Shown: positions 1 to 64,000 of the stretch, piece by piece
Layout: every line of letters begins with the position of its first letter
Numbering within the stretch: position 1 is the first letter of the stretch
From: Simplicispira hankyongi
GTDB taxonomy: Bacteria; Pseudomonadota; Gammaproteobacteria; Burkholderiales; Burkholderiaceae_C
Direction of reading: 5' to 3'
Assembly: GCF_003570885.1 (NCBI RefSeq)
Contig: NZ_QXJC01000010.1
Coordinates: forward strand, 1-64,000
DNA length: 64,000 nucleotides
The notes under the pieces: model-generated
Databases searched by the model: none
What the model was told of the DNA's origin: nothing
The model's input: only the letters and a program-made list of their open reading frames with translations
Translations under genes and position numbers: made by a program

Positions 1-37
1 TGCGGGTTCCCGTGTGAAAGTAGGTCATCGTCAGGCT
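1..37 (+). rRNA. rrf: 5S ribosomal RNA, 3' end only
   Basis: The first bases read TGCGGGTTCCCGTGTGAAAG followed by TAGGTCATCGTCAGGC, which is the conserved 3' end of betaproteobacterial 5S rRNA. The rest of the rRNA operon must lie to the left of the window. A strong terminator hairpin follows within 20 bases, as expected at the end of an rrn operon. Confidence 0.88.
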
Positions 38-51
38 CTTACAGCCCTGCC

Positions 52-93
52 AAACCCCCTTGAATCCTCTAGGTTCAAGGGGGTTTCGCTTTT
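52..93 (+). terminator. Rho-independent terminator of the rRNA operon
   Basis: A perfect 13-bp stem, AAACCCCCTTGAA (52-64) and its complement (74-86), encloses a 9-base loop and is followed by CGCTTTT. It sits just after the 5S rRNA end and would end the rrn transcript. Confidence 0.9.
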
Positions 94-215
94 GCAGAAG
101 CGGAAAGTACGTTCGACCCTTGTGTGTAGGCGATACCCTGGTCTCCGCATTTATCCTTTGGCCGATATACGCTCGATGAGCCGTTGACAAAATGACACCC
201 ACCAGGAATGCCTAA

Positions 216-968
216 ATGAACCTACAGGATGTTCTCTATTCGCAGGGTTTCGGAACCCGCCGCGTTTGTGCTGGATTGATTCAGCAGGGGTATGTGGAAC
301 TGGTCGCCGGCCTTGAGTGCAACGCCTGGGTGGTATGTACCGATCCCTTGGTTGAGTGCAAGCTTGAAGAAGGCTTGCGCTTTCGCGTCCAAGGCGTCGA
401 ATGGCCATATTGTGAAAAGGCCTACATCGCTTTGCACAAACCCGACAGCACGGAGTGCTCGCAAAAACCGTCGCGCTACCCTTCCGTGTACACGCTGCTG
501 CCGGCTTGTCTGCGTCAGCGCCCGGCTCGCGGCGTGATCCAGGGTGTGCAGGCTGTTGGGCGACTGGACCAGGACACTACGGGATTGCTGCTATTGAGCG
601 ACGATGGGCAATTCATTCACCGCATGAGTTCCCCGAAGAAGCATGTCCCCAAGGTTTATCGGGTCACTGCCAAGCATGAAGTTACTGAGCAGCAAATTGA
701 GCGTTTGCTTGAAGGTGTGGTGCTCGATGATGACCCCAAGCCCGTGCGCGCTGCTGCCTGCGTTCTGATCGATAGTTTCTGCATCGATCTGACCTTAACG
801 GAAGGCAAGTACCACCAAGTCAAGCGCATGCTGGCAGCCGTTGGCAACCGCGTCGAAGGCCTGCATCGCCACTCGATTGGACGCTACATGCTTCCTCCAG
901 ATCTCGCCCCTGGCCAGTGGCGATGGCTGAGCGAGACAGATCTTGAGTCTTTGCAGTGCACTGCGTGA
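216..968 (+). CDS. rsuA: 16S rRNA pseudouridine synthase (RsuA family)
   Basis: This 250-residue protein is predicted to isomerise a uridine of 16S rRNA (U516 in E. coli numbering) to pseudouridine. The N-terminus (about 1-60) fits a small S4-like RNA-binding domain. The catalytic motif GRLDQDTTG follows, with the presumed nucleophilic aspartate at D118, and the run GLLLLSDDGQFIHRMSSP after it is typical of RsuA rather than RluB or RluE. The protein is about the usual family length. The gene stands alone between the rRNA terminator and a convergent hydrolase gene whose end is 15 bp away. Family assignment is firm; the exact target uridine is taken from the family. Confidence 0.9.
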   Translation: MNLQDVLYSQGFGTRRVCAGLIQQGYVELVAGLECNAWVVCTDPLVECKLEEGLRFRVQGVEWPYCEKAYIALHKPDSTECSQKPSRYPSVYTLLPACLRQRPARGVIQGVQAVGRLDQDTTGLLLLSDDGQFIHRMSSPKKHVPKVYRVTAKHEVTEQQIERLLEGVVLDDDPKPVRAAACVLIDSFCIDLTLTEGKYHQVKRMLAAVGNRVEGLHRHSIGRYMLPPDLAPGQWRWLSETDLESLQCTA

Positions 969-983
969 TGGCCGGGCCCAGCT

Positions 984-2051
984 TTACGTCGTGCGGAATC
1001 GATAAACGCCGTCCGGCTCGCGAACACGATGGACGACGCCTTCGTGCCAGAGCAGGTGCAGGTGTGCCAAGGCTTCCCCCAGAGCGAAGGACAGCTGCTG
1101 CGTATCCAGCTCTCGCCGAAAGAGTTTCGGAAGTAGCTCGCCTGCGGATCGCGCCTTTTCTGTGCACGCGGTGCGTGCGACCGCCAGATGGTCTTGGTGG
1201 TGTGCGTGCAACTGCTGGAGCCGCTCGGCCAGTCCGACGAATGGCTTGCCGTGCGAAGGCAGCACCAGCGTTGAATCTGAAAGAGAGTCAAAGCGTTTGA
1301 GTGAGGTCAGGAAGAGCTTGAGCGGATCGGCTTCCGGCTCCCCCGCAAACACGCTGATGTTGGTGGAGATGCGCGGCAACACCATGTCGCCGCTGATCAG
1401 GATGCCGCGTGCTGCGCAGTACAGTGCAATATGTTCCGGCGCGTGCCCATAGCCGACAATGCATTCGTAGTGGTGTTCACCGATGCGAATCCGATCGCCG
1501 TCCATCAGCCGGTGAAAATGCATGGGCAGTTTCGGGACCAGCGCCGGGTAGTAGCTGCCCCGATCTTTCAGGCGTGCATGAAACTCTGCATCAGACAAAC
1601 CGTGCGAACGGTAGAAATCGCTCAGAGACTCGGTGCTCGGGAACAAGGTTCCGGTGCTCGCTGCCAGCGCCGTGTAATAGTCGGTGGCGCTGATCCAGAG
1701 CGGTGTGTTCCAGCGCTCGCAGAGCCAGTGCGCCAAGCCCAGGTGATCGGGATGCATGTGCGTCGCGATCACGCGCACGATGGGCAGGCCTTCAAGCGTC
1801 GACTCAAAAACAGCTTCCCATTGGGCGCGTGCGGCAGGGATGTCGACACAGCAATCCACCACTGTCCAGCCTTCGATCGGCCCTTGTGGCCCATCGACTG
1901 TATCGCGCAGCAACCACAGGTTGATATGGTCCAGCGCAAACGGCAGGCCCATGCGAATCCATTTGATACCGGGCGCCACGTCGATCGCACAACCGGAAGC
2001 CGGCAGAGATTCACCGAGGGGGTAGCGCAAGCGCGATTCAGCGTGATTCAT
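984..2051 (-). CDS. MBL-fold metallo-hydrolase
   Basis: A 355-residue metallo-beta-lactamase-fold hydrolase. The metal-binding motif HMHPDH is present inside VIATHMHPDHLGLAHW, and a further histidine lies in the C-terminal run VLPSHGKPF. I start it at 2051 (MNHAESRL) because AAGAGG lies 5 bases upstream; the frame stays open to 2177, but that extension runs through the operator. It is transcribed divergently from the LiuR-type regulator across an ACGT-rich operator, so it is probably part of the same regulon. A thioesterase or glyoxalase-type activity on an acyl thioester is plausible but not shown; the substrate is unknown. Confidence 0.8.
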   Translation of the reverse strand: MNHAESRLRYPLGESLPASGCAIDVAPGIKWIRMGLPFALDHINLWLLRDTVDGPQGPIEGWTVVDCCVDIPAARAQWEAVFESTLEGLPIVRVIATHMHPDHLGLAHWLCERWNTPLWISATDYYTALAASTGTLFPSTESLSDFYRSHGLSDAEFHARLKDRGSYYPALVPKLPMHFHRLMDGDRIRIGEHHYECIVGYGHAPEHIALYCAARGILISGDMVLPRISTNISVFAGEPEADPLKLFLTSLKRFDSLSDSTLVLPSHGKPFVGLAERLQQLHAHHQDHLAVARTACTEKARSAGELLPKLFRRELDTQQLSFALGEALAHLHLLWHEGVVHRVREPDGVYRFRTT

Positions 2052-2070
2052 GGGGCCTCTTGCGGTAGCA

Positions 2071-2090
2071 TTGACGTTAACGTAACGTAA
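2071..2090. promoter_or_regulatory. Probable LiuR operator (divergent promoter)
   Basis: TTGACGTTAACGTAACGTAA lies between the divergent hydrolase and liuR genes. It contains the perfect palindrome ACGTTAACGT (2074-2083) and shares TTGACGTTA with the perfect palindrome at 2571-2592. MerR-family LiuR proteins are known to bind such ACGT-containing inverted repeats. The site would serve autoregulation and control of the hydrolase gene. Confidence 0.65.
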
Positions 2091-2170
2091 ATGACAGTAA
2101 ACGGACGATTCTACGGGCCGGTGCACGCGCGTACTGACAAGCGCGCGACCCGGAACGATGCTTGCGAACC

Positions 2171-2575
2171 ATGGCAACCACTTACACCATCAGCGACCTG
2201 GCACGTGAATTTGATCTGACGACGCGGGCCATGCGCTTCTACGAAGACATGGGCTTGCTGCAGCCCGAGCGCACCGGGCCTGCGGGCCGCAATCGCATCT
2301 ACAGTGCCAGGGATCGAACCCGCCTCAAGCTGACCTTGCGCGCCAAGCGGCTTGGACTGTCGCTGACCGAAGCACGCGAGATCATTGACCTCTACGACAG
2401 TCCGCGGGACACCGGGGTGCAGCTCGAGAAATTCCTCGCGGTGCTCGCCCAGCATCGCCAGCAACTGGAAGCCCAAATGACCGATCTTCAGGCCAACCTC
2501 GACGAGGTCCGAGCGCACGAGAAGGAAGCGCGTAACCTGCTCAAGAAGGTGCAGGCAAAATCCGTGGATAATTGA
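2171..2575 (+). CDS. liuR: MerR-family regulator, LiuR type
   Basis: A 134-residue transcription factor predicted to control branched-chain amino acid and acyl-CoA breakdown. The N-terminal winged helix starts with TYTISDLAREFDLTTRAMRFYEDMG in the pattern of MerR proteins, and the closeness of this run to known LiuR sequences is the basis for the name. A dimerisation coiled coil fills about residues 80-130 (QLEKFLAVLAQHRQQLEAQ...). There is no C-terminal metal-binding cysteine set, which fits an acyl-CoA-responsive member. I chose ATG 2171 over TTG 2162 because alignment begins there. Operators lie on both sides, and the stop codon is inside the downstream one. Confidence 0.85.
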   Translation: MATTYTISDLAREFDLTTRAMRFYEDMGLLQPERTGPAGRNRIYSARDRTRLKLTLRAKRLGLSLTEAREIIDLYDSPRDTGVQLEKFLAVLAQHRQQLEAQMTDLQANLDEVRAHEKEARNLLKKVQAKSVDN

Positions 2576-2592
2576 CGTTACGTAACGTCAAT
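2571..2592. promoter_or_regulatory. LiuR operator/promoter of the liu operon (perfect 22-bp palindrome)
   Basis: Half-site ATTGACGTTA (2571-2580) is followed by CG and by its exact complement (2583-2592), making a perfect 22-bp palindrome. It overlaps the liuR stop codon and ends 11 bases before the thioesterase start. TTGACG inside it (2572-2577) could be a -35 element, with AAAAAT (2595-2600) 17 bases downstream as a weak -10. That is MerR-like geometry but would put the transcription start at about 2607, past the annotated start codon. Confidence 0.78.
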
Positions 2593-2603
2593 CAAAAAAT
2601 TTG

Positions 2604-3065
2604 ATGCCACACCCTGTTCTCCAGCCCAAGGATCCCTGTTTCTCCGAGCGGGTGCACCAGAGCTTTGCCCTTCAAGGCGCCATGCAGACCTTGGGAGCGC
2701 GCCTGCAGCAGGTCACGCCGGGTGCCGTCGATATCGTCTTCGATTGGGCCGCCGCCTTGACGCAGCAGCATGGTTTCGTGCACGCTGGCATGCTCTCGAC
2801 GGCACTCGATTCGGCCTGCGGCTATGCGGCCTTCAGCCTGATGCCTGCAGATGCGTCGGTCCTGACCATCGAGTTCAAGACCAATCTGTTGGCCCCAGCG
2901 CGCGGTGACCGCTTTCGCGTCGAAGGGCGGGTCCTCAAGCCTGGGCGAACCATTACCGTGTGCGAGGGCCGCGCCTTCGCAATCTCTGGGGCAGAGGAAA
3001 AACTTGTCGCCACCATGGGCTGCACGCTGATGTGCGTCCAGGGGCGCGCAGGCGTCTCGGGCTGA
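2604..3065 (+). CDS. PaaI-family hotdog thioesterase
   Basis: A 153-residue hotdog-fold protein, first gene after the liuR operator. The family core reads TQQHGFVHAGMLSTALDSACGYAAFS, with HGFVHAG and the downstream aspartate as the usual active-site region, followed by FKTNLLAPARGDRF. It probably hydrolyses an acyl-CoA of the leucine pathway to relieve CoA trapping, but the substrate cannot be read from sequence. The start at 2604 has no visible ribosome-binding site; an internal ATG at 2682 has AAGG upstream but would remove conserved N-terminal residues. If the palindrome holds the promoter, the message may be leaderless. Confidence 0.8.
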   Translation: MPHPVLQPKDPCFSERVHQSFALQGAMQTLGARLQQVTPGAVDIVFDWAAALTQQHGFVHAGMLSTALDSACGYAAFSLMPADASVLTIEFKTNLLAPARGDRFRVEGRVLKPGRTITVCEGRAFAISGAEEKLVATMGCTLMCVQGRAGVSG

Positions 3066-3085
3066 ATCTGCCACTTCCCCCCGCT

Positions 3086-3124
3086 TTCATTTCAGACATT
3101 CATTTCAGACATTCATTTCAGACA
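3086..3124 (+). repeat. Three perfect 13-bp tandem repeats ahead of liuA
   Basis: The unit TTCATTTCAGACA occurs three times without mismatch. The last copy runs directly into the AGGAG ribosome-binding site of liuA. It is clearly slippage-prone and could alter the spacing or structure of the leader. Confidence 0.93.
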
Positions 3125-3134
3125 GGAGATAGCC

Positions 3135-4325
3135 ATGAGCCTTCCCGCCAACCTGCCCGGCCTCAACTTTCAGCTCGGCGACGAAGTCGATTCGCTGCGC
3201 GATGCGGTCCGTGACTTTGCCCAGGCCGAGATTGCGCCGCGCGCCACCGAAATCGACCACAGCGACCAGTTCCCCATGGATCTGTGGCGCAAGATGGGCG
3301 ATCTGGGTGTCCTCGGCATTACCGTGCCGGAAGAGCTTGGCGGCGCTGGCATGGGCTATCTGGCCCATATGGTGGCGATGGAAGAAATCTCGCGCGCCAG
3401 CGCTTCCGTGGGGCTGTCCTACGGCGCGCACAGCAACCTGTGCGTCAACCAGATCAACCGCAATGGCAGCGCCGCGCAAAAGGCCAAGTACCTGCCCAAG
3501 CTGATCAGTGGCGAGCATGTCGGTGCCCTGGCCATGAGCGAGCCCGGCGCAGGTTCCGACGTGATCAGCATGAAGCTCAAGGCCGAGGACAAGGGCGGCT
3601 ACTACCTGCTCAACGGCAACAAGATGTGGATCACCAACGGCCCCGACGCCGACACGCTGGTGGTCTATGCCAAGACCGAACCCGAGCTTGGCGCACGCGG
3701 CGTCACCGCTTTCCTGATCGAGAAGGGCATGAAAGGCTTTTCGATTGCACAAAAGCTCGACAAGCTCGGCATGCGCGGCAGCCATACGGGGGAACTGGTG
3801 TTCCAGAACGTCGAAGTGCCGGCCGACCATGTGCTCGGCGGCGTCAACATGGGCGCCAAGGTGCTGATGAGCGGGCTCGACTACGAGCGTGCGGTGCTCA
3901 CCGGCGGGCCGCTGGGCATCATGCAGTCCGTCATGGACAACGTGATTCCCTACACCCACGACCGCAAGCAGTTTGGCCAGAGCATTGGCGAGTTCCAGCT
4001 CATCCAGGGCAAGGTGGCCGACATGTACACCGTGTTGCAGGCGGGCCGCTCGTTTGCCTACACCGTGGCGAAAAATCTGGACATGCTGGGCACCGAACAC
4101 GTGCGCCAGGTGCGCAAGGACTGCGCCAGTGTCATTCTGTGGTGCGCCGAGAAAGCCACCTGGATGGCAGGCGAGGGGATTCAGATTTTTGGCGGCAACG
4201 GCTACATCAACGAGTACCCGCTGGGCCGCCTGTGGCGCGACGCCAAGCTGTATGAGATTGGCGCTGGCACCAGCGAAATCCGCCGTATGCTGATTGGCCG
4301 GGAGCTGTTCGCAGAGACCTGCTGA
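3135..4325 (+). CDS. liuA: Isovaleryl-CoA dehydrogenase
   Basis: A 396-residue FAD enzyme that oxidises isovaleryl-CoA to 3-methylcrotonyl-CoA, the first committed step of leucine breakdown after transamination and decarboxylation. The run [16 protein letters not shown] carries the catalytic base at E251, the position specific to isovaleryl-CoA dehydrogenases. The place where other acyl-CoA dehydrogenases have their base reads [12 protein letters not shown] instead. [10 protein letters not shown] and WITNGPDAD are FAD/substrate-loop motifs. Full family length, with AGGAG 6 bases before ATG 3135. It is followed at 27 bp by a carbonic anhydrase in the same direction. Confidence 0.95.
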
Positions 4326-4352
4326 TCCAACCTTCGTCCGCCAAGGCACCCT

Positions 4353-5048
4353 ATGACCACCGACACGATTCAGGAACTCTTTGTTCACAACCGCGCCTGG
4401 GCGGCCCAAATGGAGCGTGAGCGCCCCGGATTTTTCACGCACCTCATGGCGCAGCAGAAGCCGCGCTACATGTGGATAGGCTGCTCCGACAGCCGCGTAC
4501 CGGCCAACCAGATCACTGGCCTGGAACCAGGCGAAGTCTTTGTGCATCGCAACATCGCCAATGTGGTGGTGCCCACCGACCTCAACTGCCTCTCGACCAT
4601 CCAGTTTGCTGTCGATCAGTTGCATGTCGAGCATCTGATGGTGGTTGGCCATTACGGCTGCGGCGGTGTGGGTGCCGCGCTCGAAGACCTCCGCATCGGG
4701 CTTTCTGACAACTGGATTCGCCACGTCAAGGATGTGCGCGACCGCCACCGCGATCTGCTGGCCGGCATGGCGCCGCAGTGGCGGCATGACGCGCTCTGCG
4801 AGCTCAACGTCATCGAGCAGGTGCTCAACGTGGCACAAACCACGGTGATCCAGGATGCCTGGGCCCGCGGCCAGCAGCTCACCCTCAACGGCTGGTGCTA
4901 TGGACTCAAGGATGGCCTGATTCATGACCTGCACATCACGGTGAGCGGCAATTCCGGCCTCGACGAGCTTTACCGGGCTGCAGTGGCGGGTGTGATTGCC
5001 GACCGGCGCGAGGTGCCGGCGCCGGGTGCGATGGCGCCTGAGGCTTGA
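4353..5048 (+). CDS. can: Beta-class carbonic anhydrase
   Basis: A 231-residue zinc enzyme interconverting CO2 and bicarbonate. All active-site residues are visible: C44 and D46 in GCSDSR, and H100 and C103 in GHYGCGG. NIANVVVPTD and LNGWCYGLKDG are further family signatures. Its place between liuA and aceK in a leucine operon is suggestive, because methylcrotonyl-CoA carboxylase (liuB/liuD downstream) consumes bicarbonate. The supply role is inference from gene order. Confidence 0.93.
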   Translation: MTTDTIQELFVHNRAWAAQMERERPGFFTHLMAQQKPRYMWIGCSDSRVPANQITGLEPGEVFVHRNIANVVVPTDLNCLSTIQFAVDQLHVEHLMVVGHYGCGGVGAALEDLRIGLSDNWIRHVKDVRDRHRDLLAGMAPQWRHDALCELNVIEQVLNVAQTTVIQDAWARGQQLTLNGWCYGLKDGLIHDLHITVSGNSGLDELYRAAVAGVIADRREVPAPGAMAPEA

Positions 5049-5117
5049 CGCGTTTGGCAAGGCGCCCTGCGCCTCCGCGCAGAATTGCGCCCGATGCCAC
5101 CTCTTGCTGCTTGTCCC

Positions 5118-6920
5118 ATGTTCCCACAGCGCCTTGAATCCCCGATTGCCTACAACATCGCGAAGGCGATGCGCGATGGCTTTGACCGCCACTACCGGCT
5201 GTTTCGCACCGAGTCGGCCCGTGCCAAGCACCGTTTCGAGACGGCGGACTGGCACGACCAGCAACGCGCCCAGCGCGAGCGCATCGAGTTCTACGATTTG
5301 CGGGTGAAGGAATGCGTACGCCGCCTGGAGAAGGAATTTGCTGCTGGCAAACAGCCGATGGAGCTGTGGCATGAAGTCAAGCTGCACTACATCGGGCTCT
5401 TGGTGGAGCACCACCAGCCCGAGTTGGCCGAGACCTTTTTCAACTCGGTCACCACCAAGATCCTGCACCGCACGCACTTTCACAACAACTTCATCTTTGT
5501 GCGCCCGGCGATGAGCACGGAGTACCTCGAAAACGACGAATTCGAGGGTCGCCCCACCTATTACGCCTACTACCCAACGAAAGACAGCCTGCGCCAGACG
5601 CTGGTAACGATTTTGGAGAGCTACGGTCTGCAGCGCGAATTTGCCGACGTAACCACCGACGTGAGCCATGTGGTGCACGCCCTTGAATTGCGCCTGCACA
5701 AGGTCAAGCTGCGCGCCAACTTTCAGATTCAGGTGCTCTCCAGCCTGTTTTACCGCAACAAGGGCGCCTACCTGGTGGGCAAGATCATCAACGGCTACAA
5801 CGAAGTGCCGTTTGCGCTGCCCATTCTGCACAACGAACAAGGCAAGCTCTATATCGACGCCGCGCTGTTTGGCGAAGACGACCTGCAGATGCTTTTTTCG
5901 TTCGCGCGGGCCTACTTCATGGTGGACATGGAGATCCCGAGCGCCTACGTGCAGTTTCTGCGCAGCCTCATGCCCAGAAAGCCCCGCGCCGAGCTCTACA
6001 ACGCGCTTGGGCTGGCCAAGCAGGGCAAGACGCTGTTTTACCGCGACTTTCTTTATCACCTCAAGCATTCCACCGACAAGCTGCGCATTGCGCCCGGCAT
6101 CAAGGGCATGGTGATGCTGGTGTTCGACCTGCCCTCGTTCCCCTTCGTTTTCAAGCTCATCAAGGACTACTACCCGCCGCAAAAAGACACCACGCGCGAG
6201 CAGATTCAAGGCAAGTACCTGCTGGTGAAACAGCACGACCGCGTGGGCCGCATGGCCGATACGCTCGAATACAGCCTGGTGGCGTTTCCGCGCGATCGCT
6301 TTGAGGACGAGCTGATCGCCGAAATCCAAAAATTTGCCCCCAGCCAACTGGAGATCAGCGACCGTGACGGCGACGGCAAGCAGGAAGTCATCATCAAGCA
6401 CCTCTACATCGAGCGGCGCATGATTCCGCTCAACATGTACCTGCAGGAGGCGTTCGACACCGGCATGCAGGACGAGCGCGCCCAGCAGCAGATGGAGCGC
6501 AGCGTCATCGACTACGGCAACGCCATCAAAGACCTGGTGGCGGCCAACATCTTCCCCGGCGACATGCTGTGGAAGAACTTTGGCGTCACGCGCAACGGCA
6601 AGGTGGTGTTCTACGACTACGACGAGATCGAATACATCACCGACTGCAACTTCCGCCGCGTGCCCAAGCCGCGCAACGAAGAAGAAGAAATGAGCGGCGA
6701 GGTCTGGTACACGGTGCGCCCGCACGACGTGTTCCCTGAAACCTTTGGCCCCTTCCTGCTTGGCAACGACGCCGTGCGCGAAGTCTTCATGCGCCACCAC
6801 GCCGACCTGCTCGGCGTCGAGTTCTGGCAGTCGCACAAGGAGCGCATTCTGGCCGGCCATGTCTACGACGTGTTCCCGTACGACACCAAACGGCGCTTTG
6901 GCCAGGCCTACGCCGACTGA
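5118..6920 (+). CDS. aceK: Isocitrate dehydrogenase kinase/phosphatase
   Basis: A 600-residue bifunctional enzyme that phosphorylates and dephosphorylates isocitrate dehydrogenase, switching carbon between the TCA cycle and the glyoxylate shunt. Diagnostic motifs are [20 protein letters not shown] (ATP-binding region), [20 protein letters not shown]-like [13 protein letters not shown], and [15 protein letters not shown] followed by VFYDYDEI. I start at MFPQRLES (5118), where homologues align; ATG 5094 or TTG 5085 in the same frame would add 8-11 residues, and none has a good ribosome-binding site. aceA and aceB are not in the window. Its presence here makes sense because leucine breakdown yields only acetyl units. 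Confidence 0.93.
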
Positions 6921-6958
6921 ATCTGCCCACCCCCGTTTCCATTCAAAGGAGGTTTCCC

Positions 6959-8152
<1,194 letters not shown>

Positions 8153-8159
8153 TACTCAA

Positions 8160-8222
8160 AAACTCCTGTTTTCGTAGCTGCTTGGGCAATAGGAATAAGC
8201 GCTGGAGGCCGATTTGACTAAA
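8160..8222 (+). repeat. Dispersed Comamonadaceae repeat, copy 1
   Basis: It reads TTTTCGTAGCTGCTTGGGCA, then an AATAAGCGCTGGAGGCC core and GATTTGAC. The right part carries GGAGG (8204-8208), an exact Shine-Dalgarno sequence, and the TTG start of the following SDR gene, so the repeat appears to supply its translation start. Confidence 0.75.
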
Positions 8223-8897
8223 AAAATGTTTGGCACGGCATTGGTCATCGGCGCCTCGCGTGGCCTGGGGCTGGAGCTGGTGCGCCAACTGCTGGCCGCC
8301 GGTGGCCGCGTCATCGCCACGGTGCGCACCGCCGACGCCCGCGCCGCGCTCCAAGCCCTGGGCGCCGAGGTGCTGACGGTGGACGTGGCCGATCCGGCCA
8401 GCGCCAGTGGGCTGGCCTGGCAGCTCGACGGCGAGCGGCTCGATCTGGCGTTCTACGTCGCCGGCGTCATGCGGCGCCCCGACGCCACCACGCCGCCCAC
8501 GCAGCAGGATTTCGACGCCGTCATGCACACCAATGTGCTCGGCGCCATGCAGGCCATCCCGCAGGTGGCGCCGCTGGTGGAGGCCGCAGGCGGCGTGTTC
8601 GCCTTCATGTCGTCGGGCATGTCGCAGATCGGCAGCGTGCCCGCCAGCAACGCCTGGCTGTACCGCACCAGCAAGGCCGCGCTCAACATGGCGGTGGCGG
8701 CGGCCCAGCACGACTACCCGGCCGCCACCCTCGTCACCATCGACCCCGGCTGGGTGCAGACCGATATGGGCGGCGCGGGTGCGCCGCTCACGCCCGAGGA
8801 GAGCGTGCGCGGCATGCTCGCCACGCTGGCGAACCTGGCGCCTGCCGACAAAGGCCAGTTGCTGCACCACGACGGCCGCCGCGCCGTGCATTGGTAA
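8214..8897 (+). CDS. Short-chain dehydrogenase/reductase (SDR) family protein
   Basis: A 227-residue cytoplasmic SDR. The N-terminal cofactor motif reads VIGASRGLG (TGxxxGxG type) and the active site YRTSKAA gives the YxxxK pair. It is shorter at the C-terminus than classical SDRs, like the csgA/sniffer subgroup. TTG 8214 has GGAGG 5 bases upstream, whereas ATG 8226 has it 17 bases away, so I take TTG. Both sit at the edge of a dispersed repeat. Substrate unknown; position among acyl-CoA genes hints at a hydroxyacyl intermediate. Confidence 0.82.
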   Translation: MTKKMFGTALVIGASRGLGLELVRQLLAAGGRVIATVRTADARAALQALGAEVLTVDVADPASASGLAWQLDGERLDLAFYVAGVMRRPDATTPPTQQDFDAVMHTNVLGAMQAIPQVAPLVEAAGGVFAFMSSGMSQIGSVPASNAWLYRTSKAALNMAVAAAQHDYPAATLVTIDPGWVQTDMGGAGAPLTPEESVRGMLATLANLAPADKGQLLHHDGRRAVHW

Positions 8898-8931
8898 AAC
8901 ACTCTCACCCCCAACACTTAGAGACAAGCCC

Positions 8932-10062
8932 ATGCTGCTGACCCAAGACCAGGAAATGATCCGCGACGCGGTGCGCGACTTTGCCCAAAGCGAACTCTGG
9001 CCCCACGCCGCCCGCTGGGACCGCGAGCACCACTTCCCCAAAGACGCCCACCAGGGCCTGGCGGCGCTCGGCGCCTACGGCATTTGCGTGCCCGAGGCAC
9101 TCGGCGGCGCGGGGCTCGACTACCTGTCGCTGGCGCTGGTGCTCGAAGAAATCGCCGCGGGCGATGGCGGCACCAGCACCGTCATCTCGGTCACCAACTG
9201 CCCGGTCAACGCCATCCTGCTGCGCTACGGCAACGCCCAGCAGCAGCGCGACTGGCTCACGCCGCTGGCGCGCGGCGAGATGCTGGGCGCCTTCTGCCTC
9301 ACCGAGCCGCATGTCGGCTCCGACGCCTCGGGCCTGCGCACCACGGCGGTCAGGCAGGGGGATGAATACGTCATCAACGGCGTCAAGCAGTTCATCACCA
9401 GCGGCAAGAACGGCGACGTCGCCATCGTGGTGGCCGTTACCGACAAGGGCGCCGGCAAGAAGGGCATGAGCGCCTTCCTGGCGCCCACCAGCGCGCCCGG
9501 CTACGTGGTGGCGCGGCTCGAAGACAAGCTCGGCCAGCACAGCAGCGACACGGCGCAAATCAGTTTCGAGAACTGCCGCATTCCGGCCCAAAACCTCATC
9601 GGCCAGGAGGGCGAGGGCTACAAGATTGCGCTCGGCGGGCTCGAAGGCGGGCGCATCGGCATCGCCGCGCAAAGCCTGGGCATGGCGCGCAGTGCGTTTG
9701 AAGTTGCCTTGAAGTACGCCAAAGAGCGCGAGAGCTTCGGCACCGCCATCTTCAACCACCAGGCCGTTGGCTTTCGCCTGGCCGACTGCGCCACGCAGAT
9801 CGAGGCCGCGCGCCAGCTCATCTGGCATGCCGCCAGCCTGCGCGACGCTGGCCGGCCGTGCCTGAAGGAAGCCGCCATGGCCAAGCTGTTCGCCAGCGAA
9901 ATGGCCGAGCGCGTCTGCAGCGCCGCCATCCAGACGCTGGGTGGCTACGGCGTGCTGAACGACTTCCCGGTGGAGCGCATCTACCGCGACGTGCGCGTGT
10001 GCCAAATCTACGAAGGCACCAGCGACGTGCAGAAGATCATCATCCAGCGCGCACTGGCCTGA
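8932..10062 (+). CDS. Short/branched-chain acyl-CoA dehydrogenase
   Basis: A 376-residue FAD acyl-CoA dehydrogenase. Unlike liuA it has its presumed catalytic base in the common place: E361 within QIYEGTSDVQKIIIQ. FCLTEPHVGSDASGL and FITSGKNGD are cofactor and substrate motifs, and GLEGGRIGIAAQ marks the short-chain/2-methyl-branched subgroup. Likely substrates are 2-methylbutyryl-CoA, isobutyryl-CoA or butyryl-CoA, so the cluster may also serve isoleucine or valine. The open frame extends far upstream, but ATG 8932 is where homology begins. Confidence 0.9.
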   Translation: MLLTQDQEMIRDAVRDFAQSELWPHAARWDREHHFPKDAHQGLAALGAYGICVPEALGGAGLDYLSLALVLEEIAAGDGGTSTVISVTNCPVNAILLRYGNAQQQRDWLTPLARGEMLGAFCLTEPHVGSDASGLRTTAVRQGDEYVINGVKQFITSGKNGDVAIVVAVTDKGAGKKGMSAFLAPTSAPGYVVARLEDKLGQHSSDTAQISFENCRIPAQNLIGQEGEGYKIALGGLEGGRIGIAAQSLGMARSAFEVALKYAKERESFGTAIFNHQAVGFRLADCATQIEAARQLIWHAASLRDAGRPCLKEAAMAKLFASEMAERVCSAAIQTLGGYGVLNDFPVERIYRDVRVCQIYEGTSDVQKIIIQRALA

Positions 10063-10070
10063 GATGCTCT

Positions 10071-10130
10071 TGTATTGATAGCTGCTAGCGCTTATCCATC
10101 AAGCGCTAGCGGCCAAAATACCTAAAAATC
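10071..10130 (+). repeat. Dispersed Comamonadaceae repeat, copy 2 (intergenic)
   Basis: A near-consensus copy: TATTGATAGCTGCTAGCGCT, then TATCCATC, then AAGCGCTAGCGGCCAAAATA. The inner arms AGCGCTT and AAGCGCT form an inverted repeat. Together with non-coding flanks it fills the 219-base gap before the hydrolase gene. Confidence 0.88.
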
Positions 10131-10281
10131 TGAAGAAACTTGCCGGCTTGGCCAGAGGCGGTGGCGCCACGTGCTGCTTGACACCTGGGTGACTCGCACG
10201 CGCCCTCGCGCGGGTTGCGCCCGTTGCGCAGGCGGCGGCCTTGTTCCACGATGGTGCTCCCATTTTTCACAGGAGCACCGC

Positions 10282-11070
10282 ATGCCCTTCGCGCACGCCA
10301 ATGGCCAGAAGCTGTACTACGAAGACACCGGCGGCGACGGCCCGGTCATCGTCTTTTCGCACGGCCTGTTCATGGACAGCAGCATGTTTGCGCCGCAGGT
10401 GCAGGCCCTGCGCGGCCAGTGGCGCTGCATCAGCTGGGACGAGCGCGGCCACGGGCAGACGGCCGATCCGGCGCGCTGCGACCCGTTCACCTACTACGAC
10501 TCGGCCGACGATCTGGCGGCGCTGCTGGCGCACCTGGGCGTGCAGCGCGCCGTGCTGGCCGGCATGTCGCAGGGCGGCTACCTCTCGCTGCGCTGCGCGC
10601 TGACGCACCCCGAGCTGGTGCGCGCGCTGGTGCTCATCGACACCCAGGCCTTGCAGGAAGACCCCCGGAAAATGGTGGGCCACGAGGCCTTGATGAAGGC
10701 TTGGCTGGAGGGCGGCCTGTCGGGCGAGATCGCAGCGGTGGTGGCCCACACCATCCTGGGCGAGGGCTGGGCGGATGCGCCGGTGTGGCAAGCCAAGTGG
10801 CGCCAGTTGACCGCGCCCAACCTGATCCAGTGCTTTACCACCCTGGGCAGCCGCGACGACATCAGCGAGCGGCTCGGTGCCATCACCGTGCCGGCATTGG
10901 TGGTGCACGGCTCGGTGGACCATGCGATCGACCTGGCGCGCGCGCAGGCCATGGCGGACGCCTTGCCCCATGCGCGCATGGTGGTGGTGCCCGGCGGCGG
11001 GCACGCCAGCAACCTCACGCACCCCGAGCCCGTGAATGCGGCGGTGGCGGCGTTTCTGGAAACGCTGTAG
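10282..11070 (+). CDS. Alpha/beta-fold hydrolase
   Basis: A 262-residue alpha/beta hydrolase with a complete catalytic triad: nucleophile S96 in GMSQGGY, D213 in HGSVDHAID and H241 in PGGGHASN. The oxyanion loop SHGLFMDS lies near residue 30. The start is ATG 10282, with CAGGAG 6 bases upstream. It resembles 3-oxoadipate enol-lactonase and haloperoxidase-like esterases, but no close substrate assignment is possible. It runs convergently with the DUF421 gene. Confidence 0.85.
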   Translation: MPFAHANGQKLYYEDTGGDGPVIVFSHGLFMDSSMFAPQVQALRGQWRCISWDERGHGQTADPARCDPFTYYDSADDLAALLAHLGVQRAVLAGMSQGGYLSLRCALTHPELVRALVLIDTQALQEDPRKMVGHEALMKAWLEGGLSGEIAAVVAHTILGEGWADAPVWQAKWRQLTAPNLIQCFTTLGSRDDISERLGAITVPALVVHGSVDHAIDLARAQAMADALPHARMVVVPGGGHASNLTHPEPVNAAVAAFLETL

Positions 11071-11117
11071 CAGTGCTGACCGGGCCCTGACCGGTGGGCG
11101 CTGTGCCGGCAGCGTGG

Positions 11118-11606
11118 CTACGTCGCGTCCAACGAGCGCTGCGTGGGCCGCAGCACCACGGTGATCTGCCCGTTGACTTCGATGGTGGCACGCGCCACCT
11201 CGTGGGCGTGCAGGCAGCCCCCGGCACGCAGGGCGGCGGCCAGGTCGGCGGGGGAAATGCGCTCGCGCTCCATCAGCGCTTCGTCCACTTTGCCATCCTG
11301 CACCAGCACGCGGGCGTGGCCGTCGATCAGGCGTTCGAGCCGGCGAAAGCGGAAGGTCAGGTGCGACAGCACCACATGGCAGAAGAGCAGCGTGCTGGCC
11401 GAAATCAACCCGCCGATGAGCGAGTTGTCGCCCGCATTCATCGAGTTCTGCACCGCGTTCGACAGGATCAGGAGCAGCACCAGGTCAAACGGGGCGTACT
11501 GCCCCGTTTGCCGCTTGCCGGTGGCGCGCAGGAAAATGAGCAGGAAGATGTACACCACGACGCCGCGCACGACAAACTCCCACCAGGGGACAGACAGATT
11601 CCACAT
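11118..11606 (-). CDS. DUF421 (YetF-like) membrane protein
   Basis: A 162-residue protein with about three N-terminal membrane segments (roughly residues 10-85: [45 protein letters not shown]) and a soluble C-terminal DUF421 domain that includes [41 protein letters not shown] is the family hallmark. TAGGAG precedes the start. Function of the family is not established. It is short for the family but has both parts. Confidence 0.85.
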
Positions 11607-11674
11607 GCGAGACTCCTACCATTGAAGGCGCCAAGTCTACGTGGGCGCCTGCCTTGCTCCACCTGCCCCTTTCC

Positions 11675-12109
11675 ATGACCTTGCTTGCCCGTGACTCCGC
11701 TTCGCCTTGCCCCTGCGGCCGCCTTGACCCGCGCGCCCGTGCGCGCCCTCTGGCGTTTGGCCAGTGCTGTGGGCGCTGGCTTGGTGGCGATGCGCCAGCG
11801 CCCGACGCCGAGAGCCTCATGCGCTCGCGCTATAGCGCCTTTGTGCGCGAAGATGCGGCGTGGCTGCGGGCCACCTGGCACGCCAGCACCCGGCCCGCAG
11901 AACTCGACTTCGAGCCCGGTGCGCGCTGGCTGGGGCTGGAGGTGCGGCGCCACTGCCTGATCGATGCCGACCATGCCGAGGTGGAATTCGTCGCCCGCTA
12001 CCGCGTTGCGGGCCAGGCGGTGCGCTTGCACGAGACCAGCCGCTTTGTGCGCGAAGGCGGGCACTGGTTTTACGTCGATGGGGCGCAGCATGAGCGGGCG
12101 AGAAAATGA
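11675..12109 (+). CDS. YchJ/UPF0225-family protein with SEC-C-like zinc site
   Basis: A 144-residue protein. The N-terminus has CPCG...QCC, the SEC-C-type metal-binding cysteines, followed by the family motif [22 protein letters not shown]. The second half (FVARYR...[18 protein letters not shown]) is an NTF2-like fold typical of UPF0225. The spacer between the two cysteine groups ([15 protein letters not shown]) is longer and more basic than usual. Biochemical function is unknown. TTG 11654 is in frame but has no support. Confidence 0.82.
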
Positions 12110-12123
12110 ATGAAAATGCTTTC

Positions 12124-12290
12124 TAGGGAGCCTCTGCACGAATCGTCGCGCCGTGTGCATCTGCGGCCTCGGGCGATCTGCAGCGTTGCAAATCCTCGCG
12201 ATAGCTACGGCTATCGCTGCGGTTTGCGCCTTGCAGCTCATCCCGATCCGCAGCGCCCACTTGCCACGCAATTCGTGCAGAGGCTCCCTA
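12124..12290. mobile_element. MITE-like palindromic element with 18-bp terminal inverted repeats
   Basis: Ends GGGAGCCTCTGCACGAAT (12126-12143) and its exact complement (12271-12288) are each flanked by TA, consistent with a TA target duplication. The interior is also palindromic: GCGATAGC-TACG-GCTATCGC forms a central hairpin, and the flanks (TCTGCGGCCTCGGGCGATCT against ATCCCGATCCGCAGCGCCCA) pair imperfectly, so the whole 167 bp can fold into one long hairpin. It has no open reading frame of note. It accounts for half of the 335-base gap between the YchJ-family gene and the MaoC-Pta gene. Confidence 0.8.
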
Positions 12291-12444
12291 GCGCTTTATT
12301 CATATGCTTTTATTGCTATTTATTCAGGAGCAATAATGCCATGTATGAGCGTCGCAGCAAGAATCGCCCCAACCGGTTGCGCTAGGCTTGCACCCCACGG
12401 GGCTGGCTTCCTGCCGCCCTGCCTTCTCATCTCTCTGGAGCGTC

Positions 12445-13902
12445 ATGCCCGATACCGGATCGCCCCTCACGCCATCCCTAGCGCCGCCCGGTGCGCCGCC
12501 ACAGGCGCTGGCCACCGTGCGCAACCGCACCTTTGACGAAATCGCCGTGGGCGACAGCGCCAGCATCGAGCGAACGCTCAGCAAAGAGGACATCGAACTG
12601 TTTGCTGTGCTCTCCGGCGACGCCAACCCGCAGCACCTGGATGCGGACTTTGCCGCCTCCACGCGCTTTCATGGGGTCATTGCGCAGGGCATGCTGAGCG
12701 GCGCGCTGGTATCGGCCGTTCTGGGCACGCGCCTGCCAGGGCCGGGCACCATTTATCTCGGGCAAACGCTCAAGTTTCTCGCGCCCGTGCGCATCGGCGA
12801 CCGGCTGCGTGTCAGCGTGACCGTGAGCGCCCGCGACGAAGCCAAAAAGCACCTGACACTGGCCTGTACCTGTGTGAACCAGGACGGCACCACGGTGCTT
12901 GACGGCGAGGCCGAGGTGCTGGCCCCCACCGAACGCATTGAACGCCTGCGTACCACGCTGCCCGAAGTGCACATCAGCGTGGGCAACGACGGCATGCGGC
13001 GGCTGCTTGAGCATGTGCGTTCACTGGGCAGACTCTGTGTCGCGGTCGTGCACCCGTGCGATGCGCTCAGCCTGGGCGGTGTGCTCGACGCCCGTGCCGC
13101 AGGGCTGATCGAGCCGGTGCTGGTGGGCCCGCGCGCGCGCATCGAGGCGGCGGCGCAAGAGAGCGGCCTGGACATTTCCGGCATCGCCATTGAAGACACG
13201 CCGCACAGCCACGCTGCAGCCGCCCGCGCGGTGGAGCTGGTGCTGCAGGGCCGCGTGCAGGCGCTGATGAAAGGCAGCCTGCACACCGACGAGCTGATGG
13301 GCGCCGTGGTGGCAAGCCAAGGCGGGCTGCGCACCAAGCGCCGCGTGAGCCACTGCTATCTGATGCAGACGCCGGCCTACCCGCGCCCCTTCATCATCAC
13401 CGACGCAGCCATCAACATTGCGCCCACGCTGGCCGACAAGGCCGACATCGTGCGCAACGCCATCGACCTGGCGCACGCCATCGGCGTGGCCCAGCCGCGC
13501 GTGGCGATTCTGGCCGCCGTGGAAACGGTGAACGCCGCCATGCCCGCCACACTGGACGCCGCTGCCCTGTGCAAGATGGCCGACCGCGGCCAGATCACCG
13601 GCGCCCTGCTCGACGGGCCGCTGGCCTTCGACAATGCCGTCTCCATTGCCGCGGCGCGCACCAAAGGCATCGTCTCCGAAGTGGCGGGCCGCGCCGACAT
13701 CCTGGTGGTGCCGGACCTGGAAAGCGGCAATATGCTGGCCAAGCAGCTCGAATTTCTGGGCGGCGCAGCCTCGGCCGGCATCGTGCTCGGCGCGCGTGTG
13801 CCCATCGTGCTCACCAGCCGGGCCGACGCGCGCGACACGCGGCTGGCCTCGTGCGCCGTGGCGGTGCTGCTGGCGCACCACTACCAGGAGGCGCCCCTGT
13901 GA
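12445..13902 (+). CDS. Bifunctional MaoC-like hydratase/phosphate acyltransferase
   Basis: A 485-residue fusion. Residues about 25-160 are a MaoC-like hotdog hydratase: FDEIAVGDSASIERTLSKEDIELFAVLSGD then GMLSGALVSAVLG. Residues about 185-480 are a phosphotransacetylase/phosphotransbutyrylase: MKGSLHTDELMGAV, RPFIITDAAINIAPTL, ITGALLDGPLAFDNAVS, LEFLGGAASAGIVLGA. The second half would turn acyl-CoA and phosphate into acyl phosphate, which the overlapping kinase gene uses. The start is ATG 12445 with CTGGAG upstream. The preferred acyl chain is unknown; the MaoC domain points to a crotonyl/3-hydroxyacyl or short acyl substrate rather than only acetate. Confidence 0.88.
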   Translation: MPDTGSPLTPSLAPPGAPPQALATVRNRTFDEIAVGDSASIERTLSKEDIELFAVLSGDANPQHLDADFAASTRFHGVIAQGMLSGALVSAVLGTRLPGPGTIYLGQTLKFLAPVRIGDRLRVSVTVSARDEAKKHLTLACTCVNQDGTTVLDGEAEVLAPTERIERLRTTLPEVHISVGNDGMRRLLEHVRSLGRLCVAVVHPCDALSLGGVLDARAAGLIEPVLVGPRARIEAAAQESGLDISGIAIEDTPHSHAAAARAVELVLQGRVQALMKGSLHTDELMGAVVASQGGLRTKRRVSHCYLMQTPAYPRPFIITDAAINIAPTLADKADIVRNAIDLAHAIGVAQPRVAILAAVETVNAAMPATLDAAALCKMADRGQITGALLDGPLAFDNAVSIAAARTKGIVSEVAGRADILVVPDLESGNMLAKQLEFLGGAASAGIVLGARVPIVLTSRADARDTRLASCAVAVLLAHHYQEAPL

Positions 13903-15092
13903 GCGATCTGGTGCTGGTCCTGAATTGCGGCTCGTCGAGCATCAAGTTCGCCCTGTTTGACGCCGGCATTCGACCACTGCCGCGCACGCCCTTGTGGAAC
14001 GGCAAGGTGGATGGCATCACCGGTGCCACGCCGACGTTTGGCGAAACCGGTGCCGCGCCCGGCCCGGTGGCGCTCGATGCCGCGCAGCCCTACCACGCCG
14101 CGCTGGAACACATCCACGCCAGGGTGCTGGCGCGCATGGCGCAGGGCGGGCACCGCATGGCCGCCGTGGCGCACCGCGTGGTGCATGGCGGCGCCAAGTA
14201 CTTCGACCCGGTGCGCGTGGACGCACAGGTGCTGGCCGACCTGAAGCGCTATATCCCGCTCGCGCCGCTGCACCAGCCCTTTGCGCTCGAAGCCATCGCG
14301 GCACTGCTGGAAACGGTGCCCGACTTGCCGCAGGTGGCCTGCTTTGACACGGCGTTTCACCACACCCTGCCCGACGTGGAAAAGATGCTGCCGCTGTCCT
14401 GGGACGCCTGGGAGCGCGGCCTGCGCCGCTATGGCTTTCACGGCCTGTCGTACGAATACCTGTCGATCGCGCTGCCCGAGCGCTGTGGCGACGCGGCGCG
14501 TGGCCGCACCATCGTGGCGCACCTGGGCAGCGGCGCCAGCCTCTGCGCCATGCAGGGCCTCAAAAGCGTCGCCACCACCATGGGCTTCTCGGCCCTCGAC
14601 GGCCTGATGATGGGCACGCGCTGTGGCGCACTCGACCCCGGCGCGGTGCTCTACCTGATGGAGATGGAAAAGCTCTCGCTGGACGCAGTGGGCCATCTGC
14701 TGTACCACGGCTCCGGCTTGCTGGGACTTTCCGGTGTGTCGTCCGACCCGCGCGAGCTGCTGGCGCAAGAGGCCGGCAACGCGCGCATAGCCGCCGCGCT
14801 GGCGCTGTACGTGCGCCGCATCGTGCGCGAGATCGGCGCCCTGGTGGCCGTGCTGGGCGGCCTCGACATGCTGGTTTTCACCGCCGGCATCGGCGAGCAC
14901 AACGCCGCCATCCGCGAGCGCGTGTGTGCGGGGCTGGCCTACCTGGGCCTGGCGCTCGACGCTGAGGCCAACGCCCGGAACGCCGATCGCATCTCCAGCG
15001 CCGCCAGCCGCATCCCCGTGCAGGTCGAGCGCACCAACGAAGAATGGGTGGCCGCCTGGCACGCCTGCCGGCTGGTGCCTGGGCTGGCGTAG
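13899..15092 (+). CDS. ackA: Acetate/propionate-family kinase
   Basis: A 397-residue ASKHA kinase that transfers phosphate between acyl phosphate and ADP/ATP. Signatures are VLNCGSSSIKF at the N-terminus, AVAHRVVHGG, FDTAFHHTLP, RYGFHGLSYEY, HLGSGASLCA and DGLMMGTRCG. The start is GTG 13899, overlapping the previous stop as GTGA, so the pair is translationally coupled. One motif differs from classical AckA: the usual HNP sequence reads HQP in PLAPLHQPF, which may reflect a substrate other than acetate. No pyruvate formate-lyase or lactate genes are nearby. Confidence 0.9.
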   Translation: MSDLVLVLNCGSSSIKFALFDAGIRPLPRTPLWNGKVDGITGATPTFGETGAAPGPVALDAAQPYHAALEHIHARVLARMAQGGHRMAAVAHRVVHGGAKYFDPVRVDAQVLADLKRYIPLAPLHQPFALEAIAALLETVPDLPQVACFDTAFHHTLPDVEKMLPLSWDAWERGLRRYGFHGLSYEYLSIALPERCGDAARGRTIVAHLGSGASLCAMQGLKSVATTMGFSALDGLMMGTRCGALDPGAVLYLMEMEKLSLDAVGHLLYHGSGLLGLSGVSSDPRELLAQEAGNARIAAALALYVRRIVREIGALVAVLGGLDMLVFTAGIGEHNAAIRERVCAGLAYLGLALDAEANARNADRISSAASRIPVQVERTNEEWVAAWHACRLVPGLA

Positions 15093-15099
15093 CGACGCA

Positions 15100-15157
15100 G
15101 GCAGTGGGGTCGGACCACGATTTCGTGCAGCGAAACTCGTGCTCCGACCCCACTGCC
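15100..15157. repeat. GGGGTCGGA-type REP hairpin
   Basis: GGCAGTGGGGTCGGA (15100-15114) pairs exactly with 15143-15157, and the inner sequence CACGATTTCG/CGAAACTCGTG pairs with slight mismatch. It resembles in its GGGGTC core the element inside uvrA at 35662. It lies just after the acetate kinase gene and could also act as a weak terminator, though no T-tract follows. Confidence 0.72.
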
Positions 15158-15212
15158 GGACTATTGGGCGCCCCTGCCATCGCCAAGCCGCAGGAGTGTG
15201 GCGCGCCCTTTC

Positions 15213-15280
15213 AAAAATTTAGATGAAAATCGCCTCCAGCGCTTATCCCCATTGCGCAACAAGCTATGAATTTTGAAGCA
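15213..15280 (-). repeat. Dispersed repeat, copy 3 (reverse orientation)
   Basis: Reads in reverse relative to copy 2: CGCCTCCAGCGCTTATCCCC, then ATTGCGCAACAAGCTATGAA. The start codon of the HAD hydrolase (ATG 15266) lies inside its outer part. Confidence 0.78.
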
Positions 15281-15937
15281 ATCCTGTTCGACTGCGACGG
15301 CGTTCTCGTCGACAGCGAGCCCCTCACCAACGGCGTGCTCTGCACCATGCTGAACGAAGCCGGCTGGGCGATTTCGCCCGAAGCGTGCATGGACACCTTC
15401 ATCGGCAAAACGGTGCGCAGCGAAGCCGCGCGCATCGAGGCGCACACCGGCCAGCCGCTGACCGACGCCTGGATGGCCGCGTTCTACGCGCGCCGCAATG
15501 CCGAGATCGAGCGCCACCTGCAGCCCATTGCCGGCGCGGTGGAGGCGGTGCGCGCGCTGCACCGCTTGACGGACGGGCGCATCGCCTGCGCCTCGGGCGC
15601 CGACCGTTTCAAGGTGGAAATGCAGCTGCGCCAGGTGGGGCTGGCCGAGCTGTTCGGCGGCCATGTGTTCAGCGGCCACGAAATGCCCGCCACCAAGCCC
15701 GCGCCCGACGTGTACCTGGCCGCCGCTGCTGCCTTGGGCGTGCCACCGGCGCGCTGCCTGGTGGTGGAAGACACCGTCACCGGAGTCACCGCCGGCGTGG
15801 CGGCTGGCGCCACGGTGTGGGGCTACGCGCCCGGAGGCGCCGGCCACGGCAGCGCAGCGGCGTTGCGGGCAGCGGGGGCAAGCGCTATTTTTGCCGATAT
15901 GGCGTTGCTGCCGCACCTGTGTGGACCGGTGGGCTGA
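15266..15937 (+). CDS. HAD-superfamily hydrolase (phosphoglycolate phosphatase/phosphoglucomutase-like)
   Basis: A 223-residue haloacid-dehalogenase phosphatase of subfamily IA. Motif I is FDCDGVLVDSEP (D9 nucleophile, D11 acid/base), motif II ACASGADR, motif III KPAPDVYLAAA and motif IV VVEDTVTGVTAG. A helical cap fills about residues 15-85. Related proteins act on small sugar phosphates. The start codon lies within a dispersed repeat and has no clear ribosome-binding site. Confidence 0.85.
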   Translation: MNFEAILFDCDGVLVDSEPLTNGVLCTMLNEAGWAISPEACMDTFIGKTVRSEAARIEAHTGQPLTDAWMAAFYARRNAEIERHLQPIAGAVEAVRALHRLTDGRIACASGADRFKVEMQLRQVGLAELFGGHVFSGHEMPATKPAPDVYLAAAAALGVPPARCLVVEDTVTGVTAGVAAGATVWGYAPGGAGHGSAAALRAAGASAIFADMALLPHLCGPVG

Positions 15938-15949
15938 CCCCGGCTGGGT

Positions 15950-15976
15950 GCCTGGCGCGCATTTTTGCGCCCAGGC
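15950..15976. terminator. Possible bidirectional hairpin between convergent genes
   Basis: GCCTGG (15950-15955) pairs with CCAGGC (15971-15976), and CGCGCA pairs with TGCGC with one bulge around a T-rich loop. It lies exactly between the ends of the HAD gene and the AraC regulator. No outside T-tract is present, so termination is only suggested. Confidence 0.4.
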
Positions 15977-17013
15977 TACTGCCCACGCCACTCGCCCGGC
16001 GCCATCCCCGTCCACCCCTTGAACGCGCGGATAAAACTCTTCTCGTTCTGAAACCCCGCAGCCAGCGCCACCTGCTTGATCGGGCGCTGGCTGCGCTGCA
16101 GCAGGTCGGTGGCGATCTCGCGGCGTACCGTGTCTTTGAGGGTTTGCAGTGACGTGCCCTCGTCCTTCAACTGCCGGTGCAGGGTGCGGGCGGACAGGTT
16201 CAGCCGGGCCGCCAGGTCGTCCGCGTTGTGGGCTGCTTGCGGGTCGCTGCGCAGCATCTGGCGCACGCGCGCCAGCAGCAGCCGGTCGCGGCGGTACTGC
16301 AGCACCGTCAAGGGCAGGGCGCGCTCCAGCATGGTCTGCAGCGCGGCCTCGTCGCGGCGCAGGGGCAGGGCGAGGTAGCGGGCGTCGAAGCTGATGTGGG
16401 TCGGGGCAGCAGAAAAGCGCGCCGGGGCGCTGAACAGCACGGCGTAGGTGTCGGCATGGGGCGGAGCGTCGAAGGCGAACGCAGCGTTGAGCAGCGGAAT
16501 GCGCGAATCCACCAGCCAGCAGGCCACGCCCAGGGCATTGCGCAGCAGCGAGACATGGCAGAACTCGCGCAGCACGCCCAGGTCGCGTGCCTCATGCAGG
16601 GTGAGGTGGGCCACGTCGCCTTGCACCGCCCACTCCAGCCGCACATCCTGCGTCAGCAGGCCATGGTGGCGGCACCAGCGCGCCATCGCCAGGCCCAGGT
16701 GCGGCGCGGTGATGGAGGCGCGTGCCAGCATGCCGTAGCTGCCCCAGGGCAGGGGGCGGATGAACCAGCCCAGGGCCTCGTCGTCCAGTTCGCGCATGGC
16801 GGCCTCGGACAGACGTTCCATCTGCAGGGCGGTGATCCGGCCGTCCGGGCGCGCCAGCAGGGCCGGCGCAATCTGCGCCTGGGCCAGGGCCTGCGCCGGG
16901 TCGAGGCCGCGCAGCGCATAGGCGTGCGCGATGGCGCGGACGAAGGCCGCCGGGGTTTCTGCGCGCGCGCTGGCGGGTGCCGGGTTGGTGGCGGTGGAGG
17001 TTGGCGTGCTCAT
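15976..17013 (-). CDS. AraC-family regulator with Arabinose_bd-type sensor domain
   Basis: A 345-residue transcription factor. Residues about 30-220 resemble the Arabinose_bd domain of OruR/ArgR-like AraC proteins ([27 protein letters not shown]). The last 100 residues are the double helix-turn-helix: [22 protein letters not shown], then [28 protein letters not shown] start at MSTPTSTA (17013); the frame remains open upstream without a better start. It is divergent from the acyl-CoA synthetase gene 128 bp away and most likely controls it. Confidence 0.87.
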
Positions 17014-17033
17014 TGCCCAAGTGTGCCGCGTGC

Positions 17034-17060
17034 GTGGCACGATTTGCAACCATTGTGGCA
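17034..17060. promoter_or_regulatory. Candidate AraC-type direct-repeat operator
   Basis: GTGGCA occurs at 17034-17039 and again at 17055-17060, 21 bases apart (two helical turns), in the gap between the AraC regulator and the acyl-CoA synthetase gene. Such spaced direct repeats are the normal AraC-family binding geometry. Half-sites are short, so chance is possible. Confidence 0.4.
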
Positions 17061-17141
17061 AGCAAGGTGGCGCTGTCGCTTTTATCCTGTACGGTTCGTG
17101 GGCCGCGCAGCGCAGACCCGCAGCACAAGGAGACACCGCAG

Positions 17142-18875
17142 ATGCAGCCCCAAAACGCTTCCCCGCTGATCCAAAGCCAAGCCACCGGCGCCACCGAGCC
17201 GCCGCTGATCGAGCAGACCATTGGCGCTTTCTTCAACACCATGGTGCAGCGCCAGCCGGGCAACGAGGCGTTGGTCAGCTGCCACCAGGGGCGGCGCTAC
17301 ACCTATGCCGAGCTGCAGCGCGAGGCGCGCCAGCTCGCCAGCGCGCTGCTGCGCCAGGGCCTGGTGCCGGGCGACCGGGTGGGCATCTGGTCGCACAACA
17401 ACGCCGAATGGGTGCTGATGCAGCTCGCTACCGCCGAAGTCGGACTGGTGCTGGTCAACATCAACCCGGCTTACCGCACGGCCGAGGTGGAATACGCGCT
17501 CAACAAGGTGGGCTGCCGCCTGCTGGTGACCATGGCGCGCTTCAAGACCAGCGACTACCTGGGCATGCTGCGCGAGCTGGCGCCCGAGTGGGCGCACGGC
17601 CAGCCGGGCGAGCTGGTGGCCCAGCGCCTGCCGCATCTCTCGACCGTGGTGTGGATCGACGCCCCCGGCAAGGAGCCTGCTTCGGGCGCCAATGAACCCG
17701 GCTTGCTGCGCTTTTCTGACTTTTTGGCGCGCGGCGATGCAGAGGACCCGCGCATTGCCCAGGTGGCGCGCAAGCTCAAGGCCACCGACCCGATCAACAT
17801 CCAGTTCACCAGCGGCACCACAGGGTTTCCGAAGGGCGCGACGCTGACGCACCGCAACATCCTGAACAACGGCCTGTTCATCGGCGAATGCATGCGGCTG
17901 ACCCCTGCCGACCGGCTGTGCATTCCCGTGCCGCTGTACCACTGCTTTGGCATGGTGCTGGGGAACCTCGCGTGCTTTACGCACGGCGCTGCCATCGTCT
18001 ACCCGAACGACGGCTTCGAGCCGCTCTCAGTCCTGCAGGCGGTGCAGGACGAAAAATGCACCGGTCTGCACGGTGTGCCCACCATGTTCATTGCCGAGCT
18101 GGACCACCCGCGTTTTGCCGAGTTTGACCTCTCGACGCTGCGCACCGGCATCATGGCTGGCTCGCCCTGCCCGACCGAGGTGATGAAGCGCGTGGTGCGG
18201 GACATGCACCTGTCCGAAATCACCATTGCCTACGGCATGACCGAAACCAGTCCGGTGAGCTGCCAGAGCAGCACCGACACGCCGCTGGAGAAGCGCGTCT
18301 CCACCGTGGGCCGGGTGCAGCCGCATCTGGAAATCAAAATCATCGACCCCGAGACCGGCGCGGTGGTGCCCGTGGGCGAGCGCGGCGAGTTCTGCACGCG
18401 AGGCTATTCCGTCATGCATGGCTACTGGGGCGACGAGGAAAAAACGCGCGAAGCCATTGATGCCGACGGTTGGATGCACACCGGCGACCTCGCCACCATG
18501 GATGCCGAGGGCTACGTCAACATCGTCGGCCGCATCAAGGACATGGTGATCCGCGGTGGCGAGAACGTGTACCCGCGCGAGATCGAAGAGTTTCTGTACC
18601 GCATGCCCCAGATTCAGGACGTGCAGGTCATCGGTGTGCCCGACCTGCGCTATGGCGAAGAGCTGTGCGCCTGGATCATCGCCAAGCCCGGCACCGCGCC
18701 GACCGAGGACGACATCCGCGCCTTTTGCAAAGGCCAGATCGCGCACTACAAGGTGCCGCGCTACATCCGCTTCGTGAATGAATTTCCCATGACGGTGACC
18801 GGCAAGATCCAGAAATTCCGCATGCGTGAAGCCACCATCGAGGCGCTGGGCCTGACCGAGCAAAAAACCGCCTGA
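17142..18875 (+). CDS. AMP-forming acyl-CoA synthetase
   Basis: A 577-residue ligase that activates a carboxylic acid with ATP and CoA. The P-loop-like motif reads [18 protein letters not shown], the A5 region [10 protein letters not shown], and the C-terminal hinge and lysine regions [21 protein letters not shown] and [18 protein letters not shown] stands 7 bases before ATG 17142. It is followed at 35 bp by liuB, so it probably feeds isovalerate, or another short/medium acid, into the pathway. It is of the medium/long-chain FACL type rather than acetyl-CoA synthetase. Confidence 0.9.
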
Positions 18876-18910
18876 CCTGCAGCGCTGCCACCCCCCTACA
18901 CCGGATTCCC

Positions 18911-20518
<1,608 letters not shown>

Positions 20519-20532
20519 GCCGACGCGTCGCC

Positions 20533-21045
20533 ATGCATCCTCTCGCCCACTTTCAGACGCTCGCACGCTATAACGTGTGGGCCACGGCGCGTCTATTGGA
20601 GTCGGTGGCGGCTGTTTCGGATGGCGCCTACCGGCGCGACGTGGGCCTGTTCTTCAAAAGCATCCACGGCACGCTCAACCACCTGCTGGTGGGTGAGCAT
20701 CTGCTGTGGTTCCGCCGCTTTGCCGAAGGTATCTCGCCCAAGGTGGCGCTGGACGCCGAGGTCGAGCCCGGCCGCGTGGCGCTGGCGGAGCGCCTGCAGG
20801 CGGGCGCCACCTGCTGGGCGCCGCTGATTGCCAGTTGGCCCGAGCAACGCTTTGCCGGCACGCTGGACTACACCACCATGCGTGGCACGCCCGTATCGTT
20901 GCCCTTTGCCGCCACGCTGGCGCACGTGTTCAACCACGGCACGCACCACCGCGGCCAGATCACCGCGGCGCTGACCGCGTTGGGCCAGCCTTGCCCAGAA
21001 CTTGATCTGGTTTATTTCCTGCAAACCGAAGCCACCGCACCATGA
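20533..21045 (+). CDS. DinB-family protein
   Basis: A 170-residue four-helix-bundle protein of the DinB/YfiT type. Putative metal ligands are the histidines in LNHLLVGEHLLW and NHGTHHRGQ. I use ATG 20533, where the family pattern AHFQTLARYNVWA begins; GTG 20515 in frame would overlap the liuB stop codon. It also overlaps liuC by 4 bp, so it is translated within the liu operon. Family members are often thiol-dependent transferases or damage-inducible proteins of unknown job; no function in leucine breakdown is known. Confidence 0.82.
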   Translation: MHPLAHFQTLARYNVWATARLLESVAAVSDGAYRRDVGLFFKSIHGTLNHLLVGEHLLWFRRFAEGISPKVALDAEVEPGRVALAERLQAGATCWAPLIASWPEQRFAGTLDYTTMRGTPVSLPFAATLAHVFNHGTHHRGQITAALTALGQPCPELDLVYFLQTEATAP

Positions 21046-21824
21046 GCCACCTGCAGACCACCTATGAGGGCGCTGTTGCCCGCATCACGCTCACCCAGCC
21101 CGAGGTGCGCAACGCCTTCAGCGACGAAGTGATTGCCGACATCACCGCTGCCTTCACCGAGGTGGGCCACCGCGCCGAGGTGCGCGCCGTGGTGCTGGCC
21201 GCCGAGGGCCTGGCGTTTTGCGCCGGCGCCAATCTGAACTGGATGCGGCGCATGGCCGACTACACGCGCGAAGAAAACCTGGCCGACGCCGCCAAGCTGG
21301 CCGAAATGCTGCGTGTCATCTACGAGTGCCCCAAGCCGACCGTCGCCCGCGTGCAGGGCGATGTGTATGCCGGTGGCATGGGCCTGGTGGCGGCGTGCGA
21401 CATGGCCGTCTGCGTGGACAGCGCAGGCTTTTGCCTGAGCGAAGTCAAGCTCGGCCTGATTCCCGCCACCATCAGCCCTTACGTGATCCGCGCCATGGGC
21501 GCGCGCGCCGCGCACCGCTACTTTCTGACCGCAGAACGCTTTGGCGCAGCGGAGGCGCTGCGCATCGGTTTTGTGCACGAGGTGGTGGCTGCCGATCAGC
21601 TTGACGCCAAGGTCGGCGAATGGCTCAAGGCGCTCACCAGCGCCAGCCCGAACGCCGTGCGCGCCTGCAAACGCCTGGTGCTGGATGTCGCCGAACGTGA
21701 AATCAATGCGCAGCTCATTGCGGCGACGGTGGAGGGTATCGCCGACATCCGTGCGAGCAGCGAGGGAAAGGAAGGCGTGCAATCCTTCCTGCAAAAGCGC
21801 AAGCCGGCCTGGCTCGCGCACTGA
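21042..21824 (+). CDS. liuC: Methylglutaconyl-CoA hydratase (enoyl-CoA hydratase family)
   Basis: A 260-residue crotonase. The oxyanion-hole segments are AEGLAFCAGANLNWM and VYAGGMGLVAACDMAV, and the region LSEVKLGLIPATISPYVIRAMG is typical of LiuC. It hydrates 3-methylglutaconyl-CoA to HMG-CoA, between the carboxylase (liuB/liuD) and the lyase (liuE), all present here. The start overlaps the dinB stop (ATGA). The C-terminal helix SFLQKRKPAW is typical. Confidence 0.92.
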   Translation: MSHLQTTYEGAVARITLTQPEVRNAFSDEVIADITAAFTEVGHRAEVRAVVLAAEGLAFCAGANLNWMRRMADYTREENLADAAKLAEMLRVIYECPKPTVARVQGDVYAGGMGLVAACDMAVCVDSAGFCLSEVKLGLIPATISPYVIRAMGARAAHRYFLTAERFGAAEALRIGFVHEVVAADQLDAKVGEWLKALTSASPNAVRACKRLVLDVAEREINAQLIAATVEGIADIRASSEGKEGVQSFLQKRKPAWLAH

Positions 21825-21840
21825 CTCCGAAGACCACAAC

Positions 21841-22575
21841 ATGGACGACCTCTGGCTGCACATTGTTCAGTGGCTGCACACCGTGGGCCTGCACGTCGAT
21901 GCTGGAACCGCGCGCGAGGTGGCGGGCGGCATGGCGCAGGTCACGCAGAAGCTCGACATGCCCCGCCTGATCGCGCTGGCGGCGGCGCTGGGCTGGGCCA
22001 GCGGTTTTCGTCTGTACGCCGTGGTATTCCTTGTCGGTCTGATGGGATCGACCGGACTGCTCGCGCTGCCCGCCGGCCTGCATGTGCTGCAAAACCCGCT
22101 GGTGCTGGTGGTGGCCGGCAGCCTGATGCTGGTCGAATTTTTTGCCGACAAGGTGCCATGGATTGATAGCACCTGGGATGCCATCCACACCGTCATCCGC
22201 GTGCCCGGCGGCGCGCTTTTGGCCGCTGGAGTGTTCGGCGCCGACAACACCACGATGGGTGTCATCGCCGGCCTGCTGGGAGGATCGCTCGCTGCCACGT
22301 CCATGGCTGCCAAGATGACCACACGCGCCGCCGTCAATACGTCGCCGGAGCCTTTTTCAAATGGTCTTGTTTCGTTGTTTGAAGACGGGTTGGTCGTCGG
22401 CGTGGTCTGGCTCTCTACCCAGCACCCGGTGGCCTTCGGCTTCGCGTTGGTGGTCATGGTGGTGCTGTCGGTGCTGTTGCTGATGGTGCTGTTCAAGTTC
22501 CTGCGCGCCGTCTTACGGCGCCTTTCATCCTTTTTTGGCGGCTCGCAGCCGGTCGTGGAGAACCCGAATGTTTAA
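21841..22575 (+). CDS. DUF4126 membrane protein
   Basis: A 244-residue protein with several hydrophobic segments (about residues 65-100, 120-165 and 180-225) and the family run ALGWASGFRLYAVVFLVGL. It lies 16 bp after liuC and ends directly on the duplicated 5' fragment of liuD, sharing the bases AATGTTTAA. Function is unknown. A role in organic-acid transport or membrane homeostasis would be guesswork. Confidence 0.8.
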   Translation: MDDLWLHIVQWLHTVGLHVDAGTAREVAGGMAQVTQKLDMPRLIALAAALGWASGFRLYAVVFLVGLMGSTGLLALPAGLHVLQNPLVLVVAGSLMLVEFFADKVPWIDSTWDAIHTVIRVPGGALLAAGVFGADNTTMGVIAGLLGGSLAATSMAAKMTTRAAVNTSPEPFSNGLVSLFEDGLVVGVVWLSTQHPVAFGFALVVMVVLSVLLLMVLFKFLRAVLRRLSSFFGGSQPVVENPNV

Positions 22576-22693
22576 GAAAATTCTGATTGCAAATCGCGGT
22601 GACCAGCCGCAAAGCGGCGCAGCGGCGAAGCCAAATTGCGTGGCACGCGCAGCGTGCGCAGGCGATTGCACCGCGGAGAACGACCATGTTTAA
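22568..22693 (+). pseudogene. Duplicated 5' fragment of liuD (41-codon leader-like ORF)
   Basis: Bases 22568-22602 repeat the first 35 bases of liuD (22686-22720) with two mismatches, including the run CTGATTGCAAATCGCGGTGA; GGAGAAC is present before both. The frame encodes MFKKILIANRGD and then an unrelated tail, and stops at 22693, overlapping the true liuD start. The 83 bases between the copies hold two small hairpins, GCCGC-AAA-GCGGC and GCACGC-GCA-GCGTGC, suggesting repeat insertion with duplication of the liuD start. Confidence 0.75.
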
Positions 22694-24704
22694 AAAAATA
22701 CTGATTGCAAATCGCGGTGAAATCGCCTGCCGGGTGGCGGCAACCGCCAAGCGCATGGGCGTGAAAACCGTCGCCGTCTATTCGGATGCCGATGCCAATG
22801 CCAAGCATGTGGCGGTCTGCGACGAAGCGGTGCACATCGGCGGCAGCGCGCCCAAGGACAGCTACCTGCGCTGGGAGCGCATCATCGAGGCAGCCCAGGC
22901 CACGGGCGCGCAGGCCATTCACCCCGGGTACGGTTTCCTCTCCGAGAACGAAGAGTTCGCCCAGGCCTGCACCATGGCCGGCCTGGTCTTTATCGGCCCG
23001 CCGGCGTCCGCCATCAAGGCCATGGGCCTCAAGGCCGAATCCAAGCAGTTGATGGAAAAGGCCGGTGTGCCGCTGGTGCCCGGCTACCACGGCGCCGACC
23101 AGGACCCAGCCTTGCTGCAGCGCGAGGCCGACCGCATTGGCTACCCCGTGCTCATCAAGGCCAGTGCGGGCGGCGGCGGCAAAGGCATGCGCGCCGTGGA
23201 CAAGTCCGAGGACTTTGCCGCCGCGCTGGCATCGTGCAAGCGCGAAGCCATCAACAGCTTTGGCGACGACGCGGTGCTGATCGAAAAATACGTGCAGCGC
23301 CCGCGCCACATCGAAATCCAGGTGTTTGGCGACACGCTGGGCAACTACGTGTACCTGTTCGAGCGCGATTGCTCGGTGCAGCGGCGCCACCAGAAGGTGC
23401 TGGAGGAAGCCCCCGCGCCCGGCATGACGCCCGAGCTGCGCGCACGCATGGGCGAGGCCGCGGTGGCGGCAGCGCGCGCAGTGAACTACGTGGGCGCGGG
23501 CACGGTGGAATTCATCGTCGAGCAGCCCGGCGGCTACGCGCACCCCGAGCAGATGAAGTTCTTCTTCATGGAGATGAACACGCGCCTGCAGGTGGAGCAC
23601 CCGGTGACTGAAGCCATCACCGGCCAGGATCTGGTGGAGTGGCAACTGCGCGTGGCCTCGGGAGAGGCGCTGCCGTGCATGCAGGACGAGCTCAAGATCA
23701 CCGGCCACGCCATCGAGGCGCGCATCTGCGCCGAGAACCCCGACAACAACTTCCTGCCCGCCACGGGCGCGCTCCATGTGTACGGCCTGCCCCAGTGCGT
23801 AACGTTTGAAAGAGGCGCGGTACGGGTTGATTCCGGCGTGCGGCAGGGCGATGCCATCAGCCCCTTCTACGACTCCATGGTGGCCAAGCTCATCGTGCAT
23901 GGCGATACGCGCGCGCAGGCGCTGGCGCGGCTCGACGAAGCGCTGGCGCAGACCCACATTGTCGGCCTGGCCACCAACGTGCAGTTCCTGCGCCGGGTGG
24001 CCAGCACCGACTCGTTTGCCCAAGCCAACCTGGACACCGCCCTGATCCCGCGCGAGGAGACGGTGCTGTTCAAGCAGGAGCGCGTGGGCCTGCCCCTGGC
24101 CGCCGCTGCCGCCGTGGCGCAAACCCTGCTGCGCGAACGCGCCAGCGAGGGCGCAGACCCGTTCAGCCGCCGCGACGGCTGGCGCTCGCATGGCTTGGTG
24201 GAGCGCCGCTTCGAGTTCGATTTTGGCGGCGCACACGCCAAGGCCAGCCTGGCCTATCTGCACGATGGCGCGCTGCGCCTGACCGTGGGCGAGGGCGCTG
24301 AGGCCGTCGCTGGCCGGCTGGTGTTCGCGCCCGCCGGGCGCGGTATCGACCTGCAGTACGCGGGTCAGCGCACCCTGGCCACCGTGTACGCACTGGGCGA
24401 AACGGACCACGTTTTCACCCCGCAAGGCGCGACGCAGATCGTGGCCATCGACCTGCTCGCCCATGCCGGCGAAGCCCAGGACGAAGGCGGGCGCCTCACG
24501 GCCCCCATGCCGGGCAAGGTGGTGTCGTTTGCCGTGCAGGCCGGCGACAAAGTGAGCAGGGGCCAGGCCCTGGCCGTGATGGAAGCCATGAAAATGGAGC
24601 ACACCATTGCCGCGCCTGCCGACGGCGTGGTGGCCGAGCTGCTCTATGCGCCGGGCGACCAGGTGGCCGAGGGCGCCGAGCTGCTCAGGCTGACGGCTGC
24701 ATGA
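22686..24704 (+). CDS. liuD: Methylcrotonyl-CoA carboxylase, biotin carboxylase/BCCP (alpha) subunit
   Basis: A 672-residue subunit that carboxylates its own biotin using ATP and bicarbonate. Residues 1-450 are the biotin carboxylase (KILIANRGEIACRV, HPGYGFLSENEEFA, GGGGKGMR, FFFMEMNTRLQVEHPVTE). The C-terminal biotinyl domain carries EAMKMEH with the biotinylated lysine at about K636. It pairs with LiuB. The start region was duplicated just upstream (22568-22602); ATG 22686 is the copy that leads into the full gene. GGAGAAC precedes it. Confidence 0.94.
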   Translation: MFKKILIANRGEIACRVAATAKRMGVKTVAVYSDADANAKHVAVCDEAVHIGGSAPKDSYLRWERIIEAAQATGAQAIHPGYGFLSENEEFAQACTMAGLVFIGPPASAIKAMGLKAESKQLMEKAGVPLVPGYHGADQDPALLQREADRIGYPVLIKASAGGGGKGMRAVDKSEDFAAALASCKREAINSFGDDAVLIEKYVQRPRHIEIQVFGDTLGNYVYLFERDCSVQRRHQKVLEEAPAPGMTPELRARMGEAAVAAARAVNYVGAGTVEFIVEQPGGYAHPEQMKFFFMEMNTRLQVEHPVTEAITGQDLVEWQLRVASGEALPCMQDELKITGHAIEARICAENPDNNFLPATGALHVYGLPQCVTFERGAVRVDSGVRQGDAISPFYDSMVAKLIVHGDTRAQALARLDEALAQTHIVGLATNVQFLRRVASTDSFAQANLDTALIPREETVLFKQERVGLPLAAAAAVAQTLLRERASEGADPFSRRDGWRSHGLVERRFEFDFGGAHAKASLAYLHDGALRLTVGEGAEAVAGRLVFAPAGRGIDLQYAGQRTLATVYALGETDHVFTPQGATQIVAIDLLAHAGEAQDEGGRLTAPMPGKVVSFAVQAGDKVSRGQALAVMEAMKMEHTIAAPADGVVAELLYAPGDQVAEGAELLRLTAA

Positions 24705-24741
24705 CAGCCGGGGGAAGGGCGTTGCGGTACGGTCTGCCGCC

Positions 24742-25662
24742 ATGAACATCACCTTCTGCTGCACCGGTACCAAGGCCGAGCCCTGGTTGGAAGGCCTGCA
24801 GGTGGCACTGCCGGGAGCCGCCGTCGGCGTCTGGCAACCCGGCGCACCGGCTGCCGACTACGCCGTGGTCTGGGCGCCGCCCCAGCGGTTTCTTGACGAG
24901 CAGACCGGGGTGAAGGCCTTGTTCAATATCGGCGCAGGCGTGGATGCGCTGCTCAAGTTGCGCTTGCCGCCGACGGCCTTGGTGGTGCGCCTGGACGATG
25001 CGGGCATGGCCGTGCAGATGGCTGAATACGTCTGCCATGCCGTCATCCGCCATTTCCGCGAATTCGACCAGTATGAGGACGCGATGCACGCAGGCCAGTG
25101 GGCCTTTCGCAAGCCGCGACTGCGCCAGGAGTTTCCGGTGGGCGTGATGGGGCTGGGCGTGTTGGGCGAGCGGGTGGCCCGGGCGCTGGCGCAGTTCGAT
25201 TTCCCGGTCCATGGCTGGAGCCGCTCGCCCAAGGCTATCGACGGTGTGTGCACCTTTAGTGGAGCCGAAGGCATGAGCGATTTCCTGGCCGCCAGCCGCG
25301 TGCTGGTGAACCTGCTGCCGCTCACGCCCGAGACGGAAAACATCCTGAACCGTGCAACCCTGTCGCGTCTTCAGCCCGGTGGCTATGTCATCAACGTGGC
25401 GCGTGGCGCGCATCTGGTGGATGCCGATCTGATCGCCTTGCTGGACAGCGGCCACTTGGCAGGCGCTGCGCTCGACGTGTTCCGTACCGAGCCGCTCCCC
25501 GCAGGCCACCCATTCTGGAGCCACCCGCGGATCACGCTCACGCCCCACACCTCGGCACGTACGCTGCGCGATGAGAGCATCGCTCAGATAGTGGGCAAGA
25601 TCGTCGCGCTGGAGCGGGGCGAGGCGATTGCCGGTATCGTGGACCCTGTGCGGGGGTATTGA
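24742..25662 (+). CDS. ghrA: Glyoxylate/hydroxypyruvate reductase A-like dehydrogenase
   Basis: A 306-residue D-2-hydroxyacid dehydrogenase. The Rossmann motif is GVMGLGVLGERVA, catalytic arginine in NVARGAHLVD, and the catalytic histidine in TLTPHTSART. The short N-terminal half lacking the usual extra substrate-domain length matches GhrA. It would reduce glyoxylate or hydroxypyruvate with NADPH. Within this cluster it could also reduce a 2-keto acid from branched-chain amino acids; that is inference. Confidence 0.87.
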   Translation: MNITFCCTGTKAEPWLEGLQVALPGAAVGVWQPGAPAADYAVVWAPPQRFLDEQTGVKALFNIGAGVDALLKLRLPPTALVVRLDDAGMAVQMAEYVCHAVIRHFREFDQYEDAMHAGQWAFRKPRLRQEFPVGVMGLGVLGERVARALAQFDFPVHGWSRSPKAIDGVCTFSGAEGMSDFLAASRVLVNLLPLTPETENILNRATLSRLQPGGYVINVARGAHLVDADLIALLDSGHLAGAALDVFRTEPLPAGHPFWSHPRITLTPHTSARTLRDESIAQIVGKIVALERGEAIAGIVDPVRGY

Positions 25663-25694
25663 GCCGCCTGACCTTTTATGTTGAGAGTTTTGTG

Positions 25695-26603
25695 ATGACT
25701 ATTTCCTCCCTCGTCAAACTTATCGATGTTGGCCCGCGCGACGGCCTGCAGAACGAGAAATCGCCCGTGCCGGCCGAAGTCAAGATCGAGTTGGTGCATC
25801 GCCTGCAAGCGGCGGGCTTGCAAGAAATCGAGGTCACCAGCTACGTCTCGCCCAAATGGGTGCCGCAGATGGCCGACAACCATGTGGTGATGAGCGGCAT
25901 CCAGCGGAAGGCGGGCGTGCGCTACTCGGTGCTCACGCCCAATCTCAAAGGCTTTGAAGCAGCATTGCTGGACCAGCCCGACGAAATCGTCGTCTTCGGC
26001 TCGGCCAGCGAGGCCTTCAGCCAGAAGAACATCAACTGCAGCATTGCCGAAAGCATTGAGCGCTTTGCACCCGTGGTCGAGGCTGCGCTGGCGGCCGGTA
26101 TTGCGGTGCGCGGCGCCATGAGCTGCACCGTGGGCTGCCCTTACGAGGGCGAGATTGCGCCCGAGCGTGTGGCCTACCTGGCCGGGCTGCTCAAGGGTAT
26201 TGGTGTGCAGCGCGTGGACGTGGCCGACACCATTGGCGTGGGCACGCCGCGCAAGGTGCAGCGCGCCATCGAGGCGACGCTCACGCACTACGCGATCGAC
26301 GAGGTTTCGGGCCACTTTCACGACACCTACGGCCAGGCGCTGGCCAACACGCTGGCCGCGCTGGAGCTGGGGGTGTGGAACTTCCAGTCCTCCGTGGCGG
26401 GTCTGGGCGGTTGCCCCTACGCCAAGGGGGCGACGGGCAATGTGGCCACGGAAGATGTGGTCTACCTGCTGCATGGCATGGGCATTGAGACAGGTATCGA
26501 TCTGGACAAATTGATCGATGCGGGCGTGTTCATCAGCGACTTTCTGGGCCGCAAGCCCAACTCCCGCGCGGCCACGGCGCTGATCAACAAGCGGGCCGGG
26601 TGA
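25695..26603 (+). CDS. liuE: Hydroxymethylglutaryl-CoA lyase
   Basis: A 302-residue TIM-barrel lyase that splits HMG-CoA to acetyl-CoA and acetoacetate, the last specific step of leucine breakdown. It has the metal and base motifs VGPRDGLQNE, the histidine pair GHFHDTYGQ, and the flexible catalytic-cysteine loop GLGGCPYAKGATGN. I use ATG 25695; an in-frame TTG at 25659 lacks family support. It is followed with almost no gap by a YbaK-family gene. Confidence 0.94.
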   Translation: MTISSLVKLIDVGPRDGLQNEKSPVPAEVKIELVHRLQAAGLQEIEVTSYVSPKWVPQMADNHVVMSGIQRKAGVRYSVLTPNLKGFEAALLDQPDEIVVFGSASEAFSQKNINCSIAESIERFAPVVEAALAAGIAVRGAMSCTVGCPYEGEIAPERVAYLAGLLKGIGVQRVDVADTIGVGTPRKVQRAIEATLTHYAIDEVSGHFHDTYGQALANTLAALELGVWNFQSSVAGLGGCPYAKGATGNVATEDVVYLLHGMGIETGIDLDKLIDAGVFISDFLGRKPNSRAATALINKRAG

Positions 26604-26608
26604 ATCGC

Positions 26609-27115
26609 ATGGGCGGAAACGAACCGAAGGCGCTGCCGGGTGGCGTGCAGCGCGTGGCCAGCGCCTTGCAAGCAGCCGGCCACCCGCATGCGCCGCGCAT
26701 GCTGGACGACGCCTGCCGCACCGCGCAGCAAGCAGCGGAGGCGCTGGGCATTGCCGTAGGCCAGGTCGCCAAGAGCATCATTTTCCGGCGCGTGGCGGAC
26801 GATGCGGCGGTGCTGGTCATCACCTCGGGCGACCGGCGCGTGGACGCGGCCAAGGTCGAAGCGCTGGTGGGGGCGCTGGGCCGGGCCGATGCCGCCTTCG
26901 TCAAGGCGCGCACCGGTTTTTCCATTGGCGGCGTGGCGCCCATTGCCCACGCGGAGCCGGGTGTGACCTTGATTGACCGCGAGCTGCTGCGTTTTGACAC
27001 CCTGTGGGCGGCAGCGGGCCATCCGCATGCCGTGTTTGCGCTGTCGCCGCACGACCTTGAGCGCCTGACGGGCGCGCCACTGGCCGATGTCACCGAGGCC
27101 CCGGAGCGCGCATGA
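26609..27115 (+). CDS. YbaK/EbsC-family aminoacyl-tRNA deacylase
   Basis: A 168-residue protein of the YbaK/ProX fold that removes wrong amino acids from tRNA. The central lysine region is VAKSIIFRR, followed by the family motifs VITSGDRRVD, GFSIGGVAPIAH and DTLWAAAGHPHAVFALSP. GTG 26600, overlapping the liuE stop, is an alternative start. Located at the liu operon tail by overlap only; no pathway link is known. Confidence 0.87.
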   Translation: MGGNEPKALPGGVQRVASALQAAGHPHAPRMLDDACRTAQQAAEALGIAVGQVAKSIIFRRVADDAAVLVITSGDRRVDAAKVEALVGALGRADAAFVKARTGFSIGGVAPIAHAEPGVTLIDRELLRFDTLWAAAGHPHAVFALSPHDLERLTGAPLADVTEAPERA

Positions 27116-27387
27116 ATGCTATTCAAACAATAGCTGCTCGCGCAAGCGCACTAAGCGCTGCGGGCTATTTTGACCATGATTCCGACGAAGTCGTGCCGTC
27201 GCCCTGTGTGTCGGTGTGCCGCATGTCGGCCGACGGCAGCCTGTGCGAGGGGTGTTTTCGCAGCATCGCCGAAATCCGCGCTTGGTCCATGGCCGACGAC
27301 GCCACCCGCCGCGCCATTTGGGTGCGGCTGCTGGAGCGGGCTGGCGCGCCCGTGCCAGCCCGCCTGCAAAGTGCGGAGCAGCCATGA
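27112..27387 (+). CDS. DUF1289 small cysteine-rich protein
   Basis: A 91-residue protein with the DUF1289 pattern PSPCVSVCRMSADGSLCEGC followed by RSIAEIRAWS. The four cysteines look metal- or Fe-S-binding. It overlaps the YbaK-family gene and the next isomerase gene by 4 bp on each side. The first 20 residues (AIQTIAARASALSAAGYF) are encoded by a copy of the dispersed repeat, so the start may have been displaced by that insertion. Confidence 0.84.
   Translation: MNAIQTIAARASALSAAGYFDHDSDEVVPSPCVSVCRMSADGSLCEGCFRSIAEIRAWSMADDATRRAIWVRLLERAGAPVPARLQSAEQP
27117..27175 (+). repeat. Dispersed repeat, copy 5, forming the N-terminus of the DUF1289 protein
   Basis: CAAACAATAGCTGCTCGCGC, then AAGCGCACTAAGCGCTGCGG, then GCTATTTTGACC. 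It matches the repeat order ATAGCTGCT...AAGCGCT...GGC and is read in the same frame (IAARASALSAAG) as the copies in uvrA (IASSA...SARG/SAGG). Confidence 0.7.
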
Positions 27388-28028
27388 AACACATCACCTT
27401 CTACCTTGACTTCATCTCGCCCTACGCCTGGCTGGCCTTCGAGCGCCTGCCCGAAGCGCTCGAAGGCCTGAGCTACAGCGTCGAGTACCGGCCGGTGCTG
27501 CTGGGCGCGCTGCTGCAACAGCAAGGCAACCCGGGGCCGGCAGGCATTCCCCCGAAGCGCGACTGGACCTACCGGCATGTAAGCTGGCTCGGCCACTCGC
27601 TGGGCATCCCGCTGCAGATGCCGGCGCGCCATCCGTTCAACCCCTTGCCTTTGCTGCGCCAGGCGCTGGCCTGCTCGGTCGACGGCAGCATCAACCGCTT
27701 TGTGGCGGGCACGGTGCTGCGCCACGTGTGGGTGGGTGGCCACGACGCACTCGACCCGGCCCGGCTCGATGCGCTGGCGCAGGCGCTGGGGCCACAGTTG
27801 AAGCCGGACATGGAGCCGCAAGGTGCAGCCGTGAAAGCGCTGCTGCGCGCCAATACCGATGCGGCGGCGGCCCAGGGTGTGTTTGGTGTTCCGGCGTTTG
27901 GCGTGGACGGCAAGCTCTTCTGGGGGCTCGATGCTCTGCCGATGCTGCGCGCCTGGTTGGAAGGCGATGCCTGGTTTGGCGCTGGCTGGGAGGCGCCGGC
28001 CCAGGTGGTGAGCGGTTTGCCCGGTTGA
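27384..28028 (+). CDS. 2-hydroxychromene-2-carboxylate isomerase (DsbA-like)
   Basis: A 214-residue thioredoxin-fold protein of the HCCA isomerase/kappa-GST group. The N-terminal motif YLDFISPYAWLAFE holds the presumed catalytic Ser12, and GVFGVPAFGVDGKLFWGLD is the conserved C-terminal motif. Classical members isomerise an intermediate of naphthalene breakdown with glutathione. No naphthalene genes are here, so the real substrate may differ. Last gene of the liu-region transcript. Confidence 0.86.
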   Translation: MKHITFYLDFISPYAWLAFERLPEALEGLSYSVEYRPVLLGALLQQQGNPGPAGIPPKRDWTYRHVSWLGHSLGIPLQMPARHPFNPLPLLRQALACSVDGSINRFVAGTVLRHVWVGGHDALDPARLDALAQALGPQLKPDMEPQGAAVKALLRANTDAAAAQGVFGVPAFGVDGKLFWGLDALPMLRAWLEGDAWFGAGWEAPAQVVSGLPG

Positions 28029-28035
28029 TCCAGAC

Positions 28036-28062
28036 ATAAAAAAACCGGGCGCAAGGCCCGGT
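28036..28062 (-). terminator. Terminator of the actP operon
   Basis: Stem ACCGGGC (28044-28050)/GCCCGGT (28056-28062) with a 5-base loop. On the minus strand it is followed by seven T residues, a strong terminator for the actP transcript. On the plus strand it has only an A-rich 3' side, so it is weaker for the liu region. Confidence 0.85.
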
Positions 28063-28126
28063 AAAAATGGCGCGGGTTTCTGGGCCGCGCCTGCGGGTGG
28101 TGTGCCCGCGGGATGTCTTGTGCAGC

Positions 28127-29863
28127 TCAGTGCCCTGAGGCGCCCGAAGCTCCCAGGCCGGTTTCTGAACGCACTTGCTGCGCCGGGAAGGCGGCGCGCT
28201 CGCGGGCGGCGTTGGCGCTCTTGTCGGTGATCGAGAACAACCAGATGCCGATGAAGCCGATGGCCATCGAGAACAGGGCTGGCGAGGTGTAGGGGAACAA
28301 TGCCGAGCCCTTGGCGTGGCCGAGTGTGGCTTCCCAGACCGAGGGCGACACGATGGTCAGACCGACCGACGAGATCAGCCCCAGGAAACCGCCCACCACC
28401 GCGCCGCGCGTGGTGCAGTTCTTCCACAGCACCGACAGGAACAGCACCGGGAAGTTGGCCGAGGCTGCCACTGCAAAGGCCAGCGACACCATGAAGGCAA
28501 TGTTCTGCTTCTCGAAAACAATGCCCAGCACCACGGCCACGATGCCCAGGCACACGGTGGTGATGCGCGAAACACGCAGTTCAGAGGCGCTGTCGGCCTT
28601 GCCCTTCTTGACCAGCGTGGCATACAGGTCGTGCGACACGGCCGAGGCGCCCGAGAGCGTCAGGCCGGCCACCACGGCCAGGATGGTGGCAAATGCCACG
28701 GCCGAGATGAAGCCGTAGAACACGTTGCCGCCTACCGTCTTGGCCACCAGCACCGCCGCCATGTTGGCCGTGCCGGCGCCGCCGTGGATGACGCCCTTGG
28801 CCACGTCTGCCATTTCAGGGTTGGTCAGCACCAGGGTGATGGCACCAAAGCCGATGATGAAGATCAGCACGTAGAAGTAGCCGATCCAGGTGGTGGCCCA
28901 CAGCACCGACTTGCGCGCCTGCTTGGCATCGGGAACGGTGAAGAAGCGCATCAGGATGTGCGGCAGGCCGGCCGTGCCGAACATCAGTGCCATACCGAAC
29001 GAGATGGCAGAGATCGGGTCCTTGATGAAGCCGCCCGGGCCCATGATGGCCAGGCCTGCCTTCGCAGCCTCTTCAGGTGTTTTGCCGGTGTTGGCTGCGA
29101 TGGCGGCGCGTACTTGCACGCCCTTGGCGAACAGCGCTTCGGGGCTGAAGCCGTATTGGGCCAGCACCATGTAGGCCATGAAGGTCACGCCCGCCAGCAG
29201 CAAACAGGCCTTGATGATCTGCACCCAGGTGGTGGCGGTCATGCCGCCAAACAGCACGTAGACCATCATCAGCACGCCGACGATGACCACGGCCATCCAG
29301 TACTCCAGGCCAAACAGCAGCTTGATGAGCTGGCCGGCGCCAACCATCTGCGCGATCAGGTAGAAGGCCACGACGATCAGTGTGCCCGAAGCCGCGAACG
29401 CGCGGATGGGGCCTTGCTGGAAGCGGTAGCCGGCCACGTCGGCAAAGGTGAACTTGCCCAGGTTGCGCAGGCGTTCGGCCATCAGGAAGGTGATGATGGG
29501 CCAGCCCACCAGGAAGCCGATCGAGTAGATCAGGCCGTCGTAGCCCGAGGCCATGACGGCGGCGGAAATACCCAGGAACGACGCGGCCGACATGTAGTCG
29601 CCGGCAATCGCCAGGCCGTTCTGGAAGCCCGTGATACCGCCGCCAGCGGTATAGAAGTCAGACGCCGATTTGGTCCTGGACGCGGCCCACTTGGTGATCC
29701 ACAGCGTGAGCAACACAAAGCCGGCGAACATCGAGATCGCCGTCCAGTTCGTCGCCTGCTTGGCGACGTCACCCAGGTCGGGGCCGGCGGCTTGCGCAGC
29801 GCCTGCGGCAGACAGGGCCAGCAGCGCCAGCAGCGCCGCGCGGGAAGTGAAGCGGGCGTTCAT
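28127..29863 (-). CDS. actP: Cation/acetate symporter
   Basis: A 578-residue sodium:solute symporter. An N-terminal leader ([15 protein letters not shown]) is followed by about 13 membrane segments. [30 protein letters not shown] is the SSS signature region, and [27 protein letters not shown] is typical of ActP. It imports acetate and other short carboxylates. Its start overlaps the DUF485 gene (ATGA), the usual yjcH-actP arrangement. Confidence 0.93.
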
Positions 29864-30168
29864 TTCGTGGCGTCCTTCAGGATGTCTTTGGTCAGTGCGT
29901 CGAATTCGCCATTGGCGCGGCGCACATAGATGCCTGTGATGGCAATGGTGAAGATGATTACCGCCAGCCCGATGGGAATGCCCAGCGAGGTCACGCCGGC
30001 GCCGATGGGCTGCGCGAGAAAGGATTTGTCAAAGGCAATCAACGCGATGTAGCCGTAGTAAACGACCAGCATCAGAATGGTGAGCGTGACGCCCAGCCGG
30101 TTGCGTTTGTGCTTGAGGAGCGCGTATTTGGGATTGCGCTGGATCTTGTCTATTACCGGGTCGGTCAT
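29860..30168 (-). CDS. yjcH: DUF485 (YjcH-like) membrane protein
   Basis: A 102-residue protein with two membrane segments (about 27-50 and 60-85: [19 protein letters not shown] and [19 protein letters not shown]) and the family ending [28 protein letters not shown] precedes ATG 30168. It is the constant partner of ActP; its precise role is not settled, perhaps assembly or stability of the permease. Confidence 0.9.
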
Positions 30169-30474
30169 TGGGTCTCCTTGAGTTGCTCCACGCCTGTGCC
30201 GAAATGTTCGGGAGGGTGGCGGATTCTCAGTAGGCCGCCTGACCAAGTTCTTACGGATTTTTGGCTCTGAAAAGCGGCGCAAAACAGCGGCACGAAAATC
30301 GTGCGCATTGCCGCCAGAGCATTCCGTCTGATGACATTCAAGCTCAGGGTTTCCCCTTGAGTTGTCAGCGGGGCATCAGCTTGGCGCAAGCTACCGTAAG
30401 GCTGGCATCAGCGCGGCGTCAGGTGGCGCCAAAAGCCGTGGAAAAAATATTTTTTGTAAAGATGGTCCGGATGC
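30169..30474. other. Intergenic region: yjcH-actP promoter and livK-like 3' region
   Basis: This 306-base stretch holds no convincing gene. It must contain the promoter of yjcH-actP. The clearest structure is a perfect 14-base palindrome, AAAAAATATTTTTT (about 30440-30454), close to the end of the next gene. I could not assign a specific operator. Confidence 0.5.
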
Positions 30475-31587
30475 TCAGCGCCGAAAGTACCCATCAGGCC
30501 CGATGATCGACAGGTCGGTAAAGTCCAGGCCCGAGTGGTCGTCCGGGCTGTAGCTCAGTGTCAGGCCGCCGAGGTCGAACTTCTTGAACGATTCCAGCGC
30601 CTCGTGCAGGCGCGCACGCGTGGGGTTGGGGCCGGCGCGGCGCAGGCCTTCGACCAGTACCTTGGCATTGGTGAACCCCTCGACCATGGCCGGCGTCAGG
30701 GTGATCTTGGCCTCTTGCGCAAGTCCAGTGGCTTCACGCACCAGTGGGTAGGTGACGGCGCGCTCCGAAGGGAACACCTGCGAAACGACCACCCCCCGCG
30801 ACTGATCGCCCAGTGCCTTGACGAAGCCGCCCGAGGCGTTGTTGGAGAGCGTGATGATTTGCGCGGTGACCCCCGCCGCGCGCAAGGCCTTGATGCCGTC
30901 CACCACGGCAGATCCGGTGCCGAAAATCAGCACGGCCTGCGGGTTCTGCTTGGCAACACGCGGTGCAAGGGCGCTGAAATCGGGCTTCGCGCGGTCGAAT
31001 TTCTCAACGAACAGGGCCTTGAGCTTGTTCTCATCAAACCCTTCAAGCGCGCCTGCCAACGCATCGGCACCAAAGGTGTCGTCCACGTGCACCACGCCAA
31101 TGCGCTGCACGCCCAGCGTGCTCAGGTAGGCGATGGCCTTTTTCACTTCACGCTGGTAGGGGGCGCGCACGTTGAAGATGTTCTTTTTCAACGGCTGGTG
31201 CAGCACCATGGCGCCGGTTGACGGCCCCACCAGTGGCACGCCGAATTCGTCCAGCAGCGGGATGATGCCGACCGTGTGCGGGGTGCCCCGGGTCATGAAC
31301 AAGGCCAGCACGCCTTTTTCCTCGATCAGGGTGTGGGCATTGGCCAGCGTGAGCTTGGGGTCGAATTTGTCATCGAGCGTCAAGATCTGGACCTTTTGGC
31401 CGTTCACCCCGCCGCGAGCGTTCACTGCGTCAATGTAGAGCTGCGCGCCGCGCATGGATTCCTTGACCGTGGCCGCGGCCGAGCCGGTGACGCCCACCGT
31501 CTGACCGACCAGCAATTGCGCATGCGCCAGGCTCTGCAGACACGTGGCGACCAGAAGGGCTGTTGCGAAACTTTTCAAGCGGCTCAT
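30475..31587 (-). CDS. LivK-type periplasmic substrate-binding protein 1
   Basis: A 370-residue type I periplasmic binding protein (Peripla_BP_6). A Sec signal peptide, FATALLVATCLQSLAHAQ, is followed by LLVGQTVGVTGSAAATVKESMRGAQLYID. The mature protein shows the usual two-lobe pattern, including MTRGTPHT, GPSTGAM and GVVHVDDTFGADAL. Ligand is probably an amino acid, amide or aromatic acid, as in the Liv/Urt group. There are no permease or ATPase genes nearby. Its closest relative in the window is the adjacent gene. Confidence 0.88.
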   Translation of the reverse strand: MSRLKSFATALLVATCLQSLAHAQLLVGQTVGVTGSAAATVKESMRGAQLYIDAVNARGGVNGQKVQILTLDDKFDPKLTLANAHTLIEEKGVLALFMTRGTPHTVGIIPLLDEFGVPLVGPSTGAMVLHQPLKKNIFNVRAPYQREVKKAIAYLSTLGVQRIGVVHVDDTFGADALAGALEGFDENKLKALFVEKFDRAKPDFSALAPRVAKQNPQAVLIFGTGSAVVDGIKALRAAGVTAQIITLSNNASGGFVKALGDQSRGVVVSQVFPSERAVTYPLVREATGLAQEAKITLTPAMVEGFTNAKVLVEGLRRAGPNPTRARLHEALESFKKFDLGGLTLSYSPDDHSGLDFTDLSIIGPDGYFRR

Positions 31588-31736
31588 GAAGGGCTCCCGT
31601 GGTTGGGCTGGGTCGGCACACTCTGCGCCCAGCTAGGCTCGCGAATCAGGGACTGTACGCCGCGTCTGCTTGCTTGCAGGGCCCATGGCGTTGCGAGGCC
31701 ATGGTTTTGTCGGGTCGGTGTGGTGGCCGGTCGGCT

Positions 31737-32858
31737 TCAGCGCCGGAACTTCCCGTCCGCCGCAATGATGGAAAGGTCGGCGAAGTCCAGCCCGGTGTGG
31801 TCGGTGGGCGAATAGCGCACTTCAAGGCCCCCGATGTCATAGCGCAGGCCGTCCAGCGCCTGCAGGATCTTTTCGCGCGTCGGGTTGGGGCCGGCACGGC
31901 GCAGGGCTTCCACCAGCACCTTGGCACCCGCAAAGCCTTCGAGCATCGCGGGACTGATCTCAGGCAGGTGGGCCGCCTTGGCCAATTCCTGCGCCTCTTT
32001 CACCAGCGGGAAGGCGATGGAGTGTTCGTACGGGAACACCTGTGTCACCACCACGCCCCGGCCGTTGCTGCCCAAGTCTTCGATGAATCCGCTGGAGGCA
32101 TTGTTGGACAGCGTCACCACCTGGGCCGAAGAGCCGGTTTTTCGCAAACCGACCACGCCGTCCGTCACCGCTTTCCCGGATGCGATCCAGAGCACGGATT
32201 GGGCATTCGACTTGACCAGTGCCGGCACGATCGAGGCGAAGTCGGGCTTGGCACGGTTGGCGGGAATGACGATGGCGGGCTGAAGCTTGGCGGCAGCAAA
32301 TCCCTTTTCCGCTCCGGCGAGGGCATCCTTCCCGAAGGAGTCATCGGCATGCACGACGGCGATGCGCGTGACACCTATGGAGGCCAGATAGGTAATGGCC
32401 TTTTCCGCCTCGCGCTGGTAGGTGGCCCGCACGTTGAAAATCTGGGGAATCACCGGGTCGTGCAGCACCATGGCGCCGGTGGACGGCGCGATCAGTGGCA
32501 CGTTGTACTTCTGTATTTCGGGCAGCATGGCCTGCGTGTGGGGGGTGCCCCGTGTGAGGAACAAGGCCACCACCTTGTCGTCTTCGATCAGTTTTTTGGC
32601 GTTGTCGCGTGCCAGGTCGGGAACGAACTTGTCGTCCAGCGAGATGAGCTTGACCTGCTGGCCATTGATGCCGCCTTTCTGGTTGACCATATCGATGTAC
32701 AGCTTGGCGCCATCGGTGGTCTCCTTGACGCCAGCGGCGACCGGGCCTGAGAACCCCGCGGTCTGCCCGACAAGGATCTGCGCGGCAGCAGGAAAGCACG
32801 TTGCAAGCGCAAGTCCCAGGGCGATGGCAGGGCGCAGAAGTGGCAGATACAAGCTCAT
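31737..32858 (-). CDS. LivK-type periplasmic substrate-binding protein 2
   Basis: A 373-residue paralogue of its neighbour with the same landmarks (LVGQTAGFSGPVAAGVKET, LTRGTPHTQ, APSTGAMVLHDPV, AVVHADDSFGKDALAG) and a matching C-terminus, TGLDFADLSIIAADGKFRR. Signal peptide at about residues 8-26. GGAGAA lies 7 bases before ATG 32858. The frame stays open far upstream antisense to uvrA, but nothing there resembles a protein. The tandem pair looks like a gene duplication followed by divergence of the ligand site. Confidence 0.88.
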   Translation of the reverse strand: MSLYLPLLRPAIALGLALATCFPAAAQILVGQTAGFSGPVAAGVKETTDGAKLYIDMVNQKGGINGQQVKLISLDDKFVPDLARDNAKKLIEDDKVVALFLTRGTPHTQAMLPEIQKYNVPLIAPSTGAMVLHDPVIPQIFNVRATYQREAEKAITYLASIGVTRIAVVHADDSFGKDALAGAEKGFAAAKLQPAIVIPANRAKPDFASIVPALVKSNAQSVLWIASGKAVTDGVVGLRKTGSSAQVVTLSNNASSGFIEDLGSNGRGVVVTQVFPYEHSIAFPLVKEAQELAKAAHLPEISPAMLEGFAGAKVLVEALRRAGPNPTREKILQALDGLRYDIGGLEVRYSPTDHTGLDFADLSIIAADGKFRR

Positions 32859-33077
32859 CGGTCGGTTCTCCATTGGCTTTTTTGCAGGGAACGAGTTTGC
32901 CATGCTGCCGCAGCGAAGCGAGAGGGAAATCCCAGGGCATCCGGCCGCAGGGCGGCGGGTGCTTGCGCGGGGCATGGCCGGCGGTTCGCGCACACCTCCG
33001 CAGCGGCCAAGACCCTGCACCAACATCGGTCGAAGCCCATCCCTAGAATGTTTCGCCCACGCTCCACGCTTCCTTCC

Positions 33078-36000
33078 ATGACCCACGACGACACCGGCAG
33101 CATTCGCATTTTTGGTGCCCGCCAGCACAATCTCAAAAACCTTGACGTGGTGCTGAAAACTGGCGAGCTCACCGTGGTCACTGGCCCCAGCGGCTCGGGC
33201 AAATCCAGCCTGGTGTTCGACACGCTCTACGCCGAAGGACAACGGCGCTACGTGGAAACCTTCAGCGCCTACGCGCGCCAGTTTCTCGACCGGATGGACA
33301 AGCCCGCGGTGGACAAGGTGGAGGGCGTGCCCCCCGCAATCGCCATCGACCAGACCAACCCGGTGCGCAGCTCGCGCTCGACCGTGGGCACGATGACCGA
33401 GTTGAACGACCACCTGAAACTGTTGTTCGCCCGCGCTGGCCAGTTGTTTGACCGCGAAACGGCGCAGCCCGTGCGGCACGATTCGCCTGAAACCATCTAT
33501 GCCGAACTGCTGGCGCGCAGCGGTCCCGAGGACCGGTTGGTGGTGACCTTTCCCGTCGAGCTGCCCGCCAACACCAGCGCCGAGCAGGTGACCGAGTGGC
33601 TGTCGGCCAGTGGTTTCACCAAGATTCAGGCCGAGCGCGAAGTCGCGGGCGTCAAACTGCTGGATGTGGTTGCAGACCGCTTTCGCATGGCCAGCGTTGA
33701 GAAATCTCGTGCCATTGAGGCCATCGAGGTGGCGCTCAAGCGCAGCGGCCGCATGGCGGTCTACCGGCTGGTGGAGAACGCCGAGGCCGAGATCTGGCAG
33801 TTCTCCACCGGGCTGCATTGCCCGGACAGCAACCTGCGCTACAGCGAACCGCTGCCGTCGATGTTCTCGTTCAATTCGCCCGCGGGCGCCTGCGAGACCT
33901 GCCGCGGCTTTGGCCGGGTGATCGGCGTGGACTATGGGCTGGTGATTCCCGACCCCAAGAAAACGCTGCGTGCCGGCGCCATCAAGACGCTGCAAACCCC
34001 CGCCTGGAAGGAGGCGCAGGACGACCTCATGCGCCACGCCGAGGCCGCCGGCATTCCGCGCGATACCGCCTGGAACCGCCTGACGCCCGAGCAGCAGCAG
34101 TGGGTGATTGGCGGCTCGCCCAACTGGAACGGCAAGTGGAACCAGCAGTGGTACGGCATTGCCCGCTTCTTCGAGTACCTGGAGAGCAAGGCCTACAAGA
34201 TGCACATCCGTGTGCTGCTGTCCAAGTACCGCAGCTACACGCCGTGCCCGACCTGCGCCGGCGCACGGCTCAAAACCGAGAGCCTGCTCTGGCGCATCGG
34301 CAGCAAGGCAGATGCCGACGCGGTGCTGCCGCCGTCGCCGTGCCGGGCCGCCCCAAGCGGCGACAGCCCCCTTGGAGGGCAGCAAGGACACGACAGTGCC
34401 GAGCGTGGGGGCTTCAGGTCCAAGCGTTTCATGCCGCAAGGCGTGGCCTGGAGCCGCGCGCAGCTCGAAGCGCTGCCGGGGCTGTGCCTGCACGATTTGA
34501 TGCTGCTGCCGCTGAGCCGGGTGCGCAGTTTCTTTGAGCGGCTGTCGAAAGATACTACAGATTTGATAGCTTCTAGCGCAGGTGGAACAAGCGCTAGAGG
34601 CCAATTTGGCTCAAATATTGAGGCGAATGAGCTGGTGGTACCCGCCGCCAGCGCCGTACGCGAAAGCGGCGACGCCCAGGCGCTCAAGCTCCTGCACGAG
34701 GAAATCGGCACGCGCCTCAAATACCTGGACGAAGTCGGCATCGGCTACCTCACGCTCGACCGGCAAAGCCGCACGCTTTCGGGCGGCGAGGTGCAGCGCA
34801 TCAACCTGACCACGGCGCTGGGTACCTCGCTGGTCAACACGCTGTTCGTGCTCGACGAGCCCAGCATCGGCCTGCACCCGCGCGACATGCACCGCATCAC
34901 CGAGGCCATGCTGCGCTTGCGCGATGCCGGCAACACGCTGGTGGTGGTGGAGCACGACCCGGCCGTCATGCTGGCGGCCGACCGCGTGCTTGACTTCGGC
35001 CCCGGGCCGGGCGAGCGCGGCGGGCGCATCGTCTTCGACGGCACGCCCGACGAACTGCGCCGCGCCGACACGCTTACCGGCCAGTACCTGGGCGGGCGCA
35101 AGCACGTGGGCCTGCCGTTTGCCCGCAAGGTCACTGAGGCCACGCCGCGCCTCATCCTCGAAGGCGCGCGCGAGCACAACCTGAAGAACCTCACGGTGGA
35201 TTTCCCGCTGCAACGGCTGGTCACCGTCACCGGCGTCAGCGGCTCGGGCAAATCCAGTCTCATTCAAGATGTGCTGGCGCCCGCGCTGCTGCGCCACTTC
35301 GGCAAGGCGACGGAAACGCCCGGCGCGCACGACCGGCTGCTGGGCGCGGACCACCTCTCGGACGTGGTGTTCGTCGACCAATCGCCCATTGGCAAAACCG
35401 CGCGCTCCAACCCGGTGAGCTACGTCGGTGCCTGGGACGCCATCCGCGAACTCTTCGCCGCCGCCCCACTGGCGCGCGAACGCGGCTACACGGCCAGCAA
35501 ATTCAGCTTCAACAGCGGCGACGGCCGCTGCCCGACCTGCGGCGGCTCGGGCTTTGAGCATGTGGAGATGCAGTTCTTGAGCGACGTGTACCTGCGCTGC
35601 CCGGACTGCGACGGCAAGCGCTACCGCCCGGAAATCCTCGAAGTCACCATCACCCGTAAAAAATTGGGGTCAGACTCCAATTTTCCTGCGGATGCTGATC
35701 AAGTTAAAGAATTGGAGTCTGACCCCAATTATTCGATTTCACTGTCGGTGGCGGACGTGCTGGCGCTGACGGTGAGCGAGGCGGTGGCCCTCTTTGCCAA
35801 TGACCGCGAAGTGCTGCGGGCGCTGGCGCCCATTGTCGAGGTGGGGCTGGAGTACGTGAAGCTGGGCCAGCCGGTGCCGACGCTCAGCGGCGGTGAGGCG
35901 CAGCGGCTCAAGCTGGCGGGCTTTCTCGCCGGTGCCGCGAAGAGCCAGTCGAGCAGCCGCCAGCCGCTGGCGCGCCGCGGCACGCTGTTTCTGTTTGACG

Positions 36001-39000
36001 AGCCGACCACCGGCCTGCACTTTGACGACATCGCGAAGCTGATGCGCGCGTTTGGGCGCCTGCTCGATGGCGGGCATTCGCTCATCGTTATCGAACACAA
36101 CCTGGACGTGATCCGCGCCAGCGATTGGCTCATCGACCTCGGGCCGGAAGGCGGCGACGGCGGTGGCGAACTGGTGGCAGAGGGCCCGCCGGACGTGGTG
36201 CGCGAGCACCCGCGCTCGCATACGGGCGCGGCGCTGCGCGAGTACGTGGATGCGCTGGGGGCGGGTGCCGGCGTGTCGGATGCGATGTCCATGCTCCTGA
36301 ATCCGAAGCGGCTGGCGCAGGCGCAACGTGCGCTGGCGGCCAAAAACAGCATAGAAATCGTCAACGCGCACGAGCACAACCTGCAAGGCCTGTCGGTAGA
36401 GATCCCGCGCGGGCGCTTCAACGTCATTACCGGCGTCAGCGGTTCGGGCAAGTCCACGCTGGCGTTCGACATTCTGTTCAACGAAGGCCAGCGCCGCTAC
36501 CTCGAGTCGCTCAACGCCTACGCGCGCAGCATCGTGCAACCGGCGGGCCGGCCGGAGGTCGATGCCGTCTATGGCATTCCGCCGACGGTGGCCATTGAGC
36601 AGCGGCTCTCGCGCGGCGGGCGCAAGAGCACGGTGGGCACCACCACCGAGGTCTGGCACTTCCTGCGCCTGCTGTACGTCAAGCTCGGCACGCAGCACTG
36701 CATCCACGATGGCGCGGCGGTCGAGCCGCAAACACCCGAGCGGATCGCCGCGCAGCTGATGCGCCAGTTCCGTGGCCAGCACATCGGCCTGCTGGCGCCG
36801 CTGGTGGTGGCGCGCAAGGGCGTGTACACCGAACTGGCGGATTGGGCCCGGCCGCGTGGCTACACGCATCTGCGCGTCGATGGCAACTTCGTTCCCGTCA
36901 CGCCGTTCGCGCGGCTGGACCGCTTCAAGGAGCACACCATCGAGCTGCCGGTGTGGAGCCTGGATGTCACGCCGAAGAACGAAGCGCTCTTGCGCGAGCA
37001 GCTCGCCCGCGCGCTGGACCTGGGCAAAGGTGTGGTGCATGTGCTGAGTGGTCTGGACGGCCTCGCGCAAACGCTGGGCGATGGCCTGCCCACGGCGGGC
37101 ATCGGCCAGTTGCAGGTGATTTCCACCAAACGCGCCTGCCCGGTCTGCGCCACTTCGTACCCCGAGCTTGACCCGCGCCTGTTCTCGTACAACAGCAAGC
37201 ACGGCTGGTGCCCCGATTGCGTGGGCACGGGCGTCAAGCTCAGCAAGGAACAGCGCAAGGTCTTTGACGATTCCGTGCAGGCCGACGACCAGAAGGGCCG
37301 CGAGCAGACCTTTGCCGAGCCCGACATGGACGATGTGCAAGACCTGGCCTGCCCGACCTGCGCCGGCACGCGCCTGAACCCCACCGCGCGCGCCGTGCAG
37401 TTTGCTGGCGTGGCGATCACGGATCTGGCACAGCGCTCGGTGAAGGACATGCACGCCTGGGTGCAGGGGCTGGACGCGGTGGTGGATACCCTTGCCCAAA
37501 CCCCTCCGGCCTTCGCGCTCAGCACGCGTGAAGCCGCCATTGCCCGCGACCTGCTGCCCGAGATTGCCGGGCGCTTGTCCTTTCTTGAGCAAGTGGGCCT
37601 GGGCTACCTCACGCTGGAGCGCGGCGCGCCCACGCTCAGCGGCGGCGAGGCGCAGCGCATTCGCCTGGCGGCGCAGCTCGGCAGCAACCTGCAGGGGGTG
37701 TGCTACGTGCTCGACGAGCCCACCATCGGCCTGCACGCGCGCGACAACCAGATGCTGTTGGGTGCGCTGCGCCAGCTCAGCAACCACGGCAATACGCTGG
37801 TGGTGGTGGAGCACGACGAAGAGACCATCCGCGCGGCCGACCACATCATCGACATCGGCCCCGGCGCGGGCAAGCGCGGCGGCACGCTGGTGGCAGAGGG
37901 TACGGTGCAGGACCTTACCGCTGCCGAAGGCTCGCAGACCGGCCGCTACCTGTTGCACGCCATGCGCCACCCGTTGCAGGCGCGCAGAGGGGTGGCGGAG
38001 CCGCGCAAGCCAGAGCAGGAGAATGCTCCTATTTCGATAGCTTCTAGCGCAAATGGGATAAGCGCTGGAGGCCAAAAATACTCTAAATCTGAGGCGCCCC
38101 TCACGTGGCTGACGGTGCACGGCGCGCAGTTGCACAACCTGCAGAACGTCACCGCCCACGTGCCGCTGGGCCGCCTCGTTGCCATCACCGGCGTCAGCGG
38201 CTCGGGCAAATCAACGCTCGCGCGCGACGTGCTGCTGACCAACGTGCAGGCCTGGGTGCAGCAGCGCTCGACCAAGGCCGGGCGCGATGCCATGGACGCG
38301 GGCAAGGCGCCAGCGCTGGTGGGCTGCACGGGGCTCTCGGGCTTCGAGACCATCGACCGCGTGCTGGAAGTGGACCAGACGCCGATTGGCAAAACCCCGC
38401 GTTCCTGTCCCGCCACCTACATCGGCTTCTGGGACACGGTGCGCAAGCTGTACGCCGAAACACTCGAAGCCAAAGCGCGCGGCTACGCCGCCGGGCGCTT
38501 CAGTTTCAACACCGGTGCGGGCCGCTGCGCGGTGTGCGAAGGGCAGGGCGTGCGCACCATCGAGATGAGCTTTCTGCCCGACGTGAAAGTCCCCTGCGAA
38601 GCCTGCCACGGCGCGCGCTTCAACCCCGAGACGCTGGCCGTCACCTGGCGCGGCAAGAGCGTGGGTGAGGTGCTGCGGATGGAGGTGGACGAAGCGGTCG
38701 ATTTCTTCGCTGCCATGCCCGCCATCAGCCACCCGCTGCAATTGCTCAAGGACGTGGGCCTGGGCTACCTGACGCTGGGCCAGCCCAGCCCCACGCTCAG
38801 CGGCGGCGAGGCGCAGCGCATCAAGCTCGTCACCGAGTTGACCAAGGTGCGCGACGAGGTAGGTCGGCGGGGCCAGAAGGCGCCGCACACGCTCTACGTG
38901 CTGGACGAGCCCACCGTCGGCCTGCACATGGCCGATGTGGACCGCCTGATTCGCGTGCTGCACCGCCTGGTGGGCGCGGGCCACAGCGTGGTCGTCATCG

Positions 39001-39161
39001 AGCACGACCTGGACGTGATTGCCGAAGCCGACTGGGTGCTGGACCTGGGCCCCGAGGGTGGCAGCGGCGGCGGCCACATCGTGGCGGCCGGCACGCCGGA
39101 GGACGTGGTGCGCGCCGGAACGCCGACCGGGGTGGCGCTGGCGCCGGTGCTGGCGCGCTGA
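33078..39161 (+). CDS. uvrA: Double-length UvrA (tandem UvrA fusion)
   Basis: A 2,027-residue protein, twice the normal UvrA length, with two UvrA-like halves. Four Walker A motifs (about residues 36, 719, 1119 and 1705; GPSGSGKSS or GVSGSGKS) each pair with a signature LSGGE(A/V)QR (about 567, 936, 1520 and 1907). Zinc-finger CxxC pairs occur in both halves (CPTCGGSGFEH...CPDCDG; CAVCEGQGVRT...CEACHG). UvrA recognises DNA damage with UvrB. Four in-frame repeat insertions are described separately. ATG 33048 could add ten residues, but MTHDDTGSIRI (33078) is where homology begins. Large UvrA proteins of this kind occur in betaproteobacteria; whether it is the main or an accessory UvrA here is not known. 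Confidence 0.9.
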   Translation: MTHDDTGSIRIFGARQHNLKNLDVVLKTGELTVVTGPSGSGKSSLVFDTLYAEGQRRYVETFSAYARQFLDRMDKPAVDKVEGVPPAIAIDQTNPVRSSRSTVGTMTELNDHLKLLFARAGQLFDRETAQPVRHDSPETIYAELLARSGPEDRLVVTFPVELPANTSAEQVTEWLSASGFTKIQAEREVAGVKLLDVVADRFRMASVEKSRAIEAIEVALKRSGRMAVYRLVENAEAEIWQFSTGLHCPDSNLRYSEPLPSMFSFNSPAGACETCRGFGRVIGVDYGLVIPDPKKTLRAGAIKTLQTPAWKEAQDDLMRHAEAAGIPRDTAWNRLTPEQQQWVIGGSPNWNGKWNQQWYGIARFFEYLESKAYKMHIRVLLSKYRSYTPCPTCAGARLKTESLLWRIGSKADADAVLPPSPCRAAPSGDSPLGGQQGHDSAERGGFRSKRFMPQGVAWSRAQLEALPGLCLHDLMLLPLSRVRSFFERLSKDTTDLIASSAGGTSARGQFGSNIEANELVVPAASAVRESGDAQALKLLHEEIGTRLKYLDEVGIGYLTLDRQSRTLSGGEVQRINLTTALGTSLVNTLFVLDEPSIGLHPRDMHRITEAMLRLRDAGNTLVVVEHDPAVMLAADRVLDFGPGPGERGGRIVFDGTPDELRRADTLTGQYLGGRKHVGLPFARKVTEATPRLILEGAREHNLKNLTVDFPLQRLVTVTGVSGSGKSSLIQDVLAPALLRHFGKATETPGAHDRLLGADHLSDVVFVDQSPIGKTARSNPVSYVGAWDAIRELFAAAPLARERGYTASKFSFNSGDGRCPTCGGSGFEHVEMQFLSDVYLRCPDCDGKRYRPEILEVTITRKKLGSDSNFPADADQVKELESDPNYSISLSVADVLALTVSEAVALFANDREVLRALAPIVEVGLEYVKLGQPVPTLSGGEAQRLKLAGFLAGAAKSQSSSRQPLARRGTLFLFDEPTTGLHFDDIAKLMRAFGRLLDGGHSLIVIEHNLDVIRASDWLIDLGPEGGDGGGELVAEGPPDVVREHPRSHTGAALREYVDALGAGAGVSDAMSMLLNPKRLAQAQRALAAKNSIEIVNAHEHNLQGLSVEIPRGRFNVITGVSGSGKSTLAFDILFNEGQRRYLESLNAYARSIVQPAGRPEVDAVYGIPPTVAIEQRLSRGGRKSTVGTTTEVWHFLRLLYVKLGTQHCIHDGAAVEPQTPERIAAQLMRQFRGQHIGLLAPLVVARKGVYTELADWARPRGYTHLRVDGNFVPVTPFARLDRFKEHTIELPVWSLDVTPKNEALLREQLARALDLGKGVVHVLSGLDGLAQTLGDGLPTAGIGQLQVISTKRACPVCATSYPELDPRLFSYNSKHGWCPDCVGTGVKLSKEQRKVFDDSVQADDQKGREQTFAEPDMDDVQDLACPTCAGTRLNPTARAVQFAGVAITDLAQRSVKDMHAWVQGLDAVVDTLAQTPPAFALSTREAAIARDLLPEIAGRLSFLEQVGLGYLTLERGAPTLSGGEAQRIRLAAQLGSNLQGVCYVLDEPTIGLHARDNQMLLGALRQLSNHGNTLVVVEHDEETIRAADHIIDIGPGAGKRGGTLVAEGTVQDLTAAEGSQTGRYLLHAMRHPLQARRGVAEPRKPEQENAPISIASSANGISAGGQKYSKSEAPLTWLTVHGAQLHNLQNVTAHVPLGRLVAITGVSGSGKSTLARDVLLTNVQAWVQQRSTKAGRDAMDAGKAPALVGCTGLSGFETIDRVLEVDQTPIGKTPRSCPATYIGFWDTVRKLYAETLEAKARGYAAGRFSFNTGAGRCAVCEGQGVRTIEMSFLPDVKVPCEACHGARFNPETLAVTWRGKSVGEVLRMEVDEAVDFFAAMPAISHPLQLLKDVGLGYLTLGQPSPTLSGGEAQRIKLVTELTKVRDEVGRRGQKAPHTLYVLDEPTVGLHMADVDRLIRVLHRLVGAGHSVVVIEHDLDVIAEADWVLDLGPEGGSGGGHIVAAGTPEDVVRAGTPTGVALAPVLAR
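34345..34418 (+). repeat. GGCCGCCCCAAGCGGC-type repeat inserted in uvrA
   Basis: GGGCCGCCCCAAGCGGCGAC, then AGCCCCCTTGGAGGGC and GAGCGTGGGGGCT. It has two hairpins (GCCGC-CCCAA-GCGGC; GCCC...GGGC). I recognise this as another short repeat common between genes in Comamonadaceae. Here it is read through as about residues 423-447 of UvrA (RAAPSGDSPLGGQQG...), rich in Gly, Ser and Ala and probably a loop. Confidence 0.72.
34554..34620 (+). repeat. Dispersed repeat, copy 6, inside uvrA
   Basis: GATTTGATAGCTTCTAGCGC, then AGGTGGAAC, then AAGCGCTAGAGGCCAATTTG. Read as LIASSAGGTSARGQFGSN near residues 493-514, between the zinc-finger region and the first signature motif of the first half. Confidence 0.9.
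35662..35730. repeat. GGGGTCAGACTCC-type REP pair inside uvrA
   Basis: A 21-bp perfect inverted repeat (35662-35682 and 35710-35730; outer part AATTGGGGTCAG) with a 27-base spacer. The motif is of the REP type often linked to RAYT (Y1-type) transposases; no such gene is in the window. It is read through as LGSDSNFPADADQVKELESD (about residues 862-881). Confidence 0.9.
38025..38090 (+). repeat. Dispersed repeat, copy 7, inside uvrA
   Basis: ATTTCGATAGCTTCTAGCGC, then AAATGGGAT, then AAGCGCTGGAGGCCAAAAAT. Read as ISIASSANGISAGGQKYSK in the same frame as copy 6, in the linker before the fourth Walker A motif. Confidence 0.9.
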
Positions 39162-39173
39162 GACTTTGAACAG

Positions 39174-39254
39174 GGCAACGCTGAACAAGCCCCTCGCGCA
39201 CGGCCCATCCCGATCCAGGGCGCGCGGCATCGCGCAGACGTATTCAGCGCCGCC
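39174..39254. repeat. Possible MITE remnant with imperfect terminal repeats
   Basis: GGCAACGCTGAA (39174-39185) and TTCAGCGCCGCC (39243-39254) are inverted with two mismatches, around an 81-base core that shares CATCCCGATCC with the element at 12124. It sits in the 347-base gap after uvrA. That gap also holds a leader hairpin CAGCGGG-CTA-CCCGCTG (39462-39478), 30 bases before the DUF4212 gene, and must contain its promoter, which I cannot pin down. Confidence 0.38.
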
Positions 39255-39508
39255 TTAAATCATGAGCGCGTTCTAGGCTGTTCCTTCATCCGGGTGGCTC
39301 CAGGATGTCTGCAAGGCTGCGCGAGGCGCCCGGAGATTGGTGTTTTCCCTTGACTTGGCCGCCGATTCAGCCGATGGGCGCCATTCATCAGTTTTCTGTA
39401 AGGATGCACCACAAGAGTGCATTGCGCGCCGGTCTGACCGGACCTGCCGAGTGCGCTTGGGCAGCGGGCTACCCGCTGTGTTTCTGAACTTACAAAGAGG
39501 GGGACTAC

Positions 39509-39769
39509 ATGAAGGAAGACAGAAGCAGTCAGGCCTACTGGAAGGCCACGCTAAGCCTGTTGTTCAAGATATTGATTCTCTGGTTTCTTGTGTCGTTCGG
39601 TGCCGGCATTTTGTTCGCAGACATGCTGAACAGCATCCATCTGGGGGGCTATCCGCTCGGGTTCTGGTTTGCCCAGCAGGGCTCCATCTACATCTTCATC
39701 GCGCTGATTTTTTATTACGCCAAGAAGATGGGTGACATTGACCGCCGCTTCAACGTGCAAGAAGAGTGA
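39509..39769 (+). CDS. DUF4212 small membrane subunit of a symporter
   Basis: An 86-residue protein with two membrane segments (about 15-38, LSLLFKILILWFLVSFGAGI; 52-70, FWFAQQGSIYIFIALIFYYA) and the family ending AKKMGDIDRRFNV. It lies 13 bp before the larger symporter gene. DUF4212 proteins accompany ActP-like permeases, as DUF485 does with ActP. Function is inferred from this pairing. Confidence 0.88.
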   Translation: MKEDRSSQAYWKATLSLLFKILILWFLVSFGAGILFADMLNSIHLGGYPLGFWFAQQGSIYIFIALIFYYAKKMGDIDRRFNVQEE

Positions 39770-39782
39770 GGGCCGAGCCATC

Positions 39783-41588
39783 ATGGATCTCCAAACCACC
39801 ATCTACGTCTTCGTCGGTCTGAGCTTCGCGCTTTACATCGGCATCGCCGTCTGGGCGCGTGCCGGCTCGACGAGCGAGTTCTACGCCGCGGGCGGCAGCG
39901 TTCACCCCATTACCAACGGCATGGCCACGGCCGCCGACTGGATGAGCGCCGCGTCGTTCATTTCCATGGCCGGCCTGATCTCCAACATGGGCTACGGCGG
40001 CGCGCTGTTTCTCATGGGCTGGACGGGCGGCTACGTGCTGCTGGCCATGCTGCTGGCGCCCTACCTGCGCAAGTTCGGCAAGTTCACGGTGCCGCAGTTT
40101 ATTGGTGACCGCTTTTATTCCAAGGGCGCCAGCACCATTGCCGTGGTCTGCCTGCTGATCGCCTCGCTCACCTACATCATTGGACAGATGACGGGCGTCG
40201 GCATCGCGTTCGCACGTTTCCTTGGCGTTTCCAGCGACACCGGCATCTACGTGGGCATGGCCATCGTGTTCGCCTACGCGGTGTTTGGCGGCATGAAGGG
40301 CATTACCTACACCCAGGTGGCACAGTACATCGTACTGATTCTGGCGTTCACGGTGCCGGCGATCTTTATCTCGCTGGCGCTTACCGGGAACGTCCTGCCG
40401 CAGATTGGCCTGGGGGGCGATTACCGCGGCACGGATATGACGCTGCTGGCCAAGCTCGACAGCGTGGTGACCGACCTGGGCTTTGGCAAGTACACCACCT
40501 CGGTGCCGGGCAGCACGCTGAATATGTTCATGTACACGCTGTCGCTCATGATTGGCACGGCTGGCCTGCCGCACGTCATCATGCGGTTCTTCACCGTGCC
40601 TTCGGTGAAGGACGCACGCCTGTCGGCCGGCTGGGCGCTGGTCTTCATCGCCATTCTGTACACCACGGCGCCGGCGGTGGGTGCCATGGCCAAGCTGAAC
40701 CTGCACGCCACGGTGAACACCGCCGTGAAAGCGGGCGGCGATTTGTTCGCTCCTGAAGCCAGCATCAAGGCCGACTCGCAGCCTGACTGGATGAACCGCT
40801 GGGAAAAGACCGGCTTGCTCAAGTGGACGGACAAGAACGGCGATGGCCGCATCCAGTACTACAACGACAAGACCAAAGACAAGGGCGTGCTCGACAAAGC
40901 GGCTGCTGCCGGCTGGAAGGGCAACGAGCTGATGGTCAACCCCGACATCATCGTGCTGGCCAACCCCGAAATCGCACTGCTGCCCAACTGGGTGATCGGC
41001 TTGGTGGCTGCGGGCGGTCTGGCTGCGGCGCTGTCGACGGCGGCCGGTTTGCTGATGGCAATCTCTTCGGCGGTGTCGCACGACCTGGTGAAGAGCGTCT
41101 TCAATCCAGACATCAGCGAGAAGAAAGAGTTGCTGGCGGGCAAGATTTCGATGGCGGTGGCCATCGTTGTTGCCGGCTACCTCGGTCTGAACCCGCCAGG
41201 TTTCGCGGCCGGGACGGTGGCGCTGGCTTTTGGTATCGCGGCCAGTTCGCTGTTCCCTGCGATCATGATGGGAATTTTCAGTAAGAAGATGAACAAGGAA
41301 GGAGCCATGGCCGGCATGTTGGCGGGCTTGTTCTTCACCCTGTTCTATGTGTTTGCCCACAAGGGTATCTTCTTCATCAAGGGCACCGAGTACCCGGACC
41401 TGATCGGCGGCGCCAACAGCTTCTTCGGCATCACGCCGGAAGCCATCGGTGCCGTTGGCGCTGCGGTGAACTTCCTGGTGGCTTTCCTGGTGGACAAGGT
41501 GACGGCGCCTCCGCCAGCGCATATCCAGGCCATGGTCGAAGCGGTGCGCATTCCGCGCGGCTCCAAACTGGTCGGCGGGGCACACTAA
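39783..41588 (+). CDS. ActP-like sodium:solute symporter with EF-hand-like loop
   Basis: A 601-residue SSS-family permease with about 13 membrane segments (STSEFYAAGGSVHPITNGMATAADWMSAASF; MIGTAGLPHVIMRFFTVPSVKDARLS). It is the VC2705-like type paired with DUF4212. A hydrophilic insert near residues 325-400 contains W-T-D350-K-N-G-D-G-R-I-Q, close to a calcium-binding EF-hand loop but lacking the acidic residue at loop position 12. Likely solutes are acetate, propionate or similar acids. Downstream genes suggest that its transport is coupled to sensing. Confidence 0.9.
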   Translation: MDLQTTIYVFVGLSFALYIGIAVWARAGSTSEFYAAGGSVHPITNGMATAADWMSAASFISMAGLISNMGYGGALFLMGWTGGYVLLAMLLAPYLRKFGKFTVPQFIGDRFYSKGASTIAVVCLLIASLTYIIGQMTGVGIAFARFLGVSSDTGIYVGMAIVFAYAVFGGMKGITYTQVAQYIVLILAFTVPAIFISLALTGNVLPQIGLGGDYRGTDMTLLAKLDSVVTDLGFGKYTTSVPGSTLNMFMYTLSLMIGTAGLPHVIMRFFTVPSVKDARLSAGWALVFIAILYTTAPAVGAMAKLNLHATVNTAVKAGGDLFAPEASIKADSQPDWMNRWEKTGLLKWTDKNGDGRIQYYNDKTKDKGVLDKAAAAGWKGNELMVNPDIIVLANPEIALLPNWVIGLVAAGGLAAALSTAAGLLMAISSAVSHDLVKSVFNPDISEKKELLAGKISMAVAIVVAGYLGLNPPGFAAGTVALAFGIAASSLFPAIMMGIFSKKMNKEGAMAGMLAGLFFTLFYVFAHKGIFFIKGTEYPDLIGGANSFFGITPEAIGAVGAAVNFLVAFLVDKVTAPPPAHIQAMVEAVRIPRGSKLVGGAH

Positions 41589-41648
41589 AAGCGGTGGCCA
41601 CCCTGTGACTGCCCTGCCGCCGAGGTGGCGCGGCGGCAGCCACAATCC

Positions 41649-41683
41649 AAGGCCCCGCCAGCGGTGCTGGCAGGGCCTTTTTT
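41649..41683 (+). terminator. Rho-independent terminator after the symporter
   Basis: Stem AAGGCCCCGCCAGC pairs with GCTGGCAGGGCCTT (one mismatch, 3-base loop) and runs into TTTTTT. It ends the DUF4212-symporter transcript. Confidence 0.9.
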
Positions 41684-41752
41684 ATGGATATTCAGGACGG
41701 CAGCGCTTTGAACAGGCGCTTACGGTGCACCCGTCCACTCTGGGAGTCCCGC

Positions 41753-42121
41753 ATGGTTTTTGATGTCAGTGTCGCCTTGACCTGGATTCTCTATATCGCC
41801 TTGTTCCCGATTGCCTTCTTCTGGTTTCGGCGCGCCTGGCGGATTGCCTTTCGCCGGGATTTTTCGGAGGTGGCGCTCAAGGGGGGTGAGTCACCCCCCA
41901 ATGCTGAAAGGTATGCCCCCTATGCCATGGCCATCAATCTGGTTGCAGGCAGCGTGGCGGTGGTGGTGATCGCGGGCGTGGCTCTGGGGCAACTCGACTA
42001 CAACACGTGGACGGCCATGGCGGGCAGCACCATCTGGTGCAAGTTTTTTCTCGATTTCGCCATCTCGCGCCATGCGCACATGCAGCGCGGCCCAAAGCCG
42101 CAGCGCCGCGCGGGGAAGTAA
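41753..42121 (+). CDS. Unrecognised small membrane protein
   Basis: A 122-residue protein with two hydrophobic stretches (about 6-26, SVALTWILYIALFPIAFFW; 62-80, AINLVAGSVAVVVIAGVAL) and basic ends. I do not recognise the family. GGGAG lies 6 bases before ATG 41753. A 19-base perfect palindrome within the gene (41881-41899) encodes part of GGESPPN. It lies between the symporter and the histidine kinase, in the same direction as both. Confidence 0.62.
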   Translation: MVFDVSVALTWILYIALFPIAFFWFRRAWRIAFRRDFSEVALKGGESPPNAERYAPYAMAINLVAGSVAVVVIAGVALGQLDYNTWTAMAGSTIWCKFFLDFAISRHAHMQRGPKPQRRAGK

Positions 42122-42199
42122 GTCACCGGTAAGTGGCCGGGCCACAATGGTGGGCGCCGTGCGCCTGCCGTGCGCTGCCGCCCTTGAACGGAGATTGCC

Positions 42200-42451
42200 G
42201 TGAGCCACACGCTGCGTTCCCAGCGCCTTGGTGCCTTGTTTGCCGCAGGTTGGCTGCTGCTGAACTTTCCGCTGCTGGGTTTGTGGGACAGCGACCTGAG
42301 CGTGTTGGGCATACCGCTGTTTCCGCTGGCGCTGTTCGTGATCTGGGGCGCCATGATCGCCACCGTCGCCTGGTGGATGGAGTCGCGCCCAGGCCTTGAA
42401 ACGCCTGCGGCGTCCGAGCCCGAGCTGCCGCAGCCGCAGGTGCGGGATTGA
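42200..42451 (+). CDS. Small DUF3311-like membrane protein
   Basis: An 83-residue protein with two membrane segments (about 12-30 and 40-60; IPLFPLALFVIWGAMIATVAW) and a proline-rich tail. GTG 42200 has ACGGAGA upstream. Such small proteins often stand next to SSS-type proteins; here the next gene is a kinase whose sensor domain is an SSS permease, so it may be its partner subunit. Family assignment is tentative. Confidence 0.7.
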   Translation: MSHTLRSQRLGALFAAGWLLLNFPLLGLWDSDLSVLGIPLFPLALFVIWGAMIATVAWWMESRPGLETPAASEPELPQPQVRD

Positions 42452-42456
42452 CCGCC

Positions 42457-45210
42457 ATGCTGCCAGCGCCGCTTGTCATTGGCACCTCGCTGGCCTACCT
42501 GCTGCTGCTCGTCGGCGTCGCCTACTGGGCCGACCGCCGGGCCGCCGTGCGCCGCTCGGTCATTGCCCGGCCCTCTGTGTACGCGCTGTCGATGGCGGTG
42601 TATTGCACCGCCTGGACGTATTTCGGCAGTGTCGAGCGCGCCGCAACGGGTGGCATGTGGTTCCTGCCCATCTACCTGGGGCCTACGCTGGCCATGGTGC
42701 TGGGCTGGACGATGCTGCGCAAGATGATTCGCATTGCCAAAACGCACCGGATCACCTCGATTGCCGATTTCATTGCCAGCCGCTACGGCAAAAGCCAGTT
42801 GCTGGCAACGCTCGTGACGTTGGTGGCCGTGGTGGGCATCGTTCCCTACATTGCGCTGCAGCTCAAAGCCGTGTCCTCGGGCTATGCGCTGCTCACGTCC
42901 GGCAGCGCGGTGGCGCCGGCGCACCTGCACTGGAGCCAGGACAGTGCCTTTTATGTCGCCCTCTCTCTGGCAGGCTTCGCTATCGTGTTTGGTGCGCGCC
43001 ACCTCGATACCACCGAGCGCCACGAGGGCATGGTGGCGGCCATTGCCTTTGAGTCGCTGATCAAGCTGGCGGGCTTTCTGTGCGTGGGGGTGTTTGTCGT
43101 CTATGGTCTGTTTGGTGGCCTGGGCGACATCTTTGCCCAGGCGCGGGCGCGGCCTGATCTGGCGGCGCTGTTGCATGCCGAGCAGGGCGGGGCGTATTCC
43201 TGGGCGCGCTGGATGGGGCTGATGGTGCTGGCCCTGTGCGCCGCGCTGGTGCTGCCACGGCAATTCCAGGTCATGGTGGTGGAGAACGTGCACGAAGACC
43301 ATGTGCGCCGCGCGAGCTGGCTGTTTCCGCTCTACCTCTTGCTGATCAACCTCTTCGTGCTGCCCATTGCCCTGGGCGGTTTGCTGTATTTCAGCAGTGG
43401 CGTGCACAACCCCGAGCACTTTGTGCTCTCGCTGCCCATGGCCGCAGGGCAGAACGCGCTGGCGCTGTTTGTCTTCGTCGGCGGGCTGTCGGCCGCCACC
43501 GGCATGGTCATCGTCGAAACCGTGGCCGTCTCCACCATGGTCAGCAACGAGCTGGCGCTGCCGCTGCTGCTGCGGCTTCGCCTGCTGGACGCCGCCCACC
43601 AGCCGAGCGATTTCACGCGCCCGCTGCTCATGATCCGACGCGCCGCCATCGTGGGCGTGCTGCTGCTGGGCTACGTGTACTTCCAACTGGCGGGGGACGC
43701 GTATGCGCTGGCAAGCATTGGCCTCATCAGCTTTGCTGCCGTGGCCCAGTTTGCCCCGGTACTGCTGGGCGGCATGTACTGGCGCGGCGGCACGCGCGCG
43801 GGCGCCCTGGCCGGGTTGATCGTGGGTTTTGGCGTGTGGGTCTACACACTCATGCTGCCGTCGATTGCCAAGTCGGGCTGGCTGGACGCGGGTTTCCTCA
43901 CGGCCGGGCCGTGGGGCATCGCCTGGCTGCGGCCCGAATCGCTGTGGGGCCTGCAGGGCCTCGACAGCCTGACGCACTCGCTGTTCTGGAGCTTGCTGAC
44001 CAACTGCGCGGCCTATGTGGTGGTGTCGCTCTGGCGCGCGCCGTCCGGCCGCGAAGCCAGCCAGGCGCTGCTGTTTGTCGACGTCTTCCGGCGCGGCACG
44101 GCGCAAACACCGGTGTTTTGGCGCGGGCGCGCCGACGCCGCCGAACTCAAGCGCCTTTGCGAGCGTTTTCTCGGCGCGGAAAAAACCCGTGAGCTGTGGC
44201 GTGGCTATGCCAAGCAGGCCGGCTTGCCCGCGGACCAGGCCCTGGTCCCGGACGCACGCCTGGTGCAGTTTGTCGAAGCGCAGCTGGCAGGGGCCGTGGG
44301 CAGCGCCTCGGCACGGGTGCTGGTGGCTTCGGTCTCTGACGAGGAGACGCTCTCGCAAGGCGACGTGCTGGCCATGCTGGAAGAGGCGTCGCAACTGCGC
44401 AGCTACTCGCGTGCGCTGGAAACCAAGTCGCGCTCGCTGGAGAAGGCCACCAGTGAGCTGCGCAGTGCGAACGAACAGCTCAAGAGCCTGGACCGCTTGA
44501 AGGACGATTTCATGTCCTCGGTGACACACGAGCTGCGCACGCCGCTGACGTCGATACGCGCGCTGGCAGAGATTCTGCAGGGCGATGCCGAGGTGCCGCC
44601 GCAGCAGCGCCAGCGCTTTGTCGACATCATCGTGCAGGAGACCGAGCGCCTCACCCGGCTGGTCAACCAGGTGCTCGACATGGCCAAGATCGAGTCCGGG
44701 CACATTGACTGGCGCTTGGCCGACATCGACGTGCGCGCCCTGCTCGAAAAAGCCGTGGCCACCACGGCGGCGCTGCTGAGTGATCGGGGCGCAGAGATGC
44801 AGCTCGACCTTCCTGACGCCTTGCCGCCCCTGCGCGCCGACCCGGACCGCTTGCTTCAGGTGCTGCTGAACCTCATTTCCAACGCCGCCAAGTTCGTGCC
44901 ACCGCAGGGTGGGCGCGTGCAACTGCGCGCGCGCGGCGATGGGCAAGGTCTGACCGTGTGCGTGCAAGACAATGGCCCTGGTGTGCCGGCGGGCCACGAA
45001 CGCCTCATCTTTGACCGGTTTCATCAAGCGGGTGGGCCCACGCCGGGCGGGCAGGGCACCGGTCTGGGTCTGCCGATCAGCCAGCACATCGTGGCGCACT
45101 TTGGCGGCCGCCTGTGGCTGGAGCCGCCTGCCCCTGGTGCGCCGTCCGGCGCCTGCTTCTGCTTCTGGCTGCCCTGGCACCCCGCGTTTTCTGGAGACAC
45201 TGCCCCATGA
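42457..45210 (+). CDS. Hybrid sodium:solute symporter-histidine kinase (CbrA-like)
   Basis: A 917-residue sensor kinase. Residues 1-530 are a 13-helix SSS-type permease domain (VYALSMAVYCTAWTYFGSVERAATGGMWF). A coiled coil (about 640-680) leads to the HisKA domain with phospho-acceptor H691 in SVTHELRTPLTS, and the ATPase domain has the N box LLNLISNAAKF, DNGPGVP and GQGTGLGLPIS. Unlike CbrA I see no clear PAS domain. TTG 42448 would overlap the previous stop; ATG 42457 is the simpler start. It overlaps its response regulator gene (ATGA). It may couple solute flux to phosphorylation. Confidence 0.92.
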   Translation: MLPAPLVIGTSLAYLLLLVGVAYWADRRAAVRRSVIARPSVYALSMAVYCTAWTYFGSVERAATGGMWFLPIYLGPTLAMVLGWTMLRKMIRIAKTHRITSIADFIASRYGKSQLLATLVTLVAVVGIVPYIALQLKAVSSGYALLTSGSAVAPAHLHWSQDSAFYVALSLAGFAIVFGARHLDTTERHEGMVAAIAFESLIKLAGFLCVGVFVVYGLFGGLGDIFAQARARPDLAALLHAEQGGAYSWARWMGLMVLALCAALVLPRQFQVMVVENVHEDHVRRASWLFPLYLLLINLFVLPIALGGLLYFSSGVHNPEHFVLSLPMAAGQNALALFVFVGGLSAATGMVIVETVAVSTMVSNELALPLLLRLRLLDAAHQPSDFTRPLLMIRRAAIVGVLLLGYVYFQLAGDAYALASIGLISFAAVAQFAPVLLGGMYWRGGTRAGALAGLIVGFGVWVYTLMLPSIAKSGWLDAGFLTAGPWGIAWLRPESLWGLQGLDSLTHSLFWSLLTNCAAYVVVSLWRAPSGREASQALLFVDVFRRGTAQTPVFWRGRADAAELKRLCERFLGAEKTRELWRGYAKQAGLPADQALVPDARLVQFVEAQLAGAVGSASARVLVASVSDEETLSQGDVLAMLEEASQLRSYSRALETKSRSLEKATSELRSANEQLKSLDRLKDDFMSSVTHELRTPLTSIRALAEILQGDAEVPPQQRQRFVDIIVQETERLTRLVNQVLDMAKIESGHIDWRLADIDVRALLEKAVATTAALLSDRGAEMQLDLPDALPPLRADPDRLLQVLLNLISNAAKFVPPQGGRVQLRARGDGQGLTVCVQDNGPGVPAGHERLIFDRFHQAGGPTPGGQGTGLGLPISQHIVAHFGGRLWLEPPAPGAPSGACFCFWLPWHPAFSGDTAP

Positions 45211-45587
45211 CCCAAAAGAAGATTCTGATTGCCGACGACGAACCCAACATCGTGGTGTCGCTTGAATACCTGCTGCAGCGCGAGGGCTACGCCGTGAGCA
45301 TCGCGCGCGACGGTCAGCAGGCCCTGGACGCCATCGCCCGCGAGGCGCCGGACCTGGTGCTTCTCGATGTGATGATGCCCATCAAATCGGGCTTCGAGGT
45401 ATGTGCCAGCGTGCGGAGTGATGCGGCATTGGCGCATACGCGCATCCTCATGCTGAGCGCCAAGGGGCGCGACACCGACCTGGTCAAAGGCATGGCCCTG
45501 GGCGCGGACGACTACATGACCAAGCCCTTTGCCACGCGCGAACTGGTGGCGCGCGTGGCCGAGCTGCTCGCCAAGGAACGGCCATGA
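45207..45587 (+). CDS. Single-domain response regulator
   Basis: A 126-residue receiver domain with no output domain. Acidic pair D10/D11, phospho-acceptor D54 in LVLLDVMMP, and K106 in YMTKPF are all present. It overlaps the kinase gene by 4 bp, so it is surely its partner. With no DNA-binding domain it must act by protein contact, perhaps on the downstream sensor-exonuclease fusion or in a phosphorelay. Confidence 0.92.
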   Translation: MTQKKILIADDEPNIVVSLEYLLQREGYAVSIARDGQQALDAIAREAPDLVLLDVMMPIKSGFEVCASVRSDAALAHTRILMLSAKGRDTDLVKGMALGADDYMTKPFATRELVARVAELLAKERP

Positions 45588-45643
45588 GCCAAGGTGTGCC
45601 AACCCGTCGGCCTGCGGAACGCTTGACGGAGATCGCACCGTGA
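45584..45643 (+). CDS. Possible 19-residue coupling peptide
   Basis: ATG 45584 overlaps the response-regulator stop (ATGA), and its own stop overlaps the GTG start of the exonuclease gene (GTGA). The peptide MSQGVPTRRPAERLTEIAP has no family. It could simply carry ribosomes from one gene to the next. Real translation is unproven. Confidence 0.35.
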   Translation: MSQGVPTRRPAERLTEIAP

Positions 45644-47811
45644 AACGCAGCGACCCGCGGCTGATCGCCGCCATTGCGCTGGCCGGCCTGGTGATGGCGC
45701 TGTGGCTGGTGCTGATGTCGGCCATCGTCTGGTCCACGCTCGGCGCGTCCGAGCGCGAGGCCGTGGGCGAGGTGCTGGCGGGCCGGATCGCGCTGGTGTT
45801 TGTCGGCTGGGTGCTGGGGCTGATTGCCGTGGCGGCAGTGTTGCGCGTGCTGCACCAGCGCTATGTCGGCGCGCCGCACCGTTTGCTGGAGGAAGCCCGC
45901 GTCGTGCTGGCGGCGCGCCGGCCGCAGCAGCTCAAACCGCGCGGCACGCGCGAGATGCAGGCGCTGGCGGTGGCGGTGAACGAGCTGGCCGCGCAGCGCG
46001 ACCGCCTGCGTGCCGACATGGACGCGCAGGTCACGCAGGCCAGCGAGCGCGTGCAGCAGGAGAAAGACCGCCTGGCCGCACTGATGGCCGAACTCCACCA
46101 GAGCGTGGTGGTGTGCAACCACGCCGGGCGCATCCTGCTCTACAACCAGCGCGCACGCCAGGCCTTTCGCGCGCTCTCGCAGGGGCCGCAACTGGCCGGT
46201 GGTGCCGAGTTGCTCGGCATTGGCCGCTCGATTTACGCGGCGCTGGAGCGCCAGGTGCTGGCCCATGCTTTCGAGCGCATCCAGCAGGCCGTGGCCAAGG
46301 GCGATGCCCGGCCGACAGCGCAGTTCGTCACCGCGGTGGCGGGCGGGCAGTTGCTGCGCGTGCAGGTGGCGGCGGTGCGCGCCAGCCAGGGCGTGTTGGG
46401 CCGAAGCACCGAGGTCACCGGCTTTGTGCTCATGCTCGACAACGTGACCGAGAGCGTGGCAGAGGAATCCGCGCGCGACCAGTTGCTGCATGGCCTGACA
46501 GAAGGCAGCCGTGCGTCGCTGGCCAACATTCAGGCGGCGGTGGACATGCTGGGCTACCCCGACATCGAACCTGCCATGCGCGAGCGCTTTCTGGGCGTGG
46601 TGCGCGAAGAGGTGGCGTCCATGGGCAAGCGGGTCACCGACCTTGCGCAGCGCAGCGCCCAGCGCCTCAAGACCCGCTGGCCGCTCGAAGACATGCTGGG
46701 CGCCGACTTTGCCGCCGCCGCGCAGCGCCAGCTCGGCGCGCGCTGCGGCTGCCCGGTGACACTGGACGCGATCGACCCGGTGCTCTGGCTCAAGGTGGAC
46801 AGCTACACGCTGCTGCAGGCGCTCACCTACCTGGGCACGCGCCTGGTGGACGAGTTCGAGGTGCGCTTTCTGCAACTGCGCCTGGCGCGCGCGGGCGCGC
46901 ACGCCCAGCTTGACCTGGTCTGGGGCGGCCAGGCCATGAGCAACGAAACCGTGATGAGCTGGGAGATGGACGCCATGCGCTTTGGCACCGAGCGCACGCC
47001 GCTCTCGGTGCGCGACGTGGTCGAGCGCCATGGCGGCGAGATGTGGTTCGAGCGCGAGCGGGTGCGCCACCAGGCGCTGTTTCGCTTTCTGCTGCCGCTC
47101 GCCAGCAGCCAGCCAGCGCCAGGCAGTCTGGCGGCGGCCGACCTGCCCAGTCGCCCGGAGTTCTACGATTTCGACCTGTTCCAGAGCATGGAAGAGGGCC
47201 GCGAACTCGAAGACCGGCCGCTCGCCGAACTGGCCTACACCGTGTTCGACACCGAAACCACGGGCCTGAACCCCTCGGGGGGCGACGCCATCATCCAGAT
47301 CGGCGCGGCGCGCATCGTCAACGGCAAGCTGCTGCGCCAGGAGACCTTCGACCAATTGGTGAACCCGGGCCGCAGTATTTCGGCCGAATCGATTCCGATC
47401 CACGGCATCAGCCAGCACATGGTGGAGGGCCAGCCGGGCATTGGTGAGGTGCTGCCGGTGTTCCACGCCTTCGCGCACGACACCGTGCTGGTGGCGCACA
47501 ACGCTGCCTTCGATATGAAGTTCCTGCAGTTGCAGGAGGAGGCCACGGGCACCGTCTTCCGCCAGCCGGTGCTCGACACCTTGTTGCTCTCGGCCGTGGT
47601 GCACCCCCACCAGGAGTCGCACCGCCTCGAAGCCATCGCGGAGCGCTTCAACGTCGCGGTGCTGGGCCGGCACACGGCGCTGGGCGACGCGTTGGTGACG
47701 GCAGAGATCTGGCTGCGCCTGATCCCGCTGCTGGCCGAGCAGGGCATCCACACCTTGCGCCAGGCGCGCGAAGCGGCGCAGAAGACGTATTACGCGCGGT
47801 TGAAGTATTGA
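45640..47811 (+). CDS. Degenerate sensor kinase fused to DnaQ-type 3'-5' exonuclease
   Basis: A 723-residue fusion. Two N-terminal membrane helices (about 9-32 and 45-70) and a HAMP-like/coiled-coil linker precede a PAS-like region (HQSVVVCNHAGRILLYNQRARQAF), then a dimerisation domain resembling HisKA but without the phospho-accepting histidine motif (HGLTEGSRASLANIQAAVDML) and a degenerate ATPase region. From about residue 530 is a DEDDh exonuclease: D537 and E539 in FDTETTGLNP, then HGISQHMV, AHNAAFDMKF and HTALGDALVTAEI. GTG 45640 has ACGGAGA upstream. The substrate may be short RNA/DNA or a signal nucleotide; the membrane sensor suggests regulated nuclease activity. Confidence 0.88.
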   Translation: MKRSDPRLIAAIALAGLVMALWLVLMSAIVWSTLGASEREAVGEVLAGRIALVFVGWVLGLIAVAAVLRVLHQRYVGAPHRLLEEARVVLAARRPQQLKPRGTREMQALAVAVNELAAQRDRLRADMDAQVTQASERVQQEKDRLAALMAELHQSVVVCNHAGRILLYNQRARQAFRALSQGPQLAGGAELLGIGRSIYAALERQVLAHAFERIQQAVAKGDARPTAQFVTAVAGGQLLRVQVAAVRASQGVLGRSTEVTGFVLMLDNVTESVAEESARDQLLHGLTEGSRASLANIQAAVDMLGYPDIEPAMRERFLGVVREEVASMGKRVTDLAQRSAQRLKTRWPLEDMLGADFAAAAQRQLGARCGCPVTLDAIDPVLWLKVDSYTLLQALTYLGTRLVDEFEVRFLQLRLARAGAHAQLDLVWGGQAMSNETVMSWEMDAMRFGTERTPLSVRDVVERHGGEMWFERERVRHQALFRFLLPLASSQPAPGSLAAADLPSRPEFYDFDLFQSMEEGRELEDRPLAELAYTVFDTETTGLNPSGGDAIIQIGAARIVNGKLLRQETFDQLVNPGRSISAESIPIHGISQHMVEGQPGIGEVLPVFHAFAHDTVLVAHNAAFDMKFLQLQEEATGTVFRQPVLDTLLLSAVVHPHQESHRLEAIAERFNVAVLGRHTALGDALVTAEIWLRLIPLLAEQGIHTLRQAREAAQKTYYARLKY

Positions 47812-47812
47812 G

Positions 47813-47878
47813 ATTGCTACTAGGTTTATAGCTGGTAGCGCTTATGTATCAAGCGCTGGAGGCCAAAAATGGCCTGAA
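47813..47878 (+). repeat. Dispersed repeat, copy 8 (intergenic)
   Basis: GTTTATAGCTGGTAGCGCTT, then ATGTATC, then AAGCGCTGGAGGCCAAAAAT and GGCCT. It lies between the convergent exonuclease and DUF294 genes. Confidence 0.9.
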
Positions 47879-47982
47879 TGTGTGCTGTGTCGAGGTCCCC
47901 GCGTGCGCCGCGCCCGGCATTCCGGGATGGAGGTCGGGGCACGGGTTTCGCTGCGCGGCTCCTGCGAGATCGTAAACACGTT

Positions 47983-49872
47983 CTAAAACCGCCCCGCCTG
48001 GTAGCGTTGGGCCAGCACGTCCTGCACCGTTTGCACCACCTGGAAGGCCTGCTTGAGGTGGCTGCGCTCGAAGTTCGAGAGTTCCTCCAGCGCCAGGAAG
48101 TTGTCGGGCGCCTGGCCCTGGGCCAGTTGCCGCGCCTGGTGTGCGATGCGCAGCTTGGAGATGAATTCCAGCGCCTCGCGCAGGTCGCGGGCGCTTTGCG
48201 CGCTGACTTCACCGGAGGGGGCGGCCACTTCCAGCCGGTCGTGCGTGTTCACTTGCGGCATTCCACCGGCCAGGGCGTACAGGCGCGCCAGGTCGACGAT
48301 GGGCACGATGCCGGTGTGCTTGAGGTCAATGGTGCCCGGGTGCTCGCCGCCGCGGATGCGCGCAATGGTGCCAAACAAGCCCAGCGGCGGGCGGTGCTTG
48401 AGCGCGTTGCCCACCATGTGCGCCAGGAACAGGCTGTTGCCGCGCGTGTTCGCCAGCAGCTCGTGGCGCAGGCTGTCGAGCAGCTCGGCGCGGCCGTGGA
48501 TGGCGCGCAGGTCAAAAAACACGCAGGTCAGCATCAGCGCCATCGGCTCGGGTGTGTCCACCCATTGGCGAAAGTACTCGGCCCAACGTGCGCGCGGCTG
48601 GCGCCATTGGTCGGTCATGGCCATCATCTCGCCGGGGCAGTGGATGTAGCCACACTCGGCCAGGCCGTCGCAGACGAAGCGCGAAAACTCGCGGAACCAG
48701 GCGCCGTGCAGCACTTCGTCGTAGTCGTCGCCAAGCACCAGGCAGTTGTCCTGGTCCGACAGCGCCGTTTGCTCGCTGCGCGCCTGCGAGCCTGCCGCCA
48801 CCCACACATAGTCCACCGGCGCCGGGCCCATGCGTTCCTTGGCAAGCTGGATCAGGCGCACGGTGATGGCGTCGGTGATGGCGGTGACGATGTGGCCCGT
48901 GCTGTAGGCGCTGGTGCCCGCATCGACCAGGTGGCGCTGCAAGGCCTTGAGGCGCGTGGTCGCTTTGGCCAGGCCCGCCACCGAGGTCTGCTTGTAAATC
49001 TCGCCGGCCAGGACGACGGCCGAGGTGCTTTGCTGCTCGGCCAGGTCGGTTGCCGTGACCATGCCGACGATGCGCGCCCCCTCCAGCACCGGCAGGTGGT
49101 GGATATTGGCGCGCGCCATCGTCAGCAGCGCTTCGAACGCCGGGCTTTGCGCCTGCAGCGTATGGGGGTCGAGCGTGGCGATCTCGCGCACCGGTCGCGC
49201 GCTGTCCCTACCGGTGGCCAGCACACGGTTGCGCAGGTCGCGGTCGGTCACCAGGCCCAGCAGCGCAGCGCTGTTGCCACCGCCGTCCTCGATCAGCAGC
49301 ACGCACGAGACGCGCTGCGCGTGCATGTGCTCGGCCACGGTGCGGATCGGTGTGTCCATGGGCAGGCACACCGGCGCACGTTGCACCAGGGCACGGACCG
49401 GCATGGCCAGCCGGTTGAGGCGCGCGCCGTCCTCGCCGGGCGCACTCTGCTGCTGTGCAAGGTCGGCCGCGGTGGGCAGCGAGGGGAAGTAATACTCCAG
49501 CGCGCCATGTGCCTGGCACAACTGCAACAGCACCTGCGGCGCCAGCCAGGCCACGGCGCCATCGGTCGCGGCCGTCGCCTGCCAGGTGGCCAGGTGGCGT
49601 GCGGGCGTGGCGCCAAAACCGAACAGCTCGCCGCGCTGCAGGCGTACGCCGTGGTCCAGGTCGGGATCGTGCAGGTCGATGGCGCCCGCGAGCACCATGC
49701 CCAGCCGGGTATGCAAGCCGCCCTGGGGCAGCAGCATGGCGCCCTCGGTGCTTGTCTGCTGCTCCCACTGCGTGGCGAGCACTGCCTGCTCGCCAGCGGT
49801 GAGCGTGCCCCACACACGGTGGTCGGCCAGCAGAGCGGCCAGGTCGTCGGGAGAGGGCGGAGCAGTAGGCAT
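47983..49872 (-). CDS. DUF294 nucleotidyltransferase-like protein with CBS pair
   Basis: A 629-residue protein. Residues about 10-140 resemble a degenerate cyclic-nucleotide-binding domain (GGLHTRLGMVLAGAIDL...GELFGFGA). Two CBS domains follow (about 155-290: PVCLPMDTPIRTVAEHM...GLVTDRDLRNRV; FEALLTMARANIHHLPVLE). The DUF294 nucleotidyltransferase core has GSQARSEQTALSDQDN, and DUF294_C ends the protein. CBS domains usually bind adenine nucleotides. In Pseudomonas and Vibrio such genes stand beside a DnaQ-like nuclease and an ActP-type symporter, as here. ATG 49872 is the first methionine with family support. Confidence 0.9.
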   Translation of the reverse strand: MPTAPPSPDDLAALLADHRVWGTLTAGEQAVLATQWEQQTSTEGAMLLPQGGLHTRLGMVLAGAIDLHDPDLDHGVRLQRGELFGFGATPARHLATWQATAATDGAVAWLAPQVLLQLCQAHGALEYYFPSLPTAADLAQQQSAPGEDGARLNRLAMPVRALVQRAPVCLPMDTPIRTVAEHMHAQRVSCVLLIEDGGGNSAALLGLVTDRDLRNRVLATGRDSARPVREIATLDPHTLQAQSPAFEALLTMARANIHHLPVLEGARIVGMVTATDLAEQQSTSAVVLAGEIYKQTSVAGLAKATTRLKALQRHLVDAGTSAYSTGHIVTAITDAITVRLIQLAKERMGPAPVDYVWVAAGSQARSEQTALSDQDNCLVLGDDYDEVLHGAWFREFSRFVCDGLAECGYIHCPGEMMAMTDQWRQPRARWAEYFRQWVDTPEPMALMLTCVFFDLRAIHGRAELLDSLRHELLANTRGNSLFLAHMVGNALKHRPPLGLFGTIARIRGGEHPGTIDLKHTGIVPIVDLARLYALAGGMPQVNTHDRLEVAAPSGEVSAQSARDLREALEFISKLRIAHQARQLAQGQAPDNFLALEELSNFERSHLKQAFQVVQTVQDVLAQRYQAGRF

Positions 49873-49946
49873 GGCGCGGACCCGGTGGGCGAAAGGGCCA
49901 TTGTTGCAGGTCCTACCATCGCACTTTTGCGTGAACGCGCGAACGC

Positions 49947-50282
49947 ATGAAAGCCTCTCCCCAAACCGTTCTGTGGCTGCAGCCGGGCGCACCGCCCAAG
50001 CCGGCGCTCGGTGCGCCCTGCAATGGCTGTGGCTTGTGCTGCCTGAGGGCGCCCTGCCCACTGGGCACGCTGGTCTCGCGCCGGCGCACCGGGGCCTGTG
50101 CGGCGCTGCGCTGGGACGGCGCTGAGCAGCGCTATCTCTGTGGGCTGATCAGCCACCCAGCCGAATTGACGGGCTGGCACCGCCCCTGGTTGTTGGCCAT
50201 GGTCCAGCGGGTGGCGCGGCGGTACATCGCCGCTGGCGATGGCTGTGATGCAGACATCGACGTGATTCGCACAGGCAAATAG
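49947..50282 (+). CDS. Cysteine-rich YkgJ-like protein
   Basis: A 111-residue protein with a cluster CNGCGLCCLRAPCPLG (residues about 25-40) and two more cysteines (GACAALRW, YLCGLI), the kind of set that binds zinc or an iron-sulphur cluster in YkgJ-like proteins. Function unknown. The stop codon lies at the edge of a dispersed repeat. It is divergent from the DUF294 gene, 74 bp away. Confidence 0.72.
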   Translation: MKASPQTVLWLQPGAPPKPALGAPCNGCGLCCLRAPCPLGTLVSRRRTGACAALRWDGAEQRYLCGLISHPAELTGWHRPWLLAMVQRVARRYIAAGDGCDADIDVIRTGK

Positions 50283-50288
50283 CTATCA

Positions 50289-50345
50289 GAAAAATAGCTA
50301 GAAGCGCTTTATCTATAAGCGCTGGAGCCTGATTTTGTCGATATT
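50289..50345 (+). repeat. Dispersed repeat, copy 9 (intergenic)
   Basis: AAAAATAGCTAGAAGCGCTT, then TATCTAT, then AAGCGCTGGAGCCTGATTTT. It lies between the cysteine-rich gene and the oxidase operon promoter. Confidence 0.88.
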
Positions 50346-50458
50346 CTTTCAAGAATACGCGTGCAGTTCATATGGGAATTGCGCCCGGCAAAAAAATCAT
50401 TCGCCATGAATCTTAGAATTCCGCCCGAATCCGCCTAACCAGGCGGTAAATTTTTGCA

Positions 50459-50472
50459 TTGCGGCAAATCAA
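50459..50472 (+). promoter_or_regulatory. Possible Anr/FNR site upstream of the oxidase operon
   Basis: TTGCGGCAAATCAA matches the FNR/Anr pattern TTGAT-N4-ATCAA fully in the right half and in TTG of the left half. It is 51 bases from the ccoN-like start, after a CCGCC/GGCGG hairpin (50431-50446). Oxygen control is normal for cbb3 oxidases, but the left half is imperfect. Confidence 0.45.
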
Positions 50473-50523
50473 ACAACTAGCCAGCCGCCGTCGGTGCTGG
50501 CGCCATTCCACAAGGACTCCCCC

Positions 50524-52176
50524 ATGGACAGTGCGCTCATGAGCCTGTTAGGCGCCTTTCTGCTTTCGCTGATCGGCTTGTTTGCCTTTATTTGGTCCAT
50601 GCGCAGAGGGCTGCTGGTAGAGAACCCGCGCGCTGCCTCGGTCATTTTCGCGCCGGGTGAAATCGGCCGTGCGGACGACCCGGCACTGGCCGGAGACGCT
50701 CAGCAGCCGCTGCGCCAGGCGGCCGCCGAGGCCGGCGAGGCGGGCCACCCACCCGACCCGGACGAGCTGGAGCACCGCGTCGCGGCCGACCGCTCAAGCG
50801 CATTTCCCGTCTTCATGTTCATTGCCTTTGCCTGCATGTGGCTGCTGCTGGGTTCGGTGGCAGGGCTGACCTCCTCGCTCAAGCTGCACATGCCGGACCT
50901 GCTGGTGAACGAGGCCTGGATGACCTTCGGGCGCATGCGCACCATCCACCTCACGGCGGTGCTCTACGGCTGGATCAGCAATGCTGCGCTGGGCACCATC
51001 ATCTGGCTGCTGCCGCGTCTGCTGCGCACGCCGCTGATGGGCGGGGTCTGGGTGCTGCTGGGCGGCGCGCTGATCAACACCGGCATCGCCAGCGCCATTG
51101 GCGCCATCGGCTCGGGCTGGACAGACGGCATGGAGTACCTGGAGATTCCCTGGCAGATTGGCCTGTTCATCGTCGCCGGCTTCATCTGCATCATCGGTCC
51201 GGTCCTCTACACGCTGGTGAACCGCAAGGTCGAGTCGCTCTACGTCACCGTCTGGTACCACGTGGCGGCGCTGCTCTGGATTTCGCTGCTCTTCATCGTC
51301 GCCAAGCTGCCGGGTGTGCACACCGGCGTGCAGCAGGCCACCACCAACTGGTGGTATGGCCACAACGTGCTGGGGTTGTGGTTCACGCCGGTGAGCGTCG
51401 GGGCCATCTACTACTTCCTGCCCAAGATCATCGGGCGGCCGGTGCGCTCGTACAACCTGTCCATCCTCGGGTTCTGGACACTGGCGTTCTTCTATGGCCA
51501 GGTGGGCGGCCACCACCTGATCGGTGGGCCGGTGCCCGGCTGGCTGACCACGCTGTCCATCGTGCAGAGCATGATGATGATCATCCCGGTGCTGGCCTTC
51601 ACCATCAACATGGCCGGCACCATGTGGGGGCGCATGCACCTGGCGCGCTATTCGCCCACGCTGCGCTTCATGATGTTTGGCGGCTTCATGTACATGCTGT
51701 CGTCGCTGCAGGGCTCGTTCGAGGCGCTGCGCAGCATCAACCAGGTGACGCACTTCACGCACTTCACGGTGGCGCATGCCCACCTGGGGGCCTACGCCTT
51801 CGTCACCATGGTGCTGTTCGGCGCCATCTATTTCATGATGCCGCGCGTGCTCAACTGGGAGTGGCCGTATCCGCGCCTTATCACCCTGCAGTTCTGGCTG
51901 GCGGCGGTGGGTATCAGCATTTATTTCGTCGGCCTGTCCATCGGTGGCTGGCTGCAGGGCATGGACATGCTGGATGCTTCGAAACCCTTCATGGATTCGG
52001 TGGCGGTCACGATTCCCTATCTGCAGTGGCGCAGCGTGGGCGGTTCGCTGATGGTGGCGAGCCATGTCATCTTCGTCGGCCACTTCCTTGCCATGGCGCT
52101 GCGCTTTGGTCCGCAGCGTGCCGGCGCCGCCCTGTTCTGGCCCGGTAAAGCTCAAGAGGTCCTTTATGGAGAATGA
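50524..52176 (+). CDS. ccoN: cbb3-type cytochrome oxidase subunit I with CcoS-like N-terminus
   Basis: A 550-residue heme-copper oxidase catalytic subunit. The first 50 residues (FLLSLIGLFAFIWSMRRGLL...) look like the maturation protein CcoS, normally a separate gene. The core has 12 helices: the low-spin heme histidine region GRMRTIHLTAVLYGW, WWYGHNVLGLWF, the CuB region FFYGQVGGHHLIGG with the aligned active-site tyrosine of cbb3 enzymes, and the heme pair in HFTVAHAHLGAY. It overlaps the next gene by 11 bp. It differs from standard CcoN and no ccoP/ccoQ is present, so this is a divergent cbb3-like enzyme. Confidence 0.86.
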   Translation: MDSALMSLLGAFLLSLIGLFAFIWSMRRGLLVENPRAASVIFAPGEIGRADDPALAGDAQQPLRQAAAEAGEAGHPPDPDELEHRVAADRSSAFPVFMFIAFACMWLLLGSVAGLTSSLKLHMPDLLVNEAWMTFGRMRTIHLTAVLYGWISNAALGTIIWLLPRLLRTPLMGGVWVLLGGALINTGIASAIGAIGSGWTDGMEYLEIPWQIGLFIVAGFICIIGPVLYTLVNRKVESLYVTVWYHVAALLWISLLFIVAKLPGVHTGVQQATTNWWYGHNVLGLWFTPVSVGAIYYFLPKIIGRPVRSYNLSILGFWTLAFFYGQVGGHHLIGGPVPGWLTTLSIVQSMMMIIPVLAFTINMAGTMWGRMHLARYSPTLRFMMFGGFMYMLSSLQGSFEALRSINQVTHFTHFTVAHAHLGAYAFVTMVLFGAIYFMMPRVLNWEWPYPRLITLQFWLAAVGISIYFVGLSIGGWLQGMDMLDASKPFMDSVAVTIPYLQWRSVGGSLMVASHVIFVGHFLAMALRFGPQRAGAALFWPGKAQEVLYGE

Positions 52177-52825
52177 AGTCAAGCTCGCAGCGGGCGCCAT
52201 GGTGGCGCTGGCCGTGGCCACTACGGCGCTGGTCGTGCTGCCCTACATCCAGGTGCGCGACGTCCAGGCACCCGAGGGCCTCAAGCCGTACACCAGTGCC
52301 GAGCTGCGTGGGCGCGAGGTGTACATCTCCAACGGCTGTGTGTACTGCCATTCGCAGCAACCGCGTGACCGCAGCTTCGGCCCCGACACTGAGCGTGGCT
52401 GGGGCCGTGCCTCGGTGCCCGCCGACTATGTGTACGACAAGCCGCACCTGCTGGGCAGCATGCGCACGGGACCTGACCTGTTCAACATTGGCGCGCGCCA
52501 GCCCAGCCAGGACTGGCATCTGGGCCACATCTACCAGCCGCGCGCCTACGTGCCAGGCTCCATCATGCCGTCGTACCCGTTTTTGTTCGACGTCAAGCCC
52601 AAGGCGGAAGAGGGGGATGTGGTGCTCAAGCTGCCGCCTGGCACGGTGCCTGAAGGCCGCGTCGTGGTGGCACGCCCAGAGGCGCTGGACCTGGTGCGCT
52701 ACCTCCAGGGGCTGAACCATACCTACCCCGTGCTGCCCCCGCAGCCGCGCGGTGCCGCGGCACCGGCAACTGCCGCCACGCCGGCACCGGCACCCGCTGC
52801 GGCGGCAAGCGCCGCGGCGTCCTGA
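52166..52825 (+). CDS. ccoO: CcoO-like monoheme cytochrome c subunit
   Basis: A 219-residue membrane-anchored cytochrome. One helix (about 8-27) is followed by SNGCVYCHSQQPRDRSFGPDTERGWGR, with heme ligand C58-x-x-C61-H62 in the characteristic CcoO context. M in GSIMPSYPF is the likely second ligand. The tail after residue 200 is Ala/Pro-rich and low complexity. It passes electrons to the CcoN-like subunit. Confidence 0.9.
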   Translation: MENEVKLAAGAMVALAVATTALVVLPYIQVRDVQAPEGLKPYTSAELRGREVYISNGCVYCHSQQPRDRSFGPDTERGWGRASVPADYVYDKPHLLGSMRTGPDLFNIGARQPSQDWHLGHIYQPRAYVPGSIMPSYPFLFDVKPKAEEGDVVLKLPPGTVPEGRVVVARPEALDLVRYLQGLNHTYPVLPPQPRGAAAPATAATPAPAPAAAASAAAS

Positions 52826-52841
52826 ACCTGGGAGCATCGCC

Positions 52842-53453
52842 ATGGAACCGATACCTCAAAAATCTGACACGCATCTCGCCCAGGAGCGCGAAAACGCCGA
52901 ACCCGAAGAGCGCATGCGCCCGATTCCGCTGACGGTGGTCGCCGTGGTGATCGCGATGGTGCTGTTCGGCGTCGTCTACCTGCTGACGGCCGATCCGGTC
53001 GGCGACACGAACCTGGGGGATCACCGCACGGTTGCCGACCTCTCGGGGCCGGCGCCGGCAGCGCCGGGCGCGGCCGTGGACGGCAAGGCGCTGTTTGCCG
53101 CGAACTGCGCGGCCTGCCACCAGGCCACGGGCAAAGGCTTGCCGGGCGTGTTTCCGCCGCTCGACGGCTCGGAATGGGTCAAGGGCGAACCGCGCGTGCT
53201 GGCCAATATCCTGCTGCACGGCATTGATGGCGAGATCGAGGTGGCTGGTGCCACCTACAAGGGCTCCATGCCCTCGTTCCAACATCTCGGCGATGCCGAT
53301 CTGGCGGGCGTGATCAGCTACGTTCGGGGCGCCTGGTCGAACAAGGCCGAGCCGATCAAGCCCGAGGTGTTCGAGCACGAACGCAAGACCAGTACCCGCA
53401 CCAAGCCGTTCGAGGGGGGCGCGGCGCTCAAGGCGCTGGCAGCCGGGTCCTGA
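52842..53453 (+). CDS. Membrane-anchored cytochrome c
   Basis: A 203-residue class I cytochrome c with one N-terminal helix (about 28-49, PLTVVAVVIAMVLFGVVYLL) and one heme site C89-A-A-C92-H93 (ANCAACHQATGKGLPGVFPPL). KGSMPSFQHLGDADLAGVISYVR gives the axial methionine. It probably replaces the diheme CcoP as electron entry subunit. ATG 52842 has GGGAG upstream. Confidence 0.88.
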   Translation: MEPIPQKSDTHLAQERENAEPEERMRPIPLTVVAVVIAMVLFGVVYLLTADPVGDTNLGDHRTVADLSGPAPAAPGAAVDGKALFAANCAACHQATGKGLPGVFPPLDGSEWVKGEPRVLANILLHGIDGEIEVAGATYKGSMPSFQHLGDADLAGVISYVRGAWSNKAEPIKPEVFEHERKTSTRTKPFEGGAALKALAAGS

Positions 53454-54097
53454 TGCTGCGCACCGCGCTCGCTGCCGCGCTGCTGGCCTGCGCCGGCTAC
53501 GCGGGTGCGAGTTGGCTGACCGACGATTTCCAGGTCTGGACGGCCGAGGGCGCGCGCCGCCTGGAGGTGGCGCTGCAGCCGGTGCCCGTGCCGGAGGTGC
53601 GTATCGAAGGGCCGGGTCTCCCGGTGCAGCCGCTGGCCGCATGGCTGCATGCACCGGGCCGCGTGACCGTGGTCGATTTCATTTACACCCGCTGCGAAAC
53701 GCTTTGCCTGAGTCTGGGCGGTGTCTTCCAGCAAATGCAGCGCAGGCTGCAGCTGGGCGGGGGTGGCGGGAGTGGCGCGGGCGATGGCGTGCGCCTGCTG
53801 TCCATCAGTTTCGATGGGGCGCACGACACGCCCGATCGCCTGGCGGCCTACGCGCGCGGCCTGGGCGCTGACCCGGCGCTGTGGCAGTTCGCCCGGGTGC
53901 CCGATGCGCACGAATCCGCCGCCTTGCTGCGCCGCCTGCAGGTGGTGGTGGTGCCTGATGGCCGTGGCGGCTACGAGCACAACGCGGCCCTGCTGGTACT
54001 CGATGCGCACGGTCGGCTGGTGCGCGTATTCGATCTGGCCGAGCAAGAACTGGCGCTCAACTACGCACGCCATCTGGCGGCCAAGGGGGGCGCGTGA
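53453..54097 (+). CDS. SCO1/SenC-family copper chaperone
   Basis: A 214-residue thioredoxin-fold protein with an N-terminal signal/anchor. The copper ligands are complete: C81 and C85 in YTRCETLC and H176 in YEHNAAL. SCO proteins load copper into oxidases, here presumably CuB of the CcoN-like subunit. The start codon overlaps the previous stop by one base (TGATG), and the next gene overlaps by four. Confidence 0.88.
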   Translation: MLRTALAAALLACAGYAGASWLTDDFQVWTAEGARRLEVALQPVPVPEVRIEGPGLPVQPLAAWLHAPGRVTVVDFIYTRCETLCLSLGGVFQQMQRRLQLGGGGGSGAGDGVRLLSISFDGAHDTPDRLAAYARGLGADPALWQFARVPDAHESAALLRRLQVVVVPDGRGGYEHNAALLVLDAHGRLVRVFDLAEQELALNYARHLAAKGGA

Positions 54098-54729
54098 ACG
54101 GCCATCGCCCGCAGCCGCGCTTGGGCGGCTGGCCGATGGTGGCGGCGGGGCTGCTGGCCGCCTTGCTGGCACTGCCCCCGGCGCGTGCGCTGCTGGAGGC
54201 GAGCATGCTGCGCCACATGCTGCTGCAGGCGCCCTTGCTGCTGCTGGCGGGCGCGCTGCTGGCCGGTGCCGCCGGGCCACAAGCACGTACTGCCATGGCG
54301 CGCTGGAACGCGTACGGCATCAGCGGCTTGCTGGCCGCGGGGGGCATCCTGAGTCTGCTGATGGTGCCGCGCGCGCTCGACCTGGCGTTGGTGGCGCCAC
54401 CGGTCGAGGCCGCCAAGTTCGTGCTGCTGCTGCTCGCCGGCGCAGCGCTGCGCCTGTCGTGGCAGCCCGCCGGGCTGCTGGTGCAGGGTTTTTTTCTCGG
54501 CAACGTCCTGCCGATGATGGCCGTGGCGGGACAGCTCTACGCGGATTCGACGGTGCGCATTTGCAACGCCTACCTGTTGGACGACCAGGCGCGGCTGGGC
54601 GAATGGCTGATCGCGCTGGCCTGTGGTTTTGCCGTGGTCTGGCTGGCCCAGGTGGCGCGCACCATGGTGCTGCGGGACGCCCACGCAGCGGCGCTGGATG
54701 CAGCACCTTCAATGCTATTGAAAAAATAG
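54094..54729 (+). CDS. Membrane protein of the oxidase operon (possible assembly factor)
   Basis: A 211-residue protein with about five hydrophobic helices, rich in Leu and Ala (MVAAGLLAALLALPPARALLEASMLRHMLLQAPLLLLAG). RHMLLQAPLLLLAG is reminiscent of CtaG/caa3 assembly proteins, but the match is weak. GTG 54094 overlaps the SCO stop (GTGA). The last residues (SMLLKK) come from a dispersed repeat that begins just before the stop. Confidence 0.65.
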   Translation: MNGHRPQPRLGGWPMVAAGLLAALLALPPARALLEASMLRHMLLQAPLLLLAGALLAGAAGPQARTAMARWNAYGISGLLAAGGILSLLMVPRALDLALVAPPVEAAKFVLLLLAGAALRLSWQPAGLLVQGFFLGNVLPMMAVAGQLYADSTVRICNAYLLDDQARLGEWLIALACGFAVVWLAQVARTMVLRDAHAAALDAAPSMLLKK

Positions 54730-54782
54730 CTAAAAATTATTGCTCAATAAGCGCTGCAGCCGAATTATTCTCAGAAATATTG
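54708..54782 (-). repeat. Dispersed repeat, copy 10 (shared 3' ends of convergent genes)
   Basis: CAATGCTATTGAAAAAATAG, then AATAAGCGCTGCAGCCGAAT. It supplies the stop codons of both the oxidase-operon membrane protein and, on the other strand, ctlX, whose ending NISENNSAAALIEQ it encodes. Confidence 0.8.
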
Positions 54783-55786
54783 TCTGCCTGCGCGATGCAA
54801 TCGCTGTCGCCCGGAGATGCGGCCGGCGCACGGGCAGGCTCGCTGAATGCCACGCGGCGCCGCGCCAGGTGGATGCCCGCCAGCATGCAGCGCACCGAGC
54901 CGCCAGCCAGCTCCAGGGTGGGCACGCGCAGCGGCAGCAAGGTGGCGCTGCGCTTGATCACCGCCTTCTGCCCGCGCGTCAGGCTGGCGCAGGCGCGCTC
55001 GGACAGGGCCAGCAAGCGCTGGCCGCTCCGGCCGGTGAGCTCCAGCGCATTGCCGGCGAATTCGCCGATCTGGCGGGCATCGAGTTCGATGAGCTCGCGC
55101 CCGCCCTCGCGCAGGCGCTCGCGCACTGCCGCGCGGCGCTGCGGGTCGGCGATCAGGTAGAAGCCGCCGAGTGCGAAGTCCGTGCCCACGCACAGCATCA
55201 CATTGGTGTGGTAGCACGGCTGGCCCTGGGCGTCGGCCGTGGCAAAAGCCATGGGCTCGAAGTTGAAGTGCGTGCAAAAACGCTCCAGCGCCACCGCATT
55301 GGCGCGGTTGGACTGGGCGGTGTAGGCGATGCGGGCCACATGGTCCAGCACCATGGCGCCCGTGCCTTCCAGAAACATGCCGTCCTGCTCCAGGCCGGAA
55401 TAGTCGATCACGTCCTGCACGCGGTACTCAGCCTTGAGATGCTCGATGATGTCGCTGCGCCGCTCGCGCCGGCGGCTGGGGGCAAACATGGGGTAGAGCG
55501 CCACATGGCCGCCCGCGTGGGTGGAGAACCAGTTGTTCGGGAAGACGCTGTCGGGCGTGTGGCGCCGGCCATCGTCCTCGAAGAGGTGCACCCGCACGCC
55601 GGCGTCTTGCAGCCGCGCGGCGGCGTCGCTCACCTCGGCATAAGCGCGGCGCGCGGTTTCATCGGGTGGCTGGCCGGCCGCGTGCGCCTGGAAGGCGTTA
55701 TCGGCGGCCGTTTCGGGATTGGGCGTGAAATGGCGCGGACGCACCATGACCACGGCGGCTGGTGCCTGCAGGGAGGGCGGCGGCAT
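54737..55786 (-). CDS. ctlX: Citrulline utilisation hydrolase CtlX (arginine deiminase-related)
   Basis: A 349-residue amidinotransferase-fold hydrolase. Landmarks: VVMVRPRHFTPNPETAADNAFQ, SVFPNNWFSTHAGG, GTGAMVLDH, CYHTNVMLCVG (catalytic histidine region) and GGSVRCMLAGIHL with the nucleophilic cysteine. CtlX converts citrulline to ornithine, CO2 and ammonia. It lies 5 bp after ornithine cyclodeaminase on the same strand, which would use the ornithine. The last 15 residues come from a dispersed repeat and are not part of the fold. Confidence 0.88.
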   Translation of the reverse strand: MPPPSLQAPAAVVMVRPRHFTPNPETAADNAFQAHAAGQPPDETARRAYAEVSDAAARLQDAGVRVHLFEDDGRRHTPDSVFPNNWFSTHAGGHVALYPMFAPSRRRERRSDIIEHLKAEYRVQDVIDYSGLEQDGMFLEGTGAMVLDHVARIAYTAQSNRANAVALERFCTHFNFEPMAFATADAQGQPCYHTNVMLCVGTDFALGGFYLIADPQRRAAVRERLREGGRELIELDARQIGEFAGNALELTGRSGQRLLALSERACASLTRGQKAVIKRSATLLPLRVPTLELAGGSVRCMLAGIHLARRRVAFSEPARAPAASPGDSDCIAQADNISENNSAAALIEQ

Positions 55787-55791
55787 ATCGG

Positions 55792-56841
55792 TCAGGCCAC
55801 GCGGCGCAGACGCGTACTGGCCCCGGCGCCGCGCGTGCGCCCGAACAAGTCTTTTGGGTCGCCGTCGCTTGGGACCAGCTCCACGTCGCGCCCGATGCCG
55901 CGCTCCTGCGCCAGGCGGTGCAGGGTGCGCAGGGCGGCATAGTCTTCCAGCGCAAAGCCGACGGAATCAAAGACGGTCACTTCCTGCGCGGACGTGCGGC
56001 CGGGCGCCTGTCCGGACAGCACGCGCCAGAGTTCGGTCACCGGATGGTCGGGCGCGAGCTGCTGGATGTCGCCCTCGATGCGCGTCTGCGGCTCGTACTC
56101 GACAAAGATGTTGGCCGCACGCAGCACGTCGGGGTGCAGCTCGGTCTTGCCGGGGCAGTCGCCGCCCACGGCGTTGAGGTGCATGCCGGGCTCGACCATG
56201 TCGGGCGTGAGGATGGTGGCGCGGGCCTTGTCGGCCGTGACGGTGGTGACGATGTCGGCGCCGCGCACGGCATCGCGTACAGACGCCGCGCGCCGCACGC
56301 GCAGGCCGGGGAGGTCCGCGAGGTTGCGCAAGAGCTTGTCCGTGGCGGCCGCATCGACGTCGAAAGCACTCACCTCGCCAATGCCGAGCAGGGTGTGAAA
56401 GGCGATCGCCTGGAAGTCGCTCTGCGCGCCATTGCCGATAAGCGCCATGCGGCGGCAGTTCGGCCGGGCGAGGGCGCGCGCCGCCATGGCGGAGGTGGCG
56501 GCGGTGCGCAGGGCCGTGGTCAGTGTCAATTCGGACAGCAGCAGCGGGTAGCCTGTGTCCACCTCGGCCAGCACGCCAAAGGCCATTACCGTTGGCAGGC
56601 CGCGTGCCGGATTGCCGGGGTGGCCATTGACGTACTTGAAGCTGTAGTGCGTGGCGCCGGCCACCGGCATCAGCTCGATCACCCCGCGTGCGCTGTGGCA
56701 GGCGCTGCGGGCGGATTTGTCGAACTCGCTCCAATGCAGAAACTCGGCTTCGATGCTGTGGACCAGCTGTTCGATGAGCGCAGCGGGGCCGATGTCCTGC
56801 GTCAGCTGCGCGAGGGCGGGAAGGTCGATAAGGCGGGTCAT
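55792..56841 (-). CDS. ocd: Ornithine cyclodeaminase
   Basis: A 349-residue NAD-dependent enzyme of the OCD/mu-crystallin family, converting ornithine to proline and ammonia. Motifs are SEFDKSARSACHSARGVIELMP, YSFKYVNGHPGNP and the nucleotide-binding RRMALIGNGAQSDFQ, then NAVGGDCPGKTELH with the catalytic aspartate. GGAGAC before ATG 56841 sets the start. It is divergent from an Lrp-type regulator. Confidence 0.92.
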   Translation of the reverse strand: MTRLIDLPALAQLTQDIGPAALIEQLVHSIEAEFLHWSEFDKSARSACHSARGVIELMPVAGATHYSFKYVNGHPGNPARGLPTVMAFGVLAEVDTGYPLLLSELTLTTALRTAATSAMAARALARPNCRRMALIGNGAQSDFQAIAFHTLLGIGEVSAFDVDAAATDKLLRNLADLPGLRVRRAASVRDAVRGADIVTTVTADKARATILTPDMVEPGMHLNAVGGDCPGKTELHPDVLRAANIFVEYEPQTRIEGDIQQLAPDHPVTELWRVLSGQAPGRTSAQEVTVFDSVGFALEDYAALRTLHRLAQERGIGRDVELVPSDGDPKDLFGRTRGAGASTRLRRVA

Positions 56842-57008
56842 TTTTGTCTCCTGATGCCATTGCTCAATCAAACGATTGCTTTGTCGGCTTCGCTTCGCCT
56901 TCGCGTATTCGATGGATTGAGAAGCCGAATGAGATGGCTTCAGAAGATTGTGCTGTGCCGCCTCAACCAACGAATAGCGGCAAAAATGTGCTGATTTGGT
57001 AGCACTTC

Positions 57009-57037
57009 TAGCGATATGGCAGTAATAATTATCGCTA
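57009..57037. promoter_or_regulatory. Inverted repeat overlapping the Lrp-type regulator start
   Basis: TAGCGATA (57009-57016) and TATCGCTA (57030-57037) are perfect inverted repeats around an AT-rich 13-base spacer. The right arm ends on the A of the start codon, a good place for autorepression. A second small repeat, CAATC-AAAC-GATTG (56865-56878), lies near the ocd start. Confidence 0.6.
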
Positions 57038-57468
57038 TGGTAAAAATTGATGACACTGACAGGCAGTTGCTTAGCCTGCTGCGCGACAACGCCCGCACGC
57101 CCCTGGCCACACTGGCGCAAAAGGTCCGTGTCTCGCGCGGCACGGTGCAGAACCGCTTGCGCAAGCTCGAAGACGCGGGCGTCATCACGGGCTACACCGT
57201 GCGCCTGCGGCCCGATTCCGAACCCCAGCGCATCCGGGCGTGGATGAGCATCGCGGTCGAAGGCAACGGCGCACCCGCCGTCATACGCGCCCTGCGCGGC
57301 GAGGCCGCAGTGGGCACGCTGCACAGCACCAATGGCCGCTGGGACATCGTCGCCGAGGTGCGCGCCGAGAGCCTGGAGGCGTTTGATGCGGCGCTGGGGC
57401 GTATCCGCCTCACGCCGGGCATTGCGGCCACGGAAACCAGCTTGTTGCTGTCGACCTACAAAGCCTGA
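57037..57468 (+). CDS. Lrp/AsnC-family regulator
   Basis: A 143-residue regulator. The N-terminal helix-turn-helix is KIDDTDRQLLSLLRDNARTPLATLAQ...SRGTVQNRLRKLEDAGVI, and the C-terminal RAM domain (about 65-140) binds the effector. I start at MVKIDD (57037), where the family begins; ATG 57016 would add seven residues inside the inverted repeat. It is divergent from ocd-ctlX and probably induces them with ornithine, citrulline or arginine. Confidence 0.9.
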   Translation: MVKIDDTDRQLLSLLRDNARTPLATLAQKVRVSRGTVQNRLRKLEDAGVITGYTVRLRPDSEPQRIRAWMSIAVEGNGAPAVIRALRGEAAVGTLHSTNGRWDIVAEVRAESLEAFDAALGRIRLTPGIAATETSLLLSTYKA

Positions 57469-57512
57469 CCGTGCCGGCAGGGTTACGCCAGTCGCCTTAC
57501 CATGCAGGCGCC

Positions 57513-58739
57513 ATGTCCGAATCGACCCCCGCTTTTGCCGTCGACCAGTCGCCGGACCGTATCTGGCCCTTGCGTGGGGAGTTTGTCGAGCCCGCGCTGG
57601 AGCAGGATTTTCGCGCGAGCACGCTGTCCCGGGTGCTGCCGCAGCAGCGCGCGGGCCTGGTGCTTTGGGCAGCACTGATGGTTGTGTTTGCGGTGCCCGA
57701 TTACCTCGCCCTGGGTGCCGTGCCGAATTTCTGGATTCTGGCGGCCTACCGGGGCGTGTTCGCATTGCTCCTTCTGGGGGCCGCAGAGGCATTCAAGCGC
57801 AGACCGAACCTGGCCTTGCAAGGGTACGTGCTTGTTGGCCTGGCCTTACTGGGGTATTCGTTCTTTTTTCTGCTCTACGGGCTGCGACCAGATATCCGGG
57901 CGTTCAATACCGGGGCGATCATGGTCATCCAGGTCATGCTGTTCCTGTTTGTACCGGTGCGTGTGGCCATGGCTGCTCCTGTGGCGCTGTTTGGTGCCAT
58001 CGGCGCCACGCTCAGTGTCTGGGCCACGACAGCGGACGCGTCGGTGAAGGTCGGAACGGCTTTCCTGGTGGCCCTGCCGGCCGTGCTGGGCTACGCGGCA
58101 GCGCTGCGCCAGCAAAAGACGGAACGGCTGGAATTCCTGCTGCGCCGCCAGTTGCTGGACGCCAACCGGGAACTGAAAGATGAAGTCGTCCGGCGCGTGG
58201 CCCTGCAGGGCGAACTTGAGCGCCAGGCCTTCACGGATTTGCTCACGGGGCTGCCCAACCGACGTGCGCTTGCTGAACGCTTCGCTACGGAATCGGCACG
58301 CGCGCAGCGCCGCAGCGAGCCGCTGTCACTGGCCATGTTTGACCTCGACCATTTCAAACGGGTGAACGACACCCACGGCCATGCCGGCGGCGATGCGGTG
58401 CTACGCGGGGTGGGCGAGGTGTGCGCTCGCAGCTTTCGTGGTGCCGACATGGCGGCGCGGGTGGGGGGTGAAGAATTCGCGGTGCTGTTGCCAGACGTCG
58501 ATCTGCAACGGGCTGGCACGGTACTGCAGCGGTTCAACGACTTGCTGGCCGCAACGCCTGCGATGGTCGGCGATCAGGCGGTTGCAGTGACAGCCACCGC
58601 TGGCGTGGCCCAGCACCAGCCGGGGGAAGATCTGAATGCGCTGATGGCGCGGGCCGATGCGGCCATGTACGCCGGCAAGCAGGCCGGGCGCAACCGCGTG
58701 GTGCTGGTGCCAGCGGACGCTGCGCCCGCGCCAAGTTGA
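57513..58739 (+). CDS. Membrane diguanylate cyclase (GGDEF)
   Basis: A 408-residue enzyme making cyclic di-GMP. Six hydrophobic segments (about 50-210; ALLLLGAAEAF, GLALLGYSFFFLLYG, VMLFLFVPVRVAM) form the sensor, and a coiled coil leads to the GGDEF domain (about 245-400; TDLLTGLPNRRALAE, DLDHFKRVNDTHGH). The active site is an intact GGEEF in ARVGGEEFAVLL, with the inhibitory RxxD site (RGAD) five residues before it. The signal it senses is unknown. Confidence 0.91.
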   Translation: MSESTPAFAVDQSPDRIWPLRGEFVEPALEQDFRASTLSRVLPQQRAGLVLWAALMVVFAVPDYLALGAVPNFWILAAYRGVFALLLLGAAEAFKRRPNLALQGYVLVGLALLGYSFFFLLYGLRPDIRAFNTGAIMVIQVMLFLFVPVRVAMAAPVALFGAIGATLSVWATTADASVKVGTAFLVALPAVLGYAAALRQQKTERLEFLLRRQLLDANRELKDEVVRRVALQGELERQAFTDLLTGLPNRRALAERFATESARAQRRSEPLSLAMFDLDHFKRVNDTHGHAGGDAVLRGVGEVCARSFRGADMAARVGGEEFAVLLPDVDLQRAGTVLQRFNDLLAATPAMVGDQAVAVTATAGVAQHQPGEDLNALMARADAAMYAGKQAGRNRVVLVPADAAPAPS

Positions 58740-58768
58740 TGCTGGCTCCCCACCCCAGGTGGGAAGCG

Positions 58769-59602
58769 TCAAGCCGGATGTGTTGCCAGCAGGTGCCGCG
58801 CCAATTCGGCAAATCCCGCGCCGCGCTCGCCCCGTGTTACGAAGCGCGGCAAATGGGTGAGCTGGGGGACGAAGCGCGCAATGTTGGCGACGCCCACGCT
58901 GTGCCCGAAATGCTCGAACATGATCTGGTCGTTGCTTGAATCGCCCACATAGACCCAGCGGGCCGTCTCCTGCGACAGTTCGCGCCCGAACAGCTCGCGC
59001 ACGATCCAGCGCGCACCTGCCCATTTGTTGTGCGCCCCAAACCAGCCGTTGATGTGGATGCTGCTCACCGTGGCCACCATGCCCGCCTCCCGCATCAGGC
59101 CGACACACCGATCGATCGTGGCTTGCGGAAGGTGCGTGAATTCGCTGTGGTCGATGGCGATGTCGGTTTCGCGGCCGGCCGAATCCTGCGCCCGCCGGGC
59201 ACCGGGCACCTGGCGCTCGATAGCCTCCAGCACTGCGCGCATGGCAGCAAAGTTGACGGCCCGTGTAGCGGCATCTTGTTGGTATATTTTTGATAGCTGC
59301 AAGCGCTTGTCCGATAAGCGCTGGAGGCCATTTTCGCTTATATTTTCTGACGATTCGAGGCGCAGGGCGACCGCGCCGTTCTCGGCCACCACGGCGTCCA
59401 CCGGCCAGGCCGCGGCAAAGCGCTCGCTCCAGCCCACGGGCCGCCCGGTGATGGGAATCACGTGCAGCCCGGCCGCCTTCAAATCGTGCAAGGCAGCCAG
59501 CGCGTCGGGGGTGATGGCGCCGTCCGTGGTCAGGGTGTCGTCGATGTCGGTGAAGATGCCGAGCAGATTGGCAGGCGGTTGCCAGGTGGTGAGCGCTTGC
59601 AT
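58769..59602 (-). CDS. HAD-IIB phosphatase (mannosyl-3-phosphoglycerate phosphatase-like)
   Basis: A 277-residue Cof-type HAD phosphatase. Motif I is FTDIDDTLTTDG (D19, D21), motif II VIPITGRPVG, and motif IV VYVGDSSNDQIMFEHFGHSVGVANI. The cap domain around residues 85-160 contains an inserted dispersed repeat (SSENISENGLQRLSDKRLQL), which falls in a surface loop. Related enzymes act on phosphorylated sugars or sugar-glycerates. No glucosyl/mannosyl-glycerate synthase is adjacent. Confidence 0.83.
   Translation of the reverse strand: MQALTTWQPPANLLGIFTDIDDTLTTDGAITPDALAALHDLKAAGLHVIPITGRPVGWSERFAAAWPVDAVVAENGAVALRLESSENISENGLQRLSDKRLQLSKIYQQDAATRAVNFAAMRAVLEAIERQVPGARRAQDSAGRETDIAIDHSEFTHLPQATIDRCVGLMREAGMVATVSSIHINGWFGAHNKWAGARWIVRELFGRELSQETARWVYVGDSSNDQIMFEHFGHSVGVANIARFVPQLTHLPRFVTRGERGAGFAELARHLLATHPA
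59281..59348 (+). repeat. Dispersed repeat, copy 11, inside the HAD phosphatase gene
   Basis: ATTTTTGATAGCTGCAAGCG, then CTTGTCCGAT, then AAGCGCTGGAGGCCATTTTC. It is read on the minus strand as ISENGLQRLSDKRLQLSKI, the same frame that gives ISEN at the end of ctlX. Confidence 0.9.
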
Positions 59603-59675
59603 GCGGAGCGTGAGACGTTGGTGGGGTGTCAGGCGAAGAGGCTGGCTTTGAAGAGTTGCCTCTGTTGCACCATGT

Positions 59676-61550
59676 TCAGCGCGCAGCGAATGTAATCAAG
59701 GCTTGGTAGAACTGGTCCGATCCGTCCTGCGGATTTTTGGGTCCCAGTTCCATGCGATTGACGCCATGCGAGGCGCCGCCCTTGAAGCGATCGGGTACCA
59801 CGGAAAAATAATACGGACTGATGAAGCGTGCACCGTTTGCATACTGCGACTGCATTGCCGCCAGGTGCGCACCTTTGCGCTTCCATTGCTGAGGATTGAA
59901 TTCTGGCACCCCGTAGTCGGTGATGTGGTGTGCGGCGATGAACTGGCGCACCCAGTCGCTATCGGTTGCCCCGCCGTAGAGGTTGATGCCCTGCTTCCAC
60001 GGTAAATCGCCTTGCAGCGTCAAATCGGCGGCGAACAGTTGCGGGTTCCAGCTGGAATTTACGCGCGGCAAAATCTGATGGGAATAGAGTTTGGAGGCGG
60101 GCAGGCCCGCATCCAGCGCTACTTGGTAGAAGTGCGCCATGAAGCCGCGCACCTGCTCGGCGCGGAATTGGTTCCAGTCGCGTGCAAGTGGGTTGTAGTA
60201 CACGTCCTGCAGGGGTTTTGGCAGGTCCAGCCAAGTCTGCACGCCTGCCAGAGCTTTGACGTTCTTGAGTGAGAGCAGGGGCTTGCCGCGTCCGCTGATG
60301 GACTTCTGATCGCGCCCCATGACCACGAATTCGCGTTCTGCTACGGCATACTGGCTACTGGCGGATTCGGCCACGATCTGCGCGACGTGCCGGCCTGGGG
60401 TGAGTGCGCGGTAGTCGTAGTCCACGCGGTAGCCGACATTGGGGTCCTGCACCGCTTCGACCGCACGGTACACATCCAGCCGGTTCAAGCCCCGTGGCAC
60501 AGCACCTGCTGCCTGGCCGTCAACGTATAGCGTTAGCTTTTGAACCTGGTGCTGCGGATCCGACAACCAGCCAGAAAACGGCAGCATGCCGTCGGCAAAC
60601 GCGTCGTAATGCTCGCCAAAGTTCGCCAGGTGTTCGCGCCGTATATCGCGTCCGGGCGCGGGGATGGTGCCAAAGTCAGCGTAATCAAGACCGGTTTTCT
60701 CGCGGAATACAGCGATGGTGCCGTATTTACGGGATAGCCAGGCACGGAAATCGTTGACCGAGCCGGGGCTGTAATCCGTGACGTGGATGTCCTGGTAAGT
60801 GCCCATGCCATTTTCGAAATCGGGAAACATTTGGTGCAATTCCCCGGCCAGCGTGATCGCGAAGATGCGTTTTTGCACCTTGGCTGGCAATGCCTCTACG
60901 CGCTTGGCCACTGTGCGCAGAGCCTCATACCGGTAATGGTTGACCGGAATGGATTCATCGGTACGCAAGGTGTACGGCGCGATGCGGTAGCCAAAGTATC
61001 CCAGCGTGAGCGGCTTGCCGTCGGAGAGTGCCATGATGTTTTGCGGATTGGCCAGCAAATCATCCGTCAGAGGGCCTACGCTGTCGAAATGGTCCGCGGC
61101 GAGGTACAGCACCACAGGCCGGTCAATATCCCGGATCAGCGACAGCTGCTCATCAATGCGGTGGGTGTCAATCGCCCACTGGTTGCCCTTGCGCTGATAG
61201 AGCGCCAGCAACTGCAGCGTCAGCGTGTAGCCCACCTGCACCTGACCGCGAGGGCCGCCAGGCTCTAGCGTATCGAGCAGGCGGCGCACTGCGGGAGCGC
61301 CGTTTTGCTTGCGTCTTCGGCACAGGGCGTAGGCATCGTCAAGTTGCGTAATGGTGGCATCTTTGAGTGCCTGGTCGCATAACTGAGCACCTTCGATAGA
61401 CGGAGCGAGGATCAGAGGGGGGCGGCTCGCTGGTGTTTCGATATGACCCAAATTGGCTTTTTGGGCCGTGGCAGGCAGCCCGACCAGACACAGAGCAAGT
61501 GCGGCCCCCAAGTTACGGCTCACAGCGCGGTCGACGGGGAACCTGTTCAT
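59676..61550 (-). CDS. Secreted glycoside-hydrolase-like protein
   Basis: A 624-residue exported protein with a signal peptide ending PATAQ (about residue 30). The centre looks like a TIM-barrel glycosidase of the GH-A type: DRPVVLYLAADHFD, FAITLAGELHQMFPDF (E237 as possible acid/base) and TDYGVPEFNPQQW (E550 as possible nucleophile). Residues about 330-420 look like a beta-sandwich insert (LTLYVDGQAAGAVPRGLNRLDVY). I do not recognise a named family. It overlaps the upstream membrane glycosyltransferase-like gene by 4 bp, so a role in an envelope or secreted glycan is likely. Confidence 0.65.
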   Translation of the reverse strand: MNRFPVDRAVSRNLGAALALCLVGLPATAQKANLGHIETPASRPPLILAPSIEGAQLCDQALKDATITQLDDAYALCRRRKQNGAPAVRRLLDTLEPGGPRGQVQVGYTLTLQLLALYQRKGNQWAIDTHRIDEQLSLIRDIDRPVVLYLAADHFDSVGPLTDDLLANPQNIMALSDGKPLTLGYFGYRIAPYTLRTDESIPVNHYRYEALRTVAKRVEALPAKVQKRIFAITLAGELHQMFPDFENGMGTYQDIHVTDYSPGSVNDFRAWLSRKYGTIAVFREKTGLDYADFGTIPAPGRDIRREHLANFGEHYDAFADGMLPFSGWLSDPQHQVQKLTLYVDGQAAGAVPRGLNRLDVYRAVEAVQDPNVGYRVDYDYRALTPGRHVAQIVAESASSQYAVAEREFVVMGRDQKSISGRGKPLLSLKNVKALAGVQTWLDLPKPLQDVYYNPLARDWNQFRAEQVRGFMAHFYQVALDAGLPASKLYSHQILPRVNSSWNPQLFAADLTLQGDLPWKQGINLYGGATDSDWVRQFIAAHHITDYGVPEFNPQQWKRKGAHLAAMQSQYANGARFISPYYFSVVPDRFKGGASHGVNRMELGPKNPQDGSDQFYQALITFAAR

Positions 61551-63373
61551 TGGGCGTCCTTCCCTGGAAAAGAGCGAGCAAGCTCAGGGCCGAGTGCCTG
61601 TGCACGGTAAAAATGACCCAAGGCGACGTCATAAAGAGCCGGTGCACCAAACTCTACGACTGTGCCGGGAGAGCAGGCAAACTCCAGCCTCAAAATGCCC
61701 TTGTGGTTGGGCAAACTCACTGCATCCATCCCCCAGGCAATGTTTTGATTTGGGCGCAGACCGTCAAGGAGGACCCTAGCTGAACGCGCCGCACCCGTTG
61801 GCGTGGTGTACACGATCCACAGCTCACGGCACTGGCCTTCAAAATGCCGAAGCGGAAGGTTCAGTACAGCCAAGTTGGATAGCTGCAATGAAGGCGGAGC
61901 CCATTCGACGACCAGCCGGGTGTGGGTTATGGGCACCGGCTTCTCAAACGGATTACCGCTGTTCCCTTTCACGCTCAACTCACTCTTGTTCGCCTGCTGT
62001 ATCAGACGGTTCGGGCCCGACGCAATGTCCGGCATCAAGGTCTCGCCGTGGCGCTGGTTCCATGCGCCTATTGCAACTCCCGTCATGACCACAAACAGCG
62101 TGCCCGCCAGCGCGACGAAGCGCCGCTTTTTTCCCGCTGTGATCATTAGCCCGAGGCCTGCGGCAGCCAGCAAAGTCAGGGGTGGATCCAGTGCGCTGGC
62201 ACTGTACCGAGGGTTGTACATCACGGGAATATGCACAGCGCACTGGTAAGCTGCTGCGCCTGCCAGCAACCAAACGAGCGGCTTTTTTCGCCCCGCAATC
62301 AACCCCCCCAGCGCCAGCACCAGCAGACCTATACGCATAGCCCGATCATTGAAGACGTGACGAGATAACTGAGCGCGGCTGAAGAACAAAAATGCGCCCA
62401 GCTTCTGAAAATACAGGTGAAAGAGCTGGGCTGGCGCCGTATCAAGCAGTGCTGCGCGCGTGACGGCGAGCAGCCGTCGGTCTCCTTCCAGCGATAGGTG
62501 TCCTAAGTTGTCGGTGACCGTGAATTCGTCGTGCGCGAGGCCGAAAAAGGGAGGCTCATAGCCATGCAGAACTGCATTGCTGCCGAAGTACAAAGCTGCG
62601 CCGCTTCCCGTTGCAACTAGTGGGCGGCCAAATGCTTCGCGCTGGTGCAGCATGAAGCTGCCAACCAAAGCCAACGCTATCAGGTGAATGGTGGCCAGGC
62701 GCAAAAATACACGACGTGTGTCTCCCTTGCACAGGAGTGCCATTACCAAGCCGGCCAGACTTGCTGCGGGTAGCCAATAAAGCCAAGTGGCGCGTGTCAG
62801 CGTGGCTGCGGTGAGCGCGACCCCACCTAGAACCACGGCGGCAACGCGATTTTTGCGCGGGAGCTGAGCGCCGTCACATGCCCAAGAGCAGGCCCATAAC
62901 CACAAGACCACCAAAAAAACGAACGGTGCCTCACCCATCAGTGTGACGCCCGTTGTGACGAGCATCTGAGACGTGGCAAATCCCCACGCTGCAGCGGCAC
63001 CAGCCGCTGGGCCGGCCAGTCGCCTCACGGCGTCGGATGCAAGCAACAAGGAGGCGAGACCGATGAACAAGTTGGCCGCCTTGATAGCGACAGGGTCTGC
63101 TCCCCATATGGCCATGTAAAGCACCGCGCCCGGTGCTACGGTCACACTGTTCGGGAGTGTGAAATAGGAGGAAGGATCTTCAAGAAATGCCCTTGCAAGC
63201 GGTAGATAGGTGTGCAGCGTGTCGTAGGGGATCCGAGGATCGGCAAGAATGTAAACAGCACGTGTGGCATAGACCAGCGTGGGCAGAACCACGCCCAACC
63301 ACCACCACTGGGCGGGCAATAAGCGACACGAAATCGTCGCGTGCGGCGCGCCGCTTGGTGTTGCCGAGCTCAA
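61547..63373 (-). CDS. Multi-pass GT39-like membrane protein
   Basis: A 608-residue integral membrane protein with about 11 helices in the first 420 residues and a periplasmic C-terminal domain. The N-terminal loop after the first helix (DPRIPYDTLHTYLPLARAF) has acidic residues at the place of the ArnT/Pmt-type catalytic aspartates. It probably transfers a sugar from a lipid carrier. TTG 63373 is the only sensible start; it overlaps the upstream glycosyltransferase stop (TTGA). Confidence 0.68.
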   Translation of the reverse strand: MSSATPSGAPHATISCRLLPAQWWWLGVVLPTLVYATRAVYILADPRIPYDTLHTYLPLARAFLEDPSSYFTLPNSVTVAPGAVLYMAIWGADPVAIKAANLFIGLASLLLASDAVRRLAGPAAGAAAAWGFATSQMLVTTGVTLMGEAPFVFLVVLWLWACSWACDGAQLPRKNRVAAVVLGGVALTAATLTRATWLYWLPAASLAGLVMALLCKGDTRRVFLRLATIHLIALALVGSFMLHQREAFGRPLVATGSGAALYFGSNAVLHGYEPPFFGLAHDEFTVTDNLGHLSLEGDRRLLAVTRAALLDTAPAQLFHLYFQKLGAFLFFSRAQLSRHVFNDRAMRIGLLVLALGGLIAGRKKPLVWLLAGAAAYQCAVHIPVMYNPRYSASALDPPLTLLAAAGLGLMITAGKKRRFVALAGTLFVVMTGVAIGAWNQRHGETLMPDIASGPNRLIQQANKSELSVKGNSGNPFEKPVPITHTRLVVEWAPPSLQLSNLAVLNLPLRHFEGQCRELWIVYTTPTGAARSARVLLDGLRPNQNIAWGMDAVSLPNHKGILRLEFACSPGTVVEFGAPALYDVALGHFYRAQALGPELARSFPGKDAQ

Positions 63374-64000
63374 GGCGTGGCCCGTGGCAGTGCGCGGTCG
63401 GCTTCCTGAAGTTCAGGGCTGCGCGGTTCCGTCGGAACGCTGCTGACGTCGTATTGCACAAAGGCAATAAGCAGCTGAATACCTATGAGCACCGGCATAG
63501 CGGCCAGCATCACCGTCCCGCTGGAAGCAGGATGGTTGCTTGTGTTGCTCCCGATCCAGTGGAGGACACCGAATACCCCGCCTGTGATGAGAAGAAAGCT
63601 ACCCGCCAAGCTGTAAATAGTGCCGATATTGAAATCGCGAACCAAATAGCTGTACACATAGCGACGAAACAACCGAGAAAGGTGTTTGCCGAGGAATTCC
63701 GGGAGTACCCTTTTGATGTTCAAGTTGGATTCTTCGTCGGCATAGACCGCGTCCATGGGAATGTCGCGTACCACGGCGCGCAGGGTATTGAGGCGAAAAA
63801 GCATGTCGGTCTCAAAAAAGTAGCGGCGCTCGAGTTTGTCCAGGGGCAATTCCCGAAGTACGGTCGTGTGAATGGCGGTGTAGCCGTTGGTCGGATCCAT
63901 GAGTTGCCAGTAGCCACAGCTGAGCTTTGTGAGAAACGACAGCAAGGCGTTGCCGATCAGTCGCATGGGCGGCATCGTTCGTACCGACTCGGGTCGATAG
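63370..64000 (-). CDS. GT2 glycosyltransferase (DPM1-like), 5' end missing
   Basis: The C-terminal 210 residues of a family 2 glycosyltransferase that runs off the right edge. YRPESVRTMPPMRLIGNALLSF, DPTNGYTAIH and RRYFFETDML are typical of dolichol/polyprenyl-phosphate sugar transferases. Two C-terminal membrane helices (YSLAGSFLLITGGVFGVLHWI; TVMLAAMPVLIGIQLLIAFV) anchor it. It would load the lipid carrier used by the next gene. The catalytic DxD part lies outside the window. Confidence 0.85.
   Translation of the reverse strand, partial: YRPESVRTMPPMRLIGNALLSFLTKLSCGYWQLMDPTNGYTAIHTTVLRELPLDKLERRYFFETDMLFRLNTLRAVVRDIPMDAVYADEESNLNIKRVLPEFLGKHLSRLFRRYVYSYLVRDFNIGTIYSLAGSFLLITGGVFGVLHWIGSNTSNHPASSGTVMLAAMPVLIGIQLLIAFVQYDVSSVPTEPRSPELQEADRALPRATP

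Follow-up and report, generated by a model that had tools for sequence, protein, structure and literature searches.

The window analyzed here, a 64,000-nucleotide stretch of the Simplicispira hankyongi genome, contains a set of genes that, on comparative evidence, probably encodes a two-component pathway ending in a nuclease, in which a lone receiver would dock on the dead DHp hairpin of a membrane-anchored pseudokinase and gate the DEDDh exonuclease fused to it. The features of the locus, in coordinates of the whole window, are:

39509..39769, + strand: DUF4212 small symporter subunit (Pfam PF13937, E 1.5e-32; NCBIfam TIGR03647)
39783..41588, + strand: VC_2705-family sodium/solute symporter, ActP-like (NCBIfam TIGR03648, 812 bits, cut-off 321)
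41753..42121, + strand: sm1, small membrane protein (found by tblastn in 11 of 146 loci)
42200..42451, + strand: sm2, small membrane protein directly 5' of the HK gene (found by tblastn in 85 of 146 loci)
42457..45210, + strand: symporter-like sensor histidine kinase, HK (Pfam HisKA and HATPase_c)
45207..45587, + strand: lone receiver without output domain (Pfam Response_reg)
45640..47811, + strand: membrane PAS-pseudo-histidine-kinase-DEDDh exonuclease fusion, GTG start (RNase_T, E 1.1e-34; AlphaFold; fold search)
46102..46443, + strand: PAS-like domain of the fusion, residues 155–268 (model secondary structure and conserved motifs; boundaries set by eye)
46444..46656, + strand: DHp-like hairpin of the fusion, residues 269–339, putative receiver docking site (model; constraint follows the receiver)
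46501..46503, + strand: Glu288 codon, at the phospho-His position of the fusion (alignment)
46687..47100, + strand: degenerate CA-like domain of the fusion, residues 350–487 (model; alignment)
47191..47808, + strand: DEDDh exonuclease domain of the fusion, residues 518–723, PolC-type fold (model, fold search, catalytic residues)
47983..49872, − strand: CBS pair, DUF294 nucleotidyltransferase and DUF294_C (Pfam)

An earlier sequence-only reading had placed an ActP-like symporter with DUF4212 before the kinase, and both are present at 39509–41588, just upstream of the interval assigned to the set. The response regulator without output that it described as overlapping the kinase gene is also there, with the start of the receiver and the stop of the HK sharing a common ATGA. 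In the kinase for which it named a symporter as the sensor, HisKA and HATPase_c are present; the N-terminal part of the HK has no match to Pfam SSF even at E 0.1, and Pfam lists no STAC there. The HK homologues L026 and L028 match the window ActP at 34–36% across ~131 amino acids. The ActP query also picks up the membrane half of the HK itself. The HK has no C-terminal receiver and is not a hybrid kinase; the receiver is a separate, overlapping gene. The CBS-nucleotidyltransferase-like protein, for which no strand had been given, lies on the minus strand and is convergent with the HK, receiver and exonuclease genes. Its translation contains the motif GSQARSEQ...SDQDN, of the GSxxRxE...DxD active-site type, and the GS, R, E, D and D residues are retained in all 132 tblastn places examined in relatives. 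In a Pfam search, sm1 and sm2 matched no family above the cut-off. Our own core pattern for the CrbR-type ACTU motif gave 7 matches in the window as compared with 15 expected, none of them just 5' of the symporter pair.

Among 107 HK homologues, 106 retain the phospho-His and the N, G1 and G2 boxes, and among 110 receiver homologues, 109 retain the phospho-acceptor Asp, the remaining homologue in each case being a gap (redundant set of 124). Because all of these catalytic residues are intact, we infer that the HK phosphorylates the lone receiver. The exonuclease open reading frames, reduced from 160 to 146 at 95% identity, all contain the five catalytic residues (Asp, Glu, Asp, His, Asp) of the DEDDh type. 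The fold search assigned the domain an RNase H-like fold, with matches that include 2p1j, 9qpc and 2ido and an rmsd of 1.6 over 189 alignment columns relative to the PolC exonuclease 9qpc. In the AlphaFold model of the fusion (mean pLDDT 83.5), the DHp and the CA-like domain are retained, but the acceptor position is His in none of the 146 sequences (5 of these are gaps). In the window it is Glu, and the N, G1 and G2 boxes, examined by eye in the alignment, are lost. As the acceptor His and the N and G boxes are missing, the fusion is, as judged from the alignment and the model, a pseudokinase, an HK fold in which the His has been replaced; this agrees with the degenerate kinase-DEDDh fusion of the sequence-only reading. 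An active kinase is rejected by the same counts.

We do not favor a description of the fusion as a Pseudomonas-type exonuclease with an additional N terminus. In the exonuclease tree, 17 standalone enzymes from DUF294 loci and 21 fused enzymes form separate groups (PP_0353 is outside this tree), and L160 and L173 contain both types. Of the proposal that similar symporter/DnaQ-like/DUF294 groups exist elsewhere, conservation of the unit is supported; the standalone exonucleases next to DUF294 in other members of the class belong to a different DEDDh group.

The HK-receiver-exonuclease unit is spread over many families of the order and also occurs in other parts of the class, and for that reason the objection that linkage might not extend beyond Comamonadaceae does not hold. 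In the gene-neighborhood comparison that had been proposed, the order HK, receiver, exonuclease was found in 99 of 103 three-gene loci from the redundant set, and the order receiver, exonuclease, HK in the other 4. Among 200 genomes of the same family, 40 contain both HK and sensor-exonuclease, 6 the exonuclease alone, 2 the HK alone and 152 neither (Fisher p 3.7e-33, kinship ignored); these counts come from two listings taken as one draw on the basis of identical handles, and HK matches in G335 and G235 (43–45% identity) are excluded from the 42 HK-positive genomes. One of the HK-alone genomes (G256) has a contig that ends inside the HK, and the other (G166) is a real case of HK and receiver without the exonuclease, a point against the proposed pathway. 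Strong matches in the fetched stretches of the 146 loci comprise ActP in 80, DUF294 in 93 and acs in 55. Acetyl-CoA synthetase is often near the set, and the counts support both the conservation of the unit and its tie to acetate-type carbon. These numbers replace an earlier tally that was too loose because of the match between the ActP query and the HK membrane half.

The constraint on the DHp-like hairpin follows the presence of the HK and receiver. In the 121 full-length fusions with a receiver in the locus, the acceptor position is acidic in 115, and H+3 Arg, H+7 Ala/Gly and H+12 Ala are each present in 121; the corresponding numbers in eight exonucleases from genomes without HK and receiver are 5, 5 and 4. 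In such genomes the DHp evolves ~3 times too fast, whereas the PAS, CA and exonuclease domains are not accelerated. Identity of DHp alpha1 to the consensus is 0.31 without the system (n = 5) as compared with 0.75 in matched controls (n = 21, p 0.0007, kinship ignored), and in the same comparison the HAMP, PAS, CA and exonuclease values are unchanged; the linker motif is slightly lower without a receiver (0.71 versus 0.87, p 0.046, kinship ignored). The median terminal-branch rate ratio of DHp to other domains is 3.1 without the system (n = 6) and 1.08 with it (n = 42, p 0.0004, kinship ignored), and the stem ratios are 3.0–3.7 as compared with 0.6–0.8 where HK and receiver are present in trans. 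The lineages without the system that underlie these comparisons number only ~3–5, some of them split by weak forks. L204, whose DHp is missing, was for that reason excluded from the branch-rate tree; L194, a 4,987-base contig from a genome that is 74% complete, was excluded from the consensus-identity test and included in the branch-rate test. Rows with a mean other-domain branch <0.08 were removed among the controls and in the in-trans group, where 5 of 7 remained, whereas the system-less group was used in full.

Individual genomes mostly conform to this pattern. Where the HK and receiver lie elsewhere in the genome, the DHp is intact: all four tested genomes with an intact H-box and no local receiver (G083 and three Accumulibacter) contain both genes elsewhere, as predicted. 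Conversely, all seven tested genomes with an altered or excised DHp contain neither. In G342 the DHp hairpin alone has been excised in frame, whereas the congeneric, HK-positive G243 retains it. L161 has no receiver nearby and a non-acidic acceptor position. There are also exceptions. L034 has HK and receiver, yet it lacks DHp and CA, as do L163 and L205; it was tallied as Glu with receiver in the set of 146 despite the absent DHp and is excluded from the set of 121. G020 and G618 have no HK or receiver and a fast DHp stem, yet the H-box is recognizable, and L171, a counter-point, retains the Glu. The tip ratios of L180 and L195 (1.13 and 1.83) are inside the normal range of 0.40–2.14, only their shared stem being fast, and neither L025 (1.27) nor L153 (1.35), two in-trans tips, is slow. 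Mutual-information covariation (with APC) between receiver and exonuclease gave no enrichment for the DHp (0.06–0.07 of top pairs versus a background of 0.11; 117 pairs, Neff 68); the HK-receiver control was positive (0.14–0.16 versus 0.06).

Because HK and receiver tend to be missing as a pair, the relaxation of the DHp also fits a second reading, in which the dead DHp is kept to heterodimerize with the HK in the style for which RetS-GacS is the model, the fusion regulates or is regulated by the HK, and the receiver is the ordinary partner of the HK. The role of DHp as a dimerization domain and the co-occurrence of HK and exonuclease also agree with it. However, in the 4 rearranged loci the receiver stays 5' of the exonuclease with the HK on the far side; the L113 genome has both the receiver and an intact DHp, with no HK orthologue found, an absence that may reflect incompleteness, as this is one 2.9-Mb MAG; and the conserved positions H+7, H+11 and H+12 are ones that we take to correspond to EnvZ HK specificity positions. 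Heterodimerization is an unlikely explanation. Somewhat more doubtful is the proposal that the lone receiver was split off from the C terminus of a CrbS-like hybrid kinase and serves a distant transcription factor, the exonuclease being only a co-transcribed neighbor under the control of its own PAS domain. In favor of this, PMC9100948 and PMC5715377 describe CrbS as a hybrid whose receiver is C-terminal; a second receiver gene, on the other strand, is near the locus in L025, L030, L031, L033, L034 and L069, of OmpR type where checked (L030); and L034 manages without DHp and CA. This proposal leaves the constraint on the DHp and its specific loss unexplained, as well as the persistence of the receiver beside the exonuclease when the HK relocates. 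That the genes are simply a co-inherited local acetate set without specific receiver-exonuclease contact, in which a useless DHp spacer degenerates, is very improbable: the lack of any acceptor His and the survival of L034, L163 and L205 without DHp and CA would suit it, but invariant H+3, H+7 and H+12 are not expected of a spacer, and the decay of the DHp is not matched in CA or PAS.

The proposed docking of the receiver on the pseudokinase has a precedent in DivK-DivL, also a receiver with a pseudo-HK without His. According to PMC4211667, DivL binds DivK~P through the response regulator docking interface, and in alphaproteobacteria that have no DivK the DHp-CA of DivL is frequently missing, a partner-loss pattern of the same kind. 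DivL has a Tyr and keeps the other HK motifs, whereas the window fusion and its homologues have Glu/Asp and have lost the ATP-site motifs; DivL acts on CckA, whereas the window pseudokinase has a DEDDh exonuclease in cis. The DivL structure 4q20 ranks 48 in the fold search of the fusion, which also matches NifL-NifA 9qq6 and phytochrome A. Degenerate HK modules of the NifL and phytochrome type are regulated scaffolds; we know of none fused to a nuclease. A literature search (open-access, titles and abstract openings) found no pseudokinase-exonuclease fusion described. The exonuclease shares its fold and all catalytic residues with the PolC-type and epsilon enzymes but differs in being membrane-tethered, without a polymerase and preceded by PAS and pseudokinase domains.

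The HK resembles the SLC5/STAC kinases CbrA and RpuS in having a transporter-like membrane half and an active kinase, but it is non-hybrid, unlike CrbS and RpuS, its partner is a lone receiver and Pfam SSF is unmatched. The CrbS/CrbR system shares a symporter-type kinase and, as its targets, an ActP-type symporter, a CBS protein and an RNase_T-family exonuclease; CrbS is a hybrid that acts via LuxR-type CrbR, with no pseudokinase described. The earlier remark that no described mechanism was known needs correction for the Pseudomonas set. In PMC9927547, P. putida PP_0354 (CBS), PP_0353 (RNase_T-family exonuclease) and the ActP-type symporter are MxtR/ErdR (CrbS/CrbR) targets, the PP_0354 promoter is bound by ErdR, and the pp_0353 mutant, but not that of pp_0354, is impaired on pyruvate.

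In the receiver-docking reading, the HK would sense small carbon acids of the acetate/pyruvate type, as its neighbors and CrbS/MxtR kin suggest. The receiver would use the DHp-like hairpin of the fusion, which is anchored in the membrane, as its docking site, a step that the comparative evidence supports, and would so gate the attached DEDDh 3'-5' exonuclease, following the logic of DivK-DivL but with the nuclease standing where CckA does. In lineages without HK and receiver, the exonuclease domain is retained along with the PAS and CA-like domains. The enzyme therefore presumably works without the receiver, which for this reason would more probably act as a brake or tuner than as an obligatory switch. 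Speculatively, the physiological output would probably be the trimming of RNA or short oligonucleotides from their 3' ends at the membrane, with the DUF294 nucleotidyltransferase as a partner of the exonuclease. More tentatively, the phosphorylated receiver may, through the dead kinase, control a membrane exonuclease and thereby reshape the pool of RNA or oligonucleotides on acetate or pyruvate, with DUF294 opposing or complementing the exonuclease. The earlier interpretation is partly supported and is sharpened by the apparent link of the receiver to the exonuclease's dead kinase.

Many Betaproteobacteria, along with some relatives, appear to have a membrane sensor, putatively of small carbon acids, wired to a nuclease via a dead-kinase docking pad. 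The usual end points of two-component systems are DNA binding, second-messenger enzymes or protein contacts; if the proposal is true, direct control of nucleic-acid turnover, an unusual bacterial signal output, would join them. A further dead kinase kept as a receiver sensor would stand beside DivL, with natural deletions marking the docking module, and a testable frame would be at hand for the pyruvate phenotype, so far unexplained, of the exonuclease mutant of P. putida.

The genes under study form a plus-strand series with one convergent gene.

39509-39769, plus strand, DUF4212 protein (first of the series)
39783-41588, plus strand, VC_2705-family symporter (second, after DUF4212)
41753-42121, plus strand, small membrane protein 1
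42200-42451, plus strand, small membrane protein 2
42457-45210, plus strand, symporter-like histidine kinase (HK)
45207-45587, plus strand, lone receiver
45640-47811, plus strand, fusion protein (last of the series)
49872-47983, minus strand, CBS/DUF294 protein (convergent with the plus-strand genes)

Elsewhere in the window, a second symporter (28127-29863, minus strand), 10 kb away from the VC_2705-family symporter, is above the cut-off for NCBIfam NF006903 'cation/acetate symporter ActP'. A 2037-aa open frame (33048-39161, plus strand) looks like a double-length UvrA, having several ATPase stretches besides UvrA interaction and DNA-binding domains. The small Cys-rich open frame at 49947-50282 (plus strand), 5' of a ccoN/ccoO-like pair, has tblastn relatives at loci L032, L089, and L115 (L-numbers denote loci of relatives and G-numbers their genomes).

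In the predicted architecture of the fusion protein, two membrane helices and a long helix precede a PAS-like domain, which is followed by a DHp hairpin and a CA-like domain; a linker, short and of low confidence in the model, then leads to the DEDDh exonuclease. These assignments were made by eye from the AlphaFold model (mean pLDDT 83.5, pTM 0.57) and the sequence. With Foldseek, the N-terminal sensor/kinase part matches WalK- and VicK-type kinases, and the C-terminal part matches PolC/epsilon exonucleases; the match list also contains NifL (rank 19) and DivL (rank 48).

The anatomy and conservation of the locus, the loss of kinase residues from the fusion, and the integrity of the nuclease, HK, and receiver residues are established here. 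All five DEDDh residues are retained in 146/146 fusions. At the phospho-acceptor position, the 122 fusions with a receiver in the locus have Glu (106, one of which, in L034, is an alignment artefact because DHp is missing), Asp (10), Gln (3), Ala (2), or Val (1), so that with L034 left out the position is acidic in 115/121. The 19 fusions without a receiver have Asp (7), Glu (5), a gap (4), Arg (1), Leu (1), or Gln (1), and five truncated fusion loci have Glu (3), Asn (1), or a gap (1). Of 107 HKs beside the fusion, 106 retain His, N, G1, and G2, and Asp is kept by 109 of 110 receivers; the one exception in each set is a gap. In the receiver of L034, the sole receiver-bearing locus without DHp/CA, Glu replaces the first of two acidic receiver residues.

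With the sensor part as query, matches were found in 16 of 150 order genomes (E 1e-5; own genome counted, and some genomes matching through kinases only) and in 46 of 200 family genomes (E 1e-15). In the same 200 genomes, 40 have both an HK orthologue and the fusion, six the fusion only, two the HK only, and 152 neither; on the negative side, G166 has HK and receiver with no adjoining fusion and no fusion match in the family search either. The exonuclease domain at a strict threshold matched 30/399 order and 13/274 class genomes, own counted. A scan of named genomes gave at least 561 confirmed stretches, and the best 80 of these are mostly from Rhodocyclales (Thauera, Azoarcus, Aromatoleum, Zoogloea, and Dechloromonas) and include three Accumulibacter. 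Judging by such names, the order searched is probably Burkholderiales of GTDB and the class Gammaproteobacteria. The gene order is HK-receiver-exonuclease in 99 of the 103 loci with all three genes and receiver-exonuclease-HK in the other four.

Strong matches in the fetched stretches of 146 non-redundant loci include DUF294 (93), ActP (80), acetyl-CoA synthetase (55), and fumarase (43). In the 85 loci with at least 6.5 kb on each side the counts are 53, 54, 44, and 35, respectively, and one or more of ActP, DUF294, and acs occur in 73 of them. L109 has two adjoining DUF294 genes (12120-15158), one with CBS and cNMP-binding domains and one without; L023 also has two DUF294 places, and in L251, L256, and L258 DUF294 flanks ActP on both sides. 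An OmpR-type response regulator lies between DUF294 and DUF4212 in L030 (13052-13726, minus strand), with a second receiver match at the equivalent place in L025, L031, L033, L034, and L069; it is a possible second target of HK.

Constraint on DHp is linked to receiver presence. Six family/order loci lack the receiver (L171, L180, L181, L195, L204, and L206), and 21 controls were chosen from 34 receiver-bearing loci so that exonuclease identity was no higher than in the receiver-less loci. Identity to the family consensus is 0.31 without the receiver (five loci with DHp) versus 0.75 in controls (n = 21) for DHp α1 (p = 0.0007) and 0.33 versus 0.56 for α2 (p = 0.001). All statistics in this analysis ignore shared ancestry, and the trees, some of whose forks are weak, show roughly three to five lineages without the system (HK and receiver). 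The corresponding values are 0.48 and 0.48 for HAMP, 0.68 and 0.70 for PAS, 0.60 and 0.59 for CA, 0.74 and 0.77 for the exonuclease, and 0.71 and 0.87 for a short linker motif (p = 0.046). On a topology made without DHp, the median DHp/other branch ratio of tips is 3.1 without the system (n = 6) versus 1.08 (n = 42; p = 0.0004), and 0.27 for tips with the system in trans, that is, elsewhere in the genome (5/7 passing the length filter). Stem ratios are 3.54, 3.74, and 3.04 in three clades without the system and 0.63 and 0.81 in two with it in trans. PAS, CA, and exonuclease as test domains gave no DHp-like shift in branch ratio (p = 0.09, 0.45, and 0.12). Against the link, the tip ratios of receiver-less L180 and L195 are in the normal range, the in-trans tips L025 and L153 are not slow, and L034 retains HK and receiver having lost DHp and CA. 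Also against it, covariation between receiver and pseudo-DHp showed no enrichment; the HK-receiver control was enriched.

The pattern of constraint predicts that an intact H-box (the DHp region around the phospho-His position) without a local receiver is accompanied by a receiver elsewhere in the genome. This was found in all four genomes tested, G083 and three Accumulibacter, with identities of 56-63% for HK and 59-63% for the receiver. Receiver and HK also occur in a second locus in G414 and G544 (L155 and L156) and in L028 of G030. Conversely, where DHp is altered or excised (G151, G174, G189, G196, G311, G342, and G734) the system is absent in 7/7, as defined by no HK match at E 1e-30 and no receiver above 48% identity. 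Neither HK nor receiver was found in G102 and G610, whose fusions lack DHp and CA, or in G020 and G618, where the DHp stem is fast, yet the H-box is recognisable; G471 has a 217-aa exonuclease and a sole HK relative at 37%. The fusion of G342 lacks only the DHp hairpin, in frame, and PAS, CA, and exonuclease remain; G243, of the same genus, has HK (the only partner scored) and retains the hairpin. The genome of L113, one MAG, keeps the receiver and an intact hairpin with no HK orthologue found, which favours the receiver over HK as the DHp partner.

In DivL, the His is replaced by Tyr, phosphorylated DivK binds the response regulator docking interface, and DHp-CA is frequently missing from alphaproteobacteria without DivK (PMC4211667). 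The present locus would follow the same logic, but with the nuclease in cis. In Pseudomonas putida, ErdR binds the promoter of an operon made up of the CBS gene pp_0354 and the exonuclease gene pp_0353; growth on pyruvate is poor in pp_0353, mxtR, erdR, and actP-I mutants but not in the pp_0354 mutant, and both operon genes are dispensable on acetate (PMC9927547). Pflu5625 of Pseudomonas fluorescens is a CrbR target with no phenotype (PMC5715377). In Pseudomonas aeruginosa, PA3232-PA3235 are up during growth on propionate, though PA3233-PA3235 are down after propionate addition (PMC9765439). DUF294_C is above the cut-off in 80/274 class genomes; in 14 of 20 such loci fetched, a sensor-less DEDDh exonuclease adjoins DUF294, with DUF4212-ActP present too in 12 of the 14. 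Standalone and fused exonucleases form separate groups in the tree, so the acetate-type locus appears to have drawn its exonucleases from two DEDDh groups. L160 and L173 each have a standalone-type exonuclease beside DUF294 and a sensor-exonuclease with HK and receiver, all in one locus.

We infer that HK would transfer phosphate to the receiver, that the receiver may dock on the DHp of the fusion and so gate the exonuclease, the sign of control included, and that a carbon acid may be the signal to the pathway. Several lineages keep the exonuclease in the absence of the receiver, and for this reason the favoured reading of the genomic pattern is that the receiver would be a tuner or brake of the nuclease, not its obligatory activator.
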